Below, one piece after another: positions 1-64,000 of a DNA stretch of 64,000 bases. The number at the start of each line of letters is the position of its first letter. Positions within the stretch are counted from its first letter, which is position 1. Source of the stretch: Gymnodinialimonas phycosphaerae (GTDB lineage Bacteria; Pseudomonadota; Alphaproteobacteria; Rhodobacterales; Rhodobacteraceae); NCBI RefSeq assembly GCF_019195455.1, contig NZ_JAIMBW010000001.1, positions 2,728,001 to 2,792,000 on the forward strand, written 5' to 3'. Made by a program: the position numbers and the translations under genes. The notes beneath the pieces were generated by a model. The model saw nothing but the letters and a program-made list of their open reading frames with translations, was not told the DNA's origin and made no database searches.

Positions 1-392
1 AAGCCATCGACATCCCGGCCATGATCCGCGCGACCGAGGGGCTCGCCACCTACAAGGGTCTTCCCGACGGCGTGTTCGAGGACGGCAAAAGCTACCAAAC
101 CTACGTGACTGTCTGGGGCTGGATGCATAACCCGCATTACCAGATCCACGTCGAACGGCTGGACCCTGCCGCCCGCCTGATGCAGTCCCGCGAACAGGGG
201 CGCGCGATCCAGCAATGGGACCACACGCTCAGCGTCACTCCGACAGACGGCGGCGCAATCTGGAGCGATCGCATTATCGTCGATAGCGGGCTTCTGACCG
301 GCTACATGGTCCGCGTCGGGCGATACCTATATAAATACCGCCACCGCATGCGTGACGCCGCGCAGATCACCGCGACAATCACGCGGCCCTAG
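1..392 (+). CDS. SRPBCC-like hypothetical protein, 3' part only
   Basis: The reading frame is open from the first bases of the window to a TAG at 390-392, so only the C-terminal ~129 residues are visible and the start lies upstream. The segment has alternating strands around YVTVWGW and GGAIWSDRIIVDSG and ends in a long basic helix (YMVRVGRYLYKYRHRMRDAA). That is the outline of a SRPBCC/Bet v1-type ligand-binding fold, though the family call is from shape rather than a diagnostic motif. It is separated from pyrB by 96 bases and shares its direction. Function unknown. Confidence 0.6.
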   Translation, partial: AIDIPAMIRATEGLATYKGLPDGVFEDGKSYQTYVTVWGWMHNPHYQIHVERLDPAARLMQSREQGRAIQQWDHTLSVTPTDGGAIWSDRIIVDSGLLTGYMVRVGRYLYKYRHRMRDAAQITATITRP

Positions 393-488
393 TGCTGGAC
401 GCGGCCCGGGCGCACCTCCTATAAGCGGACACAATACGGGGGCAGAAACCTATCGGCCTCAAGTAGCCCAAAGGACGGTAGGCCCGAA

Positions 489-1439
489 ATGACGTCATCT
501 TTCCAAAAGCAGCACCTTCTGGGTATCGAAGACCTCTCGCAGGGCGAGATCACCACCCTTCTGGACCGCGCCGACCTCCATGCCGAGGCCGAGCGGGGAT
601 CGCGCGACCACGGTCAGCCCCTCAAGGGCCTTACCCAGATCAACATGTTCTTCGAGAACTCTACCCGCACGCAGGCCAGCTTCGAGATCGCTGGAAAGCG
701 TCTTGGTGCGGACGTGATGAACATGGCGATGCAGACGTCTTCCGTGAAAAAAGGCGAGACGCTGATCGACACCGCCCTGACCCTCAACGCCATGCACCCG
801 GATTTGCTGGTCGTGCGCCATCCGCACTCGGGCGCAGTGAAATTGCTGGCCGACAAGGTGAATTGCGCCGTCTTGAATGCAGGCGACGGGCGGCATGAAC
901 ACCCCACGCAGGCGCTTCTGGACGCGCTGACGATCCGCCGCGCCAAGGGCCGCCTGCACCGCCTGAACATCGCGATTTGCGGCGACATCGCCCATAGCCG
1001 CGTGGCGCGGTCCAACATCCTGCTTCTAGGCAAGATGGAAAACCGCATTCGCCTGATCGGCCCGCCGACCCTGATGCCGTCCGGCGTCACGGATTGGGGG
1101 GTTGAGGTCTATGACGACATGGCCGAGGGGCTGGCAGGCTGCGACGTCGTCATGATGCTTCGCCTGCAAAAAGAACGTATGGACGGCGCCTTCATCCCGT
1201 CCGAGCGGGAATACTACCACCGCTTCGGGCTGGACGCGGAAAAGCTGAAGGTCGCCAAGGACGACGCCATCATCATGCACCCCGGCCCGATGAACCGGGG
1301 CGTGGAGATCGACGGGCTTCTGGCCGACGACATCAACCGAAGCGTGATCCAGGAGCAGGTGGAAATGGGCGTCGCTGTGCGCATGGCCGCGATGGAGCTG
1401 CTGGCCGAGAATTTGCGTGAACGGCGGGCGGCGGCGTGA
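489..1439 (+). CDS. pyrB: aspartate carbamoyltransferase catalytic subunit
   Basis: Carbamoylates aspartate from carbamoyl phosphate to give N-carbamoylaspartate, the committed step of de novo pyrimidine synthesis, in the cytoplasm. At 316 residues it has normal family length. Visible motifs are the carbamoyl-phosphate loop [11 protein letters not shown] (residues ~54-64), the HPTQALLD motif near residue 137 and [13 protein letters not shown] near the C terminus. The start is ATG 489 behind a purine-rich AAAGGAC. It heads a tight operon whose fifth gene is a degenerate dihydroorotase, which is the usual partner of this ATCase class. Confidence 0.97.
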
Positions 1440-2014
1440 CAGGCGACTACGACTGGACACCGCATTTGCAGGAAGGTGAGGAGGTGCTTTGGCAGGGGCG
1501 GCCAGATGGGCGGTTTGTCACATTTTGCTGGCAAGAACTCACATATGCCTTTGCATTCGCTTGGGCCGCCTTTCTCCACTACGGGCTTGGCTTTGAAGGG
1601 CAATTCTTCTCAGCTGAAACCGGGCTTGGGCCTGGCGCATTCTTTATGGCATTGATTGTCGCGATTTTTCTCTGGAACCGTTTTTACTCAGATCCGCGGT
1701 TACGAAAGAACGAGCGATACGCGATTACCGGCTTCCGTGTTCTGATCATTGATTGCGGAAGGGCTTCGTTAAAGTACTCAGCGAGACTGACACACATGCG
1801 AAACGTGTTCCTGTCCGGACGCTTCTTCCCAATCTTGGTTTTCACCCCAAGCTCGAAATTTATCTGGCGCTGTCGCACGCTCGGATTTCTCGACGGTCCG
1901 CCGCTATCTTTGACGCAGTTTTTCAACTCTGATGTCATTTTTCGCCTGCCAACAAACGGCGACACTGCCCTCCGCGTGGCGGTTGCCGCAAAACAGGATC
2001 TCGAAAAACAATGA
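1436..2014 (+). CDS. PH-like membrane protein, hypothetical
   Basis: A 192-residue protein that starts at GTG 1436 inside the pyrB stop (GTGA overlap), so translation is probably coupled. The N terminus has [11 protein letters not shown], the signature opening of bacterial PH-domain (bPH_2/YdbS-like) membrane proteins. Two hydrophobic segments follow (residues ~35-55 and ~65-85), then a soluble region with [15 protein letters not shown] that fits a PH-like strand pair. No enzymatic motif is visible. Its DNA is clearly more AT-rich than the flanking pyr genes. It shares the operon with a second PH-like protein at 2514. Role unknown. Confidence 0.75.
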
Positions 2015-2514
2015 CCCACCTCCACATCTTCGCCCTGAACGAGCCCGTCGCGGTCTCGCATACCAACCTCACCCGCCAGCAAGGTCTGACCCCCGACCTG
2101 CCGCCATTGGCTGCGTGGCTTGGCGTGGACAGCCTCGACACCGACGAAATCGAATTGTTCCCGATCAAAGACCTCAGCGACATGGCGTTGAGCGATTACA
2201 TCAACCTTGCCTTTGCGCCGGAAGACCCGATCCCAAGCGCCATTGTCACCCGGCTCGATGCGCTCGACGGTGCGGTGTTGCTGGTGCCGGAAGACGGCCT
2301 TGCCACGCCCCCGAACCCCGGCCCCCAGGCGACGCTGATCGCGTCGCTCCCGCTGGCGCGGGCCGACAATACCGCCAGCCTGCCCAAGGCCAGCACCACG
2401 CCGATGCCCAACCCTGCGGCCCCTCGGCATGAAGTTGGCCCGCCTATCGCGCTTTATGCGCTGATCGGCATGGCGATCCTTGCCGCGATCATCGTCTTCG
2501 TGGGGTGGCGGTGA
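2011..2514 (+). CDS. C-terminally anchored hypothetical protein
   Basis: A 167-residue protein overlapping the upstream gene by ATGA at 2011-2014. Residues 1-140 are soluble and acidic (PPLAAWLGVDSLDTDEIELFP), followed by a proline/alanine-rich linker. One membrane helix closes the protein (PIALYALIGMAILAAIIVFVGWR), so it is probably tail-anchored with the main domain in the cytoplasm. I recognise no family. Coupled translation with both neighbours suggests it works with the two PH-like proteins rather than in pyrimidine synthesis itself. Confidence 0.75.
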   Translation: MTHLHIFALNEPVAVSHTNLTRQQGLTPDLPPLAAWLGVDSLDTDEIELFPIKDLSDMALSDYINLAFAPEDPIPSAIVTRLDALDGAVLLVPEDGLATPPNPGPQATLIASLPLARADNTASLPKASTTPMPNPAAPRHEVGPPIALYALIGMAILAAIIVFVGWR

Positions 2515-2996
2515 TGGATCCAACACAAAGTTACACCGCAAACACCCCCTCCGCTGCCCTGCGGCGTGGCGAGCAGGTCACGACCCAATTCCACCCCGAC
2601 CGCGCCACCTATTGGCGCACCAATGCCTGGATGGCGGCGATTGCCATGGCAATCGGCATGGCAATCCTTTGGCTGATCGGAAACCCCCATGTCTGGACCG
2701 GGGCTGTGGGGGGGCTGTTTGCTATTGCGGTGCGCGCCTTCTACCTCGCGTCCGATGAGCTGAAGCAACATTGGGACCTGACGAACCAGCGTCTGCTTGG
2801 CCCCGGCGGGCGCGAGGTCGAGCTGGGTCAGATTGCGGAAGTGCGCACCATTTTGGGCATGGTCCAGATCATCACGCAGGCAGGCGACAAGCATCTGATC
2901 AAGAACCAGGCTGCGCCGGAACAGGCCATCGCTCAGATCGAGGCCGCACGGGGGGACTTGATCTCGGGCGGCGGCACGGACAGAGACACGCCATGA
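2514..2996 (+). CDS. PH domain (bPH_2) membrane protein
   Basis: I place the start at ATG 2514, which overlaps the previous stop by one base (TGATG); in-frame GTG codons lie at 2505 and 2511. The protein is 160 residues. A hairpin of two membrane segments (about residues 38-75) is followed by HWDLTNQRLL...GREVELGQIAEVRT, the strand pattern of bacterial PH (bPH_2) domains. Such proteins are usually small inner-membrane proteins of unknown function. It is the fourth gene of the pyrB-plsY operon and overlaps the next start by ATGA. Confidence 0.78.
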   Translation: MDPTQSYTANTPSAALRRGEQVTTQFHPDRATYWRTNAWMAAIAMAIGMAILWLIGNPHVWTGAVGGLFAIAVRAFYLASDELKQHWDLTNQRLLGPGGREVELGQIAEVRTILGMVQIITQAGDKHLIKNQAAPEQAIAQIEAARGDLISGGGTDRDTP

Positions 2997-4261
2997 ATGA
3001 TATGCTTCTGACCAATGCGCGCCTGATTGACCCCGAGGCAGGGACCGAGATCCTCGGCTGGCTGCGGGTCGAGGATGGGATGATCGCCGAGGTGGGCGAT
3101 GGCCCCCGGACAGGCGGCACGGATTGCGGTGGGCTTTGCCTTGCGCCCGGCATCGTGGATGTCGGCGTGAAGGTGGGCGAGCCCGGAGAGCGGCATAAGG
3201 AAAGCTTTCGGACTGCCGGGCTGGCGGCGGCAGCGGGAGGCGTGACTACGATGGTCACCCGGCCAGATACGACGACGCCGATCGACACGCCCGAAGTGCT
3301 GGATTTCGTCACTCGGCGCGGGCGCGACCACAGCCTTGTGCGCGTGGCCCCCATGGCCGCGCTGACCCGAGCCCGCGAAGGTCGCGAGATGGTCGAAATC
3401 GGCTTCCTGCGGGACGCAGGTGCCGTGGCCTTTTCCGATGGCGACGCGGTCACGACTAACACCAAGGTGCTTTCGCGCTGCATGACTTATGCGCGGTCCT
3501 TGGGCGCGCTGATCGTGGGCCACCCGCAAGAGCCGATCCTGAGCGACGGCGCGGCGGTGACCTCGGGCAAATTCGCCTCGCTGCGGGGCCTTCCCACTGT
3601 GTCCCCCATGGCTGAACGGATGGGGCTGGAAAGGGATCTGGCGTTGGTGGAGATGACGGGCGTCGCCTACCACGCGGACCAGATCTCCACCGCTGCCGCC
3701 CTGCCCGCCCTGATGCGCGCCAAGGCCGCGTTGGACGTGACGGCGGGCGTATCGATCCACCACCTGACGCTGAACGAATTCGACGTGGCCGACTACCGCA
3801 CCTTCTTCAAGCTCAAGCCCCCCCTGCGCAGCGAAGACGACCGCCAAGCCATGGTGGAGGCCGTGCGCGACGGCACAATCGATATCATCTGTTCCATGCA
3901 CACGCCCCAGGACGAAGAAAGCAAGCGCCTGCCGTTCGAGGTTGCGGCTTCGGGCGCGGTGGGTTTGGAGACGCTGCTGCCCGCCGCGATGCGTCTGGTG
4001 CACTCGGGGCAATTGACCCTGCCCGAGCTGTTTCGGGCGATGTCCCTGAACCCCGCGAGGCGCTTCGGGCAACCCTCCGGGCGGCTCGCAGAAGGCGCAC
4101 CGGCGGACCTGATCCTCTTTGATCCGGACCTGCCGTTTCAGCTGGACCGCGCGACGCTGCAATCGAAGTCCAAGAACACGCCGTTTGACGCGGCGCGGAT
4201 GCAGGGGCGCGTGTTGCGCACCTGGGTCGGCGGCACGCGTGTCTTCGAGGCGGTCCCATGA
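2993..4261 (+). CDS. dihydroorotase-like PyrC' (metal ligands lost, probably non-catalytic)
   Basis: A 422-residue amidohydrolase of the class I dihydroorotase type, starting at ATG 2993 in an ATGA overlap. The fold is clear from APGIVD, EPGERHKES, AAAAGGVTT and the C-terminal SLNPARRFG...EGAPADLILFD. Catalytic residues are missing: the usual HxH after PG(L/I)VD reads G58-V-K60, the arginine two residues on is G62, and the Asp of the DHAPH motif is M302. H177, the HH at 256-257 and D149 remain. In gamma-proteobacteria such pseudo-dihydroorotases (PyrC') are structural partners needed to assemble PyrB. The linkage to pyrB supports that role; the working dihydroorotase should lie elsewhere. Confidence 0.9.
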   Translation: MNDMLLTNARLIDPEAGTEILGWLRVEDGMIAEVGDGPRTGGTDCGGLCLAPGIVDVGVKVGEPGERHKESFRTAGLAAAAGGVTTMVTRPDTTTPIDTPEVLDFVTRRGRDHSLVRVAPMAALTRAREGREMVEIGFLRDAGAVAFSDGDAVTTNTKVLSRCMTYARSLGALIVGHPQEPILSDGAAVTSGKFASLRGLPTVSPMAERMGLERDLALVEMTGVAYHADQISTAAALPALMRAKAALDVTAGVSIHHLTLNEFDVADYRTFFKLKPPLRSEDDRQAMVEAVRDGTIDIICSMHTPQDEESKRLPFEVAASGAVGLETLLPAAMRLVHSGQLTLPELFRAMSLNPARRFGQPSGRLAEGAPADLILFDPDLPFQLDRATLQSKSKNTPFDAARMQGRVLRTWVGGTRVFEAVP

Positions 4262-4884
4262 TCCCCGTGCCCATGATGCCAGTGATCGAGACTGCCGCCC
4301 CGCTCCTCGGGCTGACAGCCCTCCTCGCATATGGGTTGGGGTCGGTGCCCTTTGGCATCGTGATGGCGCGGCTCTTTGGTCTTGGGGATCTGCGCGCGGT
4401 GGGTTCTGGCAACATCGGAGCCACGAATGTGCTGCGTACCGGCAACAAGGTGGCTGCGTTTCTGACGCTGGTGCTGGATGCGGGTAAGGGTGCCGCTGCG
4501 GTGCTGGTGGCGCGCGCGCTGTTGGGCGAGGACGCCGCGCAACTGGCGGGGTTCGCGGCGTTTCTGGGCCATTGCTTCCCGGTATTTCTGGGCTTCAACG
4601 GCGGCAAGGGCGTGGCAACATTCCTGGGCACGCTTATAGCGCTGGCCTGGCCCATCGGGCTGGCGGCCTGCGCCTGTTGGGCCGTGACGGCGGCGCTATT
4701 CCGGATGTCGTCGCTGGCGGCCTTGGTGGCGGCCGCCCTCAGCCCCTTGGCGGCGTGGCTCTTGGGTCAGCCCAACACGATGGTCTTCTGCGCAGCCCTT
4801 GCCGCGCTGATCTTCATTCGCCACCACGCGAACATCGGCCGCATCGCCCGCGGGACCGAGCCGCGGATCGGCAAGAAAACCTGA
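4258..4884 (+). CDS. plsY: acyl-phosphate--glycerol-3-phosphate acyltransferase
   Basis: Transfers acyl groups from acyl phosphate to glycerol 3-phosphate in the inner membrane, giving lysophosphatidate for phospholipid synthesis. The 208-residue polytopic protein has the three PlsY motifs: GSVPFGIVMARLFG with GSGNIGATNVLR (residues ~24-60), GFNGGKGVATFLG (near 115) and the C-terminal FIRHHANIGRIARGTEPRI. The start ATG 4258 overlaps the preceding stop by ATGA. The stop codon lies inside a 20-base tandem duplication (4875-4914). Confidence 0.95.
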   Translation: MIPVPMMPVIETAAPLLGLTALLAYGLGSVPFGIVMARLFGLGDLRAVGSGNIGATNVLRTGNKVAAFLTLVLDAGKGAAAVLVARALLGEDAAQLAGFAAFLGHCFPVFLGFNGGKGVATFLGTLIALAWPIGLAACACWAVTAALFRMSSLAALVAAALSPLAAWLLGQPNTMVFCAALAALIFIRHHANIGRIARGTEPRIGKKT

Positions 4885-4914
4885 GGCCTTACGGGAAAAC
4901 CTGAGGCCTTACGG
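4875..4914. repeat. perfect 20-bp tandem duplication across the plsY stop
   Basis: Two identical 20-base copies lie head to tail at 4875-4894 and 4895-4914. The first copy contains the last codons and TGA of plsY. The second copy together with the following TTTCC can form a weak hairpin (GGAAAACC against GGGTTTCC, one mismatch), but no T-run follows. It looks like a recent slippage or local duplication in the 3' untranslated region. Confidence 0.9.
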
Positions 4915-5056
4915 GTTTCCTTACCCACGCGTTAATTTCGTTGATTTCGCAACGACCCCACGCAATTGTGCGGAGGAACGAGGGGAGTGGCATATTCAGA
5001 CCGCTTAGCAACACCCTCGTCGGATAAAAAAGTTCGGACCCTGAAAGGACACCCAA

Positions 5057-5422
5057 ATGGATTTCATGACTGCTGTGAAGCACGTCTTCAGCAATTTCGC
5101 CAACTTCAACGGCCGTGCACGCCGGTCAGAGTTCTGGTGGTTTTACTTGTTCACGATCATCTGCAACGTGGCTGCCACCACCATTGACGGCGCGATCGGC
5201 ATGCCCATCGTTTCGATCGTCGTGATGCTTGGCCTGCTGATCCCCGGCCTTGCCGTGGCAGTGCGCCGGATGCATGACACGGGCCGCTCTGGCTGGTGGA
5301 TCTTCATCATCCTGATCCCGCTGATCGGCATCATCCTCTATATCTACTGGTTCGTGCAACGCGGCACGGTCGGCCCCAACGCCTACGGTGCAGATCCCTA
5401 CGACGTTCCCGCCACCGCCTGA
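5057..5422 (+). CDS. DUF805 family membrane protein
   Basis: A 121-residue protein with the standard DUF805 layout. It opens with FSNFANFNGRARRSEFWWFYLF, continues through hydrophobic segments, and has the signature VRRMHDTGRSGWWIFIILIPLIG before a last membrane segment and a short polar tail. The family is inner-membrane and of unknown function. ATG 5057 follows a good ribosome site (GAAAGGACACCCAAATG). A strong terminator at 5448-5475 closes it, so it is monocistronic, and a paralogue follows directly. Confidence 0.92.
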   Translation: MDFMTAVKHVFSNFANFNGRARRSEFWWFYLFTIICNVAATTIDGAIGMPIVSIVVMLGLLIPGLAVAVRRMHDTGRSGWWIFIILIPLIGIILYIYWFVQRGTVGPNAYGADPYDVPATA

Positions 5423-5447
5423 TTTCCGGTACCCTAGCGACGACAAG

Positions 5448-5475
5448 CGGCCCGCCCTTCCCGGCGGGCCGTTTT
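5448..5475 (+). terminator. rho-independent terminator of the first DUF805 gene
   Basis: A 9-bp perfect stem (CGGCCCGCC at 5448-5456 against GGCGGGCCG at 5463-5471) with a 6-base loop is followed by TTTT and TGCGTTT. Confidence 0.9.
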
Positions 5476-5585
5476 GCGTTTGTCTCGAGTTTTCCCAACA
5501 TCGTCCTGCCCCTGCCCCACGATTGGCACAATTCGGCGCGAAACCGATCCCAACAGAATTTCGAAGAGTGATAAGGACCTCTGGT

Positions 5586-6167
5586 ATGGGTTTGGGAAAA
5601 GCCGTCGTTCGTTGCTATGGCAACATGTTGAACTTCTCCGGTCGTGCACGGCGGGCAGAATACTGGTGGTTCATGCTCTGGATCGTCCTGGCCAGCGTCG
5701 CGGCCAGCTTTGCGGCGATCCAATACCTCGCCGCGAACCCAGAGTTCGCAGCCCAGTGGCAAACCGTACAGCAAACAGGCCGCGCCAACCCCGCATTCAC
5801 AGAAGAAATCCGGTACTACATCGGGTATCTCTTTGCCGCCAACCTGGTGCTCTTCTGGCTGCCTCAGCTTGCCGTGACGATCCGCAGGCTTCACGATACC
5901 AACCGCTCCGGCGCCTGGTGGTTCATCCAGTTGGTGCCCCTGATCGGGCCGATCTGGCTGTTTGTGCTGATGTGCCTCCCCGGCACCCACGGCAACAACC
6001 GTTTCGGGCCCGATAGCGCCCCGGACCGCAAGCGCGCTCCCCCAGCACATCCCGCCTTCGCAGGCGAGCTGACAGGTGAAGACCGCGACCGCGCTGAAGT
6101 GGCGCGCCGCGCCGCCGCCAAGGACTACTACAAGCGCCACGTCCTGCCGTCGATCCAGAACGCCTGA
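5586..6167 (+). CDS. DUF805 family membrane protein, second paralogue
   Basis: A 193-residue DUF805 protein. ATG 5586 is chosen because the family N terminus (YGNMLNFSGRARRAEYWWFMLW) begins just after it. It contains VTIRRLHDTNRSGAWWFIQLVPLIG, the equivalent of the signature in the preceding gene. Unlike the 121-residue paralogue it has about 35 extra residues between the first and second membrane segments and a charged C-terminal tail (residues ~150-193). The two genes look like a tandem duplication followed by divergence. It converges on the glutamate-cysteine ligase gene. Function unknown. Confidence 0.88.
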   Translation: MGLGKAVVRCYGNMLNFSGRARRAEYWWFMLWIVLASVAASFAAIQYLAANPEFAAQWQTVQQTGRANPAFTEEIRYYIGYLFAANLVLFWLPQLAVTIRRLHDTNRSGAWWFIQLVPLIGPIWLFVLMCLPGTHGNNRFGPDSAPDRKRAPPAHPAFAGELTGEDRDRAEVARRAAAKDYYKRHVLPSIQNA

Positions 6168-6251
6168 CGGCAGCGCAGGCCCCCGCCCGCGCTGTTGACC
6201 GGGCCCTGGCCCGGAACCCCAGCGCACACTGGCCGCCCAATCCTTGGGTTT

Positions 6252-7622
6252 CTAGTAGGAATACTCGGCGTAGATGCGGCTCAGATCCCCGGCCCATTCG
6301 CCCGAGTATTTCTCCAACAACTCATCTGCGGGCACCTGTCCCGTCTCGACCGAGTCCTTCAACGCATTCAGGAAATGCGTCTCATCGGGCACCAACCCTC
6401 CGGCACCTGGCATGGCGCGTGCCGCCAACCCCGCCTCCGAGATCGCCAGAACCTCACGCGCGAGGTCGTGCATCTTCACCCCGCCCGCTTCCGCCTGAAG
6501 CCCGTGGACCGAGGCCTGCACCCGCATCTCGTCGCGCGTTGCCGCGTCAAGGCCCTTGCACAGGTCCCATGCCGCGTCCAACGCGCCCTGATCGTAGGTC
6601 AACCCCACCCAGAAAGCTGGCAGCGCGCACAGCCTGCGCCATGGTCCGCCATCGGCGCCGCGCATCTCGATGAACTTCTTCAGGCGCGCCTCGGGGAACA
6701 GGGTCGTCAGATGATCGGCCCAATCGCTGAGCGTCGGTTTCTCACCAGGCAACGCGGGAAGTTCCCCTTTCAGGAAGTCGCGGAAGCTTTGCCCCAGCGC
6801 GTCCACATAGACCCCATCGCGGTAGACGAAATACATCGGCACATCGAGCGCATATTCCACCCAGGCCTCAAACCCGAAGCCCTCGTCGAAGATGAACGGC
6901 ACCATTCCGGTTCGATCCGGATCAAGGTCGCGCCACACCCGCGAGCGCCACGATTTGTGGCCGTTCGGGTTGCCATCCAGAAACGGCGAATTCGCAAACA
7001 GCGCCGTGGCGACCGGCTGCAACGCCACTGCCACGCGCATTTTCTGCACCATATCCGCCTCGGACGCGAAATCGAGGTTCACCTGAACCGTGCAGGTCCG
7101 CCGCATCATGGTCCGGCCCATGGTGCCGACCTTCTGCATATAGGCGTCCATCAGCTTGTAGCGGCCCTTCGGCATCAGCGGCATATCCTCGTGCCGCCAG
7201 ATCGGTGCGGCGCCAAGGCCGATGAAGTCCACACCAATGATGTCAGCCACTTCGCGCACCTGGCGCAGGTGATCATTCACCTCGTCACAGGTCTGGTGGA
7301 CCGTCTCCAATGGCGCGCCCGACAGCTCCAGCTGCCCGCCGGGCTCCAGCGAGACATTGGCGCCGTCCTTCTCCAACCCAATGATGTTGTCGCCCTCCAT
7401 CACGGGCGTCCAGTTGAAGCGGTCGCGCAGACCCTCCAAAACCGCCTTGACCGAACGTTCGCCCTCGTAGGGGATCGGCATTTGGGTATCACGGCAAAAA
7501 CCGAACTTTTCATGCTCGGTCCCGATACGCCAATCGGCCGTGGGCTTGCAGCCATCCGAAAGATACTCGGCCAATTGGCTGTGATGCTCGATGGGGCCGC
7601 CACCGGATTGAGGGATTGACAT
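6252..7622 (-). CDS. gshA: glutamate--cysteine ligase (plant/alphaproteobacterial type)
   Basis: Ligates glutamate and cysteine using ATP, the first step of glutathione synthesis, in the cytoplasm. The 456-residue length and sequence fit the plant-type family, not E. coli GshA: IGTEHEKFGFC (residues ~32-42), the GQLELSGAPLETVHQTC region, and RTCTVQVNLDF mid-protein. The start (ATG at 7622) has a clear AGGAGA site 8 bases upstream; in-frame extension further upstream reads through the neighbouring gene and is not real. It is the last gene of a leftward group headed by rsmE. Confidence 0.95.
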   Translation of the reverse strand: MSIPQSGGGPIEHHSQLAEYLSDGCKPTADWRIGTEHEKFGFCRDTQMPIPYEGERSVKAVLEGLRDRFNWTPVMEGDNIIGLEKDGANVSLEPGGQLELSGAPLETVHQTCDEVNDHLRQVREVADIIGVDFIGLGAAPIWRHEDMPLMPKGRYKLMDAYMQKVGTMGRTMMRRTCTVQVNLDFASEADMVQKMRVAVALQPVATALFANSPFLDGNPNGHKSWRSRVWRDLDPDRTGMVPFIFDEGFGFEAWVEYALDVPMYFVYRDGVYVDALGQSFRDFLKGELPALPGEKPTLSDWADHLTTLFPEARLKKFIEMRGADGGPWRRLCALPAFWVGLTYDQGALDAAWDLCKGLDAATRDEMRVQASVHGLQAEAGGVKMHDLAREVLAISEAGLAARAMPGAGGLVPDETHFLNALKDSVETGQVPADELLEKYSGEWAGDLSRIYAEYSY

Positions 7623-7666
7623 GGAGGGTCTCCTGGATTTCTGACCCAAGCCGTCGCCCGTGGGGC

Positions 7667-8188
7667 TTACCGTGTCAAGGCTTGCGGGCGGTCTCTTGCC
7701 CACAACCGTTGCGAGCCCTCTGCGCGGCTTTGCACAGAGGCAATCAGCCGGTCTAGGTTGAGGCCCGGCAGCGCGGCAAAGGCATCGAACAACGCATCCG
7801 CGCCCGAGGCATCCACCGGGATCACCAGAAGCTGGGTCGCATCCGCCAGCACCCAAGCCGTATCGCCCTTCCGCGTGCGCCGCACCGATAGCACGCTCAG
7901 ATCGTCCAAAGCCATCGCCCCGCCCGTCTCTGGCCCCATGAAAAGGATGCGGCCCTCGTCGATCTGCACCACGCCGGGCCCGTCGCCGCCGGTGATGAAC
8001 CGCGCGCGGCGAACGGCAGGCACCATGGCCACCGCGCCAAGGCCGATCAGAACGTATCCAAAACCTGTCACGATCATTCCACCGGGCCGGGCCGCGATCC
8101 ACAAGCCCAGGGCGATGATGACCGCGGCGACGATGACCTCGCGCCAGCGCGCGACGGCGGCCATGGCTTCTGGCCGAAAAAAGCTCAT
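7667..8188 (-). CDS. hypothetical membrane protein
   Basis: A 173-residue protein that starts in an ATGA overlap with the upstream gene. Two membrane segments (about residues 18-34 and 40-57, EVIVAAVIIALGLWIAA and GFGYVLIGLGAVAMVPA) are followed by a soluble domain of about 110 residues rich in short beta strands (GVVQIDEGRILFMGP, LSVLSVRR, WVLADATQLLVIPV). I do not recognise the family. Coupled translation suggests it acts with the hypothetical protein at 8185-8982. Confidence 0.8.
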   Translation of the reverse strand: MSFFRPEAMAAVARWREVIVAAVIIALGLWIAARPGGMIVTGFGYVLIGLGAVAMVPAVRRARFITGGDGPGVVQIDEGRILFMGPETGGAMALDDLSVLSVRRTRKGDTAWVLADATQLLVIPVDASGADALFDAFAALPGLNLDRLIASVQSRAEGSQRLWARDRPQALTR

Positions 8189-8982
8189 TCCTGGATCCCC
8201 TCGTAGGGCGCTTCCCGGTTCTCGAAAACCATATCGGTGAAATCATGGATCATCCGGGGTTCCCCCAATCCGGCCTTGGAAACCGGCACAAACCACAGTG
8301 CGCCGGCATGGGCGAATTGAATGCCTTTGTCCCATGGCTCTGCCCACTCCCACTCTCCGCAGTCGATGACCTGTTTGGCCCGCTCCAACGTGAACACATG
8401 ATCAAAGATGGTCCCGGCAAAGCGATATCCACGCTCCAACCTCAAGTGCAGGGTCCACCCGCACGGCAACAGCTTGCTGAACCGGGTGTCTTCCCCTATG
8501 CCCCCATCAATGCGCCACCCCCGTGCCGCCATCATCGACGGGAACAGCGCCCCCATGTGGAACCCGTCCGTCGCCGAGGGCAGCGCGTCCGGCGCAGCCA
8601 CGGCCAGCCCATCGATGAATTGCTCCGACATGCTCATACCGTTGAAAAAGACATCGCCCTTGTCCGTAAACGCGCCGCCACCGAACCAGGTGTCGTTCTT
8701 CGGATAATAGGCCAGCGCCTTCAGCCAAGGCGCGCGGCTGACCGCCGTCCAGCTCTTGCCGCCGCGACGTGCATAAATGATCATGTGTCGGCCATCGGGT
8801 GACAGGTCCGAGCGGTGTTCGTAAATCCGCGCCTTCAGCCATTGACCCAGCTCAACCGTGCCGCTTTCCCGGTCCCACAGGCACGAGGCGACCTGCATCG
8901 TCGGCCCGCGACGCAACACCAGAGCCTTGTGGCATTTCGTGGCCGGGATCACATGGAGGCGAGGCGGCGGTGTCTGCCTCAT
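8185..8982 (-). CDS. hypothetical protein, 265 residues
   Basis: I choose ATG at 8982 because it gives an exact ATGA overlap with the rsmE stop; an upstream in-frame ATG at 9009 would overlap rsmE by 31 bases. The protein is soluble, without signal peptide or membrane segment. It is rich in tryptophan and glycine, with a segment resembling a beta-propeller blade (SDLSPDGRHMIIYARRGGKSWTAVS). I recognise no characterised family. Its place between rsmE and gshA gives no firm functional hint. Confidence 0.8.
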   Translation of the reverse strand: MRQTPPPRLHVIPATKCHKALVLRRGPTMQVASCLWDRESGTVELGQWLKARIYEHRSDLSPDGRHMIIYARRGGKSWTAVSRAPWLKALAYYPKNDTWFGGGAFTDKGDVFFNGMSMSEQFIDGLAVAAPDALPSATDGFHMGALFPSMMAARGWRIDGGIGEDTRFSKLLPCGWTLHLRLERGYRFAGTIFDHVFTLERAKQVIDCGEWEWAEPWDKGIQFAHAGALWFVPVSKAGLGEPRMIHDFTDMVFENREAPYEGIQE

Positions 8983-9728
8983 CCCCAATCCCCAACCGCT
9001 GCCTGCCATAGCGTCAGCGCTGAAACCGCAGCCGTGTCGGCGCGCAGAATGCGCGGCCCAAGGCTGACCACATGCACGTTCTGCATCGCATGCAACCGCG
9101 CCCGCTCCGCGTCCGAAAACCCACCTTCTGGCCCAATCAAAATCGCCGCCGGAGGCGGCGCCGCTGCGAGGACCGTTCGCCCCGCAAGGGGCGATAGGGA
9201 GGAGGGGCCGACCGCCGCCTCATCGGCAAACACCAGTGCCCGCGACGCGTCCCACCGGTCCAGCAAGGCTTCCAACGATACAATTTCATCAACCGGAGGC
9301 ACGAATGTGCCCCCGCATTGCTCTGCCGCTTCCATCGCGTGGGCCTGCAACTTGTCCTGCCTGACACGTTCAGAATTCGTCCGTGCCGTGCGCACCGGAC
9401 ATATCCGCGCCGCCCCCAGTTCCGCCGCCTTCTCGACGATGAAATCCGTGCGTGCCTTCTTGATCGGCGCAAACAGCAGCCAGACGTCGGGCGGCATCTG
9501 CAAGGCCGCCGTCTGCTCGGTACAGACCAGGACGCCGCCCCGCTTGCCCTTGGCCGCAACCTCTGCCCGCCACTCTCCGTCCACGCCATTGAACAGCGCC
9601 ACTTCCGCCCCCACGCCAAGGCGCATCACGTTGAACAGGTAGTTCGCGTGGTCCCGCGACACAGGCACACTTTGCGCCTCCCCCAAGGGGTGATCTACAA
9701 AGAGGCGAATTTTGGGACGACTATTCAT
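8979..9728 (-). CDS. rsmE: 16S rRNA (uracil(1498)-N(3))-methyltransferase
   Basis: Methylates N3 of U1498 in 16S rRNA using S-adenosylmethionine. The 249-residue protein shows the SPOUT knot motifs LIGPEGGFSDAERARL and LGPRILRADTAAVSALTLWQ at the C terminus, and the PUA-like N terminus (IRLFVDHPLGEAQSVPVSRDHANYL). The start ATG at 9728 lies only 12 bases from the divergent ubiA start, so the two promoters must overlap the opposite coding regions. It heads the leftward group ending in gshA. Confidence 0.95.
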   Translation of the reverse strand: MNSRPKIRLFVDHPLGEAQSVPVSRDHANYLFNVMRLGVGAEVALFNGVDGEWRAEVAAKGKRGGVLVCTEQTAALQMPPDVWLLFAPIKKARTDFIVEKAAELGAARICPVRTARTNSERVRQDKLQAHAMEAAEQCGGTFVPPVDEIVSLEALLDRWDASRALVFADEAAVGPSSLSPLAGRTVLAAAPPPAAILIGPEGGFSDAERARLHAMQNVHVVSLGPRILRADTAAVSALTLWQAAVGDWG

Positions 9729-9740
9729 GGAACGGAACGT

Positions 9741-10697
9741 ATGAGTGCGCAAAGCGATGGGCAAGTAGCGGACGCCGTCTCGGGCAATTGGGTCGACACG
9801 CTTGCCCCCAGGTCCACCCGCCCCTACCTGCGCCTGTCGCGCGCCGACCGCCCCATCGGCACCTGGCTGTTGCTTCTGCCCTGTTGGTGGGGCCTGATGC
9901 TGGCCATTGCCAGCGCGCCATCCACGGCCGCGCTTTTTGATGCGTGGATCTTCGCTGGATGCGCCGTCGGCGCGTTCCTGATGCGGGGCGCGGGCTGTAC
10001 CTGGAACGACATCACGGACCGGGACCTTGACGGAGCCGTCGCCCGTACCGCCTCTCGGCCCATTCCCTCGGGGCAAGTTTCGGTCAAAGGGGCCCTTGGC
10101 TGGATGGTGATCCAGGCCTTGGTCGCGCTGTGTATCCTGCTGACTTTCAACTGGGCCGCCATCGCCCTTGGCGTGGCCTCCTGCCTGCTGGTGTGCATCT
10201 ACCCGTTTGCCAAGCGCTTCACGTGGTGGCCGCAGGTATTCCTCGGCCTTGCCTTCAACTGGGGCGCCCTTCTGGCATGGACCGCCCACACCGGCAGCCT
10301 GTCACTTGCGCCGGTCCTGCTTTACCTCGGCGGCATCTCCTGGACGCTCTTTTACGATACCATCTACGCCCATCAGGACCGTGAGGATGACGCGCTGATC
10401 GGCATCAAATCCACCGCGCGTCTCTTTGGCGGGCATACCAAGTGGTGGCTTCGCCTGTTCCTCATGGCGACGGTGTGCCTACTGGGCGCGGGCGCTGTCG
10501 TGGCGCTTTTGCCCCTGCAAAACCCCCTTTCTCTGGTGATCGGCATCCTTGGCGTCTGGGCCATGGGGTGGCATCTGGCGTGGCAGTTGATCCAGCTGGA
10601 TATCGACGATTCCGACACCTGCATGCGGCTCTTCCGGTCGAACCGGAACGCGGGCCTGATCCCTACGCTGTTTTTTGCCGTCGCCGCACTCGTTTGA
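9741..10697 (+). CDS. ubiA: 4-hydroxybenzoate octaprenyltransferase
   Basis: Integral-membrane prenyltransferase that attaches the polyprenyl chain to 4-hydroxybenzoate in ubiquinone synthesis. At 318 residues it has the usual length. Both aspartate-rich motifs are present: NDITDRDLDGAVART (with SRPIPSG) in the first half and DTIYAHQDREDD in the second, between the expected eight or nine hydrophobic helices. ATG 9741 starts 12 bases from the divergent rsmE start. A longer in-frame extension upstream lies antisense to rsmE and is rejected. Confidence 0.96.
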   Translation: MSAQSDGQVADAVSGNWVDTLAPRSTRPYLRLSRADRPIGTWLLLLPCWWGLMLAIASAPSTAALFDAWIFAGCAVGAFLMRGAGCTWNDITDRDLDGAVARTASRPIPSGQVSVKGALGWMVIQALVALCILLTFNWAAIALGVASCLLVCIYPFAKRFTWWPQVFLGLAFNWGALLAWTAHTGSLSLAPVLLYLGGISWTLFYDTIYAHQDREDDALIGIKSTARLFGGHTKWWLRLFLMATVCLLGAGAVVALLPLQNPLSLVIGILGVWAMGWHLAWQLIQLDIDDSDTCMRLFRSNRNAGLIPTLFFAVAALV

Positions 10698-10769
10698 TTG
10701 AAAGCACCCGCGGGACGGGTTACTGCACGACTATATATAGGCCCCGAGCAGGGATCGCGCACAACGTCC

Positions 10770-12728
10770 ATGTTAGATAAAGACCGCATATCCACCCTGG
10801 TCGGCCCCGTCTCTTTCGCGGTGGCTGCCGGCTTGGCCATCGTGACGGCGATCGTTGCCGCGCTGGCGATCGAGCGACGCTCGACCGAGGATATCGTCAC
10901 CTCGCTGGAGGCTGACGGGATCGCTTGGGTGGACGTCTCGGCGAACGGGTTGCAGGTGTTTCTTGACGGCACCGCCCCGGATGAGGCGTCCCGTTTCCGC
11001 GCCCAGACCCGCGCCAGCGCGATTGTGGACGCGGACCGGGTGATCAACCGGTTGGAAGTCGCCGCCCTGGACGCCACCGTGGCCCCGCGCTTTTCCCTCG
11101 ATATGTTGCGCAACAGCGATGGCATCCAACTGATCGGGCTGATCCCCGGCCCCCAGGGCGACGAAGCCTTCGCCGTGGCCGAAGCCATCGCCGATATCGC
11201 CGGATCGGCGGACGTGGTGAACATGGTCGAAATGGCGGACCTGGAGGCGCCCGAGACCTGGGAGGCGGCGCTGGCCTACGGGCTGCGCGCGCTGGAGACC
11301 CTGCCGCGCGCCAAGGTCACAGTTCTGGCGGACCGCGTCGAGATCGAGGCCGTCGGCGAAACCCGCGAGCAACGCGCCGAATTCATCGCGCGCCTGCAAC
11401 AGAACCAACCGGCGGGCGTCGAGATCGTCCTCGACATCTCTGCCCCGCGTCCCGTCATCACGCCGTTCACCCTGCGTTTCGTGCGCGATGCCGGTGGCGC
11501 CCGGTTCGAGACCTGCACCGCCGACACCCCCGAGACCCGCGACCAGATCGTCGCCGCCGCGCGAGCTGCCGGGATTACCGGCAACGTGCCCTGCACCATC
11601 GGTCTTGGCGTGCCGTCGCCGTCCTGGGGCGATGCCGTCGCCACCTCGATCGCGGCCCTTGCGGAACTGGGCGAGGGCAGCGTTACACTGTCGGACGCGG
11701 ATGTGACCCTGATCGCGGCCCAAGGCACGCCGCAGGAACTTTTCGACACAGTGGTCGGAGAATTGGGCGCCGATCTGCCCGATGTCTTCTCGCTGCAAGC
11801 CGTTCTGCCCGAGCCGGAGACGTTGGAAAGCGCCGGGCCCGCGCGGTTCACGGCAACGCTGCACCCCGAAGATGGCGTGCGCTTGCGGGGCCGCTTGCCC
11901 AGCGGGGCCGTCGGCGCCTCGGTCCAGGCCTTCGCGACGGCCACGTTCGGGGCAGGGCGAACCGATATCGCGACCCGCGCAGTTGCCGACCTGCCGCAGG
12001 GCTGGTCCGTGCGCGTCATGGCGGGCCTCACCGCGCTGTCGCAACTGGAGGACGGCACCCTGACGGTCGAGCCTGACACCCTGCGCCTGTCCGGGCGCAC
12101 CGGCGATAGCGAGATGATCTCTGCGTTGACCCGCCAGATCTCGGAGGATCTGGGGCCGGGCGTGAACTTCCAGATGGATGTGCGTTATGACGAGGCGCTG
12201 GACCCCGTCGCCTCGCAACCCACGCCCGAGCAATGCGAAGCGCGCATCCGCGAGATTCAGGACGAGACCAAGATCACCTTCGATCCCGGCTCGACCGAGA
12301 TCAACCAAACCGCCGGCGAAGTGCTGGACCGCATCGCCGAGATCCTGCCCGATTGCATGCATGTGCGCATGGAGATCGGCGGGCATACCGATGCGCAGGG
12401 GGGCGAGGACATGAACCTGAACCTCAGCCAGGCGCGCGCCGATGCGGTGCTGAACGGGCTGCTGGCGCGCGGTGTGCTGGTCTCGAACCTGACGGCGCAG
12501 GGCTATGGCGAAAGCCAACCCATCGCCGACAACGAAACCGAAGACGGGCGCGAGCAGAACCGCCGCATCGACTTCCGGCTGCTGGCCACCGCCGAGGTGG
12601 CCGAGGTGGCCGCCGACGCCGACGACCAGCCCCGCACGCGCGCAGGCATTCTCGCCCAAGGGGCCATCGCGGATTGGCCGTTTGAAATCACCCCCTTGCC
12701 CCGTCCGGAGCCACCGGATGGAAACTAG
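10770..12728 (+). CDS. OmpA-family protein with N-terminal membrane anchor and BON-like repeats
   Basis: A 652-residue envelope protein. ATG 10770 precedes a single membrane segment (residues ~12-37) acting as signal anchor. The middle ~450 residues contain repeated units resembling BON domains (VSANGLQVFLDGTAPDEASRF..., later copies near 200-250 and 380-440). The C terminus (about 510-630) is an OmpA-type peptidoglycan-binding domain with EIGGHTDAQGGEDMNLNLSQ and GYGESQPIADNETEDGREQN. It probably links the inner membrane to the cell wall. A TATATA box at 10731-10736 lies in the short leader. Confidence 0.88.
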   Translation: MLDKDRISTLVGPVSFAVAAGLAIVTAIVAALAIERRSTEDIVTSLEADGIAWVDVSANGLQVFLDGTAPDEASRFRAQTRASAIVDADRVINRLEVAALDATVAPRFSLDMLRNSDGIQLIGLIPGPQGDEAFAVAEAIADIAGSADVVNMVEMADLEAPETWEAALAYGLRALETLPRAKVTVLADRVEIEAVGETREQRAEFIARLQQNQPAGVEIVLDISAPRPVITPFTLRFVRDAGGARFETCTADTPETRDQIVAAARAAGITGNVPCTIGLGVPSPSWGDAVATSIAALAELGEGSVTLSDADVTLIAAQGTPQELFDTVVGELGADLPDVFSLQAVLPEPETLESAGPARFTATLHPEDGVRLRGRLPSGAVGASVQAFATATFGAGRTDIATRAVADLPQGWSVRVMAGLTALSQLEDGTLTVEPDTLRLSGRTGDSEMISALTRQISEDLGPGVNFQMDVRYDEALDPVASQPTPEQCEARIREIQDETKITFDPGSTEINQTAGEVLDRIAEILPDCMHVRMEIGGHTDAQGGEDMNLNLSQARADAVLNGLLARGVLVSNLTAQGYGESQPIADNETEDGREQNRRIDFRLLATAEVAEVAADADDQPRTRAGILAQGAIADWPFEITPLPRPEPPDGN

Positions 12729-12776
12729 ATTACAGTCCGGGGGCGCGTTGCCCTCAATGCAGAAAGCGAAGGCCCC

Positions 12777-13106
12777 ATGAACCGGCTCGAATTCATCATC
12801 GCCATCGCCATTATTCTTTTCGTGGCTTTTGCCCTCGGGTGGTTGGCCCATTGGCTGGTGACACGGTTCAACCAGGTGTCCTCGGCCGATCTGGGCGAGA
12901 TGGAGAACCTCGCGCGCGCCCTGCACGACGCCGAGGAAACCCGGGATCAGGCGATTGCCTATCTGCAGCAGCGGGAGGGAGAGCTGACCAACCAACTCAG
13001 CCAGACCGAGGCGGAATTGCGCGCCGCCATGGACGGACTGCGAGAGGCCCGCACGGAATCCGAAGAGCTTCGGAACTACGTGGAATCGATCAACCAGAAC
13101 ACCTGA
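12777..13106 (+). CDS. membrane-anchored coiled-coil hypothetical protein
   Basis: A 109-residue protein with one N-terminal membrane helix (residues ~6-30, FIIAIAIILFVAFALGWLAHW). The rest is a predicted coiled coil of acidic, glutamine-rich heptads (MENLARALHDAEETRDQAIA through ELRNYVESINQNT). It starts 48 bases after the OmpA-family gene in the same direction and is probably cotranscribed. The layout suggests a small scaffold or structural protein of the inner membrane. I recognise no family. Confidence 0.8.
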   Translation: MNRLEFIIAIAIILFVAFALGWLAHWLVTRFNQVSSADLGEMENLARALHDAEETRDQAIAYLQQREGELTNQLSQTEAELRAAMDGLREARTESEELRNYVESINQNT

Positions 13107-13166
13107 ACGACCGCTTTGGGCGTCTGTTGCCTTTGCGGGACTGCGCTTTTTCCGCGCGACGCGGGC

Positions 13167-13616
13167 TTACCACCGATCCAGGGCGGCCTCATCCTCATCT
13201 TTTGCAGCGACCCAATCGGCGCCCCGCGCCGTGATCTCACGCTTCCAGAACGGCGCCCGGGACTTCAGGTAATCCATCAGGAACTCCGCCCCCTGGAACG
13301 CATCCGCCCGATGTTTCGAGGCGGTGGCAACCATCATGATGACCTCGCCCGGCGCCAGCCGTCCGTGGCGGTGGATGACCATGGCGTCTGTCAGCTTGAA
13401 CCGTTCCATCGCTTCGGCGCGGATATCACTGAGCGCGCGTTCCGTCATGCCGGGGTAGTGCTCGATCTCCATGGCGACCATATCTCCATCAGCCACATCG
13501 CGGGTGACCCCGGTGAAGCTGACAATCGCACCGGCGCCCGCCGCCGCTTCAGAGAACGCGTTCAACGCGGCCCCCTGATCAAACGGCTCGGCATGGACGT
13601 GTACGTGCTCGGCCAT
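13167..13616 (-). CDS. moaE: molybdopterin synthase catalytic subunit
   Basis: Large subunit of molybdopterin synthase; with thiocarboxylated MoaD it converts cyclic pyranopterin monophosphate to molybdopterin. The 149-residue protein has the family landmarks AGAIVSFTGVTRD (residues ~27-39), IHRHGRLAPGEVIMMVATAS and the lysine-containing FLMDYLKSRAPFWKREI that lines the active site. It follows moaD by five bases, as expected for the complex. Confidence 0.95.
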   Translation of the reverse strand: MAEHVHVHAEPFDQGAALNAFSEAAAGAGAIVSFTGVTRDVADGDMVAMEIEHYPGMTERALSDIRAEAMERFKLTDAMVIHRHGRLAPGEVIMMVATASKHRADAFQGAEFLMDYLKSRAPFWKREITARGADWVAAKDEDEAALDRW

Positions 13617-13621
13617 GGGCC

Positions 13622-13867
13622 TCAGCCCCCGGTCATCGGCGGGAACAGCGCCACTTCGCGCGCGCCCTCCAGGGACGCGTCAAAGCTCACCAACTGCTGG
13701 TCGACGGCCGCGCGCACCGATTTCAGGTCCGACAGGGCAAAGGCATGGGCATCAGAGCGCGTCTTCAGTTCTTCGATCAACTCGGCCACCGTGGTGGCCT
13801 GGGTTTCGACCACTTCATGGCCGGTGCCGATCCGTTCGCGAAGCCAGGCAAAGTAGCGCAGATCCAT
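13622..13867 (-). CDS. moaD: molybdopterin synthase sulfur carrier subunit
   Basis: Ubiquitin-like sulfur carrier, 81 residues. It begins DLRYFAWLRERIG and ends in the essential double glycine (FPPMTGG), which is thiocarboxylated by MoeB and inserted into MoaE. ATG at 13867 overlaps the pgsA stop by one base (TGATG), which fixes the start; an in-frame extension upstream falls inside pgsA and is rejected. Confidence 0.94.
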   Translation of the reverse strand: MDLRYFAWLRERIGTGHEVVETQATTVAELIEELKTRSDAHAFALSDLKSVRAAVDQQLVSFDASLEGAREVALFPPMTGG

Positions 13868-14544
13868 CAGGGGTCCTCCTGCAAGAAAGGGCGGGCTTTC
13901 ATGAAATAGTCGAGGCCGGTGACGGCGGTCAAAACGGCGGCGAGCCACAGCAGGATGAGCCCGACGATGCCGCTCCAGAAGGAACCGAATTCGATCCAGA
14001 ACAGGCCGAATTCATCGGCGATGTCGCCCGCCAGGATAGCTTCGAACAGGGTCGCATCCATACCTATGGTCAACGCCCATAGGTAATGGGTGAACAGGCC
14101 CCAGCAAAACAGCAAGCCGATGGCGACCATTTGCAACGTCGTCTTCCACTTCGCCAGCTTGGTGACCTGCAACGTGCCTGCGTGCGCGCCTAGAAATTCG
14201 CGCAGGCCCGATACGAAGATCTCTCGGAACAGGATCACGATCACCGGGATGAGGACGAGGGCGGACCAGCCGTGATCGAGGCTGAGGATGACCAGCAGGA
14301 CGGCCAGCGCGATCACCACCATGGCCTTGTCGGCGATTGGGTCCAGCATCGCACCGAAGCGGCTTTCCTGCCCCCATTTGCGCGCCAGAAGGCCGTCGAG
14401 GTAGTCCGTCATCGACGCGCCCATGAACAAAAACAGGGCCACCCAATCGGCGAAGGGGCGCGGCAGGAAGAGGAAGACAAACCCCACCATCGGCGCCGCG
14501 ATCAGGCGCACGAGGGTCAGGATATTGGGCACGTTCCATTGCAT
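13867..14544 (-). CDS. pgsA: CDP-diacylglycerol--glycerol-3-phosphate 3-phosphatidyltransferase
   Basis: Inner-membrane enzyme that makes phosphatidylglycerol phosphate from CDP-diacylglycerol and glycerol 3-phosphate. The 225-residue protein carries the CDP-alcohol phosphotransferase signature D-G-x2-A-R-x8-G-x3-D-x3-D, read as DGLLARKW...FGAMLDPIADK (residues ~50-72), within several membrane helices. A probable promoter (TTGCCA - 18 bases - GATAAA, minus strand) and a perfect palindrome lie upstream at 14635-14705. Confidence 0.95.
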   Translation of the reverse strand: MQWNVPNILTLVRLIAAPMVGFVFLFLPRPFADWVALFLFMGASMTDYLDGLLARKWGQESRFGAMLDPIADKAMVVIALAVLLVILSLDHGWSALVLIPVIVILFREIFVSGLREFLGAHAGTLQVTKLAKWKTTLQMVAIGLLFCWGLFTHYLWALTIGMDATLFEAILAGDIADEFGLFWIEFGSFWSGIVGLILLWLAAVLTAVTGLDYFMKARPFLQEDP

Positions 14545-14634
14545 GGCCTACACCTAGCGTTTGTGCGGGACACTTGCCAGAGGGGATGGGAAGCCCCAGG
14601 GGGGCATGCAGGGCGGGTGCTGGGGGGTGTGCAG

Positions 14635-14656
14635 GGGTGCTCAAGCTTGAGCACCC
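14635..14656. repeat. perfect 22-bp palindrome in the pgsA leader region
   Basis: A perfect inverted repeat with arms GGGTGCTCA and TGAGCACCC around a central AGCT. As RNA it would form a 9-bp hairpin with a four-base loop. It lies about 90 bases upstream of pgsA, between the probable promoter and the gene. No T-run follows on either strand, so it is not a standard terminator. It could be a protein-binding site, a leader hairpin or a copy of a dispersed palindromic element. Confidence 0.85.
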
Positions 14657-14683
14657 TACCTAAACCATTGAAACGGAACATTT

Positions 14684-14714
14684 ATCGAAAATTTGTTAAC
14701 CTTTTGGCAACCAC
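14684..14714 (-). promoter_or_regulatory. probable pgsA promoter
   Basis: On the minus strand TTGCCA (-35-like) is followed after 18 bases by GATAAA (-10-like), in an AT-rich patch (AACAAATTTTCG) between the hypothetical gene ending at 14749 and pgsA. Confidence 0.45.
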
Positions 14715-14748
14715 TGGAGCAGGGCCAAAACGTGCCACGGACCGGCGA

Positions 14749-15393
14749 TCAGCCCCCCGCGTGCAGGTCCAGCGTGGCATCCACGCTTGCGCCGCGCGGC
14801 ACGGCGACGGACAGGGGCTGGCCCGCGTTGTCCGACGCTGTAAATGTCCACTCGCCCTGGGGCAGCAGGAAGACCATCTGGCCATCCGCGGGCACCTCTT
14901 GTTCTTGCGTCACGTAGAGCGACGAGACCGCGCGGGGCGGCGGCGTGCCTTCGGCCTGCACCACGAAGGGCTGCGCGCCCGCATTCTGTACATCCAGCCG
15001 CACGAGGCCGTAGAGGGTGGGGAAGGTCAGCGTGCGCGCCAGGGTTCCGCCGCCACCGCCGCCTTGGGTGGCGATCGTGTTCATCTCAACGCCGCCGAAA
15101 CTGACGGTAAACCCAGCCTGAACGCTGCCTTCCAGAAGAAACACGTTGGGGCGGTCATCGACGGGGAAGATCGGGCCAAAACGTTGATTGGGTTCAAAAT
15201 CCTCGCCGGGTTGGGGGATGTAGGTCTCGAACGCCTCGATCTGGGCGAGGTGGGTGATATCCTCATCACTTTCGCTGAGGATCACCCGCACGGTCAGTTC
15301 GGTTTCCGAGGTCAGCTCTTGCAGCGCGTTCAAAGCAAGGCCACCGACAACGACGACAGAGATCACAATGGAGAAGAGCGATTGAAGTTTCAT
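14749..15393 (-). CDS. hypothetical secreted or membrane-anchored protein
   Basis: A 214-residue protein with an N-terminal hydrophobic signal or anchor (residues ~6-24, LFSIVISVVVVGGLALNAL). The rest is predicted beta-rich and extracytoplasmic, with an unusual run of six glycines (TQGGGGGGTL) and a final PRGASVDATLDLHAGG. I take ATG at 15393; a GTG at 15438 would add 15 residues ahead of the signal. It lies between uvrC and pgsA in the same direction. I do not recognise the family. Confidence 0.75.
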   Translation of the reverse strand: MKLQSLFSIVISVVVVGGLALNALQELTSETELTVRVILSESDEDITHLAQIEAFETYIPQPGEDFEPNQRFGPIFPVDDRPNVFLLEGSVQAGFTVSFGGVEMNTIATQGGGGGGTLARTLTFPTLYGLVRLDVQNAGAQPFVVQAEGTPPPRAVSSLYVTQEQEVPADGQMVFLLPQGEWTFTASDNAGQPLSVAVPRGASVDATLDLHAGG

Positions 15394-15480
15394 GGGCGGC
15401 TTCTTGGCTGTGGGATCTTGAGAGTGTTTACCCGCCACGCGGCGTGTGGGAAGCGGCGGAAAACCCGCCCCCTGATGCCT

Positions 15481-15522
15481 ACGCTTGCCCTACGCTTGCC
15501 CTCACGCCTGCCTTCACGCTTG
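15481..15522. repeat. short degenerate tandem repeat (about 11-12 bp x 3.5)
   Basis: Units ACGCTTGCCCT, ACGCTTGCCCTC, ACGCCTGCCTTC and a partial ACGCTTG follow one another, the last one covering the uvrC stop codon. It looks like slippage in the 3' end and downstream region of uvrC. Confidence 0.75.
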
Positions 15523-17427
15523 ATCATGAAAGAAATCGTAGATCTTCTGGGCCAACCCTTCGGAGACGCCATCCACCGCCGTCAGGTCCGACAGGTTGGC
15601 GCGGGCCACCGCCTTGGCGCTGCCGAAATGGGCCAGCAGCGCCCGCTTGCGCGCCGCGCCCACGCCCGGCACATCGTCCAGCGGTGTGGCGGAGACAGCC
15701 TTGGAGCGTTTTGCGCGGTGTGCGCCGATGGCAAAGCGGTGTGCCTCGTCACGCATCCGTTGCACGAAATAGAGCACCGGATCATTGCGTTGCAACGCGA
15801 AGACAGACTTGCCGGGCACGTAGAATTCTTCCTTGCCCTGATCGCGGTCGATGCCCTTGGCCACGCCGATGAACGGCACGTCATCAACGCCCAATTCATC
15901 CATGATCTCTTTCACCGCTGACACCTGCCCCGCGCCGCCGTCGATCAACAGCAGATCCGGCCAGGCCTCGGTTTCGCGGTCCGGGTCTTCCTTCAACAGA
16001 CGGGCGAAACGGCGGGTGAGCACCTCTTTCATCATCCCGAAGTCATCGCCGGGGGTCAGGCTGTCGCCGCGGATGTTGAACTTGCGGTACTGGGACTTCA
16101 GGTACCCTTCCGGCCCCGCCACGATCATCGCGCCCACGGCATGGGCGCCCTGAATGTGGCTGTTGTCATAGACCTCCACGCGCTTGGGCGGGCCATCCAG
16201 CCCGAAGGCACCTGCCAAGCCATCCAGCAGCTTGCCCTGCGCCTGGTTCTCGGCCATCCGCCGCCCAAGGCTTTCGCGCGCGTTGCGCCGCGCGCCGTCC
16301 ACCAGCTCGGCCTTTTCGCCGCGCTGGGGCACAAGGATTTCCACCTTCGCCCCCCGTTTGCCGGAGAGGGCGTCGGCCATCAGGTCCATGGATTCGACGG
16401 GATGGGACAGGAGGAGTTGGCGGGGCGGTTCCTTGGTGTCGTAGAACTGGCCCAGGAACGCCTCCAGCACCTCGGGCTCTTCGATGTCGGGGCCCACACG
16501 CGGGTAGAAATCGCGGTTGCCCCAGTTCTGGTTGGCGCGGATGAAGAACACCTGCACGCAGGCCTGCCCCCCTTCCATATGCAGCGCGATCACGTCGGCC
16601 TCTTTCACGCCCTGCGGGTTGATGCCTTGCGCGCTTTGCACGTTGGTCAACGCCCGGATCCGGTCGCGGAGCGCGGCGGCGCGCTCGAACTCCATGGCTT
16701 CCGAGGCCTCTGCCATGGCATCCGCCAACTGACGTTGCAAATCGGTGCTGTCGCCTTTCAGGAACCGCACGGCGTCCTTCACCGAGGCACCGTAATCCGC
16801 TTCGCTGATGTGGCCCACGCAAGGCCCGCTACACCGCTTGATCTGATAAAGCAGACAGGGACGCGTGCGGCTTTCGAACACCGCATCGGTGCAATTGCGC
16901 AAAAGGAACACGCGCTGCAACTGGTTCAGGGATCGATTAACGGCGCCCGCACTGGCGAAGGGACCGAAGTAGCTGCCCTTCTCTTTCTTCGCGCCCCGGT
17001 GCTTCTTGATCTGGGGAAAGGCGTGGGTGTCGGAGACGAGGATGTTGGGGAAGGATTTGTCGTCGCGCAGCAGCACGTTGAACTTGGGCTTGAGCTGCTT
17101 GATGAGGTTTTGTTCGAGCAGAAGCGCCTCGGTTTCCGTGCGGGTGGTGAGGAACATCATCGAGGCGGTGTCGCGGATCATCCGCGCGATACGCGGCGAG
17201 TGGCCGGAGGGTTTGGCGTAATTGGCGACGCGGCGCTTGAGGGCGCGGGCCTTGCCGACGTAGAGCACCCGCGACTGGCTATCGAGCATGCGGTAGACCC
17301 CGGGGCTCATGTCGAGCGTCCGGACATAATCCGCAATTATCTCGTGACCCGGCTTTACCGGCGCGGCGATCTCATTGCGCTGCTCTGCGGAGGCCGCGTC
17401 AGCCGTTTTTTCGGTCTCATTTTCCAT
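15514..17427 (-). CDS. uvrC: excinuclease ABC subunit C
   Basis: Dual-incision nuclease of nucleotide excision repair, acting after UvrAB loads on damaged DNA. The 637-residue protein has all domains in order: N-terminal GIY-YIG nuclease ([18 protein letters not shown], about residues 43-60), a UvrBC coiled-coil segment ([16 protein letters not shown]), the RNase H-like second nuclease ([20 protein letters not shown], and [12 protein letters not shown]) and C-terminal helix-hairpin-helix repeats ([20 protein letters not shown]). It is the first gene of the leftward uvrC-pgsA-moaDE block. Confidence 0.97.
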
Positions 17428-17719
17428 CGAATGTGACAGTTTTGTGATTCTTTTGCTTGCTGCAATGCGGCGGCGTCCAGATCAAGCCCTTAGCTTTCCA
17501 CTGTTTGTGTGGATAACCCTGCGGAGAACTCTTTGGCATTGCGGTTTTTCCCTTGTTTTAGGCGGGGTTCTACGATTTGCCTATTTTTTAGGCGAATCTT
17601 CAAGCCCTTGTTTTTAAACCGTAAAAACATGTCCTTAATCTCTGAAGTCGTGCCATTAATGATATCTTCATGAAGGTTACCAAAATAGGGGCTCCGGTGG
17701 AGAACACTAGTATCCCAAA
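17428..17719. other. AT-rich intergenic region with a 25-base hairpin
   Basis: Between uvrC and the SDR gene I see no gene. The stretch is AT-rich for this genome and must hold the uvrC promoter. At 17574-17598 two 10-base arms (GATTTGCCTA and TAGGCGAATC, one T-G pair) enclose TTTTT. This could be a regulator site or an mRNA 3' hairpin for the SDR gene. No LexA-like CTGT-N8-ACAG or GTTC repeat was evident. Confidence 0.6.
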
Positions 17720-18493
17720 TCACTCTACGCCCAGGACATCCGGCGTTTGCCACGTCAGATGTTGGCCCCCATCCACGCACAAAAGTTGCCCCGTGACCGC
17801 TTTTGCCGACAGAAAATACCGCAGCGCCTCCACGATTTCGACCGGGCCTGCGCCGCGCTCCAGAACGGTCGCGGCGCGCTGTGCGGCGAAGTGTTTGGCC
17901 GATTGGCGGGCGCCCTGCATCGTGGGGCCGGGGCCGATGGCATTGACACGGCAGCGCGGCGCAAGGGCCTGCGCGGCGGTTTGGGTGAAGGTCCACAGGC
18001 CCATCTTGGCAAGGGTGTAGGTCATGAACTCGGGCGTCAATTTGCGAACCCGCTGGTCCACCATGTTCACCACAAGGCCCTGGGCCACGGGCTCTGCGCC
18101 CTCATCCATCACCGGGTCTGGCAGCTGCGCCGCCAAGGCCTGGGTCAGCACGAAAGGCGCGCGCAGGTTGGACATCATGTGGGCATCCCACGTGGTCCGC
18201 GTGGCGGTTTCGATGTTGTCGTAGTCAAAGACCGAGGCGTTGTTGACCAGCACCTGCACCGGGCCGAGCGCGTCGATGACACGGGGCATCAGGCCCGCCA
18301 CGGCGTCCTCGTCCAGCAGGTCCGCTTGCAACGCCACGGCCCGCACACCCAAGGCGCGGGCCTCGTCGGCGGTGGCCTCGGCGGCCTCTGCGCTACTGTT
18401 GTAATGGATCGCCACGTCGTGACCCTGGGCGGCCAGTTCCAACGCAATCGCGCGACCCAGGCGTTTGGCCGCCCCTGTTACCAATGCTGTCAT
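17720..18493 (-). CDS. SDR-family pteridine reductase-like oxidoreductase
   Basis: A 257-residue short-chain dehydrogenase with the cofactor motif TGAAKRLGRAIA (an arginine favours NADPH) and NNASVF. The catalytic YxxxK is YTLAK. The usual active-site serine is replaced: the segment reads VVNMVDQRV, the N-x-V-D pattern of pteridine reductase PTR1 and FolM. It may therefore reduce dihydropterins or dihydromonapterin rather than act as a general ketoreductase. The start ATG at 18493 is where the Rossmann fold begins. It is the last gene of the sppA operon. Confidence 0.85.
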   Translation of the reverse strand: MTALVTGAAKRLGRAIALELAAQGHDVAIHYNSSAEAAEATADEARALGVRAVALQADLLDEDAVAGLMPRVIDALGPVQVLVNNASVFDYDNIETATRTTWDAHMMSNLRAPFVLTQALAAQLPDPVMDEGAEPVAQGLVVNMVDQRVRKLTPEFMTYTLAKMGLWTFTQTAAQALAPRCRVNAIGPGPTMQGARQSAKHFAAQRAATVLERGAGPVEIVEALRYFLSAKAVTGQLLCVDGGQHLTWQTPDVLGVE

Positions 18494-18507
18494 GTCTCGG
18501 AAGCTCC

Positions 18508-19461
18508 CTAAGCCAAGAGCAGCAAGATATAGCCCACATAAAGCGCAGTGAAAGCCAGACCGACCACGCGGCCCATGCCCCAGCGGAAAAAGACGAACGG
18601 CGCCAGAATAAGGGACGCCGCCAGCATGACCCACAGATCAAAGCGCAGGATTTCCGGGTCGACGGGAATGGGCCCCACGAAGACCGCAACACCGATGATT
18701 GCCAGAAGGTTGAAGACGTTCGACCCGATCACGTTGCCGATCGCCACGTCCGCCTGACGCCGCAGCGCGGCCATGACCGTGGTGGCCAGTTCCGGCAACG
18801 ATGTGCCCACCGCCACCAGCGTCAGGCCGATGACCGCATCGCTGATGCCGTATTCCGTCGCAATCGCCGTCGCGCTGTCGATCAGCAGGCTCGCCCCCAG
18901 CGGCAGGCCAACCAGACCCAGCACCAGGTAAAGACCGATCTTCCACCACGGCATGTCCGGGTCGGCCTCTTCCAACTCGTCCAGTTCATCCACCGCACCG
19001 TTCACGGCCTTGCGGTGCGCGCGGGCCTTGCGCACGGCGTCGCCCAACACGAACGCGAGGCCCGCCAACAAGATGATCCCGTGCCACCAGGTCAGCGGCC
19101 CCATGAATGAGAGGGCAATGAAAAGGACCGTGGCGGCCATCATGAACATGTATTCACGCCGGGTGTCGCTGGTGGCGGCGAGGCCTGCCATCAACGCGGG
19201 GATGCCGAGGACCAGCAGCACGTTGGCGGTGTTCGACCCCACAACGTTGCCAAGCGCAAGGCCCGGCACACCGTCGAGGATGGATTGGATCGAGATCAGC
19301 AACTCAGGCGCCGAGGTGCCGAAGGCCACGATGGTCAGCGATACGATCAGCGCCGGGATGCCCAGTCGCAGCGCAAGGTTCACCGCGCCCTTGACCAATA
19401 CGTCACCGGCCAGAAGCAGGATCACCAGCCCCAGGACCGCAAACCCGAATTCGTCAATCAT
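18508..19461 (-). CDS. calcium/sodium antiporter (CaCA family, YrbG-like)
   Basis: A 317-residue inner-membrane exchanger with about ten helices in two inverted halves. The duplicated alpha-repeats are plain: IVAFGTSAPELLISI...GNVVGSNTANVLLVLG in the first half and LVAVGTSLPELATTV...GNVIGSNVFNLLAIIG in the second. A charged cytoplasmic loop (KARAHRKAVNGAVDELDELEEADPD, split here as residues ~150-175) separates them. ATG at 19461 overlaps the upstream zinc-ribbon gene by 8 bases. It exports Ca2+ in exchange for Na+ or H+. Confidence 0.93.
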   Translation of the reverse strand: MIDEFGFAVLGLVILLLAGDVLVKGAVNLALRLGIPALIVSLTIVAFGTSAPELLISIQSILDGVPGLALGNVVGSNTANVLLVLGIPALMAGLAATSDTRREYMFMMAATVLFIALSFMGPLTWWHGIILLAGLAFVLGDAVRKARAHRKAVNGAVDELDELEEADPDMPWWKIGLYLVLGLVGLPLGASLLIDSATAIATEYGISDAVIGLTLVAVGTSLPELATTVMAALRRQADVAIGNVIGSNVFNLLAIIGVAVFVGPIPVDPEILRFDLWVMLAASLILAPFVFFRWGMGRVVGLAFTALYVGYILLLLA

Positions 19462-19651
19462 TCCCGCCCTCTCGGCAGACACGGCACTTGCCGCCGCGCA
19501 GGTTCATCCGCCCGCAGTCGGGGCAGGTACGCGGTTTCGGAAGCGCACCGTTCTGGCGGTTGCGCCCAATGCGCCCGCCCAGCCAATGCAGCTTTCCGAA
19601 CATCGCCAGAACCGCCATGCCGATCAGGAAAAGGGTGACGATCTTCAACAT
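19454..19651 (-). CDS. small membrane-anchored zinc-ribbon protein
   Basis: A 65-residue protein with one N-terminal membrane helix (VTLFLIGMAVLAMFG) and a C-terminal zinc ribbon whose four cysteines are CPDCGRMN...CRVC. ATG at 19651 overlaps the sppA stop by one base (TGATG); a GTG at 19654 is equally coupled. It lies between sppA and the antiporter with overlaps on both sides, so it is surely translated with them. The function is unknown, perhaps an accessory of the membrane peptidase. Confidence 0.82.
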   Translation of the reverse strand: MLKIVTLFLIGMAVLAMFGKLHWLGGRIGRNRQNGALPKPRTCPDCGRMNLRGGKCRVCREGGND

Positions 19652-20451
19652 CACGTCAGCCCGAACCGCGCATACAGCGCGCGCTCCTCCATGCTTTGGT
19701 CCAGATCCGCCAAGACCTGCGCCCCAAAGCGCGGGATCAGGGGTTTCTTCGGCTCGTAGGCCGCGAATTTCACTTTCGCGCCGTAGAGTTCTTTCATCTT
19801 CGGCACGAGGTGGCCGATGCCATCGGCAAGGCCAAGCTCCACACCCCTGGCCCCGGTCCAGAAAGCGCCGGTAAACATCTCGGGGTCGTCCTTCAGGCGC
19901 GTGCCCCGGTGCGTCTTCACATGCTCGATGAACGACGCGTGAATATCCGTCTGCAATGCTTTCAGCCGCTCGATATCCTCGGCCTTTTCCGGCGAGAACG
20001 GGTCAAGGATGCTCTTGTTTTCGCCGGCGGTATGAACGCGACGCTCGACGCCCAGCTTGCCCAAGGCCTCCACGAAACCAAAACCCGCCGAGACCACGCC
20101 GATGGACCCCACGATCGAGGACGGGTCGACCCAAATGTCATCGGCGGCGCAGGCCAGCCAGTACCCGCCCGAGGCCGCCACATCCTCCACGAAGGCGTGG
20201 ACCTTCACGTCCTTCTCTTTGGCCAACCGCCGGACGCGCGCGGCGACCAGTGCCGATTGCACCGGCGAGCCGCCGGGCGAATTGATCACCAACGCCACGG
20301 CGGCGGGTTTGCCCTTTGAAAAAGCCCTCTCGATTACCGGTGCGAAAGTGGCATCGCTGATGCCCCCGCGCGCGTTAGCCGCAATCGCGCCTTGAAGGCG
20401 GATCACGGCAACTTTGGGATCAGAGGAAAGGAAGGGGATAAAACGTTTCAT
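19651..20451 (-). CDS. sppA: S49 family signal peptide peptidase-like protease
   Basis: A 266-residue single-domain S49 serine protease (the short form, unlike the duplicated E. coli SppA). Landmarks are LVINSPGGSPVQSA, the nucleophile serine in EDVAASGGYWLACAAD and the catalytic lysine in AGENKSILDPFSPE. No membrane segment is obvious, so it may be peripheral. Short homologues degrade residual signal peptides or resemble SohB. It is the first gene of a four-gene leftward operon. Confidence 0.93.
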   Translation of the reverse strand: MKRFIPFLSSDPKVAVIRLQGAIAANARGGISDATFAPVIERAFSKGKPAAVALVINSPGGSPVQSALVAARVRRLAKEKDVKVHAFVEDVAASGGYWLACAADDIWVDPSSIVGSIGVVSAGFGFVEALGKLGVERRVHTAGENKSILDPFSPEKAEDIERLKALQTDIHASFIEHVKTHRGTRLKDDPEMFTGAFWTGARGVELGLADGIGHLVPKMKELYGAKVKFAAYEPKKPLIPRFGAQVLADLDQSMEERALYARFGLT

Positions 20452-20523
20452 GCAATGCGATGTAGGCGGCTGGGGCCTTGGCAACAAGGCAAGCTGCCAT
20501 GTTTTCAGCCCCAGTGTTGCGGA

Positions 20524-21342
20524 TCAAGCCCCCTGCACCGGAAGCCGCTGCTCGCCCAGGCCATCGATGCCCAGCCGCATCTCTTGCCCCGCACGCAGGA
20601 AGACCTGCGGGCTCTTGCCCAATCCGACGCCGGGAGGCGTGCCGGTGGTGACCACGTCGCCGGGCTCCAACGTCATGAAACGGCTGATGTATTCGACGAT
20701 GAAATCCGGCTTGAAGATCATCGTGTCGGTGGTGCCGTCCTGCATCCGCTTGCCATCCACCTCCAGCCAGATGGCCCGCCCCGTGGGCGCGCCCAACTCG
20801 TCAGGTGTCACCAGCCATGGCCCCATCGGCGCAAAGGTGTCGTGGGATTTGCCCTTGGTCCACTGGCCGCCATGCTCTTGCTGCCACGCACGTTCACTGA
20901 TGTCGTTGAGGATGAAATAGCCTGCGATATGCGCGGCACCGTCGGTGGTGTTCTTGGCGCGGGTGCCGATGACGAAGGCCAGTTCCGCCTCCCAATCGGT
21001 CTTTTCACTGCCCGGTGGCAGGATCACCGGATCATTGGGACCCGAGATCGAGGTGGTGGCTTTCATGAACAGTACCGGTTCCGTCGGGACATCCCATCCG
21101 CCCTCGGCGGCATGGTCGGCATAATTCAGGCCCACGCACACCAGCTTGCCCACGCTGCCCACGCAGGGCCCAAGGCGCACGTCACCGGCCAAGGGCAGCG
21201 TTTCGGGCGTAATCTCGGGCATGGTGGCCAGCGTGGTGCCATCGATATCGGCCACAACTCCGCTCAGATCGCGGACCTTGCCGTCTGCATCCAAAACGCC
21301 GGGCTTCTCTGCGCCCGCCTCACCCCATCTTACAAACTTCAT
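20524..21342 (-). CDS. fumarylacetoacetate hydrolase family protein
   Basis: A 272-residue FAH-fold hydrolase. Visible family features are CVGLNYADHAAEGG, the metal-binding glutamates in DWEAELAFVIG, KSHDTFAPMGPWLVTPDE and TGTPPGVGLG near the end. Close family members act on 2,4-diketo-3-deoxy sugar acids (fuconate or rhamnonate pathways), ureidoglycolate or acylpyruvates; the sequence alone does not decide. The divergent ribokinase neighbour makes sugar metabolism a reasonable guess. Confidence 0.88.
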   Translation of the reverse strand: MKFVRWGEAGAEKPGVLDADGKVRDLSGVVADIDGTTLATMPEITPETLPLAGDVRLGPCVGSVGKLVCVGLNYADHAAEGGWDVPTEPVLFMKATTSISGPNDPVILPPGSEKTDWEAELAFVIGTRAKNTTDGAAHIAGYFILNDISERAWQQEHGGQWTKGKSHDTFAPMGPWLVTPDELGAPTGRAIWLEVDGKRMQDGTTDTMIFKPDFIVEYISRFMTLEPGDVVTTGTPPGVGLGKSPQVFLRAGQEMRLGIDGLGEQRLPVQGA

Positions 21343-21414
21343 TTCCGTTGGCTCCCTTGCGTTGATCGCGGGCATCATGCTTGGCTCTGGCGGGAACGCC
21401 AAGGGGGGAAGCAC

Positions 21415-22365
21415 ATGGCCGATATAATCATTCTGGGCGTCTTCGTCGCCGATGCTGCCTACCGGACAGCGCGGATGCCTGCGGTCGGTGAAACACTTTT
21501 GGGCACCGGGTTTCAACTTGGCCCCGGCGGCAAAGGCTCCAACCAGGCGGTGGCAGCGGCGAAGGCGGGGGGCGACGTGGCGTTCATCAGCCGGATCGGG
21601 GCTGATACTTTCGGGAAGATGGGCCGCGATGTCTGGGCGCAGGCAGGCGTCCAGCCCCTTGTGGTGGAGGACCCGGATGTGCCCACCGGATCGGCCGGGA
21701 TCTTCATCGAGGAAACGTCGGGCCGCAACGCCATCGTCATCGCGCCGGGAGCTTCCGGGCATTTAAGCGCCACGGACGTGGAAGCCCGCAGCAATGACAT
21801 CGCGGCCGCGAAGGTCGCCCTGACCCAGCTGGAACAGCCGATGGACGCCGCCGTCCGTTTTCTGGAACTAGCGCGCGCGGGCGGCGTCACCACGATCCTC
21901 AACCCAGCGCCCGCAGCAGACTTGCCCGACGGCATGCTGGCGCTTTGCGACTACGTGACCCCGAATGAGACAGAGGCCGAGGCACTTTCCGGCTTGCCGG
22001 TCACGTCGGTGGAAGAGGCGCTTGTCGCGGCAAAGGCGCTGCTTGCGGTGGGGGTGCGAAAGGGCGTGGTGATCACCCTGGGCGAGGCCGGGTCGCTTTT
22101 CTGGGACGGGGCGCGCGCGATCCACACCAAGGCCATGGATGCAGGGCCCGTCGTCGACACCACCGGGGCGGGCGACGCCTTCAACGGCGCCTTCGCCACC
22201 GCACTGGCTGAGGGCTATCCTATTGAAAAAGCGCTACGGTTCGCCACCGCCACCTCTGCGCTTTGCGTCACCAAACACGGCACCGCCGCGTCGATGCCGA
22301 CGCGCGCTCAGGTCGACGCGCTGCTGTCTTCTGCGTCAAGCGACGACTCGATATCCTTGATATGA
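21415..22365 (+). CDS. rbsK: ribokinase (PfkB family)
   Basis: Phosphorylates D-ribose to ribose 5-phosphate with ATP. The 316-residue protein has both PfkB signatures: GPGGKGSNQAVAAAKAGG near residue 37 and DTTGAGDAFNGAFATALAEG near residue 247, the latter with the catalytic aspartate. ATG 21415 is preceded by AAGGGGGGAAG. The gene is divergent from the FAH hydrolase with 72 bases between, and its 3' end overlaps the convergent gene at 22308 by 58 bases. Other PfkB sugar substrates cannot be excluded. Confidence 0.9.
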   Translation: MADIIILGVFVADAAYRTARMPAVGETLLGTGFQLGPGGKGSNQAVAAAKAGGDVAFISRIGADTFGKMGRDVWAQAGVQPLVVEDPDVPTGSAGIFIEETSGRNAIVIAPGASGHLSATDVEARSNDIAAAKVALTQLEQPMDAAVRFLELARAGGVTTILNPAPAADLPDGMLALCDYVTPNETEAEALSGLPVTSVEEALVAAKALLAVGVRKGVVITLGEAGSLFWDGARAIHTKAMDAGPVVDTTGAGDAFNGAFATALAEGYPIEKALRFATATSALCVTKHGTAASMPTRAQVDALLSSASSDDSISLI

Positions 22366-23231
22366 GCGTCCAATTCATCGCGGTGCGCGCTTGGCATCTT
22401 GTCGACCAGCGTGTCGCGCAAGTCCGGCCATTGCGGCGACTGATAAAGGAACCGCATCCGGTGATAATGCAGGATCACCGCGTCCGGTGTCTGGCTGTAA
22501 TCCATCCGGTGTGACAGCGAGTAATTGTGTAGCTCGTCCAGTACCCGCGTCTTGTAGCCAAACCGCTTCATCGTCAGCGGGAGGGTGATCTGGTCCAGCC
22601 AGGGGCGCTTGTTGGCAATCGCGCAATTCAGGTCAAAATCCAGCGCGGTATCCAGCCAGTGTTCCCCGAAACGTCGTCCATCGTCCTGCTTGGCCTCGGG
22701 GAACGCGACAAGGCCTGCATTGAAATAGGGCACGTATTCCAGTTTCGCCCCGCGCAGCAGTTTGACCCGTTCCTTGGGCACCTCCATGTCGAAATGGGCA
22801 TAGGCCCTTGTCCAGCGGGCGTTCTTGCCGCCCCATGTGGGCCGCCCCTCAGGCGCGGCGGCGCAGGTGTCCGGCGCAAGGTCCATGAACTCCGCCAGGG
22901 ACGCCGTGCAGGCCATATCCGTGTCGAGGAATACCGAATGCGTCGCGCCCCGGTCATCGCAGGCGGCCACGATCTTGTTGCCGTGAGGATAGGGCTTTTT
23001 CCACTTCGGCGGCGCACTCAGCGTCCGCAATTCCACCCCGCAGACCTCATAGATCGCGTGGGTGATATCGCGCATCTCGGCGCGGTTCGGAGCCGTGGCA
23101 TAGGCGACTTGCCTGACCCGCGCATCACCCTCATGGGCCTTGGCAAGCGAGGCCGACAGGAGCCACGATTGCTTTTCCAGCCGATAGCCATCGGCGACAT
23201 AGAATAGCGCTAGGGACTTGGGGTCACTCAT
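22308..23231 (-). CDS. glycosyltransferase-like hypothetical protein
   Basis: A 307-residue soluble protein. THSVFLDTDMACTASL supplies a DxD-type motif in a nucleotide-diphospho-sugar transferase-like fold, and residues 1-100 have the Rossmann-like alternation of such enzymes. I use ATG at 23231; another ATG lies at 23246. It might transfer a sugar to a surface or capsule acceptor, but the acceptor is unknown. Its last 58 bases overlap the end of rbsK on the other strand. Confidence 0.75.
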   Translation of the reverse strand: MSDPKSLALFYVADGYRLEKQSWLLSASLAKAHEGDARVRQVAYATAPNRAEMRDITHAIYEVCGVELRTLSAPPKWKKPYPHGNKIVAACDDRGATHSVFLDTDMACTASLAEFMDLAPDTCAAAPEGRPTWGGKNARWTRAYAHFDMEVPKERVKLLRGAKLEYVPYFNAGLVAFPEAKQDDGRRFGEHWLDTALDFDLNCAIANKRPWLDQITLPLTMKRFGYKTRVLDELHNYSLSHRMDYSQTPDAVILHYHRMRFLYQSPQWPDLRDTLVDKMPSAHRDELDAHIKDIESSLDAEDSSAST

Positions 23232-23294
23232 GGCGGTTTTCCGCATCTGCTGCTCGGGCGTTACCTTGCCCGCAAACGGCACATCGCGCCAGCC

Positions 23295-23603
23295 TCAGAC
23301 CTCCAGATCGACGACAAAGATCCCGTCCGCGCCATTCTTGCACGACGCCACCAACAGCGCCCCCGCGCGCTGGTGCGTCGGGTTGGCAGCATAGGTGTCC
23401 AGCGCGGTCTTGTCGGTGAAGGTGCAGAGAAACCCGTAGGGATACCGCTCGGACTTGTTTTCAAAATCGCGGTTGGGGCCATGGCGGAATTCTTTCAGGC
23501 CGGGAAGATCGGGCGCGAGGGTTTCCAGGATCGCCATCGCCTCCTTGATCGCGGGCATTGCGTCCGGCCCGTCGGGCTCCAACATCACCAAGTGATATAG
23601 CAT
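23295..23603 (-). CDS. Dabb (stress-responsive A/B barrel) family protein
   Basis: A 102-residue single-domain protein with the dimeric alpha/beta-barrel pattern: MLYHLVMLEPDG start, LKEFRHGPNRD in the middle and AGALLVASCKNGADGIFVVDLEV at the end. ATG at 23603 has a purine-rich GGAGGGGG upstream. It lies 19 bases after the glycerate kinase gene and is probably part of the same transcript. Such domains can be small sugar or aromatic-ring isomerases or monooxygenases; no specific assignment is possible. Confidence 0.85.
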   Translation of the reverse strand: MLYHLVMLEPDGPDAMPAIKEAMAILETLAPDLPGLKEFRHGPNRDFENKSERYPYGFLCTFTDKTALDTYAANPTHQRAGALLVASCKNGADGIFVVDLEV

Positions 23604-23622
23604 TGGTATACCCCCTCCGGGT

Positions 23623-24846
23623 TCAAGTGACCAAAATCGCGCGAAAGTCATTCACATTGGTCAGTGTGGGCCCCGTCACGACCTGATCACCTATGAAGGC
23701 GAAAAAGCTGTGCGCATCGTTGGTGGCCAGCGCATTCTGTGGCGTCAGCGTGGTCGCCTTGCCCAACGTATCCGGCCCGATCACCGCCCCCGCAACCTCT
23801 GCCGCGCCATCGACGCCGTCGGTGTCGCAAGCAATGGCGTGGATATTTGCATGGCCGTCCAACGCGATAGCCAGAGCCAAAGCATATTCCGCGTTGGGCC
23901 CACCTACACCGTCACCCCGACGCGTTACGGTCAACTCTCCGCCCGAAAGGATCACCGTGCCAGGGGCTGCCTTGATGGCAATTTCCGCATGGGCGGCCGC
24001 GACATCCCGCGCCTCTCCCTCAATGGAATCTCCGAGCATTTCAACGGCGTACCCGGCGTCACGCGCCAAGGTCGCCGCCGCTTCCAGGGATTGCGACGGA
24101 GCGGCGTAGATCACGTTTTCTGTTCGCGTTAACCGGGGGTCATCCGGCAGCACCGGGTCGCCCCCCTTCTGCAAGTACGCCTTGATCGACGGCGCAGGCG
24201 TCACACCCCATTTTTCCAATGCCTTCAGCGCTCTGGCAGCACTCCCCTTGTGCCCGACCGTCGGCCCGCTGGCGATATCGCCGGGATCGTCCCCGGGCAC
24301 GTCAGAGATCATCAGCGCCAGCATCCGCGCCGGGTACGCCGCCGCCGCCAACCGCCCGCCCTTCACGGCGGATATCTCTTTTCGAATGCCGTTGATCGTG
24401 CCAATCGGCGCGCCCGAGGCCAGAAGTCCAGCCGTCAGGTCCTGTTTTTCGGCCAAAGTTACCCCCTCGACCGGCGCGCACAGCAGCGCCGATCCGCCGC
24501 CCGAGATCAGCGCGAGGACGAAATCCCCCTCTCCCACCGTGTCCAACAGTGCCAGCATCCTTTGCGTCGCGGCCACGCCCGCAGTGTCCGGGACCGGATG
24601 CGAAGCCTCCACGATTTCAATGCCTTGGCAGGGTCGCGCGTAGCCGTATCGCGTGATCACCAGCCCCTCGCAGGGGCCCCACTCTGCCTCCACCGCCTCT
24701 GCCATGCGGGCGCTGGCCTTGCCCGCGCCGATCACCACGACGCGGCCCTCGGGCTTTGGCGGCAAGGCGCTGGCGAGCGATTGCATCGGGTCCGCAACCG
24801 CTACGGCGCGATCAAACAGACCTCGCAAAAAATCATCTGGCGTCAT
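23623..24846 (-). CDS. glycerate 2-kinase (MOFRL/DUF4147 family)
   Basis: Phosphorylates D-glycerate to 2-phosphoglycerate with ATP, feeding C3 acids into glycolysis. The 407-residue protein has the N-terminal DUF4147 domain (VVVIGAGKASARMAEAVE, ALISGGGSALLCAP, GTINGIRKEISAVKGGRLA) and the C-terminal MOFRL domain (VILSGGELTVTRRGDGVGGPNAEYAL). ATG at 24846 overlaps the lacI-type regulator stop by ATGA. It probably takes the C3 product of the upstream oxidative pathway. Confidence 0.93.
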   Translation of the reverse strand: MTPDDFLRGLFDRAVAVADPMQSLASALPPKPEGRVVVIGAGKASARMAEAVEAEWGPCEGLVITRYGYARPCQGIEIVEASHPVPDTAGVAATQRMLALLDTVGEGDFVLALISGGGSALLCAPVEGVTLAEKQDLTAGLLASGAPIGTINGIRKEISAVKGGRLAAAAYPARMLALMISDVPGDDPGDIASGPTVGHKGSAARALKALEKWGVTPAPSIKAYLQKGGDPVLPDDPRLTRTENVIYAAPSQSLEAAATLARDAGYAVEMLGDSIEGEARDVAAAHAEIAIKAAPGTVILSGGELTVTRRGDGVGGPNAEYALALAIALDGHANIHAIACDTDGVDGAAEVAGAVIGPDTLGKATTLTPQNALATNDAHSFFAFIGDQVVTGPTLTNVNDFRAILVT

Positions 24847-25847
24847 GGGTTTCGCCCCGTGCTGGAGGTCCGGGCCACAAGATCCACCGGGGCGCGATAT
24901 TCGGGCGGCGGCGTCACGCCATCCTGCATCCACGCCAACAGACCATCCGCCACGCCCTTGGCAAAGCCCTCGATATCGCAGGCGACCGAAGAGAGTTGCG
25001 GCCAGACCTGCGCACAATCCTCGATGTCATCAAATCCCACGAGGCGGAAGTCGCGGCCCAATTCCACGCCTTCGCGTGCAAAGCCCGACAGCATCCCCAA
25101 GGCCACCAAGTCGTTGAAACATATGGCCGCGTCGACGTCCTTGGACAGGGCGTGCACCGCCTCCACCCCAAACCCGCGTGAGCTACGGCCATGCAGCGTG
25201 AACGGCTCCGCTCCTGCGCGCTTGATCTCGGCGAGGTAGCCGGACTTGCGCTCTTCCGTGATCGCGCGGCCTTCCATGCCGCCAACGAACGCGATGCGCT
25301 TGGCTCCTTGGTTCATCAGGTGCCGTGTCGCGCGCGCGGATCCCGCCGCGTAGTCGAAGGACGCGAAGGGAAAGAGGCCCGTGCGCGGGTCGGTTTTGCG
25401 CAGGACCTGCATCGCGGGAATGCCCGCGCGCTCCACCTGGTCAAAGGCATCGCCGCTTTCGTCATAAGCCGGAGAAACGACCAGCGCCGAGACGCCGTGC
25501 TCAATCATGGACCCCATCAATTTCGCTTGCAAATCAGCATCTTCGTCGCTGTTCGCGATCACCGTCGCATAGCCTTTCGCGGCCAGTGTCATCTGTAGGA
25601 CCGTCGCGAATTCGGTGAAGAACGGGTTGCGCAGATCGTTGATCACCAACCCCACCAGCCCTGCCGATTGTGACCGCATCTGCGCTGCCGCACGGTTGTA
25701 GACGTAGCCGATTTCGGCCATCGCGGCGCGCACGGCTTCGCGCGTCTCGGACTTCACTTGCTTGGAATTCTGCAAGACGAGAGACACGGTCGATTTCGAC
25801 ACGCCCGCACGGGCGGCGACATCCAGGATGGTGGGGCGGCGGGTCAT
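24843..25847 (-). CDS. LacI-family transcriptional regulator
   Basis: A 334-residue LacI-type repressor. The N-terminal helix-turn-helix is ILDVAARAGVSKSTVSLVLQ with the hinge helix region around YNRAAAQMRS; the rest is a periplasmic-binding-type sensor (GLVINDLRNPFFTEFA, FNDLVALGMLSG, LVGFDDIEDC). It is encoded inside the operon GMC-SDR-GMC-DUF993-LacI-glycerate kinase. The palindrome TTGGAACGTTCCAA in that operon's promoter, and two like it at 41313-41350, are its most likely operators, giving autoregulation. Confidence 0.93.
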   Translation of the reverse strand: MTRRPTILDVAARAGVSKSTVSLVLQNSKQVKSETREAVRAAMAEIGYVYNRAAAQMRSQSAGLVGLVINDLRNPFFTEFATVLQMTLAAKGYATVIANSDEDADLQAKLMGSMIEHGVSALVVSPAYDESGDAFDQVERAGIPAMQVLRKTDPRTGLFPFASFDYAAGSARATRHLMNQGAKRIAFVGGMEGRAITEERKSGYLAEIKRAGAEPFTLHGRSSRGFGVEAVHALSKDVDAAICFNDLVALGMLSGFAREGVELGRDFRLVGFDDIEDCAQVWPQLSSVACDIEGFAKGVADGLLAWMQDGVTPPPEYRAPVDLVARTSSTGRNP

Positions 25848-25856
25848 TATTCAGGC

Positions 25857-27020
25857 TTACCCCTCGATGCCGTGAAGCGCCAGAAGGTTGCCCATTCGGG
25901 CAGTTGCGCGCCCCGGATCCGTCAACAGGCGCGCTTGATCCGCAAGGCGGAAGACTTCCGCGAAGTGGCTGATTTCGCGAGACGATTGGAAGCCCCCCGG
26001 CATAATGAAATGCGACTGCGTGCCGTTAAGCCAGGACAGGAACGCGATGCCCGCCTTGTAGTATTGCGTGGGCGCTTTGAAGATCTCGCGGCTCAGCGGG
26101 ACGGTGGGGGCCAGCAACGCATGATAGGTTTCCCGGTCGCCTTGGGCGAGGGCCTCCAACGCCTGTGACGCGGCGGGGGCGATGGCGGCAAAGATGCCCA
26201 GAAGCGCGTGGGAATGATGGGGGCCGTCCCCTTCGATCAGGGGCGCATAGTTGAAATCATCCCCGGTATAGAGACGGACGCCCTTGGGCAGGCGCGCGCG
26301 GAAGCCTTCCTCATGTGATTGATCCAAAAGGGATATCTTGATGCCATCGATCTTGTCGGAATGGCGGGTCACAAGGTCCAGAACGAGGTCGTTGACCGTG
26401 GCAAGGTCCGATGCCCCCCAGTATCCGGCCAGCGCGGGGTCGAACATCTCGCCCAACCAATGCAGGATTACCGGCGCTGCGGCCTGCGTGATGAGGTGGT
26501 CATAGACCTCGAAATATGCCTCCGGCCCCGCGTTCAGCGCGGGCAAGGCGCGGGTGGCCATCAAGATGACCTGCCCGCCCGCGGCCTCGATCGCCTCCAT
26601 CTGCGTCTTGTAGGCGGCGATGATCGCGGCCGGGCTGGTCAGCTTTTCCAGCGGAATGTGGTCGGTCCCGGCCCCGCAGGCCACGCGGGGCTTCATCGGA
26701 TGCGCCTTCGCGGCGCGCATCGTCCGCTCGATCAACTCCTTCGCCGTGGGCCAATCCACCCCCATGCCGCGCTGCGCGGTATCCATCGCCTCTGCCAGGC
26801 CGAGCCCTTGATCCCAAAGGCCTTCGCGGAACTTCAGCGTGGCATCCCAATCCACGGCGGGGCGCCCCTGCCAGGGGTCACGTTCGGCCAGCGGATCGCT
26901 GACGACATGGGCGGCGGCGAAGGCGGTGCGGGTCAGTGGCACGGACGGGGCGCGTGGGGTCAGAGGCTCTCCCACCAGCGCGTAGTCTTCCAGAGTTCCG
27001 GCGTAGGTTGGCAATCGCAT
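25857..27020 (-). CDS. DUF993 family protein (aldolase-like TIM barrel)
   Basis: A 387-residue protein matching DUF993, a family distantly related to dihydrodipicolinate synthase/KDPG-aldolase barrels. Visible features are the conserved RVACGAGTDHIPLEK segment, GQVILMATRAL, HWLGEMFDPALAGYWG and DGIKISLLDQ, where the lysine could be the Schiff-base residue. It lies between a GMC oxidoreductase and the LacI gene with spacing of 3 and 9 bases. In this context it could cleave an oxidised sugar intermediate; that is inference. Confidence 0.85.
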   Translation of the reverse strand: MRLPTYAGTLEDYALVGEPLTPRAPSVPLTRTAFAAAHVVSDPLAERDPWQGRPAVDWDATLKFREGLWDQGLGLAEAMDTAQRGMGVDWPTAKELIERTMRAAKAHPMKPRVACGAGTDHIPLEKLTSPAAIIAAYKTQMEAIEAAGGQVILMATRALPALNAGPEAYFEVYDHLITQAAAPVILHWLGEMFDPALAGYWGASDLATVNDLVLDLVTRHSDKIDGIKISLLDQSHEEGFRARLPKGVRLYTGDDFNYAPLIEGDGPHHSHALLGIFAAIAPAASQALEALAQGDRETYHALLAPTVPLSREIFKAPTQYYKAGIAFLSWLNGTQSHFIMPGGFQSSREISHFAEVFRLADQARLLTDPGRATARMGNLLALHGIEG

Positions 27021-27023
27021 GGC

Positions 27024-28610
27024 TTAAATCCCCTGGTCTTCACGGATCATATCGGCGGCCTTTTCGCCGATCATGATGGTGGGTGCATTGGTGTTGGACG
27101 ACACGACGCGCGGCATGATGGAGGCGTCGGCCACGCGCAGCCCCTCGACCCCGTTGAATGCCAAGCGCGGTGTGACGACCGCGCTGTCGCCCGCCCCCAT
27201 GGCGCAGGTTCCGGCGCAGTGATGCGAGGTCTTGGAATGCTGGCAGATGAAGTTGAAATACTCCTCATCCGTGCGCACATCCGGGCCGGGCAGACGCTCG
27301 GCCTTGATCATGTGAGACAGGGCCTGCTGCCCAAGGATCTGTTGCGTCAGTTTGAGGCCCCGAATGGACATCTCGCGGTCACGCGGATCGGCGCAATAGT
27401 TCGGGTCGATCAACGGCGCTTTCGCCGGGTCGCTGCTGGCCAACCGCACCGATCCGCGTGACCGGGGCCGCAGGTAGCAGGAGTTCAGCGTTACGCCCCC
27501 CTCCGGCATGGAGACGACGCCCGCCTCGATCCCGGTGCCAAGGCCAAGGTGGAATTGCAAATCGGGCGACCGCGCATCGGGGTCGGCGTACCAGAACCCC
27601 CCGGTTTCAAAGAGGCTAGACGCCACAGGGCCCTTTTTAGTCAACAGGTATTTCATGCCCGCCAGCACGCTGAGGTGCGGTTTGGCGAAGCGGTCATAGG
27701 TATGCGGGCCCGAGACTTCTGCAATGCAATAGAGGTCCAGATGATCCTGCAAATTTGCCCCTACCTGCGGCTGATCCAGCACCACGTCGATCCCAAGTTC
27801 TTGTAGATGATCCGCCGGGCCAATCCCCGACAACTGCAACAGGCGCGGCGAGCCGATCGCCCCGCTGCACAGCACCACCTCCCGCTCTGCCGTGATCCGC
27901 GTGCCGTCCAGCATCTCGACACCCACCGCGCGGCCCTGCTCGACCACGATCCGCCGAACATTGGCGCGCAGCTTCACGGTCAGGTTCTTGCGGCCCCGGT
28001 TTGGGTGCAGGAACGCCATCGCCGACGACGACCGACGCGCGTTCTTTTGTGTCAACTGATAGTAGGCCGCGCCTTCCTGCACCTCTCCTGTCACATCCTC
28101 GTTGAAGGGAATGCCAAGGGCCTTTGCCGCCTCGAAATACGCCTCGCAGATCGGCAACGGGGCGGCAGGTTTCGACACGCCAAGGGGGCCGTCCTGGCCG
28201 TGGTAGCGACCTGCGTAGGTGTCGTTGCCTTCGGACTTGCGGAAGTAGGGGAGAACATCCTCATAGCTCCACCCTTCACACCCTAATTGCCGCCATTCGT
28301 CGTAATCCAGCGGGTGGCCGCGCGTGTAGATCTGCGCGTTGATGGCAGAGCCGCCGCCGATGACCTTGGCCTGCGTGTAGGTGAAAACCTTGCCCTGCAT
28401 GTGGGTTTGCGGCGTCGTGCTCCAACCCCAGGACGCGATGCCCTTGGTCATTTTCGCAAAGCCTGCGGGCAGGTGGAAGAACGGGTGGCGGTCGGAGCCG
28501 CCGGCCTCCAGCAAGCACACTCGCACGTCAGGGTTCTCGGACAGGCGCGAGGCAATGACGGACCCTGCGCTGCCACCGCCGATGATGATGAAATCGTAAC
28601 CCTCAGCCAT
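27024..28610 (-). CDS. GMC oxidoreductase (choline dehydrogenase-like)
   Basis: A 528-residue FAD-dependent alcohol dehydrogenase. The FAD-binding N terminus is FIIIGGGSAGSVIASRL with the ribose-binding glutamate in CLLEAGGSD. GMC signature segments KVIGGGSAINAQIYTRG and GAIGSPRLLQLSGIGP follow, and the C-terminal active site is TSHHCAGTCAMG with SSNTNAPTIMIGEKAA. No signal peptide is present. The family oxidises primary alcohols of choline, glycols or similar; in this operon the substrate may be a polyol or alkyl glycoside. Confidence 0.93.
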   Translation of the reverse strand: MAEGYDFIIIGGGSAGSVIASRLSENPDVRVCLLEAGGSDRHPFFHLPAGFAKMTKGIASWGWSTTPQTHMQGKVFTYTQAKVIGGGSAINAQIYTRGHPLDYDEWRQLGCEGWSYEDVLPYFRKSEGNDTYAGRYHGQDGPLGVSKPAAPLPICEAYFEAAKALGIPFNEDVTGEVQEGAAYYQLTQKNARRSSSAMAFLHPNRGRKNLTVKLRANVRRIVVEQGRAVGVEMLDGTRITAEREVVLCSGAIGSPRLLQLSGIGPADHLQELGIDVVLDQPQVGANLQDHLDLYCIAEVSGPHTYDRFAKPHLSVLAGMKYLLTKKGPVASSLFETGGFWYADPDARSPDLQFHLGLGTGIEAGVVSMPEGGVTLNSCYLRPRSRGSVRLASSDPAKAPLIDPNYCADPRDREMSIRGLKLTQQILGQQALSHMIKAERLPGPDVRTDEEYFNFICQHSKTSHHCAGTCAMGAGDSAVVTPRLAFNGVEGLRVADASIMPRVVSSNTNAPTIMIGEKAADMIREDQGI

Positions 28611-28619
28611 GGGAATGCC

Positions 28620-29330
28620 TCAAAATGTCTGGATGGACAGGCCGCCATCCACGGGGATTTGCGCGCCGGTGGCGAAGGCGAAATCCCCGCGCGCCAAGGG
28701 CACGACGACGTCGGCAATATCGCGCGGCGTGCCCCAGCGGCCAGCGGGGACGGTATCGGGGATCGTGCTGTCATAGCGGTCGGCCACGGGGGCCGTCATC
28801 GGTGATTGGATGATGCCGGGGCGGATATCGAAGACGCCGATGTTGTGCGGCGCGAGGCGTTCGGCGAAGGCGCGTGCGGCCATGGCGGTGGCGGTTTTGG
28901 AGATGCAGTATTCCACCCGGTTGGGGCTGAGGACTGACGCGTTGACCGAGGTGATGAAGGTGATGGAGCGGTAGGGCGCGGCGGGCAATTCCAGCATCCG
29001 CCGTGCCACCTGCTGCGCCAGAAAGACCGCGCCTCGGGTGTTGACGGAAAGGCAGCGGTCAAAGCTTTCCGGCGTCATATCAAGCACATCACCCCGCGCC
29101 ATTGCCCCCACGCCCGCGTTGGAGATCAACGTCGTGATGGGCCCCACGGCGTCCAGAAGCGCCGGAATGGCGTCAATGTGGCGCACGTCGTGCTGGTGGT
29201 AACTGGCCTCGAACGGCATCTGAGCCGTGGCCGCATCAGAGGCCACCGCAATTTCCCATCCCGCCGCGTGCAGGGCCGTCGCAATGCCAAGGCCAATGCC
29301 CTGCTGGCCCCCTGTAATAAGCGCTTTCAT
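28620..29330 (-). CDS. SDR-family NAD(P)-dependent oxidoreductase
   Basis: A 236-residue classical short-chain dehydrogenase. It has the cofactor loop TGGQQGIGLGIA, ISNAGVG, the catalytic serine in FITSVNAS and tyrosine/lysine in YCISK, and the PGIIQSPMT motif after the active site. It overlaps the upstream GMC gene by ATGA and is followed by a second GMC gene after 9 bases. It probably interconverts a ketone and alcohol in the same pathway. Confidence 0.93.
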   Translation of the reverse strand: MKALITGGQQGIGLGIATALHAAGWEIAVASDAATAQMPFEASYHQHDVRHIDAIPALLDAVGPITTLISNAGVGAMARGDVLDMTPESFDRCLSVNTRGAVFLAQQVARRMLELPAAPYRSITFITSVNASVLSPNRVEYCISKTATAMAARAFAERLAPHNIGVFDIRPGIIQSPMTAPVADRYDSTIPDTVPAGRWGTPRDIADVVVPLARGDFAFATGAQIPVDGGLSIQTF

Positions 29331-30796
29331 GGAGTTTCCTTCAGATGATCTGCCTGCCGCAAAGCCAGTGCGGCGATGGTCAGGGACGGGTTGACTGCCG
29401 CCGATGTCGGCAGCAGCGAAGCGTCGCAGATGTAGAGGTTCGGATGGTCATGGGTGCGCCCCATCGGATCGCATACGGAGGTCGCGGGATCGTCCCCGAT
29501 CCGCGCCGTTCCGCATTGGTGCGAGGGCGTGCGACGGTCGAAGGCCTTGGACAGAACCACCGGGAAGCCCACCCGTTTCAACGTCGCCTTCAGCTTCGCA
29601 ACCAGCGCCAGATGCGCCTTCCAGTTGGAGCGTTTCCAATCCAACACGATGTCATCCCCGCGCACGCTTACGCGGCTGTCGGGGTTCGGCAGATCCTCGG
29701 ACATGGCGTAGAAATCGATCGCACGCCCCGCGATCAGCCGGGCCAGCGGCATCGGCAGCCCGGTTTGCGCCGCAAGAATAGGCGCAGACACGCGCCCCAG
29801 CAGTTGCACGTTGCCCAAGGGCGCGCCGTCCGGGCCGCCCGTCAGGTACCAATCGTTGATCTGAAGCGTCTTTTGGTAGACCGACCGATTGCGCCGCCCG
29901 CTCAGGCCCAGAACCGCGCTTGCGTTGTGGTTCATGAAATTGCGCCCCACCTGATCGGACCGGTTCGCCAGCCCGGTCGGATGCGCCTCATCGGCCGAGC
30001 GTAGCAGCAACGCCGCCGTGCGGACCGCCCCCGCCGCCAGCACGATGCGCGGTGCAGTCAGGCGCCCGGCAGAGGTCAGCAGCCCCGTGACCCTGTCGCC
30101 TTCAACCTCGATCCTGCGGACTTCGACCCCGGTGCGCAGGATCACGTTCGGGTCTTCCAAGGCCGTGACCAGCGCCGCGCTTTCGGCGTCCAGCTTGCCG
30201 CCGTTCGTGTCGGGGAAAGCGTCCCACGGGGTCTGCGCACGGCTCAACCATCGCTCCAGGTCGACCGCCAAGGGCAAGGGCGACGGGTGCAGGCCCGCCT
30301 TCGTAAGGCGCACCGCAAGGTCCGAGATCTCTGGCTCGTGGGGGACCGGCGGGAACCCGTAGCCGTCATGGGGCGGGTCGGTGGGGTCCATCCCGGATTG
30401 TCCGCGCACACGAAACAGCTGTTCAGCGCGGGCGTAGAACGGAGCCAGTGCGTCGTAGGAGACCGGCCATCCGGGCGTGGTGCCCCCGATATGTTGGATC
30501 GGGGCGAAATCGGCCTCGCGATAGCGCAACATGACAGCGCCATAGAACTTGGAATTGCCGCCCACGCAGGCGTAATTGCCCGGACTGAAGCGCGCACCAT
30601 CCGGCGTCAGCCAAGTCTCATCGGGGCGATAGTGGCCGTCGCGGAAAATCGCGACAGGGTCGCGCGCTTCCGGGCTGTCGTGCAAAAGCTGCCCGCGCTC
30701 CAGGATCAGTACGCGCAAGCCCGACCCTGCCAATCCGGCGGCCAATGTCGCCCCGCCCATGCCGGAGCCTACGATGATGATATCCGCGTCGGTCAT
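29327..30796 (-). CDS. GMC/pyranose-oxidase-like FAD oxidoreductase
   Basis: A 489-residue FAD enzyme that heads the operon. It begins with IIIVGSGMGGATLAAGLAG and has YACVGGNSKFYGAVMLRYR as the GMC signature. The active-site pair is a histidine in SHQCGTARIG and an asparagine in SAAVNPSLTIAAL, the His/Asn arrangement of pyranose 2-oxidase and glucoside 3-dehydrogenase enzymes. A keto-sugar-forming dehydrogenase is therefore plausible. I start at ATG 30796, which has GAGAGGG just upstream; the longer frame runs through the promoter. Confidence 0.9.
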   Translation of the reverse strand: MTDADIIIVGSGMGGATLAAGLAGSGLRVLILERGQLLHDSPEARDPVAIFRDGHYRPDETWLTPDGARFSPGNYACVGGNSKFYGAVMLRYREADFAPIQHIGGTTPGWPVSYDALAPFYARAEQLFRVRGQSGMDPTDPPHDGYGFPPVPHEPEISDLAVRLTKAGLHPSPLPLAVDLERWLSRAQTPWDAFPDTNGGKLDAESAALVTALEDPNVILRTGVEVRRIEVEGDRVTGLLTSAGRLTAPRIVLAAGAVRTAALLLRSADEAHPTGLANRSDQVGRNFMNHNASAVLGLSGRRNRSVYQKTLQINDWYLTGGPDGAPLGNVQLLGRVSAPILAAQTGLPMPLARLIAGRAIDFYAMSEDLPNPDSRVSVRGDDIVLDWKRSNWKAHLALVAKLKATLKRVGFPVVLSKAFDRRTPSHQCGTARIGDDPATSVCDPMGRTHDHPNLYICDASLLPTSAAVNPSLTIAALALRQADHLKETP

Positions 30797-30810
30797 TACC
30801 CTCTCAGCAA

Positions 30811-30840
30811 TACATTTGGAACGTTCCAATTCCAAGTCAA
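30811..30840 (-). promoter_or_regulatory. promoter with LacI-type operator for the GMC-SDR-DUF993-LacI operon
   Basis: On the minus strand a TTGACT -35 box (30835-30840) is followed 9 bases later by AACGTT, the centre of the perfect 14-base palindrome TTGGAACGTTCCAA (30816-30829). The palindrome fills the spacer towards a weak -10 (AATGTA), a position that would block RNA polymerase. A central CG is typical of LacI-family operators. The same layout recurs at 35225-35250 and 41338-41363. Confidence 0.8.
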
Positions 30841-30925
30841 AAAGCACGCGGGCCGCTCGGGGCGCGGTCACACCAGTAGTTACGAAAAAACTACAGGTTT
30901 ACTACAGGACGACGACACGGATTTT

Positions 30926-32041
30926 TCAGGCAATCCGGGCTTGGGACGTGGGGTCGAACAGAACCGCCTTGTCCATGTTCACCGCGAATTCGAACGGTTG
31001 GTTCGGGTGCACGTCGGCATCGGCACGCATCCGCGCGATGCAATCCTTTCCCGACAGCGTGGTGCTGACGAAGGTGTCCGCCCCAGCAGGTTCCGTTATA
31101 CTGACCGTGTTGGTCATCATCTGGATGTTGCGCGCGTTTCGGTCAGCGCCCTCGGGGTCTGTGATCGCCTCGGGCCGGACGCCAAGCATCACCTTTTTGT
31201 CGACGTAAGCTCGGTAGGCCTCGGGCGCATCCTCGATGCGAAGCGCCACATCCGCCCCCTCGGCCCCGGTGAACTGCGCATGCAGCGCGCCGTTCATTTC
31301 CACCAGTGTGGCGTCGAGCACATTCATTGCGGGCGAGCCCATGAAGGTCGCTACAAACAGGTTGGCAGGGTTGTCGTAGATCTCTTTGGGGGTGCCAAGC
31401 TGCTGGACGTAGCCGTCATACATGACAGCGATCCGGGTCGAAAGCGTCATCGCCTCGATCTGGTCGTGGGTCACGTAAACGATTGTTGTGCCAAGCTTTT
31501 GGTGCAGCTTCTTGATCTCGGTCCGCATGTCGACACGCAGTTTCGCGTCAAGGTTGGACAGCGGTTCATCGAAGAGGAAGACATCCGGGTCCCGCACCAA
31601 GGCGCGGCCCATGGCTACGCGCTGGCGTTGTCCGCCGGAAAGCTGACCGGGCTTGCGCTTCAGCAGGTCTTCGATCTGCAACAGTTTGGCGACATCGGCC
31701 ATGGCCTTGTCGCGTTCAGGTTTCGGCGTGCCCTGCATCTCCAGCCCGAAAGTGATATTCTGGCCCACGGTCATGTTCGGGTAGAGGGCGTAGCTTTGGA
31801 ACACCATCGCGATGTTGCGCTTGGAGGGCGTGACGTCATTGACGACCCGGTCCTTGATGGCGATCTCTCCGCTGGTGATCCCCTCCAACCCCGCGATCAT
31901 GTTGAGTAGCGTGGACTTGCCACAGCCCGAGGGGCCAACGAGAACAAGGAATTCCCCCTCTTGCACCTGGATGTCGACCTTATGCAGAACCTCCACCGCG
32001 CCGTAGGATTTGGTGACGTTGTTGATGTCTAGAAAACCCAT
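30926..32041 (-). CDS. sugar ABC transporter ATP-binding protein (MalK/GtsD type)
   Basis: A 371-residue ATPase of the CUT1 carbohydrate importer class. It has Walker [17 protein letters not shown], the Q-loop, signature [15 protein letters not shown], Walker [17 protein letters not shown] and switch histidine ([13 protein letters not shown]), then a C-terminal TOBE/regulatory domain of about 130 residues. It is the last gene of a leftward four-gene cassette (binding protein, two permeases, ATPase) and is 5 bases downstream of the second permease. Confidence 0.95.
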
Positions 32042-32046
32042 GGGAC

Positions 32047-32928
32047 TTATCCTTTGACCGAGCCAGCCATCAGGCCACGGACGAAATATCGACCGGCCAC
32101 GATGTAGACGAGAAGGGTTGGAGCGGCAGCCATGATGGCGCCTGCAAAGTGGACGTTATACTCGCGCACGCCGGTGCTTGAGTTGACGAGGTTGTTGAGC
32201 GCTACCGTCATCGGTGCCGCCCCACCTGACGCGAAGGACGCGCCGAAGAGGAAGTCGTTCCAGATGTTGGTGAACTGCCAGATGCAGCAGACGGCGATGA
32301 TCGGGCCGGAGCTTGGCAACATGATGCGCCAGAAGATCTGGAAGAAGCCCGCCCCATCGATCTGGGCCGCGCGCACCAGTTCGGTCGGGAAAGCGGCATA
32401 GTAGTTGCGGAAGTAGAGCGTGGAGAAGCCGATACCGTAGACCACGTGGACCAGGATCAACCCGTAGGTGGTGCCCGAGATGTTCAGGATACCCAGGATC
32501 CGTGCCATCGGGATCAGGACGATCTGGAAGGGGATGAAGCAGGAAAACAGCAAGAGCCCGAAGATCCACGTCGCGCCCCGGAAGTGCCATTTGGTCAGCA
32601 CGTAGCCGTTCAGCGCCCCCGCGATGGTCGAGATCGCGACCGCAGGCACCGCCATGGCGATGGAGTTGATGAAATAGGGGCGCAGGCCCGTCGGCTCTAC
32701 CCCGATCTGTGCCGTGGACCAGGCCGATAGCCATGGCTCGATCGTCCATTGCTGCGGCAGGGCGATCATGTTGCCGCCGGTGATTTCCTCCAGCGGTTTG
32801 AGGGAGTTCACCAGCATGATCCCGAAGGGCAGCAGGTAGAACAGTGCAAACAGGAGCAGCACGAGGTAGATGAAAGTGCGCGCGACCTTGGAGGTCTTGA
32901 TGGCGCTGTCGGCAGAAGCGATGGCCAT
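32047..32928 (-). CDS. carbohydrate ABC transporter permease (MalG/GtsC type)
   Basis: A 293-residue inner-membrane permease with six helices and the EAA-loop [20 protein letters not shown] that docks the ATPase. ATG at 32928 overlaps the upstream permease stop by one base (TAATG), which sets the start; the frame upstream of this is not coding. It forms the translocation pore with the permease at 32928-33833 for a glucose-type substrate. Confidence 0.95.
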
Positions 32929-33833
32929 TATTTCTTCTCCCTCAACTCGGCATAGAGGTAAGGCACCATGATCGCCGCAATCGTCATCAACATGATGACG
33001 GCGGACGACGCGCCGATGCCCATCTGGTTGCGGGTGAAGGTGTAGGAGTACATGAACGTGGCAGGCAGCGCCGTGGCGTTGCCGGGGCCGCCGCCGGTCA
33101 GCGCGATGACCAAGTCGTAGGACTTGATGGCAAGGTGGCTGAGGATCACGAAGGCGCTCAGGAACGCGGGCCGAAGTTGCGGCAGGATGATCCGGCGGTA
33201 CATCTGGAATGTCGACGCGCCGTCCATCTGGGCAGCTTTCAGGATTTCGTTGTCTATGCCCCGCAGACCGGCAAGGAACATCGCCATGACGAAGCCCGAG
33301 GATTGCCAGACGGCGGCAATGACGATGGTGTAAATCGCCATCTCGCGGTCCTTGATCCAATTAAACTCGAAACTGGCCCAGCCCCACAGGTGCATCGTGT
33401 TCTCGATGCCAATGGCAGGGTCGAGAAACCATTTCCACGCCGTGCCCGTCACGATGAATGACAGCGCCATGGGGTAGAGGAAGATTGGGCGCAGCAGCCC
33501 TTCGCCACGAATCTTCTGGTCCAGCAAGATCGCGAGCATCAAGCCGATGATCGTGCAAATGATGATGTAAAGTGAGGCGAAGATCGCCAGGTTGGTGACG
33601 GCCGTGTCCCATTCGCGGATGCGGAACAGACGCTCGTAATTCTGGAAGCCCACAAGATCGAAGCTCGGCAACATGCGCGAGCCGGTGAAGCTGAGGTAGA
33701 CCGTGAAGGCGATGAAGCCGTAGACGAAAATCACCATCACCGCGAAGGACGGCGCGAGCACGATCTTTGGCAGCCAGTTCTGAAGGCGTGTGCGGAAGTC
33801 CGCGCCCCCTAACATGGGATCGGTAGCGGCCAT
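32928..33833 (-). CDS. carbohydrate ABC transporter permease (MalF/GtsB type)
   Basis: A 301-residue permease with six predicted helices and the EAA-like loop KAAQMDGASTFQMYRRIILPQ. The sequence SYDLVIALTGGGPGNAT before the last helices is typical of CUT1 MalF-type subunits. ATG at 33833 has AAGGAGAGG just upstream; in-frame ATGs further up lie within an intergenic hairpin. It pairs with the permease at 32047-32928. Confidence 0.95.
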   Translation of the reverse strand: MAATDPMLGGADFRTRLQNWLPKIVLAPSFAVMVIFVYGFIAFTVYLSFTGSRMLPSFDLVGFQNYERLFRIREWDTAVTNLAIFASLYIIICTIIGLMLAILLDQKIRGEGLLRPIFLYPMALSFIVTGTAWKWFLDPAIGIENTMHLWGWASFEFNWIKDREMAIYTIVIAAVWQSSGFVMAMFLAGLRGIDNEILKAAQMDGASTFQMYRRIILPQLRPAFLSAFVILSHLAIKSYDLVIALTGGGPGNATALPATFMYSYTFTRNQMGIGASSAVIMLMTIAAIMVPYLYAELREKK

Positions 33834-33875
33834 GGGGCCTCTCCTTGCGGTCTGGACGGGATGGTTGAGAAGGGT

Positions 33876-33902
33876 GGACCGGCCCACGATCGGGGCCGGT
33901 CC
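33876..33902 (-). other. intergenic hairpin between binding protein and permease genes
   Basis: A perfect 10-bp stem (GGACCGGCCC against GGGCCGGTCC) with a seven-base loop lies just after the binding-protein stop. No T-run follows. In ABC operons such structures typically protect the binding-protein mRNA or attenuate readthrough, giving excess binding protein over membrane subunits. Confidence 0.75.
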
Positions 33903-33911
33903 GGGACCTAC

Positions 33912-35174
33912 TTATTGAGCAAGCTCGACAGCGGTGACCATCTCGGCCGCGGCGGTTTCCGCATCGTACTCACCGTTGAAATGCGCGGTGATCACGTCGT
34001 ACATCGCGTTCTGGACGGACGGAGGGTTGGCGTGGCCGTGGGCCATGGAGCCGAACAGCGTGCCCGCTTCACCGGCGGCTGCCAGATCGGCCATGGCCGC
34101 CTGACCACAGGCATCGAACGCAGAGGCGTCGATGTCAGTGCGCGCAGGGGCCGAGCCTTTGACCACGTTGAACGCGATCTGGAACTCAGGCGACATCACG
34201 GCAGAGGCCATGGCGACTTGCGAGGCCTGATCGCCTTCGTCCGCGACGTTGAACATCGCGAACTGGTCCGAGTTGAACGTCACGGTGCCCTCGGTCCCGG
34301 GTACGCGGAAGCACTGGAATTCCTCGCCGGCTGTGAGGCCCGCGTTGACGAATTCACCCTTCGCCCAGTCACCCATGATCTGGAACAACGCTTCGCCGTT
34401 GATCACCATGGCCGAGGCCAGGTTCCAGTCGCGGCCCGAGAAGTTGTCGTCCACGAAACCGCGTAGAGTGGCCATCCGCTCGAACGCCTCGACCATCTGG
34501 GAACCGCCAAGTGCGTCCGGGTCCAACTCGACCATCGCGGCCTGATAGAACTCGGGCCCGCCGACGCCCATCACCATCGAATCGAAGATGGTAGCGTCCT
34601 GCCAGGCCTGACCTCCGTGCGCCAGCGCGGTGTAGCCCGCGTCCGCAGCGGTCTGCATTGCGGCAACAAAGTCTTCCCAGGTGCCGGGCTGTTCGATGCC
34701 AAGCTCTTCCATCAGCGCGGTGTTGGCCCAAACCCAGTTGGTGGAGTGGACGTTGACCGGCGCGGCAACCCAGTTGCCTTCGTACGTAGAGAACCGCTGA
34801 AGCGCCTCGGGCACAACTTCGTTCCAGTTCTGCTCTTCTGCCAAGGCGTTTAGATCAGCCAGCGCACCTTCGGCGGCCCAGTCCTGGATCGAGAAGCCAA
34901 GCATCTGCACGGCGGTGGGCGGGTCGCCTGCGGTCACACGCGCGCGCAGAACGGTCATGGCGTCAGAGCCACCACCACCGGCGACGGGCATGTCGGTCCA
35001 ACCGATGCCACCACCGGCCAGATCTTCGCGCAGAACGTTCAGGGCAGCCGCTTCGCCGCCGGACGTCCACCAGTGCAGAACCTCCACATCCTGCGCCTGA
35101 GCGGCGGACGTGATCGCCGTCGTGGACAACGCCAGTACGGCCGCGCCCGTGGACAGTTTTTTCATCAAGGTCAT
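33912..35174 (-). CDS. glucose/mannose-type ABC transporter substrate-binding protein
   Basis: A 420-residue periplasmic binding protein with a clear signal peptide (MKKLSTGAAVLALSTTAITS then AAQAQD cleavage). The mature N terminus VEVLHWWTSGGEAAALNVL, then MPVAGGGGSDAMTVLRARV, closely follows the GtsA glucose-binding proteins of Pseudomonas. ATG at 35174 has GGGAGGAAATCG upstream. It is the first gene of the leftward cassette and is divergent from a LacI-type gene, with AACGTT-centred sites in the shared intergenic region. Confidence 0.93.
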   Translation of the reverse strand: MTLMKKLSTGAAVLALSTTAITSAAQAQDVEVLHWWTSGGEAAALNVLREDLAGGGIGWTDMPVAGGGGSDAMTVLRARVTAGDPPTAVQMLGFSIQDWAAEGALADLNALAEEQNWNEVVPEALQRFSTYEGNWVAAPVNVHSTNWVWANTALMEELGIEQPGTWEDFVAAMQTAADAGYTALAHGGQAWQDATIFDSMVMGVGGPEFYQAAMVELDPDALGGSQMVEAFERMATLRGFVDDNFSGRDWNLASAMVINGEALFQIMGDWAKGEFVNAGLTAGEEFQCFRVPGTEGTVTFNSDQFAMFNVADEGDQASQVAMASAVMSPEFQIAFNVVKGSAPARTDIDASAFDACGQAAMADLAAAGEAGTLFGSMAHGHANPPSVQNAMYDVITAHFNGEYDAETAAAEMVTAVELAQ

Positions 35175-35220
35175 TCGATTTCCTCCCAATTGACCAATCC
35201 CCTTACCGGGGCTGCATGAA

Positions 35221-35250
35221 TTAAAACGTTATAAATCCCAGTCAAGTCAA
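35221..35250 (-). promoter_or_regulatory. promoter and LacI-type operator of the glucose-type importer
   Basis: On the minus strand TTGACT (35240-35245, with an overlapping second copy to 35250) is followed 9 bases later by AACGTT (35225-35230). This is the centre of TTATAACGTTTTAA, palindromic except for one pair. The spacing from the -35 box equals that in the GMC operon promoter at 30811-30840. Confidence 0.7.
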
Positions 35251-35350
35251 CCGGAATTTACGCTTTTCGTTTGCAAGTTTCGCCGCAAAGCAGCAAGTTT
35301 TGCGGGGTTTTTTCTGCAATGCAGAATGCAAGGCAAGATGAAACACGCTA

Positions 35351-35381
35351 TTGAAACGTTTGAAATCCTGCGCAATATACT
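35351..35381 (+). promoter_or_regulatory. promoter and operator of the divergent LacI gene
   Basis: TTGAAACGTTTGAA (35351-35364, palindromic apart from one pair) overlaps a -35-like TTGAAA, with TATACT at 35376-35381 as a possible -10. This would let the LacI-type protein repress its own gene together with the divergent importer. Confidence 0.6.
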
Positions 35382-35412
35382 TGGCGACACAACCCAAAGG
35401 CGATGCCCTCCC

Positions 35413-36471
35413 ATGAGCAGCGATCCCGGTCTGACACAGACAGGCGACAAACCGACGCTGCGCTCTTTGGCGGAGGCGACCGGGTACTCTGTGGCCACGA
35501 TCAGTCGCGCCTTGGCCGATGATCCGCGAATCGCGGCCAAGACCCGCGCGACCGTGGCGCGTGCTGCCGAAGCGGCGGGCTACGTGCCGGACCGCGCCGC
35601 GCGCCGCTTGCGCACCGGGCGCACCCAAGTGGTGACGCTTCTGCTTAATACGGAACATGAATTTCTGGGTTTCACCCATGAATTCCTGTCCGGCATCACC
35701 GAGGCCCTGCGCGGCACCGGCTATTCCGTCAATGTTGTACCCGATCACGTGGGGGAAGATCGGTTGGAACCGGTCCGCAACATCCTGCGCAACCAACTGG
35801 CCGATGGCATCCTCTTTACCCGAACCGAGGCGTTCGACCCGCGTGTCCGCCTGCTGTTGGAAGCCGATTTTCCCTTCGTCAGCCATGGCCGCACTGAATT
35901 CACCACGCCCCATCCCTTCGTGGATTTCGATAACGAGGCCTTCGCGCGCCGTGCCGTGGAACGCCTTGTCGCCAAGGGCCGCAAACGTCTGTCCCTGATC
36001 CTGCCCGAGGATCGTTTCACCTTCACCCAACACCTGCGCTACGGCTTCCTCAGCGCCGTGCGCGAGGCAGGGGTGGACTATGAGATCGTCGAAGGTGTCA
36101 CGCTCGACAGCTCGTCGAGCGATATTGCACGCGCCACGCGAGAAAGCCGCCTGTCTGATACCCCGCCTGACGGCTACGTCTGCGTCGGAGAGGTCACGGC
36201 GCTGGTCACGCTTTCGGCGTTGTCCGACAGCGGCGCCGTTCTTGGCCGCGACGCCGACATCTTCGCCAAACGCGCCTCGCCGATCTTCGACAACATCCGC
36301 CCCCGCATCGACACGGTCTACGAAGACCTGCGCGGGACTGGGCACAAGATGGCGGAAATGCTTCTGCGCCGTATGGCCGGAGAGCCCTCCGAAGAGCTGA
36401 CGCATCTGCTGCAGCCGGATTTCGAGCAACTCGGTCACGACAAACCCTGCGATGACGCGACCCAAGGCTGA
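35413..36471 (+). CDS. LacI-family transcriptional regulator
   Basis: A 352-residue LacI-type regulator, similar in layout to AglR-like regulators of sugar uptake. The helix-turn-helix is LRSLAEATGYSVATISRALA, followed by the hinge (PDRAARRLRTGRTQ) and a sugar-binding domain. The recognition residues after the glycine-tyrosine-serine are V-A as in GalR, which binds half-sites close to GAAACG; this agrees with TTGAAACGTTTGAA in its own promoter. It is divergent from the glucose-type importer. Its last 37 bases overlap the convergent aldehyde dehydrogenase gene. Confidence 0.92.
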   Translation: MSSDPGLTQTGDKPTLRSLAEATGYSVATISRALADDPRIAAKTRATVARAAEAAGYVPDRAARRLRTGRTQVVTLLLNTEHEFLGFTHEFLSGITEALRGTGYSVNVVPDHVGEDRLEPVRNILRNQLADGILFTRTEAFDPRVRLLLEADFPFVSHGRTEFTTPHPFVDFDNEAFARRAVERLVAKGRKRLSLILPEDRFTFTQHLRYGFLSAVREAGVDYEIVEGVTLDSSSSDIARATRESRLSDTPPDGYVCVGEVTALVTLSALSDSGAVLGRDADIFAKRASPIFDNIRPRIDTVYEDLRGTGHKMAEMLLRRMAGEPSEELTHLLQPDFEQLGHDKPCDDATQG

Positions 36472-37970
36472 CGGGTGTCGCCGATGCGCATCTGCACGGT
36501 CTTCACCTCCAGGAATTCCTCGAGCCCGTAGCGTCCAAGCTCTCGCCCCTGCCCGCTTTCCTTGAAGCCGCCGAAAGGCATTTCCGGGTAGCCGTCCATC
36601 CAGGTATTTGTCCAAACCGTCCCGGCATGCACCCTCCGCGCGAAGCTGAGGCAGGTGGACATGTCCTTGGACCACACCCCCGCAGAAAGGCCGTAAGTCG
36701 CGCCATTGCACAGGCGTAACGCCTCATCGAGGGTCTTGAAGGTCAGCACGGCCAGCACCGGCCCGAAGACTTCATCACACGCGATGGGCATGTCGGGGCG
36801 CAGGTCTGTCACGACCGTGGGCTGATAGAATTGTGGCCCCACGCCGTCTACGCCAAAGGCCGCGCCACCGATCGCCACCCGCGCGCCATCGGCAACGGCA
36901 GCCTGAACGTAGCCATCGATTTTCGCCATATGCTCGGGCGAGATGATCGCGCCGACTTGCGTGGCCGGGTCCAGGGGATCCCCAAAGGGCACCCGCCGCG
37001 ACAGGGCCACGACCTTTTCGGTCAGCGCCTCGGCCACGTCCTCATGCACGATGATGCGCGAGCCTGAATTGCAGCATTCGCCCGCGTTGAAGTACACGCC
37101 AAAGGTGATCGCATCGGCGGCTTGATCCAGATCCGCATCGGGGAAAATGACCTGAGGGTTCTTGCCGCCCAACTCTAGCGAGACCTTTTTCAGCGTCCCG
37201 CTTGCCGCCGCTGAAATCCGCTTGCCCACACCGGTGGAGCCGGTGAAGCTGATCATATCGACGCGGCTGTCCGTGGACAGCACCTCCCCCACCGGGTCGC
37301 CAAATCCGAGCACGATATTGAGCACACCCGCAGGCAGGCCCGCTTCAATCAGCAACTCGCCCAGAATGCAGGTCGTGGACGGCGTCAGTTCCGATGGCTT
37401 GACCACCGCAGTGCAGCCCGCCGCCAGGGCGAAGGGCAGTTTTTGGGACACGATCAGGAACGGGAAGTTCCAGGGCGTGATCATCGACACGACGCCGATG
37501 GGCTCTTTCAAGACGACCCCCAACATGTCCGGCCCAAGGCTGTTGTGGCTGTCGCCGTGAATCATCCGCGCAAGACTGGCCGCATAACGCCAAAGGTCCG
37601 CTGCGCCGCCGATCTCGGCCTTGGCCTGGCTGATGGGTTTACCGGATTCGAGCGTTTCCAGCAGGGCAATCCGGTCCAGATCCCGCTCAATCAACTCGGC
37701 CACTTTCAGCAGGATCGCCGCCCGTGACGCACCACTTGAGAACGCCCAATCGCCTTGGTCAAACGCAGCGCGCGCCGCTGCAATCGCGGCATGGGCATCG
37801 GCCGCGCCGCCTTTGGCGGACGTGCTGACGTGGGTGCCATGGGCGGGCGAATGTCGCTTTGACACCGAGCCATCGGCACTGTCGCACCACGCGCCTGCAA
37901 TCAGGTGCCGCCCCGTGAACGGCGCGGGGGTCGCAACGCCGGCGGAGGGAATAATCGTCATCTCGGTCAT
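36435..37970 (-). CDS. aldehyde dehydrogenase (NAD(P)+-dependent)
   Basis: A 511-residue aldehyde dehydrogenase. It shows the cofactor segment ITPWNFPFLI, FTGSTGVGK, the catalytic glutamate in LELGGKNPQVIF, the nucleophile in NAGECCNSGSRI, and the late EVFGPVLAVLTF and PFGGFKESGQGRELG motifs. It is the last gene of the leftward group Gfo/Idh - CoA-transferase - hydratase - ALDH and starts 3 bases after the hydratase stop. It probably oxidises an aldehyde to the acid that the CoA-transferase then activates. Confidence 0.94.
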   Translation of the reverse strand: MTEMTIIPSAGVATPAPFTGRHLIAGAWCDSADGSVSKRHSPAHGTHVSTSAKGGAADAHAAIAAARAAFDQGDWAFSSGASRAAILLKVAELIERDLDRIALLETLESGKPISQAKAEIGGAADLWRYAASLARMIHGDSHNSLGPDMLGVVLKEPIGVVSMITPWNFPFLIVSQKLPFALAAGCTAVVKPSELTPSTTCILGELLIEAGLPAGVLNIVLGFGDPVGEVLSTDSRVDMISFTGSTGVGKRISAAASGTLKKVSLELGGKNPQVIFPDADLDQAADAITFGVYFNAGECCNSGSRIIVHEDVAEALTEKVVALSRRVPFGDPLDPATQVGAIISPEHMAKIDGYVQAAVADGARVAIGGAAFGVDGVGPQFYQPTVVTDLRPDMPIACDEVFGPVLAVLTFKTLDEALRLCNGATYGLSAGVWSKDMSTCLSFARRVHAGTVWTNTWMDGYPEMPFGGFKESGQGRELGRYGLEEFLEVKTVQMRIGDTRQPWVASSQGLS

Positions 37971-37973
37971 GGG

Positions 37974-38738
37974 CTAAGTCCCTCGGAAATCGGGTGAGCG
38001 TTTCTCGGCGAAGGCGGACACGCCCTCGGCCTTGTCCTCGGTCGCGCCGACCATGCCGCCGCCCAAGGCTTCGATCATCGCATTGCGATCTTCGCCGACC
38101 GCCGCGTGGATCTGGTATTTCGCAACCTCATGGGCGCGGGGAGAGGCCTTCATCGCCTCTTTCGCGATGGCGACTGCCGTGGCAAGCGGGTTGTCTGCCA
38201 CCTCGGCAAACCCCAGCGCCTGCGCCTTTTCCGCCGAGACCCGGCGACCAAACAGCGCCATATCCTTGACGACCGCTTCCGGCAGCAAACGCAACAGCCG
38301 TGTGTTGCCGCCCCAGCCTGGCACAATGCCGACCTGGGCTTCAGGCAAGGCCAACGTCGCGCCCGGAGCCATGATCCGCAGGTCCGCGCAGGCGGCCAGT
38401 TCGAGCCCGCCGCCAAAGGCGTGGGCTTGCAAGACCGCAATCGTGGGCTTGGACAGGCCTGCCAGACGGTCCAGGATCCTGTGGCCTTCACGCACCCAAT
38501 GGCGCGCGAAATCGGTAGGAGAAAGCCCGCCCCATCCGCTAATATCCGCGCCCGCACAAAAGGCGCGCTCCCCCTCTGCGGTGATCAGAACGATGCGCAC
38601 CAGCGGATCCCGTTCGAGGGTCGCGCAGGCATCTTCCAACTGCCCCAGCATCTGCACCGTCAACGCGTTCAGCTTGGACGGGTTATCCAGCGTGATCCGA
38701 GCCATGGCCCCGTCGATCGCAAGGTGAATGGCGCTCAT
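37974..38738 (-). CDS. enoyl-CoA hydratase/isomerase family protein
   Basis: A 254-residue crotonase-fold protein. The oxyanion-hole segments are ERAFCAGADISGWGG and HAFGGGLELAACADLRI. At the catalytic-acid position PEAQVGIVPGWGG carries the glutamine/glycine pattern seen in several isomerases, so hydratase activity is not certain. ATG at 38738 overlaps the CoA-transferase stop by ATGA. The link with the CoA-transferase points to a CoA-bound intermediate. Confidence 0.92.
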   Translation of the reverse strand: MSAIHLAIDGAMARITLDNPSKLNALTVQMLGQLEDACATLERDPLVRIVLITAEGERAFCAGADISGWGGLSPTDFARHWVREGHRILDRLAGLSKPTIAVLQAHAFGGGLELAACADLRIMAPGATLALPEAQVGIVPGWGGNTRLLRLLPEAVVKDMALFGRRVSAEKAQALGFAEVADNPLATAVAIAKEAMKASPRAHEVAKYQIHAAVGEDRNAMIEALGGGMVGATEDKAEGVSAFAEKRSPDFRGT

Positions 38739-40306
38739 ACCGGCAATCCCATTGGTTTGTCGCACAACAAGCTCTGCGGCAGGGTGATGGCGTCTTCGGC
38801 CACGCTGACGCGGCCTTCGCTGGCGGCGACGATGTCTTTGGCCGGGTCGATACCCGGCATGATCTCGGTGGCCACAAGACCTTGATCTTGCAGGCGCATG
38901 ACACAACGCTCGGTGATATAAAGCACCTCTGCCCCCCGCGCCCGGGCGCGGCGGCCCGCAAAGGTCACGTGTTCCACGGCCTCGACCATCTTGGTGAACT
39001 TGCCGGGCTTGGCGATGTTCAGGCCGCTATCGGTGATTTCAAACTGCGCACCCGCCTCGAAGAATCCGCTGAAAACGATCTTCCTTGCATGGGCCGTGAT
39101 ATCCACGAAGCCGCCGCAGCCCGCCGTGAGGTAGGGCTTTTTGCCAAGCTTGGAGACGTTGACGTTGCCGTCTATGTCGACCTCCATGAACGACAGGAAG
39201 CTTACGTCGAACCCGCCGCCTTGGAAGTAGGCGAATTGTTGGGGAGAGGGCACAAAGGCATCCGCGTTGGAGGCACAGCCGAAGGCGAAGCCGGTCAGGG
39301 GCATGCCGCCCACAGCCCCCTGCTCAATCGCCCATGTCACCGCGTCGTGGACGCCTTCTTCCAGCAGAATGCGCGGCACCATCGCCGAGATGCCGAAGCC
39401 GAGGTTAGCGGTCATCCCGCGGCGCAGTTCCATCGCGGCGCGGCGCGCGATGATCTTCTCCACTCCGTGTTCTGCCAAGGCAAAGCTGCTCCATGGGCGC
39501 ATCACTTCGCCGGAAATTGCGGGGTCATAGGACGTTTCCGTGGTCTGCTTCTGATCAGGGTCTACCACGATCAGGTCCACCAGATGCCCCGGCACATGCA
39601 CGTCATGGGGCCGCAGAGACCCCGCCGCCGTCACCCGTTTGACCTGCGCAATCACCAGCCCGCCATGGTTTCGCGTGGCGATCGCCTGATCGAGCCCCCC
39701 CAGATACGCGCCCTCGTGCTCATAGGTCAGGTTGCCGTTTTCGTCCGCGGTGGTGGCGCGGATGATGGCAACGTCAGGCACGATATTGGGGAAGTGAAGC
39801 CAGGTGTCGCCCGCGAAGTCCACGCGGCTCACGATGGGGGCGGCCTCGGCGCGGGCGTTCATCGCGCAGCCTTCGCGAATCGGGTCCACGAAGGTTTCCA
39901 GCCCTACTTGGGTCAAAACGCCCGGGCGGCGCGCGGCGACGTCGCGGTGCATGTCAAAGAGAATGCCGGAGGGCACGTTATAGGCGGCGACGCGGTCATC
40001 CACGACCATCTGCCAGATTGCGGGCATCGGCAGGGACGACGGGCCCGAGGGGTAGGAGCCGCCGATGATCCGGGATAGAAGACCGTCCTTGGCGATGTGA
40101 TCCACGCCTTTAACGCCATACATGTCACCCGCCGCAATGGGGTGGATCGTGGTCAGGTTCCGGGGCGCGCCTTCCAAGTCGAACCGCGCGCCGATGGCCT
40201 GCAATACAGCGTCCGGGCAGCCCAAGGCGCTGGAGGAGGATACTGTAACGACAGCGCCATCCTTGATGCGTTTGGCCGCCTCTTGCCCGGATACGATCTT
40301 CGACAT
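38735..40306 (-). CDS. acyl-CoA:carboxylate CoA-transferase (YdiF-like)
   Basis: A 523-residue fused alpha-beta family I CoA-transferase. The N-terminal half has KDGAVVTVSSSSALGCPDA and the C-terminal half the catalytic-glutamate motif WAIEQGAVGGMPLTG. Similar proteins (E. coli YdiF, acetate or propionate CoA-transferases) activate short acids. I use ATG at 40306, one base after the Gfo/Idh stop (TGAGATG). It lies between the Gfo/Idh dehydrogenase and the crotonase-like gene. Confidence 0.92.
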   Translation of the reverse strand: MSKIVSGQEAAKRIKDGAVVTVSSSSALGCPDAVLQAIGARFDLEGAPRNLTTIHPIAAGDMYGVKGVDHIAKDGLLSRIIGGSYPSGPSSLPMPAIWQMVVDDRVAAYNVPSGILFDMHRDVAARRPGVLTQVGLETFVDPIREGCAMNARAEAAPIVSRVDFAGDTWLHFPNIVPDVAIIRATTADENGNLTYEHEGAYLGGLDQAIATRNHGGLVIAQVKRVTAAGSLRPHDVHVPGHLVDLIVVDPDQKQTTETSYDPAISGEVMRPWSSFALAEHGVEKIIARRAAMELRRGMTANLGFGISAMVPRILLEEGVHDAVTWAIEQGAVGGMPLTGFAFGCASNADAFVPSPQQFAYFQGGGFDVSFLSFMEVDIDGNVNVSKLGKKPYLTAGCGGFVDITAHARKIVFSGFFEAGAQFEITDSGLNIAKPGKFTKMVEAVEHVTFAGRRARARGAEVLYITERCVMRLQDQGLVATEIMPGIDPAKDIVAASEGRVSVAEDAITLPQSLLCDKPMGLPV

Positions 40307-40307
40307 C

Positions 40308-41300
40308 TCAGACCCCGCCGTAGTCAACGGCGGTGCGCGTGCCGGTTTCCGCCGCCTTCGCGACAGCCGCCGCTACCGCAAGCGATTTGACCCCATCCAC
40401 ACCGTCCGCCGCAGGGCGGCCTTCGCCCGCGCAGGCCTTCGAGAACAGATCAACAGCCCGGTCGTAGAGGCCGTGGGTGGCATATTCGACAGCCTGTTCA
40501 CCACCCTCGAACCGCAGCGTGACGTCGCCCACAGGCGCTTGGGTCATCACGCCCCGTGCGATGATCGATCCTTCGGTCCCGTGCACCTCGATCCCCGATC
40601 CGGCGAAGCGGTGCGTAAAGCTTTCGTGGGTGTGCACCATCGCGCCAGAGGGCATGGACCAGATGGACATCGCGCTGTCCTCCACCCCCTGCCCCATGCC
40701 GCTGGCCGTCTTCATGGCGACCACATCGACAGGGTCCTCGCCCAGATGGAATCGCACGGTATCGGCGTCGTGCACGGTGATATCGGGGATCACCCCGCCG
40801 CCCGCGTCCGGGTTGTCGATACGCCAGCCTTGTAGGTGCGGTGGCAGATGAACAGCATGGAAAACGCGGACCGAGAGGACGGTGCCGATGCGGCCCGTCG
40901 CGATCAATTCGCGGATCGCCAGATGGCTGCCCGCATTGCGCAGGTGGTGGTTGGTGCCGAAGGTCACATTCGCGGCCTGCGCCGCCTTCACCATGGTCAC
41001 GGCATCCGCAACGCTCATCGCCAAAGGCTTTTCGCACAGAACGTGTTTGCCCGCGGCAATCGCCGCCATGGCCTGAGGCAGGTGCTTTTCGTTGGTGGTA
41101 GAGATGTAGACGGCATCCACCCCGTCCATCGCGGCGTCCAGATCGGTGACGCCTTTGGGGATGTCATGCTTGGCCGCGTAGCTTACCGCGCGGTCAGGGC
41201 TAGAGCTGAGGACGGTGGCGATTTCCCCGCCCGAGGCGCGGATCGCACCGATCATGTGTTCCGCCGCAATCGTGCTTGCCCCGATCAGTCCCCAACGCAT
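40308..41300 (-). CDS. Gfo/Idh/MocA family oxidoreductase
   Basis: A 330-residue NAD(P)-dependent dehydrogenase. It has an N-terminal Rossmann fold (WGLIGASTIAAEHMIGAI), the EKP motif in HVLCEKPLAMSVADAV with the conserved lysine, and the C-terminal substrate domain with DITVHDADTVRFHLGE. The family acts on sugars, inositols and glucosides. It is the first gene of the operon and carries two TTGGAACGTTCC operator-like sites upstream, so it probably belongs to the LacI (24843) regulon. Confidence 0.94.
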   Translation of the reverse strand: MRWGLIGASTIAAEHMIGAIRASGGEIATVLSSSPDRAVSYAAKHDIPKGVTDLDAAMDGVDAVYISTTNEKHLPQAMAAIAAGKHVLCEKPLAMSVADAVTMVKAAQAANVTFGTNHHLRNAGSHLAIRELIATGRIGTVLSVRVFHAVHLPPHLQGWRIDNPDAGGGVIPDITVHDADTVRFHLGEDPVDVVAMKTASGMGQGVEDSAMSIWSMPSGAMVHTHESFTHRFAGSGIEVHGTEGSIIARGVMTQAPVGDVTLRFEGGEQAVEYATHGLYDRAVDLFSKACAGEGRPAADGVDGVKSLAVAAAVAKAAETGTRTAVDYGGV

Positions 41301-41312
41301 CGCTCACCTCTT

Positions 41313-41363
41313 TTGGAACGTTCCTATAGGGAGATAATTGGAACGTTCCACATGCGGAGTCAA
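41313..41363 (-). promoter_or_regulatory. promoter with two LacI-type operators for the Gfo/Idh-CoA-transferase operon
   Basis: On the minus strand TTGACT (41358-41363) is followed 10 bases later by AACGTT inside TGGAACGTTCCA (41339-41350), with AATTAT as a possible -10. A second copy, GGAACGTTCC (41315-41324), sits 25 bases further downstream, just before the GAGGTGAG ribosome site. The centres are 25 bases apart. The first copy has the same relation to the -35 box as at 30811-30840. Confidence 0.8.
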
Positions 41364-41369
41364 GCCTCA

Positions 41370-42443
41370 TCAGGATGCGGCGCAGCTTATGCCCGTTTCA
41401 ACATCGAACAGATGCGCGGAAGAAGCGTCGATGGCGACCTGAAGCGTGGTCTTCGCCTTGATGTCCACCTGACCCGGCAATTGCATCGCGAAATCGTCCG
41501 AGCCTGCAACGGCCCCATAAACGAAGGTCTCTGTGCCAAGCTGCTCCACCGCGCGAACCTGCAAAGGCACACCGGCGCCATCGGCGGGGTTTGCATGACC
41601 CGGGCGCACGCCCAGTTCGACCGCTTGGCCCGGGCGGGTGGTGAAACGGCGAACGTCCAGCGCGACCTCAGCCCCGCCTTCGGAGACGAAAACGCCGCCC
41701 TCGCCCATCACGCCGCGGATGAAGTTCATCTTGGGCGAGCCTATGAACCCCGCCACAAAGCGGTTGGCGGGGGCGTTGAACAGCTCCAGCGGGGGGCCGA
41801 ATTGTTCCAGCCGTCCCGCACGCAGAACGGCGATCTTGTCGGCCATGGTCATGGCTTCGACCTGGTCGTGGGTGACGTAGACCATCGTATTGCCAAGGCG
41901 TTGATGCAGTTCAGATATCTCGCCGCGTGTGGCGACGCGCAGTTCCGCGTCAAGGTTCGACAATGGCTCGTCAAACAAGAACACGCGCGGTTCTCGCACC
42001 ACGGCGCGGCCGATGGCGACGCGCTGGCGCTGCCCGCCCGACAGCTGGCCGGGGCGACGGTCGAGGTAATCGTCGATTTGCAACATGCGCGCGGCCTCGG
42101 TCACGCGCGTGTCGATCTCGGCCCGGGCCATGCCAATGTTTTCCAGCCCGAAGGACAGGTTATTGCGCACCGACATATGCGGGTACAGGGCGTAGGATTG
42201 GAAAACCATCGCCAGCCCACGCTTCGAGGCGGGGACGTGGTTCAGCACCTCGTCGTCAATTGCGATGTCACCGCTGCTGATCTGCTCCAACCCCGCGATC
42301 ATCCGCAAAAGCGTGGACTTGCCGCAGCCCGAGGGGCCGACGAACACGCAGAACTCGCCGGATTTGACCGTGATATCGACGCCGTGGATCACCTCCACTT
42401 CGCCGTAGGCTTTCTTGACGTTTCTGAGTTCGAGTAAAGCCAT
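41370..42443 (-). CDS. carbohydrate ABC transporter ATP-binding protein (UgpC/MalK type)
   Basis: A 357-residue ATPase with Walker [17 protein letters not shown], signature [15 protein letters not shown], Walker [16 protein letters not shown] and switch histidine VYVTHDQVEAMTM, followed by the TOBE/regulatory domain. It is the last gene of a second leftward carbohydrate importer (binding protein at 45003, permeases at 43920 and 42487). The sequence differs enough from the ATPase at 30926 to be an older paralogue. Confidence 0.95.
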   Translation of the reverse strand: MALLELRNVKKAYGEVEVIHGVDITVKSGEFCVFVGPSGCGKSTLLRMIAGLEQISSGDIAIDDEVLNHVPASKRGLAMVFQSYALYPHMSVRNNLSFGLENIGMARAEIDTRVTEAARMLQIDDYLDRRPGQLSGGQRQRVAIGRAVVREPRVFLFDEPLSNLDAELRVATRGEISELHQRLGNTMVYVTHDQVEAMTMADKIAVLRAGRLEQFGPPLELFNAPANRFVAGFIGSPKMNFIRGVMGEGGVFVSEGGAEVALDVRRFTTRPGQAVELGVRPGHANPADGAGVPLQVRAVEQLGTETFVYGAVAGSDDFAMQLPGQVDIKAKTTLQVAIDASSAHLFDVETGISCAAS

Positions 42444-42486
42444 TGGACTACCTTCTATGCGCTATCGCTTCGCTACTTGAGCGCGG

Positions 42487-43923
42487 TTACTTCATCCCCG
42501 TATTTGCGATGCCGGTGGTGATGTACTTTTGCAGAAACACGAAGACGAGCGTCGTGGGGATCAACGACACGACCGTCATCGCAAGGCGGTAGTGTTCCTG
42601 GCTGATATGCTCGCCGCGGAATTCCAGCAGACACAGCTGGATCGTGTAGGCCTCGGTATTCGTGGCGATGGCGACCATGGGGATGATCAGGTCGTTCCAG
42701 CGCCAGATGACGGACAGGATGCCAAGGGCCGCGATGGCGGGCAGCGCCAGCGGCAGGACGATGCGCCAATACACCTTCCATTCGGACGCGCTGTCCATGC
42801 GCGCGGCCTCCAGCAATTCGTCGGGGATCGTCAGCATGTACTGGCGCAGCAGGAAGACACCGGCGGGCGTTGCCGCGCCCGGGATGATGACCCCCCAGAT
42901 ACTGCCAGAAAGCCCCGTCGCGTTGATTGCCTTGAACACGCCCACCAACGTGATCGTGGCTGGCACCATCAGCGTGGCAAGGATCACCACAAGGAACAGC
43001 GTCTGGCCTTTGAAGGTGTATTTCGACAGCGCAAACGCAGCCATGGAGTTGATCAGCAGCGTCATCAGCGTGGCGATGACGGTTACAAGCACGCTATTGG
43101 TGATGCAGGTCGCGAAATCAACGTTGACGCCGTAGGCGGTGCCGGTCAGCGGCTCGGAATAATTGCCCCAGGAGGGGGCTATGGTGCGGTTGGCTGTGAC
43201 CGTTTCCGCAGGCAGCCGCACGACTTGGCTTGCATCACCACGGACGGCACGGCCCGGAAAGAACTCGGACGAGGCATTGGGGTTGGGGATCGCCCATTCC
43301 ATCACCTCGCCTGTTTCGGGGTGCGGTGCGGTCACGAGGACTTGTGTCACGATGCGGTTGGGCTGATAGGGTTCGACGCCAAGGTATTCGAGGATCAGGC
43401 GCCGCTGATCTTCGTTTAGCATCTCGACGACGGCGTCGAGGTCAAACGCCTCCCGCGATTGCGGCGTCAGCGCGGCGTAACGGTTGAGCCAATCGGGCAA
43501 CCCCTCCTCGGCAATAAGCCTCCTCGCAGCGTTACTGACTTGCCCGAGGTGGGAGCGGAGGGCGTAGAGGGCGTTGCCCTCGAACCCGTTAAGGTAGGCG
43601 GTGACGTCGCGGCCCTGTTGCTCGGCCTCGGACAGATCGGACCAGTTCAGCACCCACAGGGGCAGATCGGCGATGACGAAGATCTCTCGGCCATCGGGGC
43701 CGTTGACGGTGGCGCGGGCAACGCGGTCGAAATCGCCGGGCAGAAGGGACAGGTCTTGGGATTCAATCTGAAACTGCGATTTGATCGAATTCAGGCCAAG
43801 CCAAATGACGGGCACGAGAATGATCAGGAAACCGAAGATCAGGTAGGCGTAGGACAGCCAATCCGTCCAGGTGAGCCGCCCGCGGCCTTGCGTGCGCGAC
43901 AGGAAATCCCACACCATGCTCAT
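42487..43923 (-). CDS. carbohydrate ABC transporter permease with large extracytoplasmic insertion
   Basis: A MalG-type permease of 478 residues, about 200 more than usual. Helix 1 is at residues ~25-45. Residues ~58-245 form a hydrophilic, probably periplasmic, domain (starting LLPGDFDRVARATVNG, with PLWVLNWSDLSEAEQQG and PNPNASSEFFPGR). The canonical permease core then resumes, with the EAA loop EAARMDSASEWKVYWRIVLP. ATG at 43923 overlaps the upstream permease stop. The inserted domain could contact the binding protein or select substrate. Confidence 0.9.
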   Translation of the reverse strand: MSMVWDFLSRTQGRGRLTWTDWLSYAYLIFGFLIILVPVIWLGLNSIKSQFQIESQDLSLLPGDFDRVARATVNGPDGREIFVIADLPLWVLNWSDLSEAEQQGRDVTAYLNGFEGNALYALRSHLGQVSNAARRLIAEEGLPDWLNRYAALTPQSREAFDLDAVVEMLNEDQRRLILEYLGVEPYQPNRIVTQVLVTAPHPETGEVMEWAIPNPNASSEFFPGRAVRGDASQVVRLPAETVTANRTIAPSWGNYSEPLTGTAYGVNVDFATCITNSVLVTVIATLMTLLINSMAAFALSKYTFKGQTLFLVVILATLMVPATITLVGVFKAINATGLSGSIWGVIIPGAATPAGVFLLRQYMLTIPDELLEAARMDSASEWKVYWRIVLPLALPAIAALGILSVIWRWNDLIIPMVAIATNTEAYTIQLCLLEFRGEHISQEHYRLAMTVVSLIPTTLVFVFLQKYITTGIANTGMK

Positions 43924-44981
43924 CGCGCGTTCCTGCCTGAAAGGAAGATCTGGATGATCGAGAAGATGGCCAATGCGCCCGCGATGATCAACGAGGCCGT
44001 CGCCGCAATACCAAGGCCGTTGGGCGTGGGATTGCCGCGCAGGCCTGCCGTCTCGAAGATATAGGCCACGATGGAGATCCAGCCGACTTGCATGGCGTAA
44101 AGCTCTTCAAAGGCCTGAAACGCCTTGATCAACGACAGGACGGTAACGACCAGTAGCGTGGGCATCAGAAGCGGCAGGGTGATCTTGCGCAGCACGCGCC
44201 AGGGCGACGCGCCGTCCATCTCGGCGGCTTCATAAAGGTCCGCCGGGATCGCTTGCAGACCCGCCAGCAGGATCAGCATGTAGAAGCCCAGATGCGCCCA
44301 TGTGAACACGAAGACGGACCAGAACATCGTCCACGCGGGGTCGACCAGCCATTGGATCGGCGCGTCTATCCAGCCCCATTCCATCAGCGTGATCGACAGC
44401 ACCCCTTGGCGTTTCAGGATCAGGGTCCAAAGGAAGCCCACGACGACGGGCGACAGCATGACAGGGTAGAAGAAGATTGAGCGCCAGAAGCCGCGGGCGA
44501 TGATGTCGCGGTTCAGGACGAGGGCCGTGATCAGGGAAAACAGCACCATGATCGGAACCTGAAAGATGACGAAGACCGATGTGTCCATAACGGCGCGGTA
44601 GAACTGGTCGTCTTCAAGGTTCGGGTTGCCGGTGTCGATTTGGGTCTCGGCCAACAGGCGCTGCCAGTTGTCGGTACCGGCGTAAGGGCGTTCGGCGAAG
44701 TTGATGGATTGCCCTTCGGTGAGGCTGAAGCCGACGTTGATAAACAGCGGCGCGAAGGTGAAAATGCCGAAGACCAGAAGGTTGGGCAACAGGAAGAGGT
44801 ACGGCAACGGCCCATGGCCGCGCATCTTCTGGGCCAACTCGATCGGCCAGCCAAGCACGGCCATGGCCTTCGAGCCGAGGGTGCCGGAGGGGCGGGCAAT
44901 GACCGCCCCCACGATTAGGTACACAAGAAAAGCCAGCGGCCAGGACGAGCCCGCGAAGGCGTTTTCAATCGCCGTCCACAT
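43920..44981 (-). CDS. carbohydrate ABC transporter permease (MalF type)
   Basis: A 353-residue permease with an additional N-terminal membrane segment (residues ~15-32) before the usual six helices. The EAA loop is EAAEMDGASPWRVLRKITLP. Residues ~85-130 contain a small periplasmic loop (SFGLT-like region with GQSINFAERPYAGTDNW). It pairs with the enlarged permease at 42487-43923, overlapping it by ATGA, and starts 21 bases after the binding-protein stop. Confidence 0.93.
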   Translation of the reverse strand: MWTAIENAFAGSSWPLAFLVYLIVGAVIARPSGTLGSKAMAVLGWPIELAQKMRGHGPLPYLFLLPNLLVFGIFTFAPLFINVGFSLTEGQSINFAERPYAGTDNWQRLLAETQIDTGNPNLEDDQFYRAVMDTSVFVIFQVPIMVLFSLITALVLNRDIIARGFWRSIFFYPVMLSPVVVGFLWTLILKRQGVLSITLMEWGWIDAPIQWLVDPAWTMFWSVFVFTWAHLGFYMLILLAGLQAIPADLYEAAEMDGASPWRVLRKITLPLLMPTLLVVTVLSLIKAFQAFEELYAMQVGWISIVAYIFETAGLRGNPTPNGLGIAATASLIIAGALAIFSIIQIFLSGRNAR

Positions 44982-45002
44982 CGTCCTGGCCCCTGCCCGA
45001 CC

Positions 45003-46271
45003 TTATTCCGCGATCTGTGCGGCGACGTCCGCGTCTATGGCGGCCAGCGCGTCATCCAGGCTCATCTCGCCGGTGATGACCTGCGTGATGTAGTCGGGCA
45101 CGACACCGTAGATCACGAAGTTCTTCGAATAGCCCTGGAAGGTGAAGGCCTGGGGCGTGGTCTCGGCGGAGACGCCGATGGAAGCCGCAAAGGTCGACAG
45201 CGCCTGGGCCACCGCCGGGTCCGCGTCACCATAGTCTACGCCAGAGGCCTGCAAGCCCTGATGCGCTGTGATGGAGCGGGTCTCGGCCGCGAAGCGGGCG
45301 GCATTCTCTTCCTCGGCGAGGAAGGCCACGAAAGCCGCTGCGGCCTCAGGCACATCGCTGGATTCGAACGCTACGATGCCCGCACCGCCGGGCATCGCAC
45401 CGCAGCCGCCGGGGCCACAAGGGGCGGGCACCGCACGCCATTCGAAATCAGTGATGTTCTCGGCATAGTTGCCGATCATCCAGGACCCCGACATGTGCAT
45501 CGCGACCGAACCAGACAGGAACAGCGGCGCCGCATTCTGATAAGCGGTGCCGGTGCCTGCGGGCCAGCCTTCGACAGGCATCAAACCCTGCTCGTGCCAA
45601 CCGACGAAAGTCGCGGCGAAGGAACGGAAACCGTCATCCACAAGGATAGGCTCGCCTGCATCATCGAAGAAGCCAGCGCCATATGCAAAGGCAGGACCGG
45701 CCCAACGGTGGGCGGTGCGGTCCATCGCGAAGACGGCGTCCATGCCAAGGGTTTCCTGTACCCCCCCAAGGGCGACCATCCATTCATCCCAAGTGGCACC
45801 GTCGCCGGGGATGTCGACGCCTGCGTCGTCGAACATGGTGACGTTGATATAGGGGCCCGTGACGGTCAGCTCGGTCGGCCAGCCGTAGATGCCGGTATCC
45901 TCGCCGCCGGGGGCGCGGTACCACGGCAGAACCGCGCCATAAGCGGATTCCATATAGTCAGCGTCCACATAGGGCGTCAGATCCAGATAATACTGGTTCA
46001 ACCCTCCAAGGTTTGTCACGCGCGCCACATCTGGGGCTGCGCCCGTTTGCAGCTGGTTTTCAAGCTGGTCGCGGATGATCTCGTAGCCGACGACTTCCAT
46101 CGCGACGGTGTGGCCGGTGGCGGCCTCAAAATCAGCGGCAATCCCGCCCAGGACGTCACATTCATTGCCGTTCTGGTAGCAAAGGAAGCTGATTTCATCC
46201 GCCGAAGCCGCGCCAGCCGCCATCAGAGCGGTCGCAGCACAAGTCAGCCGCAGGGTTTGAAGTTTTGTCAT
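45003..46271 (-). CDS. carbohydrate ABC transporter substrate-binding protein
   Basis: A 422-residue extracellular solute-binding protein (family 1) with a signal peptide ending AAGAASA-DEISF (residues ~1-24). The mature part begins with EISFLCYQNGNECDVLGGI, an unusual cysteine-containing start, and continues as a two-lobed binding protein (DEWMVALGG, GSVAMHMSGSWMIGNYAEN). The ligand cannot be read from sequence; neighbours suggest a sugar, polyol or glycoside. It heads the importer operon, with an inverted repeat upstream at 46417-46432. Confidence 0.93.
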   Translation of the reverse strand: MTKLQTLRLTCAATALMAAGAASADEISFLCYQNGNECDVLGGIAADFEAATGHTVAMEVVGYEIIRDQLENQLQTGAAPDVARVTNLGGLNQYYLDLTPYVDADYMESAYGAVLPWYRAPGGEDTGIYGWPTELTVTGPYINVTMFDDAGVDIPGDGATWDEWMVALGGVQETLGMDAVFAMDRTAHRWAGPAFAYGAGFFDDAGEPILVDDGFRSFAATFVGWHEQGLMPVEGWPAGTGTAYQNAAPLFLSGSVAMHMSGSWMIGNYAENITDFEWRAVPAPCGPGGCGAMPGGAGIVAFESSDVPEAAAAFVAFLAEEENAARFAAETRSITAHQGLQASGVDYGDADPAVAQALSTFAASIGVSAETTPQAFTFQGYSKNFVIYGVVPDYITQVITGEMSLDDALAAIDADVAAQIAE

Positions 46272-46552
46272 TAGAATCCTCCCATCGGATCTTTATGTGG
46301 TTCGTTTGTTCTTGGTCTTTTGGACGACGATAGAAGACATGCGCGTCCGCCGTCCACAGGTTATCGCATCGGCGATTTCTGCGATTTCGGCGGCAACCTC
46401 GTTGGGATATATCAATCGTTCCGTATGGAACGTCTTGGCGAAACGTAGAGAGGGGGATGGTAGATCAATGGTAGATCAATCCAGATCTTTCCCCTTCCGG
46501 CAATCGGGGCGGAATTCTTGACGGATACCGCTAATTCGCGAATCGACGGCCC
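46272..46552. promoter_or_regulatory. intergenic region with inverted repeat and tandem repeat
   Basis: I see no gene here. At 46417-46432 CGTTCC-GTAT-GGAACG is a perfect 6-base inverted repeat; on the minus strand GATATA lies just downstream, so it may be an operator of the importer at 45003. At 46459-46480 GGTAGATCAAT occurs twice in tandem. The half-site GGAACG is the same as in the LacI-type operators but in opposite order, so a different regulator (IclR- or MarR-like) is more likely. Confidence 0.6.
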
Positions 46553-46990
46553 TCAGGACGGCAGGTTCGAAAGGGTCAGAAGCACGCGACGCAGTGTTTC
46601 GACTTCTATGGGCGTCAGGCCGTCGTGCAGCTTGGCCTCGAACCCTTCGGCCGCGCCGCTGAGGTCCTTGAAGACCCTTAGGCCCGCGGGGGTAAGCGAC
46701 AGCACCTCGATCCGGCGATCCTGGGGGGTGGGAGTGCGGATCAGGTAGCGCTTGTCCTCCAGCGCGGCGACCGCACGGCTTACCTTGGTTTTGTGGAGCA
46801 GCGCCTTTTCGCAGATCTGCTTGGCCGAGAGGTCCCCATAACAGCCGAGGTGAAACAGCACCCGCCATTCGTTCCGCAACATCCCAAATTTGGCGCGGTA
46901 GTAATCCTGAAACTCGCGGCTGGCAGCCTCGGCGGCCTGATTCAGCAGATAGGGCAGGAAATAGGGCAGATGAAACGGGGTCTTGGTCAT
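46553..46990 (-). CDS. MarR-family transcriptional regulator
   Basis: A 145-residue winged-helix regulator. The recognition region is SAKQICEKALLHKTKVSRAVAALEDKRYL and the wing has RTPTPQDRRIEVLSLTPAGL, the MarR signature DxRxxxxxLTxxG. The N-terminal helices begin FHLPYFLPYLLNQAAEA. ATG at 46990 is used; an upstream in-frame codon would add 16 residues without a good ribosome site. It lies upstream of the second carbohydrate importer. MarR proteins usually sense small, often aromatic, ligands. Confidence 0.9.
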   Translation of the reverse strand: MTKTPFHLPYFLPYLLNQAAEAASREFQDYYRAKFGMLRNEWRVLFHLGCYGDLSAKQICEKALLHKTKVSRAVAALEDKRYLIRTPTPQDRRIEVLSLTPAGLRVFKDLSGAAEGFEAKLHDGLTPIEVETLRRVLLTLSNLPS

Positions 46991-47208
46991 GGCATGAGGC
47001 CTAGCAGTAACCCATCCTGAAGGCGAGACAAGCGACACGGAAGGGCCTTGGGCGTTGTGGGCATTTTAGGAAACTCTGCGCGGAAAGTCGCAATCTGGGC
47101 AAATCCATTCACAGTTTGGTCACGTCCTTTGCCGTTTTACGACACCTCGGTCAGCGAAAAGTAGGCAAGGCCGAGCAAGAGCCGATCCAATTGCCCAAGA
47201 GGTTCAAC

Positions 47209-47373
47209 ATGACAACGATTTCCAATCCGAAGGCGCTTCAAACGACATTCGCTCCGATGGGTCTGACCCATGTCCCGGAGGTCGCAAAGCCTGCACCCAC
47301 CGAGGGGCCCTATGATTGGGGGACCGACTGTTTCGTGTTCCGCCCCGACATGACCGCCGCCCATCTGAGCTGA
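47209..47373 (+). CDS. 54-residue orphan small protein
   Basis: A small protein with its own ribosome site (AAGAGG, 6 bases before ATG 47209) and a strong terminator directly after it, flanked by leftward genes on both sides. It is soluble, proline-rich in the middle (VPEVAKPAPTEGPYDWG) and has one cysteine in DWGTDCFVFRPDM, ending TAAHLS. I recognise no family. Its isolation, signals and composition suggest a real, separately regulated gene; a regulatory peptide or modified-peptide precursor is conceivable but unsupported. Confidence 0.65.
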   Translation: MTTISNPKALQTTFAPMGLTHVPEVAKPAPTEGPYDWGTDCFVFRPDMTAAHLS

Positions 47374-47377
47374 ATGA

Positions 47378-47416
47378 AAAGGCGCTGGACCCGTGACGGG
47401 CCAGCGCCTTTCTTGT
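47378..47416. terminator. bidirectional rho-independent terminator
   Basis: AAAGGCGCTGG (47378-47388) pairs with CCAGCGCCTTT (47401-47411), with an inner CCCG/CGGG pair and TGA loop, and TTTCTTGTTT follows on the plus strand. It ends the 54-residue protein gene and, read leftward, can also end the tauC transcript. Confidence 0.9.
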
Positions 47417-47447
47417 TTGAACGACCGCGCCTGGCGCGACTTGCGGG

Positions 47448-48740
47448 TTAGCTTTTGCCCTTCCAGGGCACGAGCCATTTCTCGGCCATGCGCATCAGGA
47501 TATCGATGCCAAAGCCGATCATCCCGATCAGGATGATGCCCAGGATCACGATATCGGTGTTCTGGAACCGCGAGGCGACCATGATCATCATGCCCGCGCC
47601 TTGCACGGCGGCCACAAGTTCCGCCGCCACAACGGTCCCCCAACACACGCCCATCGCCACCCGCGCGCCCGTGAAAATCTCGGGCAGGGAATTGGGGACG
47701 ATGACGTAGCGCATGATCTGCGCCTTGCTGGCCCCCAGCGAATAGGCCGCGTGGACCTTCGAGATGTTGACGCCGGACACACCCGCCCGCGCCGCAATCG
47801 CCATGATCCACAGCGCCGCAAGGAACAACAAGACGATCTTGCCGGGCTCGCCGATCCCGGCCCAGATGATGACCAGCGGGATCAGCGCCAGCGGCGGCAC
47901 GGGGCGCATGAACTCGACAATGGGGTCAAACCAGCCCCGCGCCCAGTTCGAAAGGCCCATGGCGTAGCCAAGCGGAATGCCGACCAGCGCCCCCAAGGCA
48001 AAGCCCACGACCACCCGGAACAGCGAGTAGCCGAGGTGTTCGAGCAGGGTGAAGTTGCGGAAACCTTCGGTGCTGATCTCGATCAGGCGGCCCCAGACGT
48101 CTTCCGGGGGCGGCAGCCAGATCGGCTCCATCTGAAGGCCCTGGTCGGGCAGGATGTTGATCGAGCCGCGCGTTGACATGGTCACCGTGCCGAAGTCCAG
48201 ATCAAGCCGGTCGCCGCCAACAATCGGCTGGCCGTTCACGGCGATGATCGTGGTGCCATCGTCGCGGGTCAGTAGATCGTTGTCTTGCAGGCGCGCCAGC
48301 TCGGACCCGTAGGCCTCGATCGTCAGGCTGTCGTTGAGGGCGAAGCCATCACCCGGCTCGACCACGGGCGGCTCGGGCTCGGGCAACTCATTGCCGTCTT
48401 CGTCAAACTCGGCCTCCCACAGAAGGAAGGTGACGGTAGCGTCGTCGGTGTTTCCCTCGGCATCCTGCACCGTGTGGGTGAAGGAATGCAGGCCAAGGGG
48501 CGGCCCCGGCATGTGCAGGAACGATGGGATCAGGATCGACCCGGTGAACGAACACCACAGGAAGAACAGCGCCAGCACGGAAATGACCGAGGCGCGGCGA
48601 TCGGGGATCACGGCGCTTTCGTCTCCGAAGGTCACCGTCTTGAGCGAGCCGAACCCGGTGGGCGACACGGCGCCCGCGATCAGGCGGACGGCAAGGAAGG
48701 CGCCGATGAAAATGGCGATGTAAATAAGGAGGGGAATCAT
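47448..48740 (-). CDS. tauC: taurine-type ABC transporter permease with extra N-terminal region
   Basis: A 430-residue permease. The C-terminal ~220 residues are a normal TauC/SsuC permease (VVVGFALGALVGIPLGYAMG; EAA-like loop AAYSLGASKAQIMRYVIVPNSLPE). The N-terminal ~205 residues are additional: two membrane segments (residues ~1-22 and ~50-72) enclosing a cytoplasmic loop, then an acidic hydrophilic domain (residues ~75-205, with EDGNELPEPEPPVVEPGDG). The extra domain should face the periplasm. It is the last gene of tauABC. Confidence 0.9.
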   Translation of the reverse strand: MIPLLIYIAIFIGAFLAVRLIAGAVSPTGFGSLKTVTFGDESAVIPDRRASVISVLALFFLWCSFTGSILIPSFLHMPGPPLGLHSFTHTVQDAEGNTDDATVTFLLWEAEFDEDGNELPEPEPPVVEPGDGFALNDSLTIEAYGSELARLQDNDLLTRDDGTTIIAVNGQPIVGGDRLDLDFGTVTMSTRGSINILPDQGLQMEPIWLPPPEDVWGRLIEISTEGFRNFTLLEHLGYSLFRVVVGFALGALVGIPLGYAMGLSNWARGWFDPIVEFMRPVPPLALIPLVIIWAGIGEPGKIVLLFLAALWIMAIAARAGVSGVNISKVHAAYSLGASKAQIMRYVIVPNSLPEIFTGARVAMGVCWGTVVAAELVAAVQGAGMMIMVASRFQNTDIVILGIILIGMIGFGIDILMRMAEKWLVPWKGKS

Positions 48741-48765
48741 GATGCTGCCTCCGCGTGTTTATTTT

Positions 48766-49572
48766 TCATGCGCTTGCCTCCGTCCGGCCCATGATTTCTT
48801 CTTCCATGTCCCAGATCATCCCAAGGATTTCTTCGCGGACCTCATGGAACCGGGGGTCCTTCTTGACCTCGCGGAGGTCGGCATCGACGCCGGCATCGGC
48901 AAACGGCAATTCGTATTCCTTGTGAATGCGACCCGGGCGCGGGGCCATGACGATCAGACGCTCGCCCAGAAGCAGGGCTTCCTCGACCGAGTGGGTGATC
49001 AGGATGATGGTCTTGCCCGTCTCTTTCCAGAGCTTCAGCACAAGGCTTTGCATCTTCTCGCGGGTCAGCGCATCTAGCGCGCCCAAGGGCTCGTCCATCA
49101 AGATAACGTCAGGGTCATTGGCAAGGCAGCGGGCCAGGGCCACACGCTGCTGCATGCCGCCGGACAGCTCGTAAATCGCCTTTTCCTTGAAGTCTTGCAG
49201 GCCGACAACGTCGAGAAGGTGATCCACGTTGGCGCTGTATTCCGCCGAGCGCTGGCCCTTCATGCGGGGCCCGAAGCTGACGTTTTCGCGCACGGACATC
49301 CACTCGAACAGCGCGCCCTTCTGGAACACCATGCCGCGTTCGGCGTCGGGGCCGTGGACCGCGTGACCATTCAGCTCGATCACGCCCTCGGTGGGGGCAA
49401 GAAAGCCTGCGACGATGTTGAGAAGCGTGGTCTTGCCGCAGCCCGACGGGCCGAGGACAGACATGATTTCACCTTGTTTAATGTCAAGGGAGACATCTTG
49501 CAGCGCCTGCACCGCGCCGCCTCCAGGCAGATCGAAGCGCATGGAGATATTCCGAATGGCCAAGCCGGTCAT
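48766..49572 (-). CDS. tauB: taurine-type ABC transporter ATP-binding protein
   Basis: A 268-residue ATPase of the nitrate/sulfonate/taurine class. Walker A is GPSGCGKTTLLNIVAG, the signature LSGGMQQRVALARCLA, Walker B VILMDEPLGALDALTR and the switch region LITHSVEEALLLGERL. It lacks the TOBE domain, as expected for this class. It follows tauA after a terminator-like hairpin and precedes tauC by 25 bases. Confidence 0.95.
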   Translation of the reverse strand: MTGLAIRNISMRFDLPGGGAVQALQDVSLDIKQGEIMSVLGPSGCGKTTLLNIVAGFLAPTEGVIELNGHAVHGPDAERGMVFQKGALFEWMSVRENVSFGPRMKGQRSAEYSANVDHLLDVVGLQDFKEKAIYELSGGMQQRVALARCLANDPDVILMDEPLGALDALTREKMQSLVLKLWKETGKTIILITHSVEEALLLGERLIVMAPRPGRIHKEYELPFADAGVDADLREVKKDPRFHEVREEILGMIWDMEEEIMGRTEASA

Positions 49573-49612
49573 AAGCGGCCCTTCCGTGTCAGAGGTCTGA
49601 GGGAACGCAAAG

Positions 49613-49655
49613 GAAAAAGGGCCCGGCCGACCTGTTGGAACGGTGGCCGGACCCC
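49613..49655 (-). terminator. attenuator between tauA and tauB
   Basis: On the minus strand GGGTCCGGCC (49645-49654) pairs with GGCCGGGCCC (49619-49628), including one U-G pair, and TTTTT follows at 49614-49618. It would end most transcripts after tauA, giving more binding protein than membrane parts. Confidence 0.8.
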
Positions 49656-49670
49656 TTGGGCGTGCGCCGC

Positions 49671-50669
49671 TTAGTTGATGGCCTCGGACAGCGGGCCCGG
49701 GTTCACGCGGTCGGTGTAATCGTCCAGCGCACCGTCGATGGAGCCTGCTTCAACGAACACACCGGCAACGCCTGCCATGAACGTGGCCATGCCGCCGTCC
49801 ATCCAGATCGGGCCAAGCACGGTTTCACCCGAGGGGAACGCCATCGTGGCAATAGCAGCACGGGCCGCTTCCAGATCCATACCGGCCTGCTGCGCGATGT
49901 TGGCCAGCATTTCGTCATTGGGTGCTTCGTTCCAACGGTCGTTGGCCGCCTGGGTCACGGCCAGGAAGGAGGCGACCAGATCGGGGTTCTCGGCCACGAA
50001 CTCGGCCGGAGCAGAGATCACGTCGAACACCAGGATGCCGACTTCTTCTTTTTCAGCACCGGTCAACAGGATGTTGCCGTACTCCAGCATGCGGGTGTAG
50101 CCGCCGCCATAGCCGCAAGCGAAGTCAACGGCGCCTTGCGACAAGGCGGCAGCACCTTCTGGCGGCGCCATGTCGACGATTTCCAGCGACGCGAGATCGA
50201 CACCGAAGTGCTCCATCTGGCGCAGGAAGTCATAGTGGGCAGCGGTTCCAAGCGGCACGGCGACGCGGCGACCTGCAAGTTCACCCGCGTTGTCGGCGTC
50301 AATTTCCAGATCCGAGCGCACGACGCAGTTCTGGTTGTCCGAATAGGTCACGGCGACGTCAACGACTTCGATGTCCTGGCCCGCGGATGCGGCGACAACG
50401 AAGGGCGGCAGGCCCTGGGAAACGGCGATATGCACGTCGCCCGATGCCATTGCGGCGGACATGGCGGTGCCGGTCTCGAACGACACCCAGTTGATGGTGA
50501 CGCCAAGCGCCTCGTCAAACTCGCCATTGGCCCATGCGTCGTACATCGGCAGCGGCCATTCGAGGAAATAGGCGACGGTGATTTCTTCAATGTGGCCGTC
50601 GGCCAGCGCGGCTTGTCCGGACGCCAGAATGGCGGTGCCCGCAAGCAACGATGCGATTGTCTTTTTCAT
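49671..50669 (-). CDS. tauA: taurine ABC transporter substrate-binding protein
   Basis: A 332-residue periplasmic binding protein with a signal peptide (MKKTIASLLAGTAILASGQA then ALADG). The mature sequence (EEITVAYFLEWPLPMYDAW, AMASGDVHIAVSQGLPPFVV, NCVVRSDLEIDA, RRVAVPLGTAAHYDFLRQME) closely follows TauA proteins of Roseobacter species. ATG at 50669 has GGAGAGACCTG upstream. No taurine catabolic gene (tpa, xsc, tauXY) is in the window, so a related sulfonate or amine ligand remains possible. Confidence 0.9.
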   Translation of the reverse strand: MKKTIASLLAGTAILASGQAALADGHIEEITVAYFLEWPLPMYDAWANGEFDEALGVTINWVSFETGTAMSAAMASGDVHIAVSQGLPPFVVAASAGQDIEVVDVAVTYSDNQNCVVRSDLEIDADNAGELAGRRVAVPLGTAAHYDFLRQMEHFGVDLASLEIVDMAPPEGAAALSQGAVDFACGYGGGYTRMLEYGNILLTGAEKEEVGILVFDVISAPAEFVAENPDLVASFLAVTQAANDRWNEAPNDEMLANIAQQAGMDLEAARAAIATMAFPSGETVLGPIWMDGGMATFMAGVAGVFVEAGSIDGALDDYTDRVNPGPLSEAIN

Positions 50670-51009
50670 CAGGTCTCTCCTGTCGGGATAGTCTTGTTGT
50701 TTCGGCGGACACGGCACTGGACTCATTTCTTTTCAGTTCCGGCGCATTTCGCCCCACCTTGTCATTGCACGGAACCCCGGCTCCGCGTGCGGAAGCTAGG
50801 CGTCTGCGTTTCTTTGCGTCAAGGAGATTCTATAGGGCCAGATGGCGTGAAAATGGCGGCCAAGCAGAGTCTGTACCTTTGCGCACCGACAGCCCAAGGA
50901 TTGAAAAGATCGCCAAAAGATTGGTCATGTTGCGACCTGAGGCAGGCCTTGACCGTCGGGCGGGTGACCGCACAATAGCCACGCTCGATCCCGGAAGGAG
51001 AGTGTTACG
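50670..51009. other. 340-base divergent intergenic region
   Basis: No gene is supported here. It separates leftward tauABC from the rightward FAD oxidoreductase and must hold both promoters. TTGACC (50949-50954) followed after 18 bases by CAATAG is a possible promoter for the latter, with AAGGAG just before its start. The tauA side shows no clear boxes. Confidence 0.5.
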
Positions 51010-52302
51010 ATGACCGCTCAGATCCCTTGGCCCAACTCGCTTTGGAAGCACACCGCCCCAACGTCAGAGGCGCATGCGCCACTGCGTGAAGAGGTCACCG
51101 CCGATGTCACCGTGATCGGCGCGGGCTACACCGGATTGCGCGCGGCGCTGGCGCTGGCGGAGGCGGGATTGCGGGTCGTCGTGCTGGACGCGGGCGAAGT
51201 GGGTTGGGGTGCCTCGGGGCGCACCGGGGGGCAGGTCAACCCGATGCTGCCGTTCAACTCTCCGGCGCAGGTGAAGGCCATGGTCGGCGCGCGAACGTTC
51301 GAAAAGCTGGCCGAACAGTCGCTGGGGTCGGCGGATGAGGTCTTCGATCTGATCAACACCTATCAGATCGATTGCCAAGCCCGCCAGAACGGCTGGTTGC
51401 GCGTGCATCACAGCAAGGCGGCGCAGACGAAAGCCAGCGCCGACATTGCCGAGTGGAACGCCGTGGGGGCCGAGATGCAGGTGATCGACCGCGACGCTGT
51501 CGCCGCCATTTCGGGCACACGTGCTTACCGAACTGGCACGCTGAACCCCAAGGGCGGCGCGGTACATCCGCTTATGTTCGTACGCGGGCTGGCAGCGGCA
51601 GGCAAGGCGCGCGGGGTCGCGATATACGGACAGAGCGCGGTAACGAGGCTTTTGAAGGAAGCGAAGACGTGGGCCACCCGCACGGACGGCGGCGCGGTGA
51701 AGTCCGAATGGGTTGTGGTGGCGACAAACGGGTATACGGACGGGTTGGTGAAGGATCTGGCGGCGTCGATCCTGCCCGTCAGCCCGATCCAGATCGCCAC
51801 CGAGCCGCTGCCCGAGGACGTGATGGGGGACATCCTGCCCAAGGGGCACACGATCTCGGACTCGCGCCGGGTCATCATGTATGCGCGGCGCGAGCCCGAC
51901 AATCGCATGGTCTATGGCGGTCACGGAGAGCCCGATGGCAAAGGCGGCCTGAAAGGTTTCGAGTGGCTGGTGAAGGATGCCGAGCGCGTGTTTCCCCAGC
52001 TACGCGGCGTATCCTGGCCCCACCGTTGGGGCGGCAATATCGCGGTCACGGAAGACCACCTGCCGCATCTGCACGAACCGCAGGCCGGGCTGATCGTGGG
52101 CTTGGGCTACAACGGCCGCGGGGTGGCGATGTCCAACGTCATGGGCCGGGTCATGGCAGAGCGCATCCTGGGCGCGCGCCCCGAGGATTTGCCGTTTCCG
52201 GTGACGCAGGTTGCGGGCATTCCCCTGCGGCGAATGAAGGTGTTCGGGATGAAATACGTGATCCGGTGGATGAAGGTGCTGGATTACCTGGAAACCCGCT
52301 AG
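51010..52302 (+). CDS. FAD-dependent amine/amino acid oxidoreductase (DAO family, PuuB-like)
   Basis: A 430-residue flavoprotein of the D-amino acid oxidase fold. It has the dinucleotide motif VTVIGAGYTGLRAALALAEAG (split around residues 35-55), GWGASGRTGGQVNPML, and a C-terminal FAD contact YNGRGVAMSNVMGRVMAER. It resembles gamma-glutamylputrescine oxidase (PuuB/OrdL), which oxidises an amine to an aldehyde. The start ATG 51010 has GGAAGGAGAG upstream. Its TAG shares CTAG with the convergent Rieske gene. Confidence 0.92.
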   Translation: MTAQIPWPNSLWKHTAPTSEAHAPLREEVTADVTVIGAGYTGLRAALALAEAGLRVVVLDAGEVGWGASGRTGGQVNPMLPFNSPAQVKAMVGARTFEKLAEQSLGSADEVFDLINTYQIDCQARQNGWLRVHHSKAAQTKASADIAEWNAVGAEMQVIDRDAVAAISGTRAYRTGTLNPKGGAVHPLMFVRGLAAAGKARGVAIYGQSAVTRLLKEAKTWATRTDGGAVKSEWVVVATNGYTDGLVKDLAASILPVSPIQIATEPLPEDVMGDILPKGHTISDSRRVIMYARREPDNRMVYGGHGEPDGKGGLKGFEWLVKDAERVFPQLRGVSWPHRWGGNIAVTEDHLPHLHEPQAGLIVGLGYNGRGVAMSNVMGRVMAERILGARPEDLPFPVTQVAGIPLRRMKVFGMKYVIRWMKVLDYLETR

Positions 52303-53318
52303 CCCTCGGCCTCGATCGCCTTGGCAAGGCCAAGCCGGAACGTCTTCGCCCCGGCATCCAGCCCCAGATCGATATGCGGCGTGACCGCGTGTTTCATGCC
52401 CTTGTGGACCTTTTCCAGGATCGCCTTGTCTTCGTTGAAGGCCATGATGGCACCCTTGTTCATGGTCTCGGACATCTCTCGATTGTCGGGCTCGGAGTTG
52501 CGGTGCTGGAACCAGAAGTAACGGGTCTTGTCCTCGGTGATCGGTGTCATGAAGTTGTAGGAAACGTTGATGAAGGTGTCCGCCACCGGCGTGGAGCCAT
52601 AGCCCCCCGTGCCCGGCGGCGTGTAGATCGACATGTTGGTCGCCATGGCGGGGCGCGTCATCTCGTAATGTTGCAGGCGGTCGCAGGGGCCGTTGAAGGC
52701 CAGCAGGTTCTCGTAATAGGGCGACGGGGGCTGGCCGAAGATCCATCGCGTGACTTGCACGCCTTGGTCGGTCTTCTTCACGTCCAGTGGCGCACCGTCG
52801 GTGCCGCCGCCCGCAAAGCTGGTCACATGAACCCACGCGACGTGGGACGGATCCAGCAGGTTGTCCACGACCCAAAGGTAGTTGCAGTCGATGTCCAACA
52901 CGCCACCATCGGTCTTGCCCCAGGTGGGGTCGTCGAAGTTGGGGATGTCGAAGATCAGGTCAGGATCGGCGCGGTCCGGGTCGCCCATCCAGATCCAGGT
53001 AAAGCGGTAGCGGTCGACGACGGGGTAGGATTTGACCCGCGCACGCGCCGGAATGGCGTCCTTCTGGGTGGGGGCCGCAACGCAGGACCCGGCGCAATCG
53101 AAGGTCAGCCCGTGGTAGCCGCATTCGACGGCATCGCCATTCAGCGCGCCATCGCTGAGGGGGAGTTTGCGGTGCGGGCAGGCGTCTTCCAGCGCCACGG
53201 GGGTGCCGTCTTGCTTGCGATAAAGGACAATGTGCTCGCCAAGGAAAGTCTCGGCCCGCAGGGTGCGGTCGATGTCATGGCTCCATGCGGCGACGTACCA
53301 ACAGTTTTTCAGGAACAT
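52299..53318 (-). CDS. Rieske aromatic-ring oxygenase large subunit (VanA-like)
   Basis: A 339-residue oxygenase. The Rieske cluster ligands are CPHRKLPLSDG (C-x-H) and CGYHGLTFD (C-x2-H) near residues 47-70. The mononuclear iron site is DNLLDPSHVAWVH, and the bridging aspartate between subunits lies in the NLLDPSH segment. Such enzymes O-demethylate or hydroxylate aromatic or quaternary amine substrates and need a separate reductase, not seen next door. The start at 53318 begins the normal MFLKNCWYVAAW family N terminus. Confidence 0.93.
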   Translation of the reverse strand: MFLKNCWYVAAWSHDIDRTLRAETFLGEHIVLYRKQDGTPVALEDACPHRKLPLSDGALNGDAVECGYHGLTFDCAGSCVAAPTQKDAIPARARVKSYPVVDRYRFTWIWMGDPDRADPDLIFDIPNFDDPTWGKTDGGVLDIDCNYLWVVDNLLDPSHVAWVHVTSFAGGGTDGAPLDVKKTDQGVQVTRWIFGQPPSPYYENLLAFNGPCDRLQHYEMTRPAMATNMSIYTPPGTGGYGSTPVADTFINVSYNFMTPITEDKTRYFWFQHRNSEPDNREMSETMNKGAIMAFNEDKAILEKVHKGMKHAVTPHIDLGLDAGAKTFRLGLAKAIEAEG

Positions 53319-53346
53319 GGGCGGGACCTTTCGTTTGGGTTGAATA

Positions 53347-53366
53347 TGCGGGGCCGCGGCCCCGCA
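53347..53366. terminator. GC-rich palindrome between the LysR and Rieske oxygenase genes
   Basis: A perfect 20-base palindrome (arms TGCGGGGC and GCCCCGCA around CGCG). It lies downstream of the lysR-type gene and upstream of the Rieske gene, both leftward. There is no T-run, so it may be an mRNA end or attenuator rather than a classical terminator. Confidence 0.45.
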
Positions 53367-53394
53367 ATCCATCCGATATCGTTAATGCTTCACA

Positions 53395-54348
53395 TTAGGC
53401 GCACTTATTAAGCGGATCGGGAATATCGGGCTGGCTTTCCGCCTCTTCTTTGATCCATTTGAGAAATTCCTGCACCTTGGGGCTGTCGTCGGTCTGTTCG
53501 CGTCTTACCAGCCAGTAGGACAGCGGCGAACGGGTGATCTGCGCGAAGGGCCGCACAAGGCGACCATCGGCGAGGGCATCCAACACGAGGGGTTCACGCC
53601 CCAGCGCCACGCCCAGGCCCTCGATCGCGGCCTGAAGCACCAGGTTGGACTGCCCGAAACGCCGTGTCCGGGCGCGGGACGGCAGCAGGACGCCGCAAGC
53701 CTCGGCCCAGTATTCCCACGACGGATTGGCAGAGCCGAAATTGAGAATCTCGTCTTGCAGAAGCGTGTGACTTCCCAGGGAGGCCACGTCTGTCAGGGTC
53801 ACAGCGACCGAGGGGGCGCAAACGGGGAAAAGCCGCTCACTCATCAAATGATCGACACGCAGGTTGGCAAATTCTCCGTGGCCGTAGCGGATACCGATAT
53901 CGGCATCGGCAGGATTGAACGGGCGCCCACCGGTGTCGGTGGCAATGGAAATCGACAGATCCGGGTGCGCCAGGTCAAAACGCAGCAGGCGTGGGAATAG
54001 CCATGTGAAGGCGAAGCCCGGCAGGCAGGAAATCACCACGGTCGTATCCACGTGAGAGGCGGTGCGGATCTGTGTGCAAACTTCGGAAATGCCACCAAGA
54101 CCGCGATCGATCTCGCGCGCCAAAAGCGCCCCGTAGCGCGTCGCCTTGGAGGTGCGCGCGCCACGCACCAAAAGCTCTTGCCCCAGCCATTCTTCCAGCG
54201 ATTTCACGTGTTGGCTGACGGCGCTTTGGCTGACCCCCAATTCGTTCGCCGCCGCCGAAAATCCACCAAGGCGTACCACGGCCTCGAACGCCCGCAGGGA
54301 GGCATAGGGAAGGTTGAGGATCATATTAGCGAGACTAATGGAACTCAT
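53395..54348 (-). CDS. LysR-family transcriptional regulator
   Basis: A 317-residue LysR-type regulator. The helix-turn-helix is FSAAANELGVSQSAVSQHVKSLEEWLG (residues ~34-58), followed by the effector domain (TTVVISCLPGFAFTWLFPRL, DADIGIRYGHGEF). ATG at 54348 is preferred over a TTG at 54360. Its start is 78 bases from the rightward M29/NicX-like gene, the classic arrangement for a LysR regulator controlling the divergent pathway; the overlap with the Rieske gene direction suggests it may regulate both. Confidence 0.92.
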   Translation of the reverse strand: MSSISLANMILNLPYASLRAFEAVVRLGGFSAAANELGVSQSAVSQHVKSLEEWLGQELLVRGARTSKATRYGALLAREIDRGLGGISEVCTQIRTASHVDTTVVISCLPGFAFTWLFPRLLRFDLAHPDLSISIATDTGGRPFNPADADIGIRYGHGEFANLRVDHLMSERLFPVCAPSVAVTLTDVASLGSHTLLQDEILNFGSANPSWEYWAEACGVLLPSRARTRRFGQSNLVLQAAIEGLGVALGREPLVLDALADGRLVRPFAQITRSPLSYWLVRREQTDDSPKVQEFLKWIKEEAESQPDIPDPLNKCA

Positions 54349-54426
54349 TAACTCTTTCAAATGGAATGATAGGAAACACCCTCATAAGTTGTAGGCACTC
54401 ACTATCTGCAAAAGGAGCCTTTGCCC

Positions 54427-55509
54427 ATGTCGCCCGCCGTTGGCGCCCGCAACCTGCTTGAGAACTGCGCCAAGGCGCGGGTCGGTCAGAGCCTGTTGAT
54501 CGCCGTGGAGCCCCCGGCACTTGGCTACTTCGACGACAAGGTAGCAGCCTGCGTGGCGCGCGAAGCCCGGGAATTGGGCCTGCATGTGCGCCAGGTCGAT
54601 GTAGGGTTCGAGCCCGACAAGCCGACATTGCCCCCCGCCCTGCTGGCACAGATGGAGCATGCCGATATCGTCGTGTTTTTGGCCCGCCTTGGCGACCAGT
54701 TGAGGTTTACCGAGATGCCAGCGGGCAAGACCCTCATCACGTGTTTCGCGGCCACGCTGGAGCTATTGGGATCCTCCTTCGGCACGGGGCACTACGACGG
54801 CTTCAAGGCACTGAAAACGGCCACGGACCGGGCCTTGGGCCGAACCCGTGAGATGCGCCTGACCTGCCCGAACGGCACCGATGTGCGCGGGGTGCCCGCG
54901 ATGGACGGCACGGAAACATCGGTCACGCGTTTCCCGCTGTCGGTCTTCGCGCCCATTCCGGCGCATTCGTTCTCGGGGCGGGTGGCAATGGCGGGGTTTC
55001 TGACGGGCACGGGCTCTCGCTACTACACCCCCTATCACCTGGACCTTGACGGGCCGCTGTTTGCGCGGCTCGACGCAGGACGGCTGGTGCGGTTCGAGGG
55101 CGCAGCGCATGAGGTGGCCCGCGCCGAGGCCCACTATGATCACGTGGCCCGACGCTACAATCTGGACCGCACCGCGGTGCATTCCTGGCATGCGGGCATC
55201 CATCCCGGATGCGGGTTCCCGTGGAACATGGCCGACCACGTGGAGCGTTGGGGCGGCACAGCTTTCGGCAACCCCCGCATCGCCCATTTCCACACCTGCG
55301 GTGCACAAGCGCCCGGCGAAATCAGCTGGAACGTCGTTGACCCGACAATCACGTTGGACGGCGTGCCTGTGTGGGAGGACGGCACCTTCCATGCGCATCG
55401 CGTCCCCGGCGGACCAGAGGTGCTTGCCCGATACCCGGACATCGCCGCGATGTTCGCACGACCCGACAGGGCCATCGGCTTCGCCGCGCCTGCCTTCGCG
55501 CGGGCTTGA
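54427..55509 (+). CDS. M29 aminopeptidase/NicX-like protein
   Basis: A 360-residue protein related to the M29 leucyl aminopeptidase/2,5-dihydroxypyridine 5,6-dioxygenase (NicX) superfamily. It has the C-terminal metal-site pattern HSWHAGIHPGCGFP, GNPRIAHFHTCG and ISWNVVDPTITLDG, consistent with histidine/aspartate ligands. ATG 54427 is chosen because AAAGGAG lies 9 bases upstream. It heads a rightward trio with a membrane di-iron desaturase and a Rieske ferredoxin. A ring-cleaving dioxygenase or an amidase are both possible. Confidence 0.75.
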   Translation: MSPAVGARNLLENCAKARVGQSLLIAVEPPALGYFDDKVAACVAREARELGLHVRQVDVGFEPDKPTLPPALLAQMEHADIVVFLARLGDQLRFTEMPAGKTLITCFAATLELLGSSFGTGHYDGFKALKTATDRALGRTREMRLTCPNGTDVRGVPAMDGTETSVTRFPLSVFAPIPAHSFSGRVAMAGFLTGTGSRYYTPYHLDLDGPLFARLDAGRLVRFEGAAHEVARAEAHYDHVARRYNLDRTAVHSWHAGIHPGCGFPWNMADHVERWGGTAFGNPRIAHFHTCGAQAPGEISWNVVDPTITLDGVPVWEDGTFHAHRVPGGPEVLARYPDIAAMFARPDRAIGFAAPAFARA

Positions 55510-55641
55510 ACGCCGGGAGCGGTGGCTTATACTTGGCCGCAATGGCGGCGATAGACGGCGGCCATGGTGCGGAGCACTCCCGTCTCCGGTCCCGATGCGC
55601 AGGACGTCTGCCGCTTCGGTTAAAGCATACGAGACCTCCGA

Positions 55642-56598
55642 ATGACGCAAACGTCCAAGACGTCAGCGATCGTCACCCCCCTGACTCAGGCCCTGGCCGA
55701 GGGGAAGTTGACCCGCGATCAATTGAAGGACTTCATGCAACGCAGCGATGGCCCGGGGCTGCGGCGCGTGGCGTTGTGGCTGGTGATGCTGGCCTGCTCT
55801 ACGACGCTGGTGGTGCTGGCGTGGGACAGTTGGCTGATCTGGCCCGCGATGTTCGTGCAGGGCGTAATCCTAGTGCATCACTTCTCGCTGCAACATGAGT
55901 GCGTGCATTACACCGTCTTTCGCACCCGCTGGCTGAACGACGTTGTGGGACAGATCTGCGGCTACACGATCCTGCTGCCGCACCGCTTCTTTCGGTATGA
56001 ACACTGCGACCACCACACCTACACGCAGGTGACGGGCGAAGATCCAGAGCAGATCCCGATGCCGACATCGTTTGGCGCATACTTCCTGTATCTGAGCGCC
56101 CTGCCCTATTGGAAAACCAAATTCACCGAGGTGTTTCGGCATGCTTCGGGCGGGTTATCCGAGGCCGAGCGTGGTTTCATCCCGAAGGAAGAATGGGCGG
56201 CGGTCGCCCGCGATGCGCGACTGATGTTGGGGTTCTACGCGGTGGTGATTGCCGGGATGGCGGTAACGGGCTGGTGGGGTCTTGTGTGGCTATGGCTCAT
56301 CCCACTGATCTTGGGCGAGCCGGTCATGCGTTTCATCCGCATGACCGAACACGTCGGCCGCCCAACGGTGCCGCAGATGAGCGACAACACGCGGACCAAT
56401 CTGGTCTCTGCGCCGATGCGGTTCCTGTGCTGGAACATGAACTACCACGCGGAGCATCACTACGTGTCGTCCGTCCCGTTCCACGCGCTGCCAAGGTTGC
56501 ACGAGACGTTGAAGGACCACATCCATGTGGAGCCCGGTGGCTACATCGGGGCGCATCGCGATATATGGCGACAGATCAGGGCAAATAATGCCGCGTGA
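55642..56598 (+). CDS. fatty acid desaturase-family membrane di-iron oxygenase
   Basis: A 318-residue integral-membrane di-iron enzyme. The three histidine boxes are QHECVHYTVF, EHCDHHTYTQ and NYHAEHHYVSS, with four hydrophobic segments between. Such proteins desaturate fatty acids or hydroxylate alkanes, carotenoids or aromatic side chains. The next gene is a Rieske ferredoxin overlapping it by 11 bases, which probably delivers electrons. A lipid substrate cannot be ruled out, but the neighbours suggest hydroxylation in a catabolic pathway. Confidence 0.9.
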   Translation: MTQTSKTSAIVTPLTQALAEGKLTRDQLKDFMQRSDGPGLRRVALWLVMLACSTTLVVLAWDSWLIWPAMFVQGVILVHHFSLQHECVHYTVFRTRWLNDVVGQICGYTILLPHRFFRYEHCDHHTYTQVTGEDPEQIPMPTSFGAYFLYLSALPYWKTKFTEVFRHASGGLSEAERGFIPKEEWAAVARDARLMLGFYAVVIAGMAVTGWWGLVWLWLIPLILGEPVMRFIRMTEHVGRPTVPQMSDNTRTNLVSAPMRFLCWNMNYHAEHHYVSSVPFHALPRLHETLKDHIHVEPGGYIGAHRDIWRQIRANNAA

Positions 56599-56905
56599 GA
56601 AGGCGTGGGGGGACGCCATTCCCGTGGCTGAGTTGGAGAAGGGCTGGGTGACGCGGGTCAAGGTCGGTGGGCGGCTTCTGGCGATCTACGACACGCCGAG
56701 CGGGCTGTTTGCGTCAGCGGCGCTGTGCAACCACGGCGGTGCGGACCTATGCGACGGATATTTCGACGGGCACGTCATCGAGTGCCCCCTGCATCAGGGG
56801 GCGTTTGATGTCCGGAATGGGCGGGCCGTGGGCGCGCCTGCGGTGCGGGCGATGCTGACCTATGAGGTTCGGGTCGAGGGGGGGATGGTGCAGGTGTTGG
56901 TGTGA
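56588..56905 (+). CDS. Rieske [2Fe-2S] ferredoxin
   Basis: A 105-residue soluble Rieske protein. The cluster ligands are CNHGGADL (C-x-H) and ECPLHQGAFD (C-x2-H), about 18 residues apart, as in ferredoxins of multicomponent oxygenases. ATG 56588 overlaps the desaturase-like gene, so the two are probably translated together and form an electron-transfer pair. No ferredoxin reductase is encoded next to them. Confidence 0.92.
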   Translation: MPREKAWGDAIPVAELEKGWVTRVKVGGRLLAIYDTPSGLFASAALCNHGGADLCDGYFDGHVIECPLHQGAFDVRNGRAVGAPAVRAMLTYEVRVEGGMVQVLV

Positions 56906-56954
56906 AGCGCCAGCTTGCACTTTGGCAATCTGCGTGCGCCCATGTCTGGGACTA

Positions 56955-56983
56955 GAAAAGGGCGCACCGTTTCCGATGCGCCC
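56955..56983 (-). terminator. rho-independent terminator of cspA
   Basis: On the minus strand GGGCGCA (56977-56983) pairs with TGCGCCC (56960-56966) and TTTT follows. Confidence 0.88.
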
Positions 56984-57022
56984 GAAATTCACTTCAGCTT
57001 GCGCCCTGTGAAGGGCTTCAGC

Positions 57023-57229
57023 TTACGCCAGAGCCAAGTTGGCGGCGCTTTCGCGGCCGTCACGGCCGGCTTCGATGTCGAACGTGACTTTCTGGTTGTC
57101 TTCCAGCGAGGTCAGGCCGGCGCGCTCAAGCGCGGAGATGTGAACGAACACATCCTTGGCTCCGCCCTCGGGGGCGATGAAACCAAAACCTTTAGTAGAG
57201 TTGAACCATTTTACGGTGCCATTAGCCAT
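57023..57229 (-). CDS. cspA: cold shock protein
   Basis: A 68-residue single cold-shock domain that binds single-stranded RNA and DNA. RNP1 (KGFGFIAP) and RNP2 (VFVHIS) are intact. The start has AGGAGACTTACG upstream and the gene is followed by a strong terminator, so it is monocistronic. A 207-base upstream region holds the promoter and possibly a structured cold-shock leader. Which Csp paralogue it is cannot be decided. Confidence 0.95.
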
Positions 57230-57436
57230 CGTAAGTCTCCTGATAAATCACTGCCCGCGACATGCGGCAGCTCGGCCAGTCAGTGCTAGATCGTGTCACT
57301 GAGCCGTTAGGAGCAGATAAGCGATAGAGGTAACGTAACTTGGCTCGTCTACGCGGGCTGGTGCAGGTAAGCAAGGGTTATCTGCGGAGGGCTTGAGATG
57401 GCACGATTCAAGCGGAATCACGCCGTATGGGAGCCG

Positions 57437-57640
57437 TCACCAATCCTCATCCAGGCGATCTACCTTCCTGAAAAACAGCCAGAGGACAAAGATCGTCCCG
57501 AACGGCGACCAAAAAATTGAAAGAAACCACCATGGCCAAGGGCTGTGCCCGCGATCACTTGCCATGCCGCCGATAAGAGCAAACAGCCAAACGATGACGG
57601 CAATGAACAAAAGAAAGACGATCAGCGGCACCAAATCCAT
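57437..57640 (-). CDS. 67-residue hypothetical membrane protein
   Basis: A tiny protein with two hydrophobic segments (LVPLIVFLLFIAVIVWLFAL and WWFLSIFWSPFGTIFVLWLFF) and an acidic end (RKVDRLDEDW). The layout resembles small PLDc_N-type membrane proteins but lacks a firm signature. The AGGAAG ribosome site is rather far (about 14 bases) from ATG 57640, which lowers confidence. It lies 51 bases after the amino acid permease gene. Confidence 0.55.
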   Translation of the reverse strand: MDLVPLIVFLLFIAVIVWLFALIGGMASDRGHSPWPWWFLSIFWSPFGTIFVLWLFFRKVDRLDEDW

Positions 57641-57691
57641 GGGTTCGTCTATATCTTCCTGATCCGGGTCTTCGCTATTGGGCGCATATTA

Positions 57692-58573
57692 TCACCCCTT
57701 CTTCCGCCCCTTCTCTAGCCTCGCGAACAGACGGCTGAGGCCGAAGCAGATGATGAAATAGAAGGCGGCGGTGGTGATCCAGGCCTCGAAGATCATCCGG
57801 GTGGAGGCGACGAGTTCGACCGTTTTGTAGGTCAGCTCCTGCACGGAAATCAGAGAGATGATGGAGCTGTCCTTGATCAGCGTGATGAACTGGTTGGCCA
57901 TCGGCGGCACGACCTTTTTCATCGCCTGGGGAAGCACGATGTAGCGCATTTCCTGGCCCCGGCTCATCCCGATGGACCGCGCGGCCTCGCGCTGGCCCTT
58001 GGGGACGGATTGGATACCGGCGCGGACGATTTCTCCGACGAAGGCGGATTCGAACAGGGCCAGGACGATCACGCCCGAGATCAGGGAGGGGAAGCGGCGC
58101 ATCTCGCCGAAGAAGAACTCCCACACCGCGATGTCGTCTTGGCGGGCGATGCCCCTCGCCCATCGCTCAAGGTTGAGCAGGTCGATAAGTTGTTGCGATA
58201 AAAAGAAAAAGAAGATGAACACTACCACAACGGGCGGAATGTTGCGGAGCAACTCCAGATAGGTCCGCGCCAGCATGCGGATCGTCAGGTTACCGGAACA
58301 ACGCGCAATGCCGAGGATGGTGCCGAAGATCAGCGCCAATATGCTGGCGTAGATGGAGATGCGGATTGTCGCGGCAAGGCCTTGCAGAAGAAGGTTGGCA
58401 AACCACTCCTCGCGCGATGTGTGCCAGCCGACGATATAATTGGGGATCAGGTGCCAGCGCCAGTTGTAGTTCAGCGTGCCCTCGATCGCATAGGCGATGT
58501 ACCCGAAGAACGCGACCAGCAGGCCTGCGATCAGGTAATCCGGCCAGCGGAGGCGTTTGAAGAACTTTGTCAA
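57692..58573 (-). CDS. polar amino acid ABC transporter permease
   Basis: A 293-residue HisM/GlnP-type permease. The EAA-like loop is AARSIGMSRGQEMRYIVLPQAMKK, with the family segment RNIPPVVVVFIFFFFLSQQ and FESAFVGEIVRAGIQSVPKGQ. It is the last gene of a leftward importer and lies 54 bases after the binding-protein gene, where GGGCG/CGCCC forms a small hairpin (58601-58614). Confidence 0.94.
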   Translation of the reverse strand: MTKFFKRLRWPDYLIAGLLVAFFGYIAYAIEGTLNYNWRWHLIPNYIVGWHTSREEWFANLLLQGLAATIRISIYASILALIFGTILGIARCSGNLTIRMLARTYLELLRNIPPVVVVFIFFFFLSQQLIDLLNLERWARGIARQDDIAVWEFFFGEMRRFPSLISGVIVLALFESAFVGEIVRAGIQSVPKGQREAARSIGMSRGQEMRYIVLPQAMKKVVPPMANQFITLIKDSSIISLISVQELTYKTVELVASTRMIFEAWITTAAFYFIICFGLSRLFARLEKGRKKG

Positions 58574-58627
58574 TGGAAGCGGCTTTCGAAGGGGGTGGGA
58601 GGGCGCGAACGCCCCCCCGATAAGGTC

Positions 58628-59458
58628 TTATTCAGGAACTTGATCTGCCCATTCGTCACCGACGAACCAGTAATCGTGACGCTCTTCCAGCCAGCCGGAA
58701 CGCGTGCGCGCGGCGATCCAGTTGTTGAAGAAGTTCAGCGCGTCCGGGTCACCCTTGCGAAGCGCGAACGCCTCACCGGTTGGGTTGATCAGTTCATCAA
58801 ACGGCACGTACAGCACGTCTGGGTTCAGGCGCGCTTCGCGGTCCGGGGTGGGCTGCGAGGACATCGTGGCGTGGGCGTTGCCGTTCAGGACTTCCTGGGT
58901 GGAGGCGCCGTCTTCGTCGAAGAGCAGCAGCTCGGCCTCGGGGAACATCTCGGCGATGACCGTGGCGGGCGTGGCGCCCCGGCGACCCGCGAAGGTGATG
59001 TCGGGAGAGTTGAAATCGTCGATCGTCATGCCTTCGGTCATCTCGATGTTGGCGAGGATGGCCATGCCGGAATAGGCGTAAGGATCGGTGAAGTTCACCG
59101 TCAGGTTACGCTGCGGCGTGACCGACATGCCCGAGATGATGACATCGAAGTTGCCCGCCAGAAGCGCGGGGATGATGCCGTCCCAAGCGGTGGGCACGAA
59201 TTCAACCTCGACACCGAGGTCTTCGGCCAGGGCACGGGCCACGTCCAGTTCAAAGCCGATCAACTCGCCGTTGACGTCGCGCATGGACCATGGCGTGAAG
59301 ATCGACAGGCCGACGCGGATCACGCCCTCTTCCTGGATCGTGGTGAGCACCGACTCGGAGGCCAGCATTTGCGCGGTGTCTTGCGCCGTGGCGGGCAGCG
59401 TCGTCATGGCGGCAGCGGCCCCCAGGGCGGCACCGAAAAGTCTGCGAGATAAGGTCAT
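58628..59458 (-). CDS. polar amino acid ABC transporter substrate-binding protein
   Basis: A 276-residue periplasmic binding protein of family 3. A signal peptide precedes the mature EEGVIRVGLSIFTPWSMRD. Typical features include GFELDVARALAEDLGVEVEF, DVIISGMSVTPQRNLTVNFTDPYA and the final hinge segments. ATG at 59458 has AAGGAGACTACCC upstream. It probably binds a polar amino acid such as glutamate, aspartate or an analogue; sequence alone does not say which. Confidence 0.94.
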   Translation of the reverse strand: MTLSRRLFGAALGAAAAMTTLPATAQDTAQMLASESVLTTIQEEGVIRVGLSIFTPWSMRDVNGELIGFELDVARALAEDLGVEVEFVPTAWDGIIPALLAGNFDVIISGMSVTPQRNLTVNFTDPYAYSGMAILANIEMTEGMTIDDFNSPDITFAGRRGATPATVIAEMFPEAELLLFDEDGASTQEVLNGNAHATMSSQPTPDREARLNPDVLYVPFDELINPTGEAFALRKGDPDALNFFNNWIAARTRSGWLEERHDYWFVGDEWADQVPE

Positions 59459-59489
59459 GGGTAGTCTCCTTGTTGGATCGTTTAGTTGG

Positions 59490-60332
59490 TTAGTCTTGGG
59501 CATATCGTCGTTCCACAAACGACACGCCGATGGAAAGGATCAGCGTGACGGCCATGTAGACCAGCGCCACGGTGAACCAGATCTCGAAGCTCAGGAACGT
59601 GTCCGAGATGATGTTGCGGCCAATCGTGGTAAGTTCCGCCACGGCGATGACGGAGACGATGGCCGAAGATTTGATCAGGTGGACAACCTCGCCGAACATC
59701 GGCGGCAGCATGAAGCGCACCGATTGGGGCAGGATGATGTAGCGATAGGTCTGCCCCTCGGTCATGCCGATGGATTTCGCGGCCTCCCATTGGCCCTTGT
59801 CCACAGCGTTAATGCCCGCGCGAAAGATCTCCGAGATCAGGACCGAGTGGAACACGGCCAGCGTCAGGACAGAGGCCCAGTAACGGTCAAACCCGAAGAT
59901 GGGGCCAAGGACGTAGTAGAACAGGTAAAGCAGGACCAGCAGCGGGATGTTGCGGTTGAATTCCAGGAAAGCCACCGCGACGGCGGACCCGATCACCAGA
60001 TCCGACAGGCGCAGGAGGGCAATCAGCAGGCCAAGGACAGTGGCCAGCGCAAAGGCGGTCGCCGACAGTTGCAGCGTCACCCAAAGGCCCTCGAAAATCT
60101 CACCAAGCTGAAATCCGTCGTCGGTGAACGTCCACAGGAATTGGGGCACGCGGGACCATTGCCAGTTGTAGCCCATGTTCTGGGCCCCGGTGTACGAGCC
60201 GTAGATGATCGCGGCCATGACACCCAGGTAGATCAGCACCGACATGGCGGTGGAGCCAAAGACCCGCTGCACCGCAGAGGGTTGCGGCAAGGCCGCGCCC
60301 CTTGGGACGTGACGCGGCGTATGGTCGACCAT
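59490..60332 (-). CDS. polar amino acid ABC transporter permease
   Basis: A 280-residue permease with the EAA-like loop AAKSIGMTEGQTYRYIILPQSVR and the characteristic LEFNRNIPLLVLLYLFYYVLG. ATG at 60332 lies 7 bases after the ATPase stop, so upstream in-frame codons in the ATPase region are not used. It partners the permease at 57692-58573. Confidence 0.94.
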   Translation of the reverse strand: MVDHTPRHVPRGAALPQPSAVQRVFGSTAMSVLIYLGVMAAIIYGSYTGAQNMGYNWQWSRVPQFLWTFTDDGFQLGEIFEGLWVTLQLSATAFALATVLGLLIALLRLSDLVIGSAVAVAFLEFNRNIPLLVLLYLFYYVLGPIFGFDRYWASVLTLAVFHSVLISEIFRAGINAVDKGQWEAAKSIGMTEGQTYRYIILPQSVRFMLPPMFGEVVHLIKSSAIVSVIAVAELTTIGRNIISDTFLSFEIWFTVALVYMAVTLILSIGVSFVERRYAQD

Positions 60333-60339
60333 CGCCAAA

Positions 60340-61086
60340 TCAGTGCGCCAGAATCTGGTCAAGGAACATGCGGCACCGCTCGGACGAGGGGTTGGTGAAG
60401 AACTGCTCGGGCGGGGACGTCTCGATGATCCGCCCTTCTTCCATGAACACCATGGTGTCGGCGACCTTGCGGGCAAAGCCCATCTCGTGGGTGACGACGA
60501 CCATGGTCATGCCAGTGTCCACCAACTCGGCCATCACGTCGAGAACCTCGTTGATCATTTCGGGATCAAGGGCGCTTGTGGGTTCATCAAAGAGCATGAT
60601 CTTGGTCTCCATGCACAAGGATCGTGCAATGGCGACACGCTGCTGCTGCCCGCCCGACAGGGCCGAGGGGTACTTGTCGGCCTGTTCCGGGATATGCACC
60701 CGGTCAAGATACTTGCGCGCCGTGGCCTCGGCGTCCGAGGTGGAAAGGCCGCGGACTTTCATCGGGCCGATGGTCAGATTCTCCAGCACCGTGAGGTGGG
60801 GAAAGAGGTTGAACTGCTGGAACACCATGCCGACGTTTTGGCGCAGCTGGCGGATTTCCTTCGCGTTCTCGTGGACTTCGATCCCGTCGATCACAAGCGT
60901 GCCGGAGTTGTGGAATTCCAACCCGTTGAAACAGCGGATCAGGGTTGATTTGCCGGACCCCGATGGGCCGCAGACGACCATCTTCTCGCCCTGATGGACG
61001 CTCAAGTTGATATCTTTCAGCGCATGGAAATCGCCATAGAACTTGTCGAGGTGCGTCGCCTCGATAATCACTTGCTGGTCGTTCAT
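60340..61086 (-). CDS. polar amino acid ABC transporter ATP-binding protein (GlnQ-like)
   Basis: A 248-residue ATPase, the first gene of the leftward importer. Walker A is GPSGSGKSTLIRCFNGLE, the signature LSGGQQQRVAIARSL, Walker B IMLFDEPTSALDPEMI and the switch VVTHEMGFARKVAD. It is about 245 residues as is usual for amino-acid importer ATPases, without a regulatory domain. The promoter must lie in the 182 bases before the rightward gene at 61269. Confidence 0.95.
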   Translation of the reverse strand: MNDQQVIIEATHLDKFYGDFHALKDINLSVHQGEKMVVCGPSGSGKSTLIRCFNGLEFHNSGTLVIDGIEVHENAKEIRQLRQNVGMVFQQFNLFPHLTVLENLTIGPMKVRGLSTSDAEATARKYLDRVHIPEQADKYPSALSGGQQQRVAIARSLCMETKIMLFDEPTSALDPEMINEVLDVMAELVDTGMTMVVVTHEMGFARKVADTMVFMEEGRIIETSPPEQFFTNPSSERCRMFLDQILAH

Positions 61087-61268
61087 CGTGGATAGGTCCC
61101 GGCTCTCTGACGCATTCGCAACAGACCTAGGCTGGATCGGGGCGAAGGGTAGGCTTGCTTTACCGGCAATTTCTTTACCTTATGCGAGGGCATCGGGGAT
61201 CAGGGCCCCTTGAGATGAAGCCTATCGCCAAAGATTGCACTTTTACACCCGCGCAAGGATAAATTGAC

Positions 61269-61844
61269 ATGTCTGCCTGGATTGAAATGATTTCAGATGA
61301 AAACGCAGACGAGAGGCTTCGGGCGTCGCTGGACAAGGCACGCACGCCCCATGGCACGGTGGACAACGTGATGCGGGTGCATTCGCTGCGCCCCTCGACA
61401 ATGGATGGGCATGTGACGCTCTACCGGGCGTGTCTGCATGACGATGGCAACACGATCCCCGAATGGTTTCAGGAAGTGATCGCATCACTGGTGTCCGTGC
61501 TGAACGATTGCCCCTACTCCTATGCCAACCATTGGGCTAATGCGCGCCACCTGATCGGCGATGACACGCGGGCCGATGCCGTGGAAGCGGCGCTGAAGGG
61601 CGATCTGGCCGAGGCGTTCGAGGGCAAGCATCTGGAGGCGCTGGTCCATGCCCGCAAGCTGACGCTGCATCCGGGGGCGATGGAAAAGGCGGATGTGGAG
61701 GCGCTGCGCACGGCGGGTTGGAGCGACGGAGAGATATTGGAGATCAACCAGATCGTCGGCTATTTCTGCTACGTCAATCGTCTGCTCAACGGGCTTGGCG
61801 TAACCACCGACGGCGATGTCGTCGGCTATTACGCCAACTCCTGA
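61269..61844 (+). CDS. AhpD-like/peroxidase-related protein
   Basis: A 191-residue alkylhydroperoxidase-like (carboxymuconolactone decarboxylase superfamily) protein. The active-site region reads NDCPYSYANHW, residues 80-88: the first cysteine and the histidine of the C-x2-C-x3-H motif are present, but the second cysteine is S84. A disulfide-based peroxidase cycle is therefore unlikely unless another cysteine (C55) takes part. It stops directly before the MATE gene start and is probably cotranscribed with it. Confidence 0.85.
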   Translation: MSAWIEMISDENADERLRASLDKARTPHGTVDNVMRVHSLRPSTMDGHVTLYRACLHDDGNTIPEWFQEVIASLVSVLNDCPYSYANHWANARHLIGDDTRADAVEAALKGDLAEAFEGKHLEALVHARKLTLHPGAMEKADVEALRTAGWSDGEILEINQIVGYFCYVNRLLNGLGVTTDGDVVGYYANS

Positions 61845-63218
61845 ATGGCGGCGGCAATTGACAAGGACCTGACCAAGGGTCCCATCCCGAAACATTTCTG
61901 GGCGCTGGCCATTCCGGCAGCCGTGGGGATGTTGTTCAATACACTCTACAACGTCGTGGATGTCTATTTCGCGGGCCTTGTCAGCACGGCAGCGCAGGCG
62001 GGCCTATCGTTGGGGTTCCAGATCCTGTTTCTGTCCATGGCGCTTGGCGTGGGTCTTGGTGCGGCCATGGGCGCATTGGTTGGCAACGCCCTTGGCGAAG
62101 GCGACAACCGGCTGGCGCGGCGGTACTGCGCACAAGGTATCAGCTTTGGGCTGTTGGGGGCCGTGATCCTTGGCGGCGCAGGTCAGTGGTACGGACCAAG
62201 ACTGATCGAATTCGTGTCGGCGGATGCGGAATACCAGACCACGGCGATCACCTATTTCCGCCTGCTGACGCTGGCGCTGCCGGGATTCATCGTCGCGGCA
62301 GGAGCGAATGGCATTTTGCAGGCCCATGGCGATGGCAGATCGATGCGCCGCGCGCTGGTGGTGGCCTTCTTCGCCAACCTCGCCCTGAACCCCCTTCTGA
62401 TGTTCGGCATTCCCGGCATCTGGGATGGCCTTGGCTTTCCCGGCCTCGCCATCTCGACCATCGTCAGCCAGACGGGCGTCATGGTGTATCTGATCCGTCA
62501 GGTCGTCCTCCTCGATACGATGGAGGCGACGGAAACGCGCCATTTCGTGCCCGATATGCCCCGCTACCGGGAGATCGTGGAACAGGTCATCCCCTCGGGC
62601 TTTGCCTTCCTGATCATGATCCTTGCCGGCGTCGTGGTGCAGTTTGCCCTGAAGGATTTCGGGGAGCATGCGGTTGCAGGCTATGGCATCGGTATCCGGT
62701 TGGAGCAGTTGATCATCTTGCCGCTGATGGGGCTATCGAGCGCGCTTTTGCCCATTGCGGCCCAGAACCTTGGCGCCAAGAACCCTGATCGGGTGCGAGA
62801 GGCGATGTTCTATTGCTGGAAGGCGGGCGCCGTGATCGCCATGATCGCGGGGCCCATGTTGTGGTTTGCCGGTCCCTTTTTCGTCAGCCTCTTTACCGAT
62901 GATGCAGAGGTCATTCGCGTAGGCAGGGACTACCTGCGCGTGGGCTCTGTAATGCTTTATGTCTACCTTATCCACTTCTCGATCACATCCTTCCTGCAAG
63001 CCGCAAAGCGCCCGATCTGGTCGCTGTGGATCAGCCTTTACCGCCAAGCCTTCGGGGTGGCCTTTTTCGTGTGGCTCTACGTCGGTTATTTCGGCATGTC
63101 CGAAATCGGCGTCTGGTTCGGCACTTCCACTGCCGCCGCGACTGGGGCTATCATGGCCCTATTCGTGGCGCGCCATATCGCGCGCGAGAAGATCGGCGGA
63201 TTAACGGGAGCGGCATGA
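61845..63218 (+). CDS. MATE family efflux transporter
   Basis: A 457-residue multidrug and toxin extrusion protein with about twelve helices in two halves. Landmarks are LAIPAAVGMLFNTLYNVVDV, LGVGLGAAMGALVGNALGEGD and the related IPSGFAFLIMILAGVVVQ at the start of the second half. ATG 61845 directly follows the previous stop. It exports organic cations in exchange for Na+ or H+ across the inner membrane. It is followed by an alcohol dehydrogenase in an ATGA overlap. Confidence 0.93.
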   Translation: MAAAIDKDLTKGPIPKHFWALAIPAAVGMLFNTLYNVVDVYFAGLVSTAAQAGLSLGFQILFLSMALGVGLGAAMGALVGNALGEGDNRLARRYCAQGISFGLLGAVILGGAGQWYGPRLIEFVSADAEYQTTAITYFRLLTLALPGFIVAAGANGILQAHGDGRSMRRALVVAFFANLALNPLLMFGIPGIWDGLGFPGLAISTIVSQTGVMVYLIRQVVLLDTMEATETRHFVPDMPRYREIVEQVIPSGFAFLIMILAGVVVQFALKDFGEHAVAGYGIGIRLEQLIILPLMGLSSALLPIAAQNLGAKNPDRVREAMFYCWKAGAVIAMIAGPMLWFAGPFFVSLFTDDAEVIRVGRDYLRVGSVMLYVYLIHFSITSFLQAAKRPIWSLWISLYRQAFGVAFFVWLYVGYFGMSEIGVWFGTSTAAATGAIMALFVARHIAREKIGGLTGAA

Positions 63219-64000
63219 TGCGCGCAGCGGTTGTCAGAGAGTTCAACGAGGATCTGTCCATTGAAACGGTGCCGGACCCGGTCTGCCCCGAGAATGGCGT
63301 CGTGCTGAAGGTCGCGGCCTGCGGCGTGTGCCGGTCGGACTACCACGGCTGGGTCGGCGGGCATCCGAAGGTCGTCGCCGGCTCGATCATGGGGCACGAG
63401 TATTGCGGCACGGTGGTCGAGGCCGGTGCGCGGTCGCACCACAAGGTGGGTGATCGGCTGATTGCGCCCTTCATCCTTGGGTGCGGCGCCTGCCCCGCGT
63501 GTCAGACCGGCGCGTCCAACACCTGCGCCGATCAGATTGTCCCCGGCTTCGGGACGCCCGGCGCTTACGCGGAATTCGTCGCCGTCCCGTACGATCACAA
63601 CCTCGTTCATCTGCCCGAGAGCCTGACGCCTGCGTTGGCGGCAGGCCTTGGCTGCCGGGTGACAACCGCGTGGCATGCCCTGACCGACCGTGCCAACGTG
63701 AAGGCAGGCGAATGGGTCGCCGTCCATGGCACCGGCGGCATCGGGCTGTCAGTCTTGTTGCTGGCGAAGATGTTGGGCGCGCAAGTTGTGGTCGTCGATA
63801 TCGTTGACGACAAGCTGGCCCACGCCGTGGCTCATGGCGCGGACGCCACGGTGAACGCGGCCAAGGTCAATGCGGCCGAGGCGATCCGGGACATCACGGG
63901 CGGCGGTGCGCAGGTCTCGGTCGAGGCGCTGGGGATCGCGGCCACAACCAATGCCTCGGTCGAATGCCTCGCCACGCTTGGCCGCCACGTCCATGTCGGC
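63215..64000 (+). CDS. zinc-dependent alcohol dehydrogenase, 5' part
   Basis: The frame is open to the window edge, giving 262 codons of a family of about 345. The catalytic zinc ligands are in ACGVCRSDYHGW and GHEYCG; the structural-zinc cysteines are GCGACPACQTGASNTC. The Rossmann motif VHGTGGIGLSVLLLAKMLGA and VVVDIVDDKL (aspartate at the ribose position) favour NAD+. ATG occurs twice in frame (63215 and 63218); the first gives an ATGA overlap with the MATE stop. The substrate is unknown. Confidence 0.93.
   Translation, partial: MMRAAVVREFNEDLSIETVPDPVCPENGVVLKVAACGVCRSDYHGWVGGHPKVVAGSIMGHEYCGTVVEAGARSHHKVGDRLIAPFILGCGACPACQTGASNTCADQIVPGFGTPGAYAEFVAVPYDHNLVHLPESLTPALAAGLGCRVTTAWHALTDRANVKAGEWVAVHGTGGIGLSVLLLAKMLGAQVVVVDIVDDKLAHAVAHGADATVNAAKVNAAEAIRDITGGGAQVSVEALGIAATTNASVECLATLGRHVHVG

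Follow-up and report, generated by a model that had tools for sequence, protein, structure and literature searches.

Results

The window, that is, the whole 64,000-nucleotide stretch of Gymnodinialimonas phycosphaerae DNA that was analysed, carries an island with two regulator genes of the LacI family, and the following parts of the island are considered here:

24843–25847, minus strand: lacI1, encoding the LacI-family repressor LacI1 (334 aa; Pfam LacI and Peripla_BP_3), predicted to bind operator A
25857–30796, minus strand: the closely packed GMC2, SDR, GMC1 and DUF993 genes, upstream of lacI1
30926–35174, minus strand: genes of an ABC importer (solute-binding protein, two permeases, ATPase)
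35413–36471, plus strand: lacI2, encoding the divergent LacI-family repressor LacI2 (352 aa), predicted to bind operator B
36435–41300, minus strand: Gfo/Idh, CoA-transferase, enoyl-CoA-hydratase-type and aldehyde dehydrogenase genes

All these genes lie on the minus strand except lacI2, which is oppositely oriented between the aldehyde dehydrogenase gene and the importer. The GMC2-SDR-GMC1-DUF993-lacI1 run is followed by a glycerate-kinase-type gene. The nearest solved chain to the Gfo/Idh protein (40308–41300) is 1,5-anhydro-D-fructose reductase (E 1.5e-113), a match that hints at a possible anhydro-sugar substrate; the DUF993 protein matches one uncharacterised solved chain. Both LacI1 and LacI2 matched PF00356 together with PF13377 above the cut-off, i.e., an N-terminal LacI helix-turn-helix and a sugar-binding-protein-like domain. 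The residues of this helix typically set the outer operator bases in LacI-type regulators. An SKSTVS helix was found in all 77 of the 79 LacI1 rows in which the pattern could be read, and the helix of LacI2 (24 rows) reads V or I, A or T, and then TVSRA or TISRA.

The first-pass annotation had proposed that three promoters of the island share one TTGACT–AACGTT layout with a gap of 9 or 10 bases. The strings themselves are exact and lie on the minus strand where it had placed them: TTGACT-N9-AACGTT at 30820–30840 (GMC promoter region) and at 35225–35245 (importer promoter region), and TTGACT-N10-AACGTT at 41342–41363 (Gfo/Idh promoter region). The palindromes are present as well, together with the extra AACGTT sites (35355–35360 and 41317–41322). 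None of 100 dinucleotide-shuffled versions of the window contained the composite string, and the genome-wide scan that the annotation had called for found TTGACT-N8-11-AACGTT three times in the own genome (4.32 Mb), each time within this island, with two matches to a reversed control pattern. AACGTT alone showed no clear enrichment (13 occurrences in the window vs. a mean of 8.8 in shuffles, with 10 of 100 shuffles reaching 13).

The window does contain the triple, yet the composite string is no family-wide signal. Among 295 genomes of the family, 54 contain it, at 79 places in all, and LacI1 is present in 9 of these 54 vs. 40 of the 295 overall (Fisher p 0.29). Outside the own genome there are 76 such places, 29 of which were kept as loci; 24 of these loci had no match to any island protein, and the remaining 5 had weak matches only (26–39% identity). 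The spacing is not kept either: at Gfo/Idh promoters the gap of 9 or 10 recurs in 2 of 24 relatives only, and at the importer all 25 loci have the conserved TTGAC at 14 bases from AACGTT. Composite spacing was rejected as a regulatory signal, and the single programme into which the annotation had united the three promoters is not supported. A search by TTGACT-N9-AACGTT would mislead.

Operator A, TTGGAACGWTCCAA, occurs once before GMC2 and twice before Gfo/Idh:

30816–30829: operator A at the GMC2 promoter, TTGGAACGTTCCAA; matrix score 32.9, the best in the window; footprint in relatives
41338–41351: operator A, first of the two Gfo/Idh sites, 25 bp away from its partner; matrix score 27.9
41313–41326: operator A, second site before Gfo/Idh, with the GGAACGTTCC core; matrix score 26.4

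We looked for footprints in the best 80 of 288 LacI1-relative loci and in 25 Gfo/Idh matches from 24 of the 295 genomes. Upstream of GMC2, the site reads TTGGAACGATCCAA or TTGGAACGTTCCAA in LacI2-bearing relatives, with a CCAG end in some, and TTGGAACGGTCCAA, TTGGAAGGTTCCAA, TTGGAATGTTCCAA and TTGGAATCTTCCAA in four relatives that are more distant. The outer TTGGA/TCCA(A) bases of these sites are kept while the core drifts to AACGAT, AACGGT, AAGGTT, AATGTT or AATCTT. The Gfo/Idh promoters carry operator A in 23 of 24 relatives (at least one site in 24 of 25 rows with the window); an A site is lacking at the second Gfo/Idh copy of G238. Tandem A sites were found at 20 of 25 Gfo/Idh promoters, window included, at a spacing of 13 bp (1 promoter), 20–25 bp (16) or 32–34 bp (3). 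The operators are even palindromes with a central CG upstream of operons, with the exception of L041, L047 and L057, in which the central pair of the GMC2 site is not CG. These footprints at orthologous promoters support the earlier proposal that the palindromes are LacI-type operators.

Operator A also tends to occur where LacI1 does. Of the 295 genomes, 30 contain the exact 14-mer WTGGAACGTTCCAW and 40 contain LacI1; 22 carry both, vs. about 4 expected (Fisher p 4.5e-16, kinship ignored). At the one locus checked per motif genome, an island gene lay within 1.5 kb in 16 of the 22 genomes with LacI1, was absent in the other 6, and was found in none of the 8 genomes without LacI1. In the own genome, operator A with up to three mismatches occurs at 125 places vs. 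123 for the control, which is background. Five other exact GGAACGTTCC sites and five two-mismatch 14-mer sites all (10/10) lie inside mechanical ORFs that are 110 codons or longer. For now, a wider LacI1 regulon in this genome was rejected; because the five other exact GGAACGTTCC sites fall inside reading frames, the regulon looks local.

Operator B lies as a pair in the gap between the importer and lacI2, near two copies of TTGACT:

35219–35236: operator B, O1, an 18-mer over the importer promoter; matrix score 33.8
35349–35366: operator B, O2, an 18-mer toward lacI2, 130 bp from O1; matrix score 31.7
35245–35250, minus strand: conserved TTGAC(T), likely the importer −35 box; the distance to AACGTT is 14 bases in all 25 loci
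35240–35245, minus strand: second, non-conserved TTGACT, 9 bases from AACGTT, the copy matched in the first-pass annotation

O1 (TAACGTTTYAAT) was found in 25 of 25 lacI2/importer gaps, window included, and O2 (AAACGTTTC or a near form) in 24 of 25, with none recognised in L036. Their centres are 128–131 bp apart in 24 of 25 loci, in gaps that are themselves about 217 to 243 bp long. The two copies of TTGACT in the window overlap on the minus strand (GGTTGACTTGACTGGG), which yields gaps of both 9 and 14 to AACGTT; the gap of 9 is a coincidence, because a TTGACTTGACT repeat in the window supplies the extra TTGACT. B-type sites are retained at both ends of the gap in the LacI2-importer pairs of G140 and G079, which have no LacI1 hit, and one exact core each is present in G002 and G125.

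Two further elements were noticed in the same gap, namely, a palindrome, TTCTGCAATGCAGAA, at 35312–35326, which recurs in loose form in 14 of 25 loci, and a terminator-like stem with a T run on the plus strand at 35283–35305, from a scan whose total was near the shuffled mean. Upstream of distant LacI2 relatives (L197, L199, L202, L203 and L205) we observed TTGAC-N14-AACGTT with a near-perfect ATTTRTAACGTTATAAAT-like palindrome, pointing to a possible broader class of importer promoters.

When matrices were trained only on sites from relatives (68 A sites and 47 B sites), they split the five sites of the window into three A and two B. The A matrix scored 32.9, 27.9 and 26.4 at the A sites, with 8.5 as the next best in the window, and 6.2–6.3 at the B sites; the B matrix scored 33.8 and 31.7 at the B sites, with 16.4 as the next best, at the GMC2 A site, so some cross-binding is possible. 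Each operator class also occurs in genomes without the regulator of the other class. Taken together, co-occurrence and the relatives-trained matrices argue for two conserved operator classes, each tied to its own regulator gene, and bear out the earlier assignment of GGAACGTTCC to the regulator at 24843 and of AAACGTTT-like sites to that at 35413. A second ABC importer lies upstream of Gfo/Idh (41370–46271), and ahead of its first gene the matrix scan gave nothing above background for either operator class.

We infer from the sequence that the three places are promoters, with TTGACT fitting a −35 box. Two such boxes lie at the catabolic genes:

30835–30840, minus strand: TTGACT, likely the GMC2 −35 box, degenerate in relatives
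41358–41363, minus strand: TTGACT, likely the Gfo/Idh −35 box

A sigma-70 scan listed only the Gfo/Idh promoter among the three, as TTGACT-18-AATTAT, and its total showed no excess (3 in 10.8 kb vs. a shuffle mean of 2.2). TTGAC precedes the first operator core by 4–10 bases at Gfo/Idh promoters in 19 of 25 rows (the window counted as one row). In the window, the operators at GMC2 and at the first Gfo/Idh site follow TTGACT directly, ahead of a plausible −10 box; the GMC2 −35 assignment would imply a leader of only about 8 bases.

To compare gene arrangements, 20 stretches from relatives were fetched. In nine of them (G013, G262, G121, G231, G291, G107, G025, G176 and G082) the genes from Gfo/Idh to LacI1 are codirectional, importer included, with no LacI2 and with a tandem A pair in front (a single site in G291). 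In G067, G010, G098 and G230 the importer is absent from the run. G250, G047 and G034 have LacI2 before the importer and GMC2 without an operator, and G235 has both LacI2 and the GMC2 operator, like the window. In G030, G285 and G182 the stretches end early, and the state of GMC2 or LacI1 is not readable. At least G235, G067, G262 and G025 seem to be the records of L039, L054, L051 and L078, respectively, and count as no extra evidence.

Among 66 of the 80 LacI1-relative loci (14 without a usable GMC2 start were left out), the GMC2 operator is present in 24 of 24 LacI2-bearing loci vs. 2 of 42 others (L026 and L032), 8 of which do not cover the LacI2 position (L026, L066, L070, L072, L074, L077, L086 and L088). 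The rule that LacI2 insertion always comes with a GMC2 operator had to be modified, as G250, G047 and G034 have LacI2 without it. On the regulator tree, in which many branches are unsupported, the operator changes 3 times and LacI2 changes 2 times (79 rows) or 5 times (96 rows); L036 and L051 were left out of both trees. Since independent events are this few, Fisher values overstate the case. The trees fit gain of the operator and LacI2 as well as loss.

Discussion

The island is very probably shared by two local LacI-family repressors, LacI1 acting at the A sites and LacI2 at the B sites, each exerting a repression that would be released by an inducer. LacI1 would bind TTGGAACGWTCCAA, one dimer spanning the −35 to −10 interval of the GMC operon and, judging by the spacing, two dimers sitting adjacent to each other on the Gfo/Idh promoter. 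LacI2 would bind the B pair at two points 130 bp apart, one over the importer promoter and one toward lacI2, and the spacing suggests that it may bridge them. With no inducer, a bound dimer would block RNA polymerase, and an inducer derived from the imported compound would free each repressor. The AACGTT core would be the common centre of LacI-type operators, and TTGACT the −35 box. Because GMC2 and lacI1 belong to one run, with lacI1 on the downstream side, LacI1 should control itself. Binding, repression, bridging and the inducer are what we infer from sequence evidence.

The AACGTT core common to all five sites would also fit one LacI protein, or both, reading all of them as a single programme, and the 16.4 of the GMC2 A site on the B matrix, the third best score in the window, points the same way. 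We consider this very unlikely, as relatives keep the outer TTGGA/TCCAA before GMC2 while the core drifts, the B sites score 6.2–6.3 on the A matrix vs. 26.4–32.9 for the A sites, and either class is found without the other regulator. It is similarly improbable that operator A belongs to some other factor, encoded by a gene that just accompanies the island, or that LacI1 acts there mainly as an activator. The exact 14-mer is missing in 18 of the 40 LacI1 genomes and LacI1 in 8 motif genomes, which speaks for this reading; however, LacI1 genomes bearing Gfo/Idh do carry variant A sites, the 8 motif genomes without LacI1 have no island gene beside the checked site, and the A sites adjoin or follow the −35 box, a usual place for repressors to act.

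Chance resemblance among AT-rich promoter strings can almost certainly be dismissed. Such resemblance is suggested by the spread of the composite over 54 of the 295 family genomes (79 places) and by the coincidental gap of 9 at the importer, but all three composites of the own genome lie within 10.5 kb of 4.3 Mb, and the operators are conserved at orthologous promoters, so that the footprints already contradict it. Two repressors, each with its own operator class, remain our preferred reading.

The system belongs to a well-known kind, that of local LacI-type repressors, with a history that is readable from relatives. Local LacI-family regulons have even palindromes with a central CG close upstream of operons, commonly with autoregulation and with the regulator adjoining the operon, and their published tandem sites peak at 13, 22 and 32 bp (PMC4052901); the window resembles them in palindrome type, position, tandem spacing and the regulator beside the operon. 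A motif identical to operator A was not found in the portions of the main text consulted (PMC4052901). The operator of CebR2 from Streptomyces scabiei, TGGGAACGTTCCCA, is likewise a LacI-type palindrome of 14 bp and has an identical inner GGAACGTTCC, but its outer bases are TGGG...CCCA instead of TTGG...CCAA, and CebR2 belongs to another phylum and other genes (PMC9953190). LacI2 resembles ThuR and AglR in being a divergent LacI regulator with an AAAnCGnTTT-like operator by a sugar importer, a likeness of operator and arrangement, its sites being TTCAAACGTTTCAAT and TTATAACGTTTYAAT vs. natcnAAAnCGnTTTngatt for ThuR (PMC4052901). Literature searches on both regulators, the operator strings, DUF993 and 1,5-anhydro-sugar genes found no paper on these regulators, for which predicted operators are now available.

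Since some relatives have one long run behind A sites and others have LacI2 inserted, the window may show the stepwise break-up of a single LacI1-controlled operon. Tentatively, and with slightly less than even confidence, we suggest that a long Gfo/Idh-to-lacI1 run gained LacI2 with its operator pair ahead of the importer and then, in the Roseicyclus-like line, a new GMC2 promoter with a fresh LacI1 operator; this would result in a two-key control, with uptake under LacI2 and both catabolic ends under LacI1, the substrate perhaps being a 1,5-anhydro-sugar. Relatives exist in each of the three states of the proposed split. Related islands wire the same genes in three ways, as one run, as a run with an inserted repressor and as three promoters, which makes the division of an operon between regulators testable at the bench.
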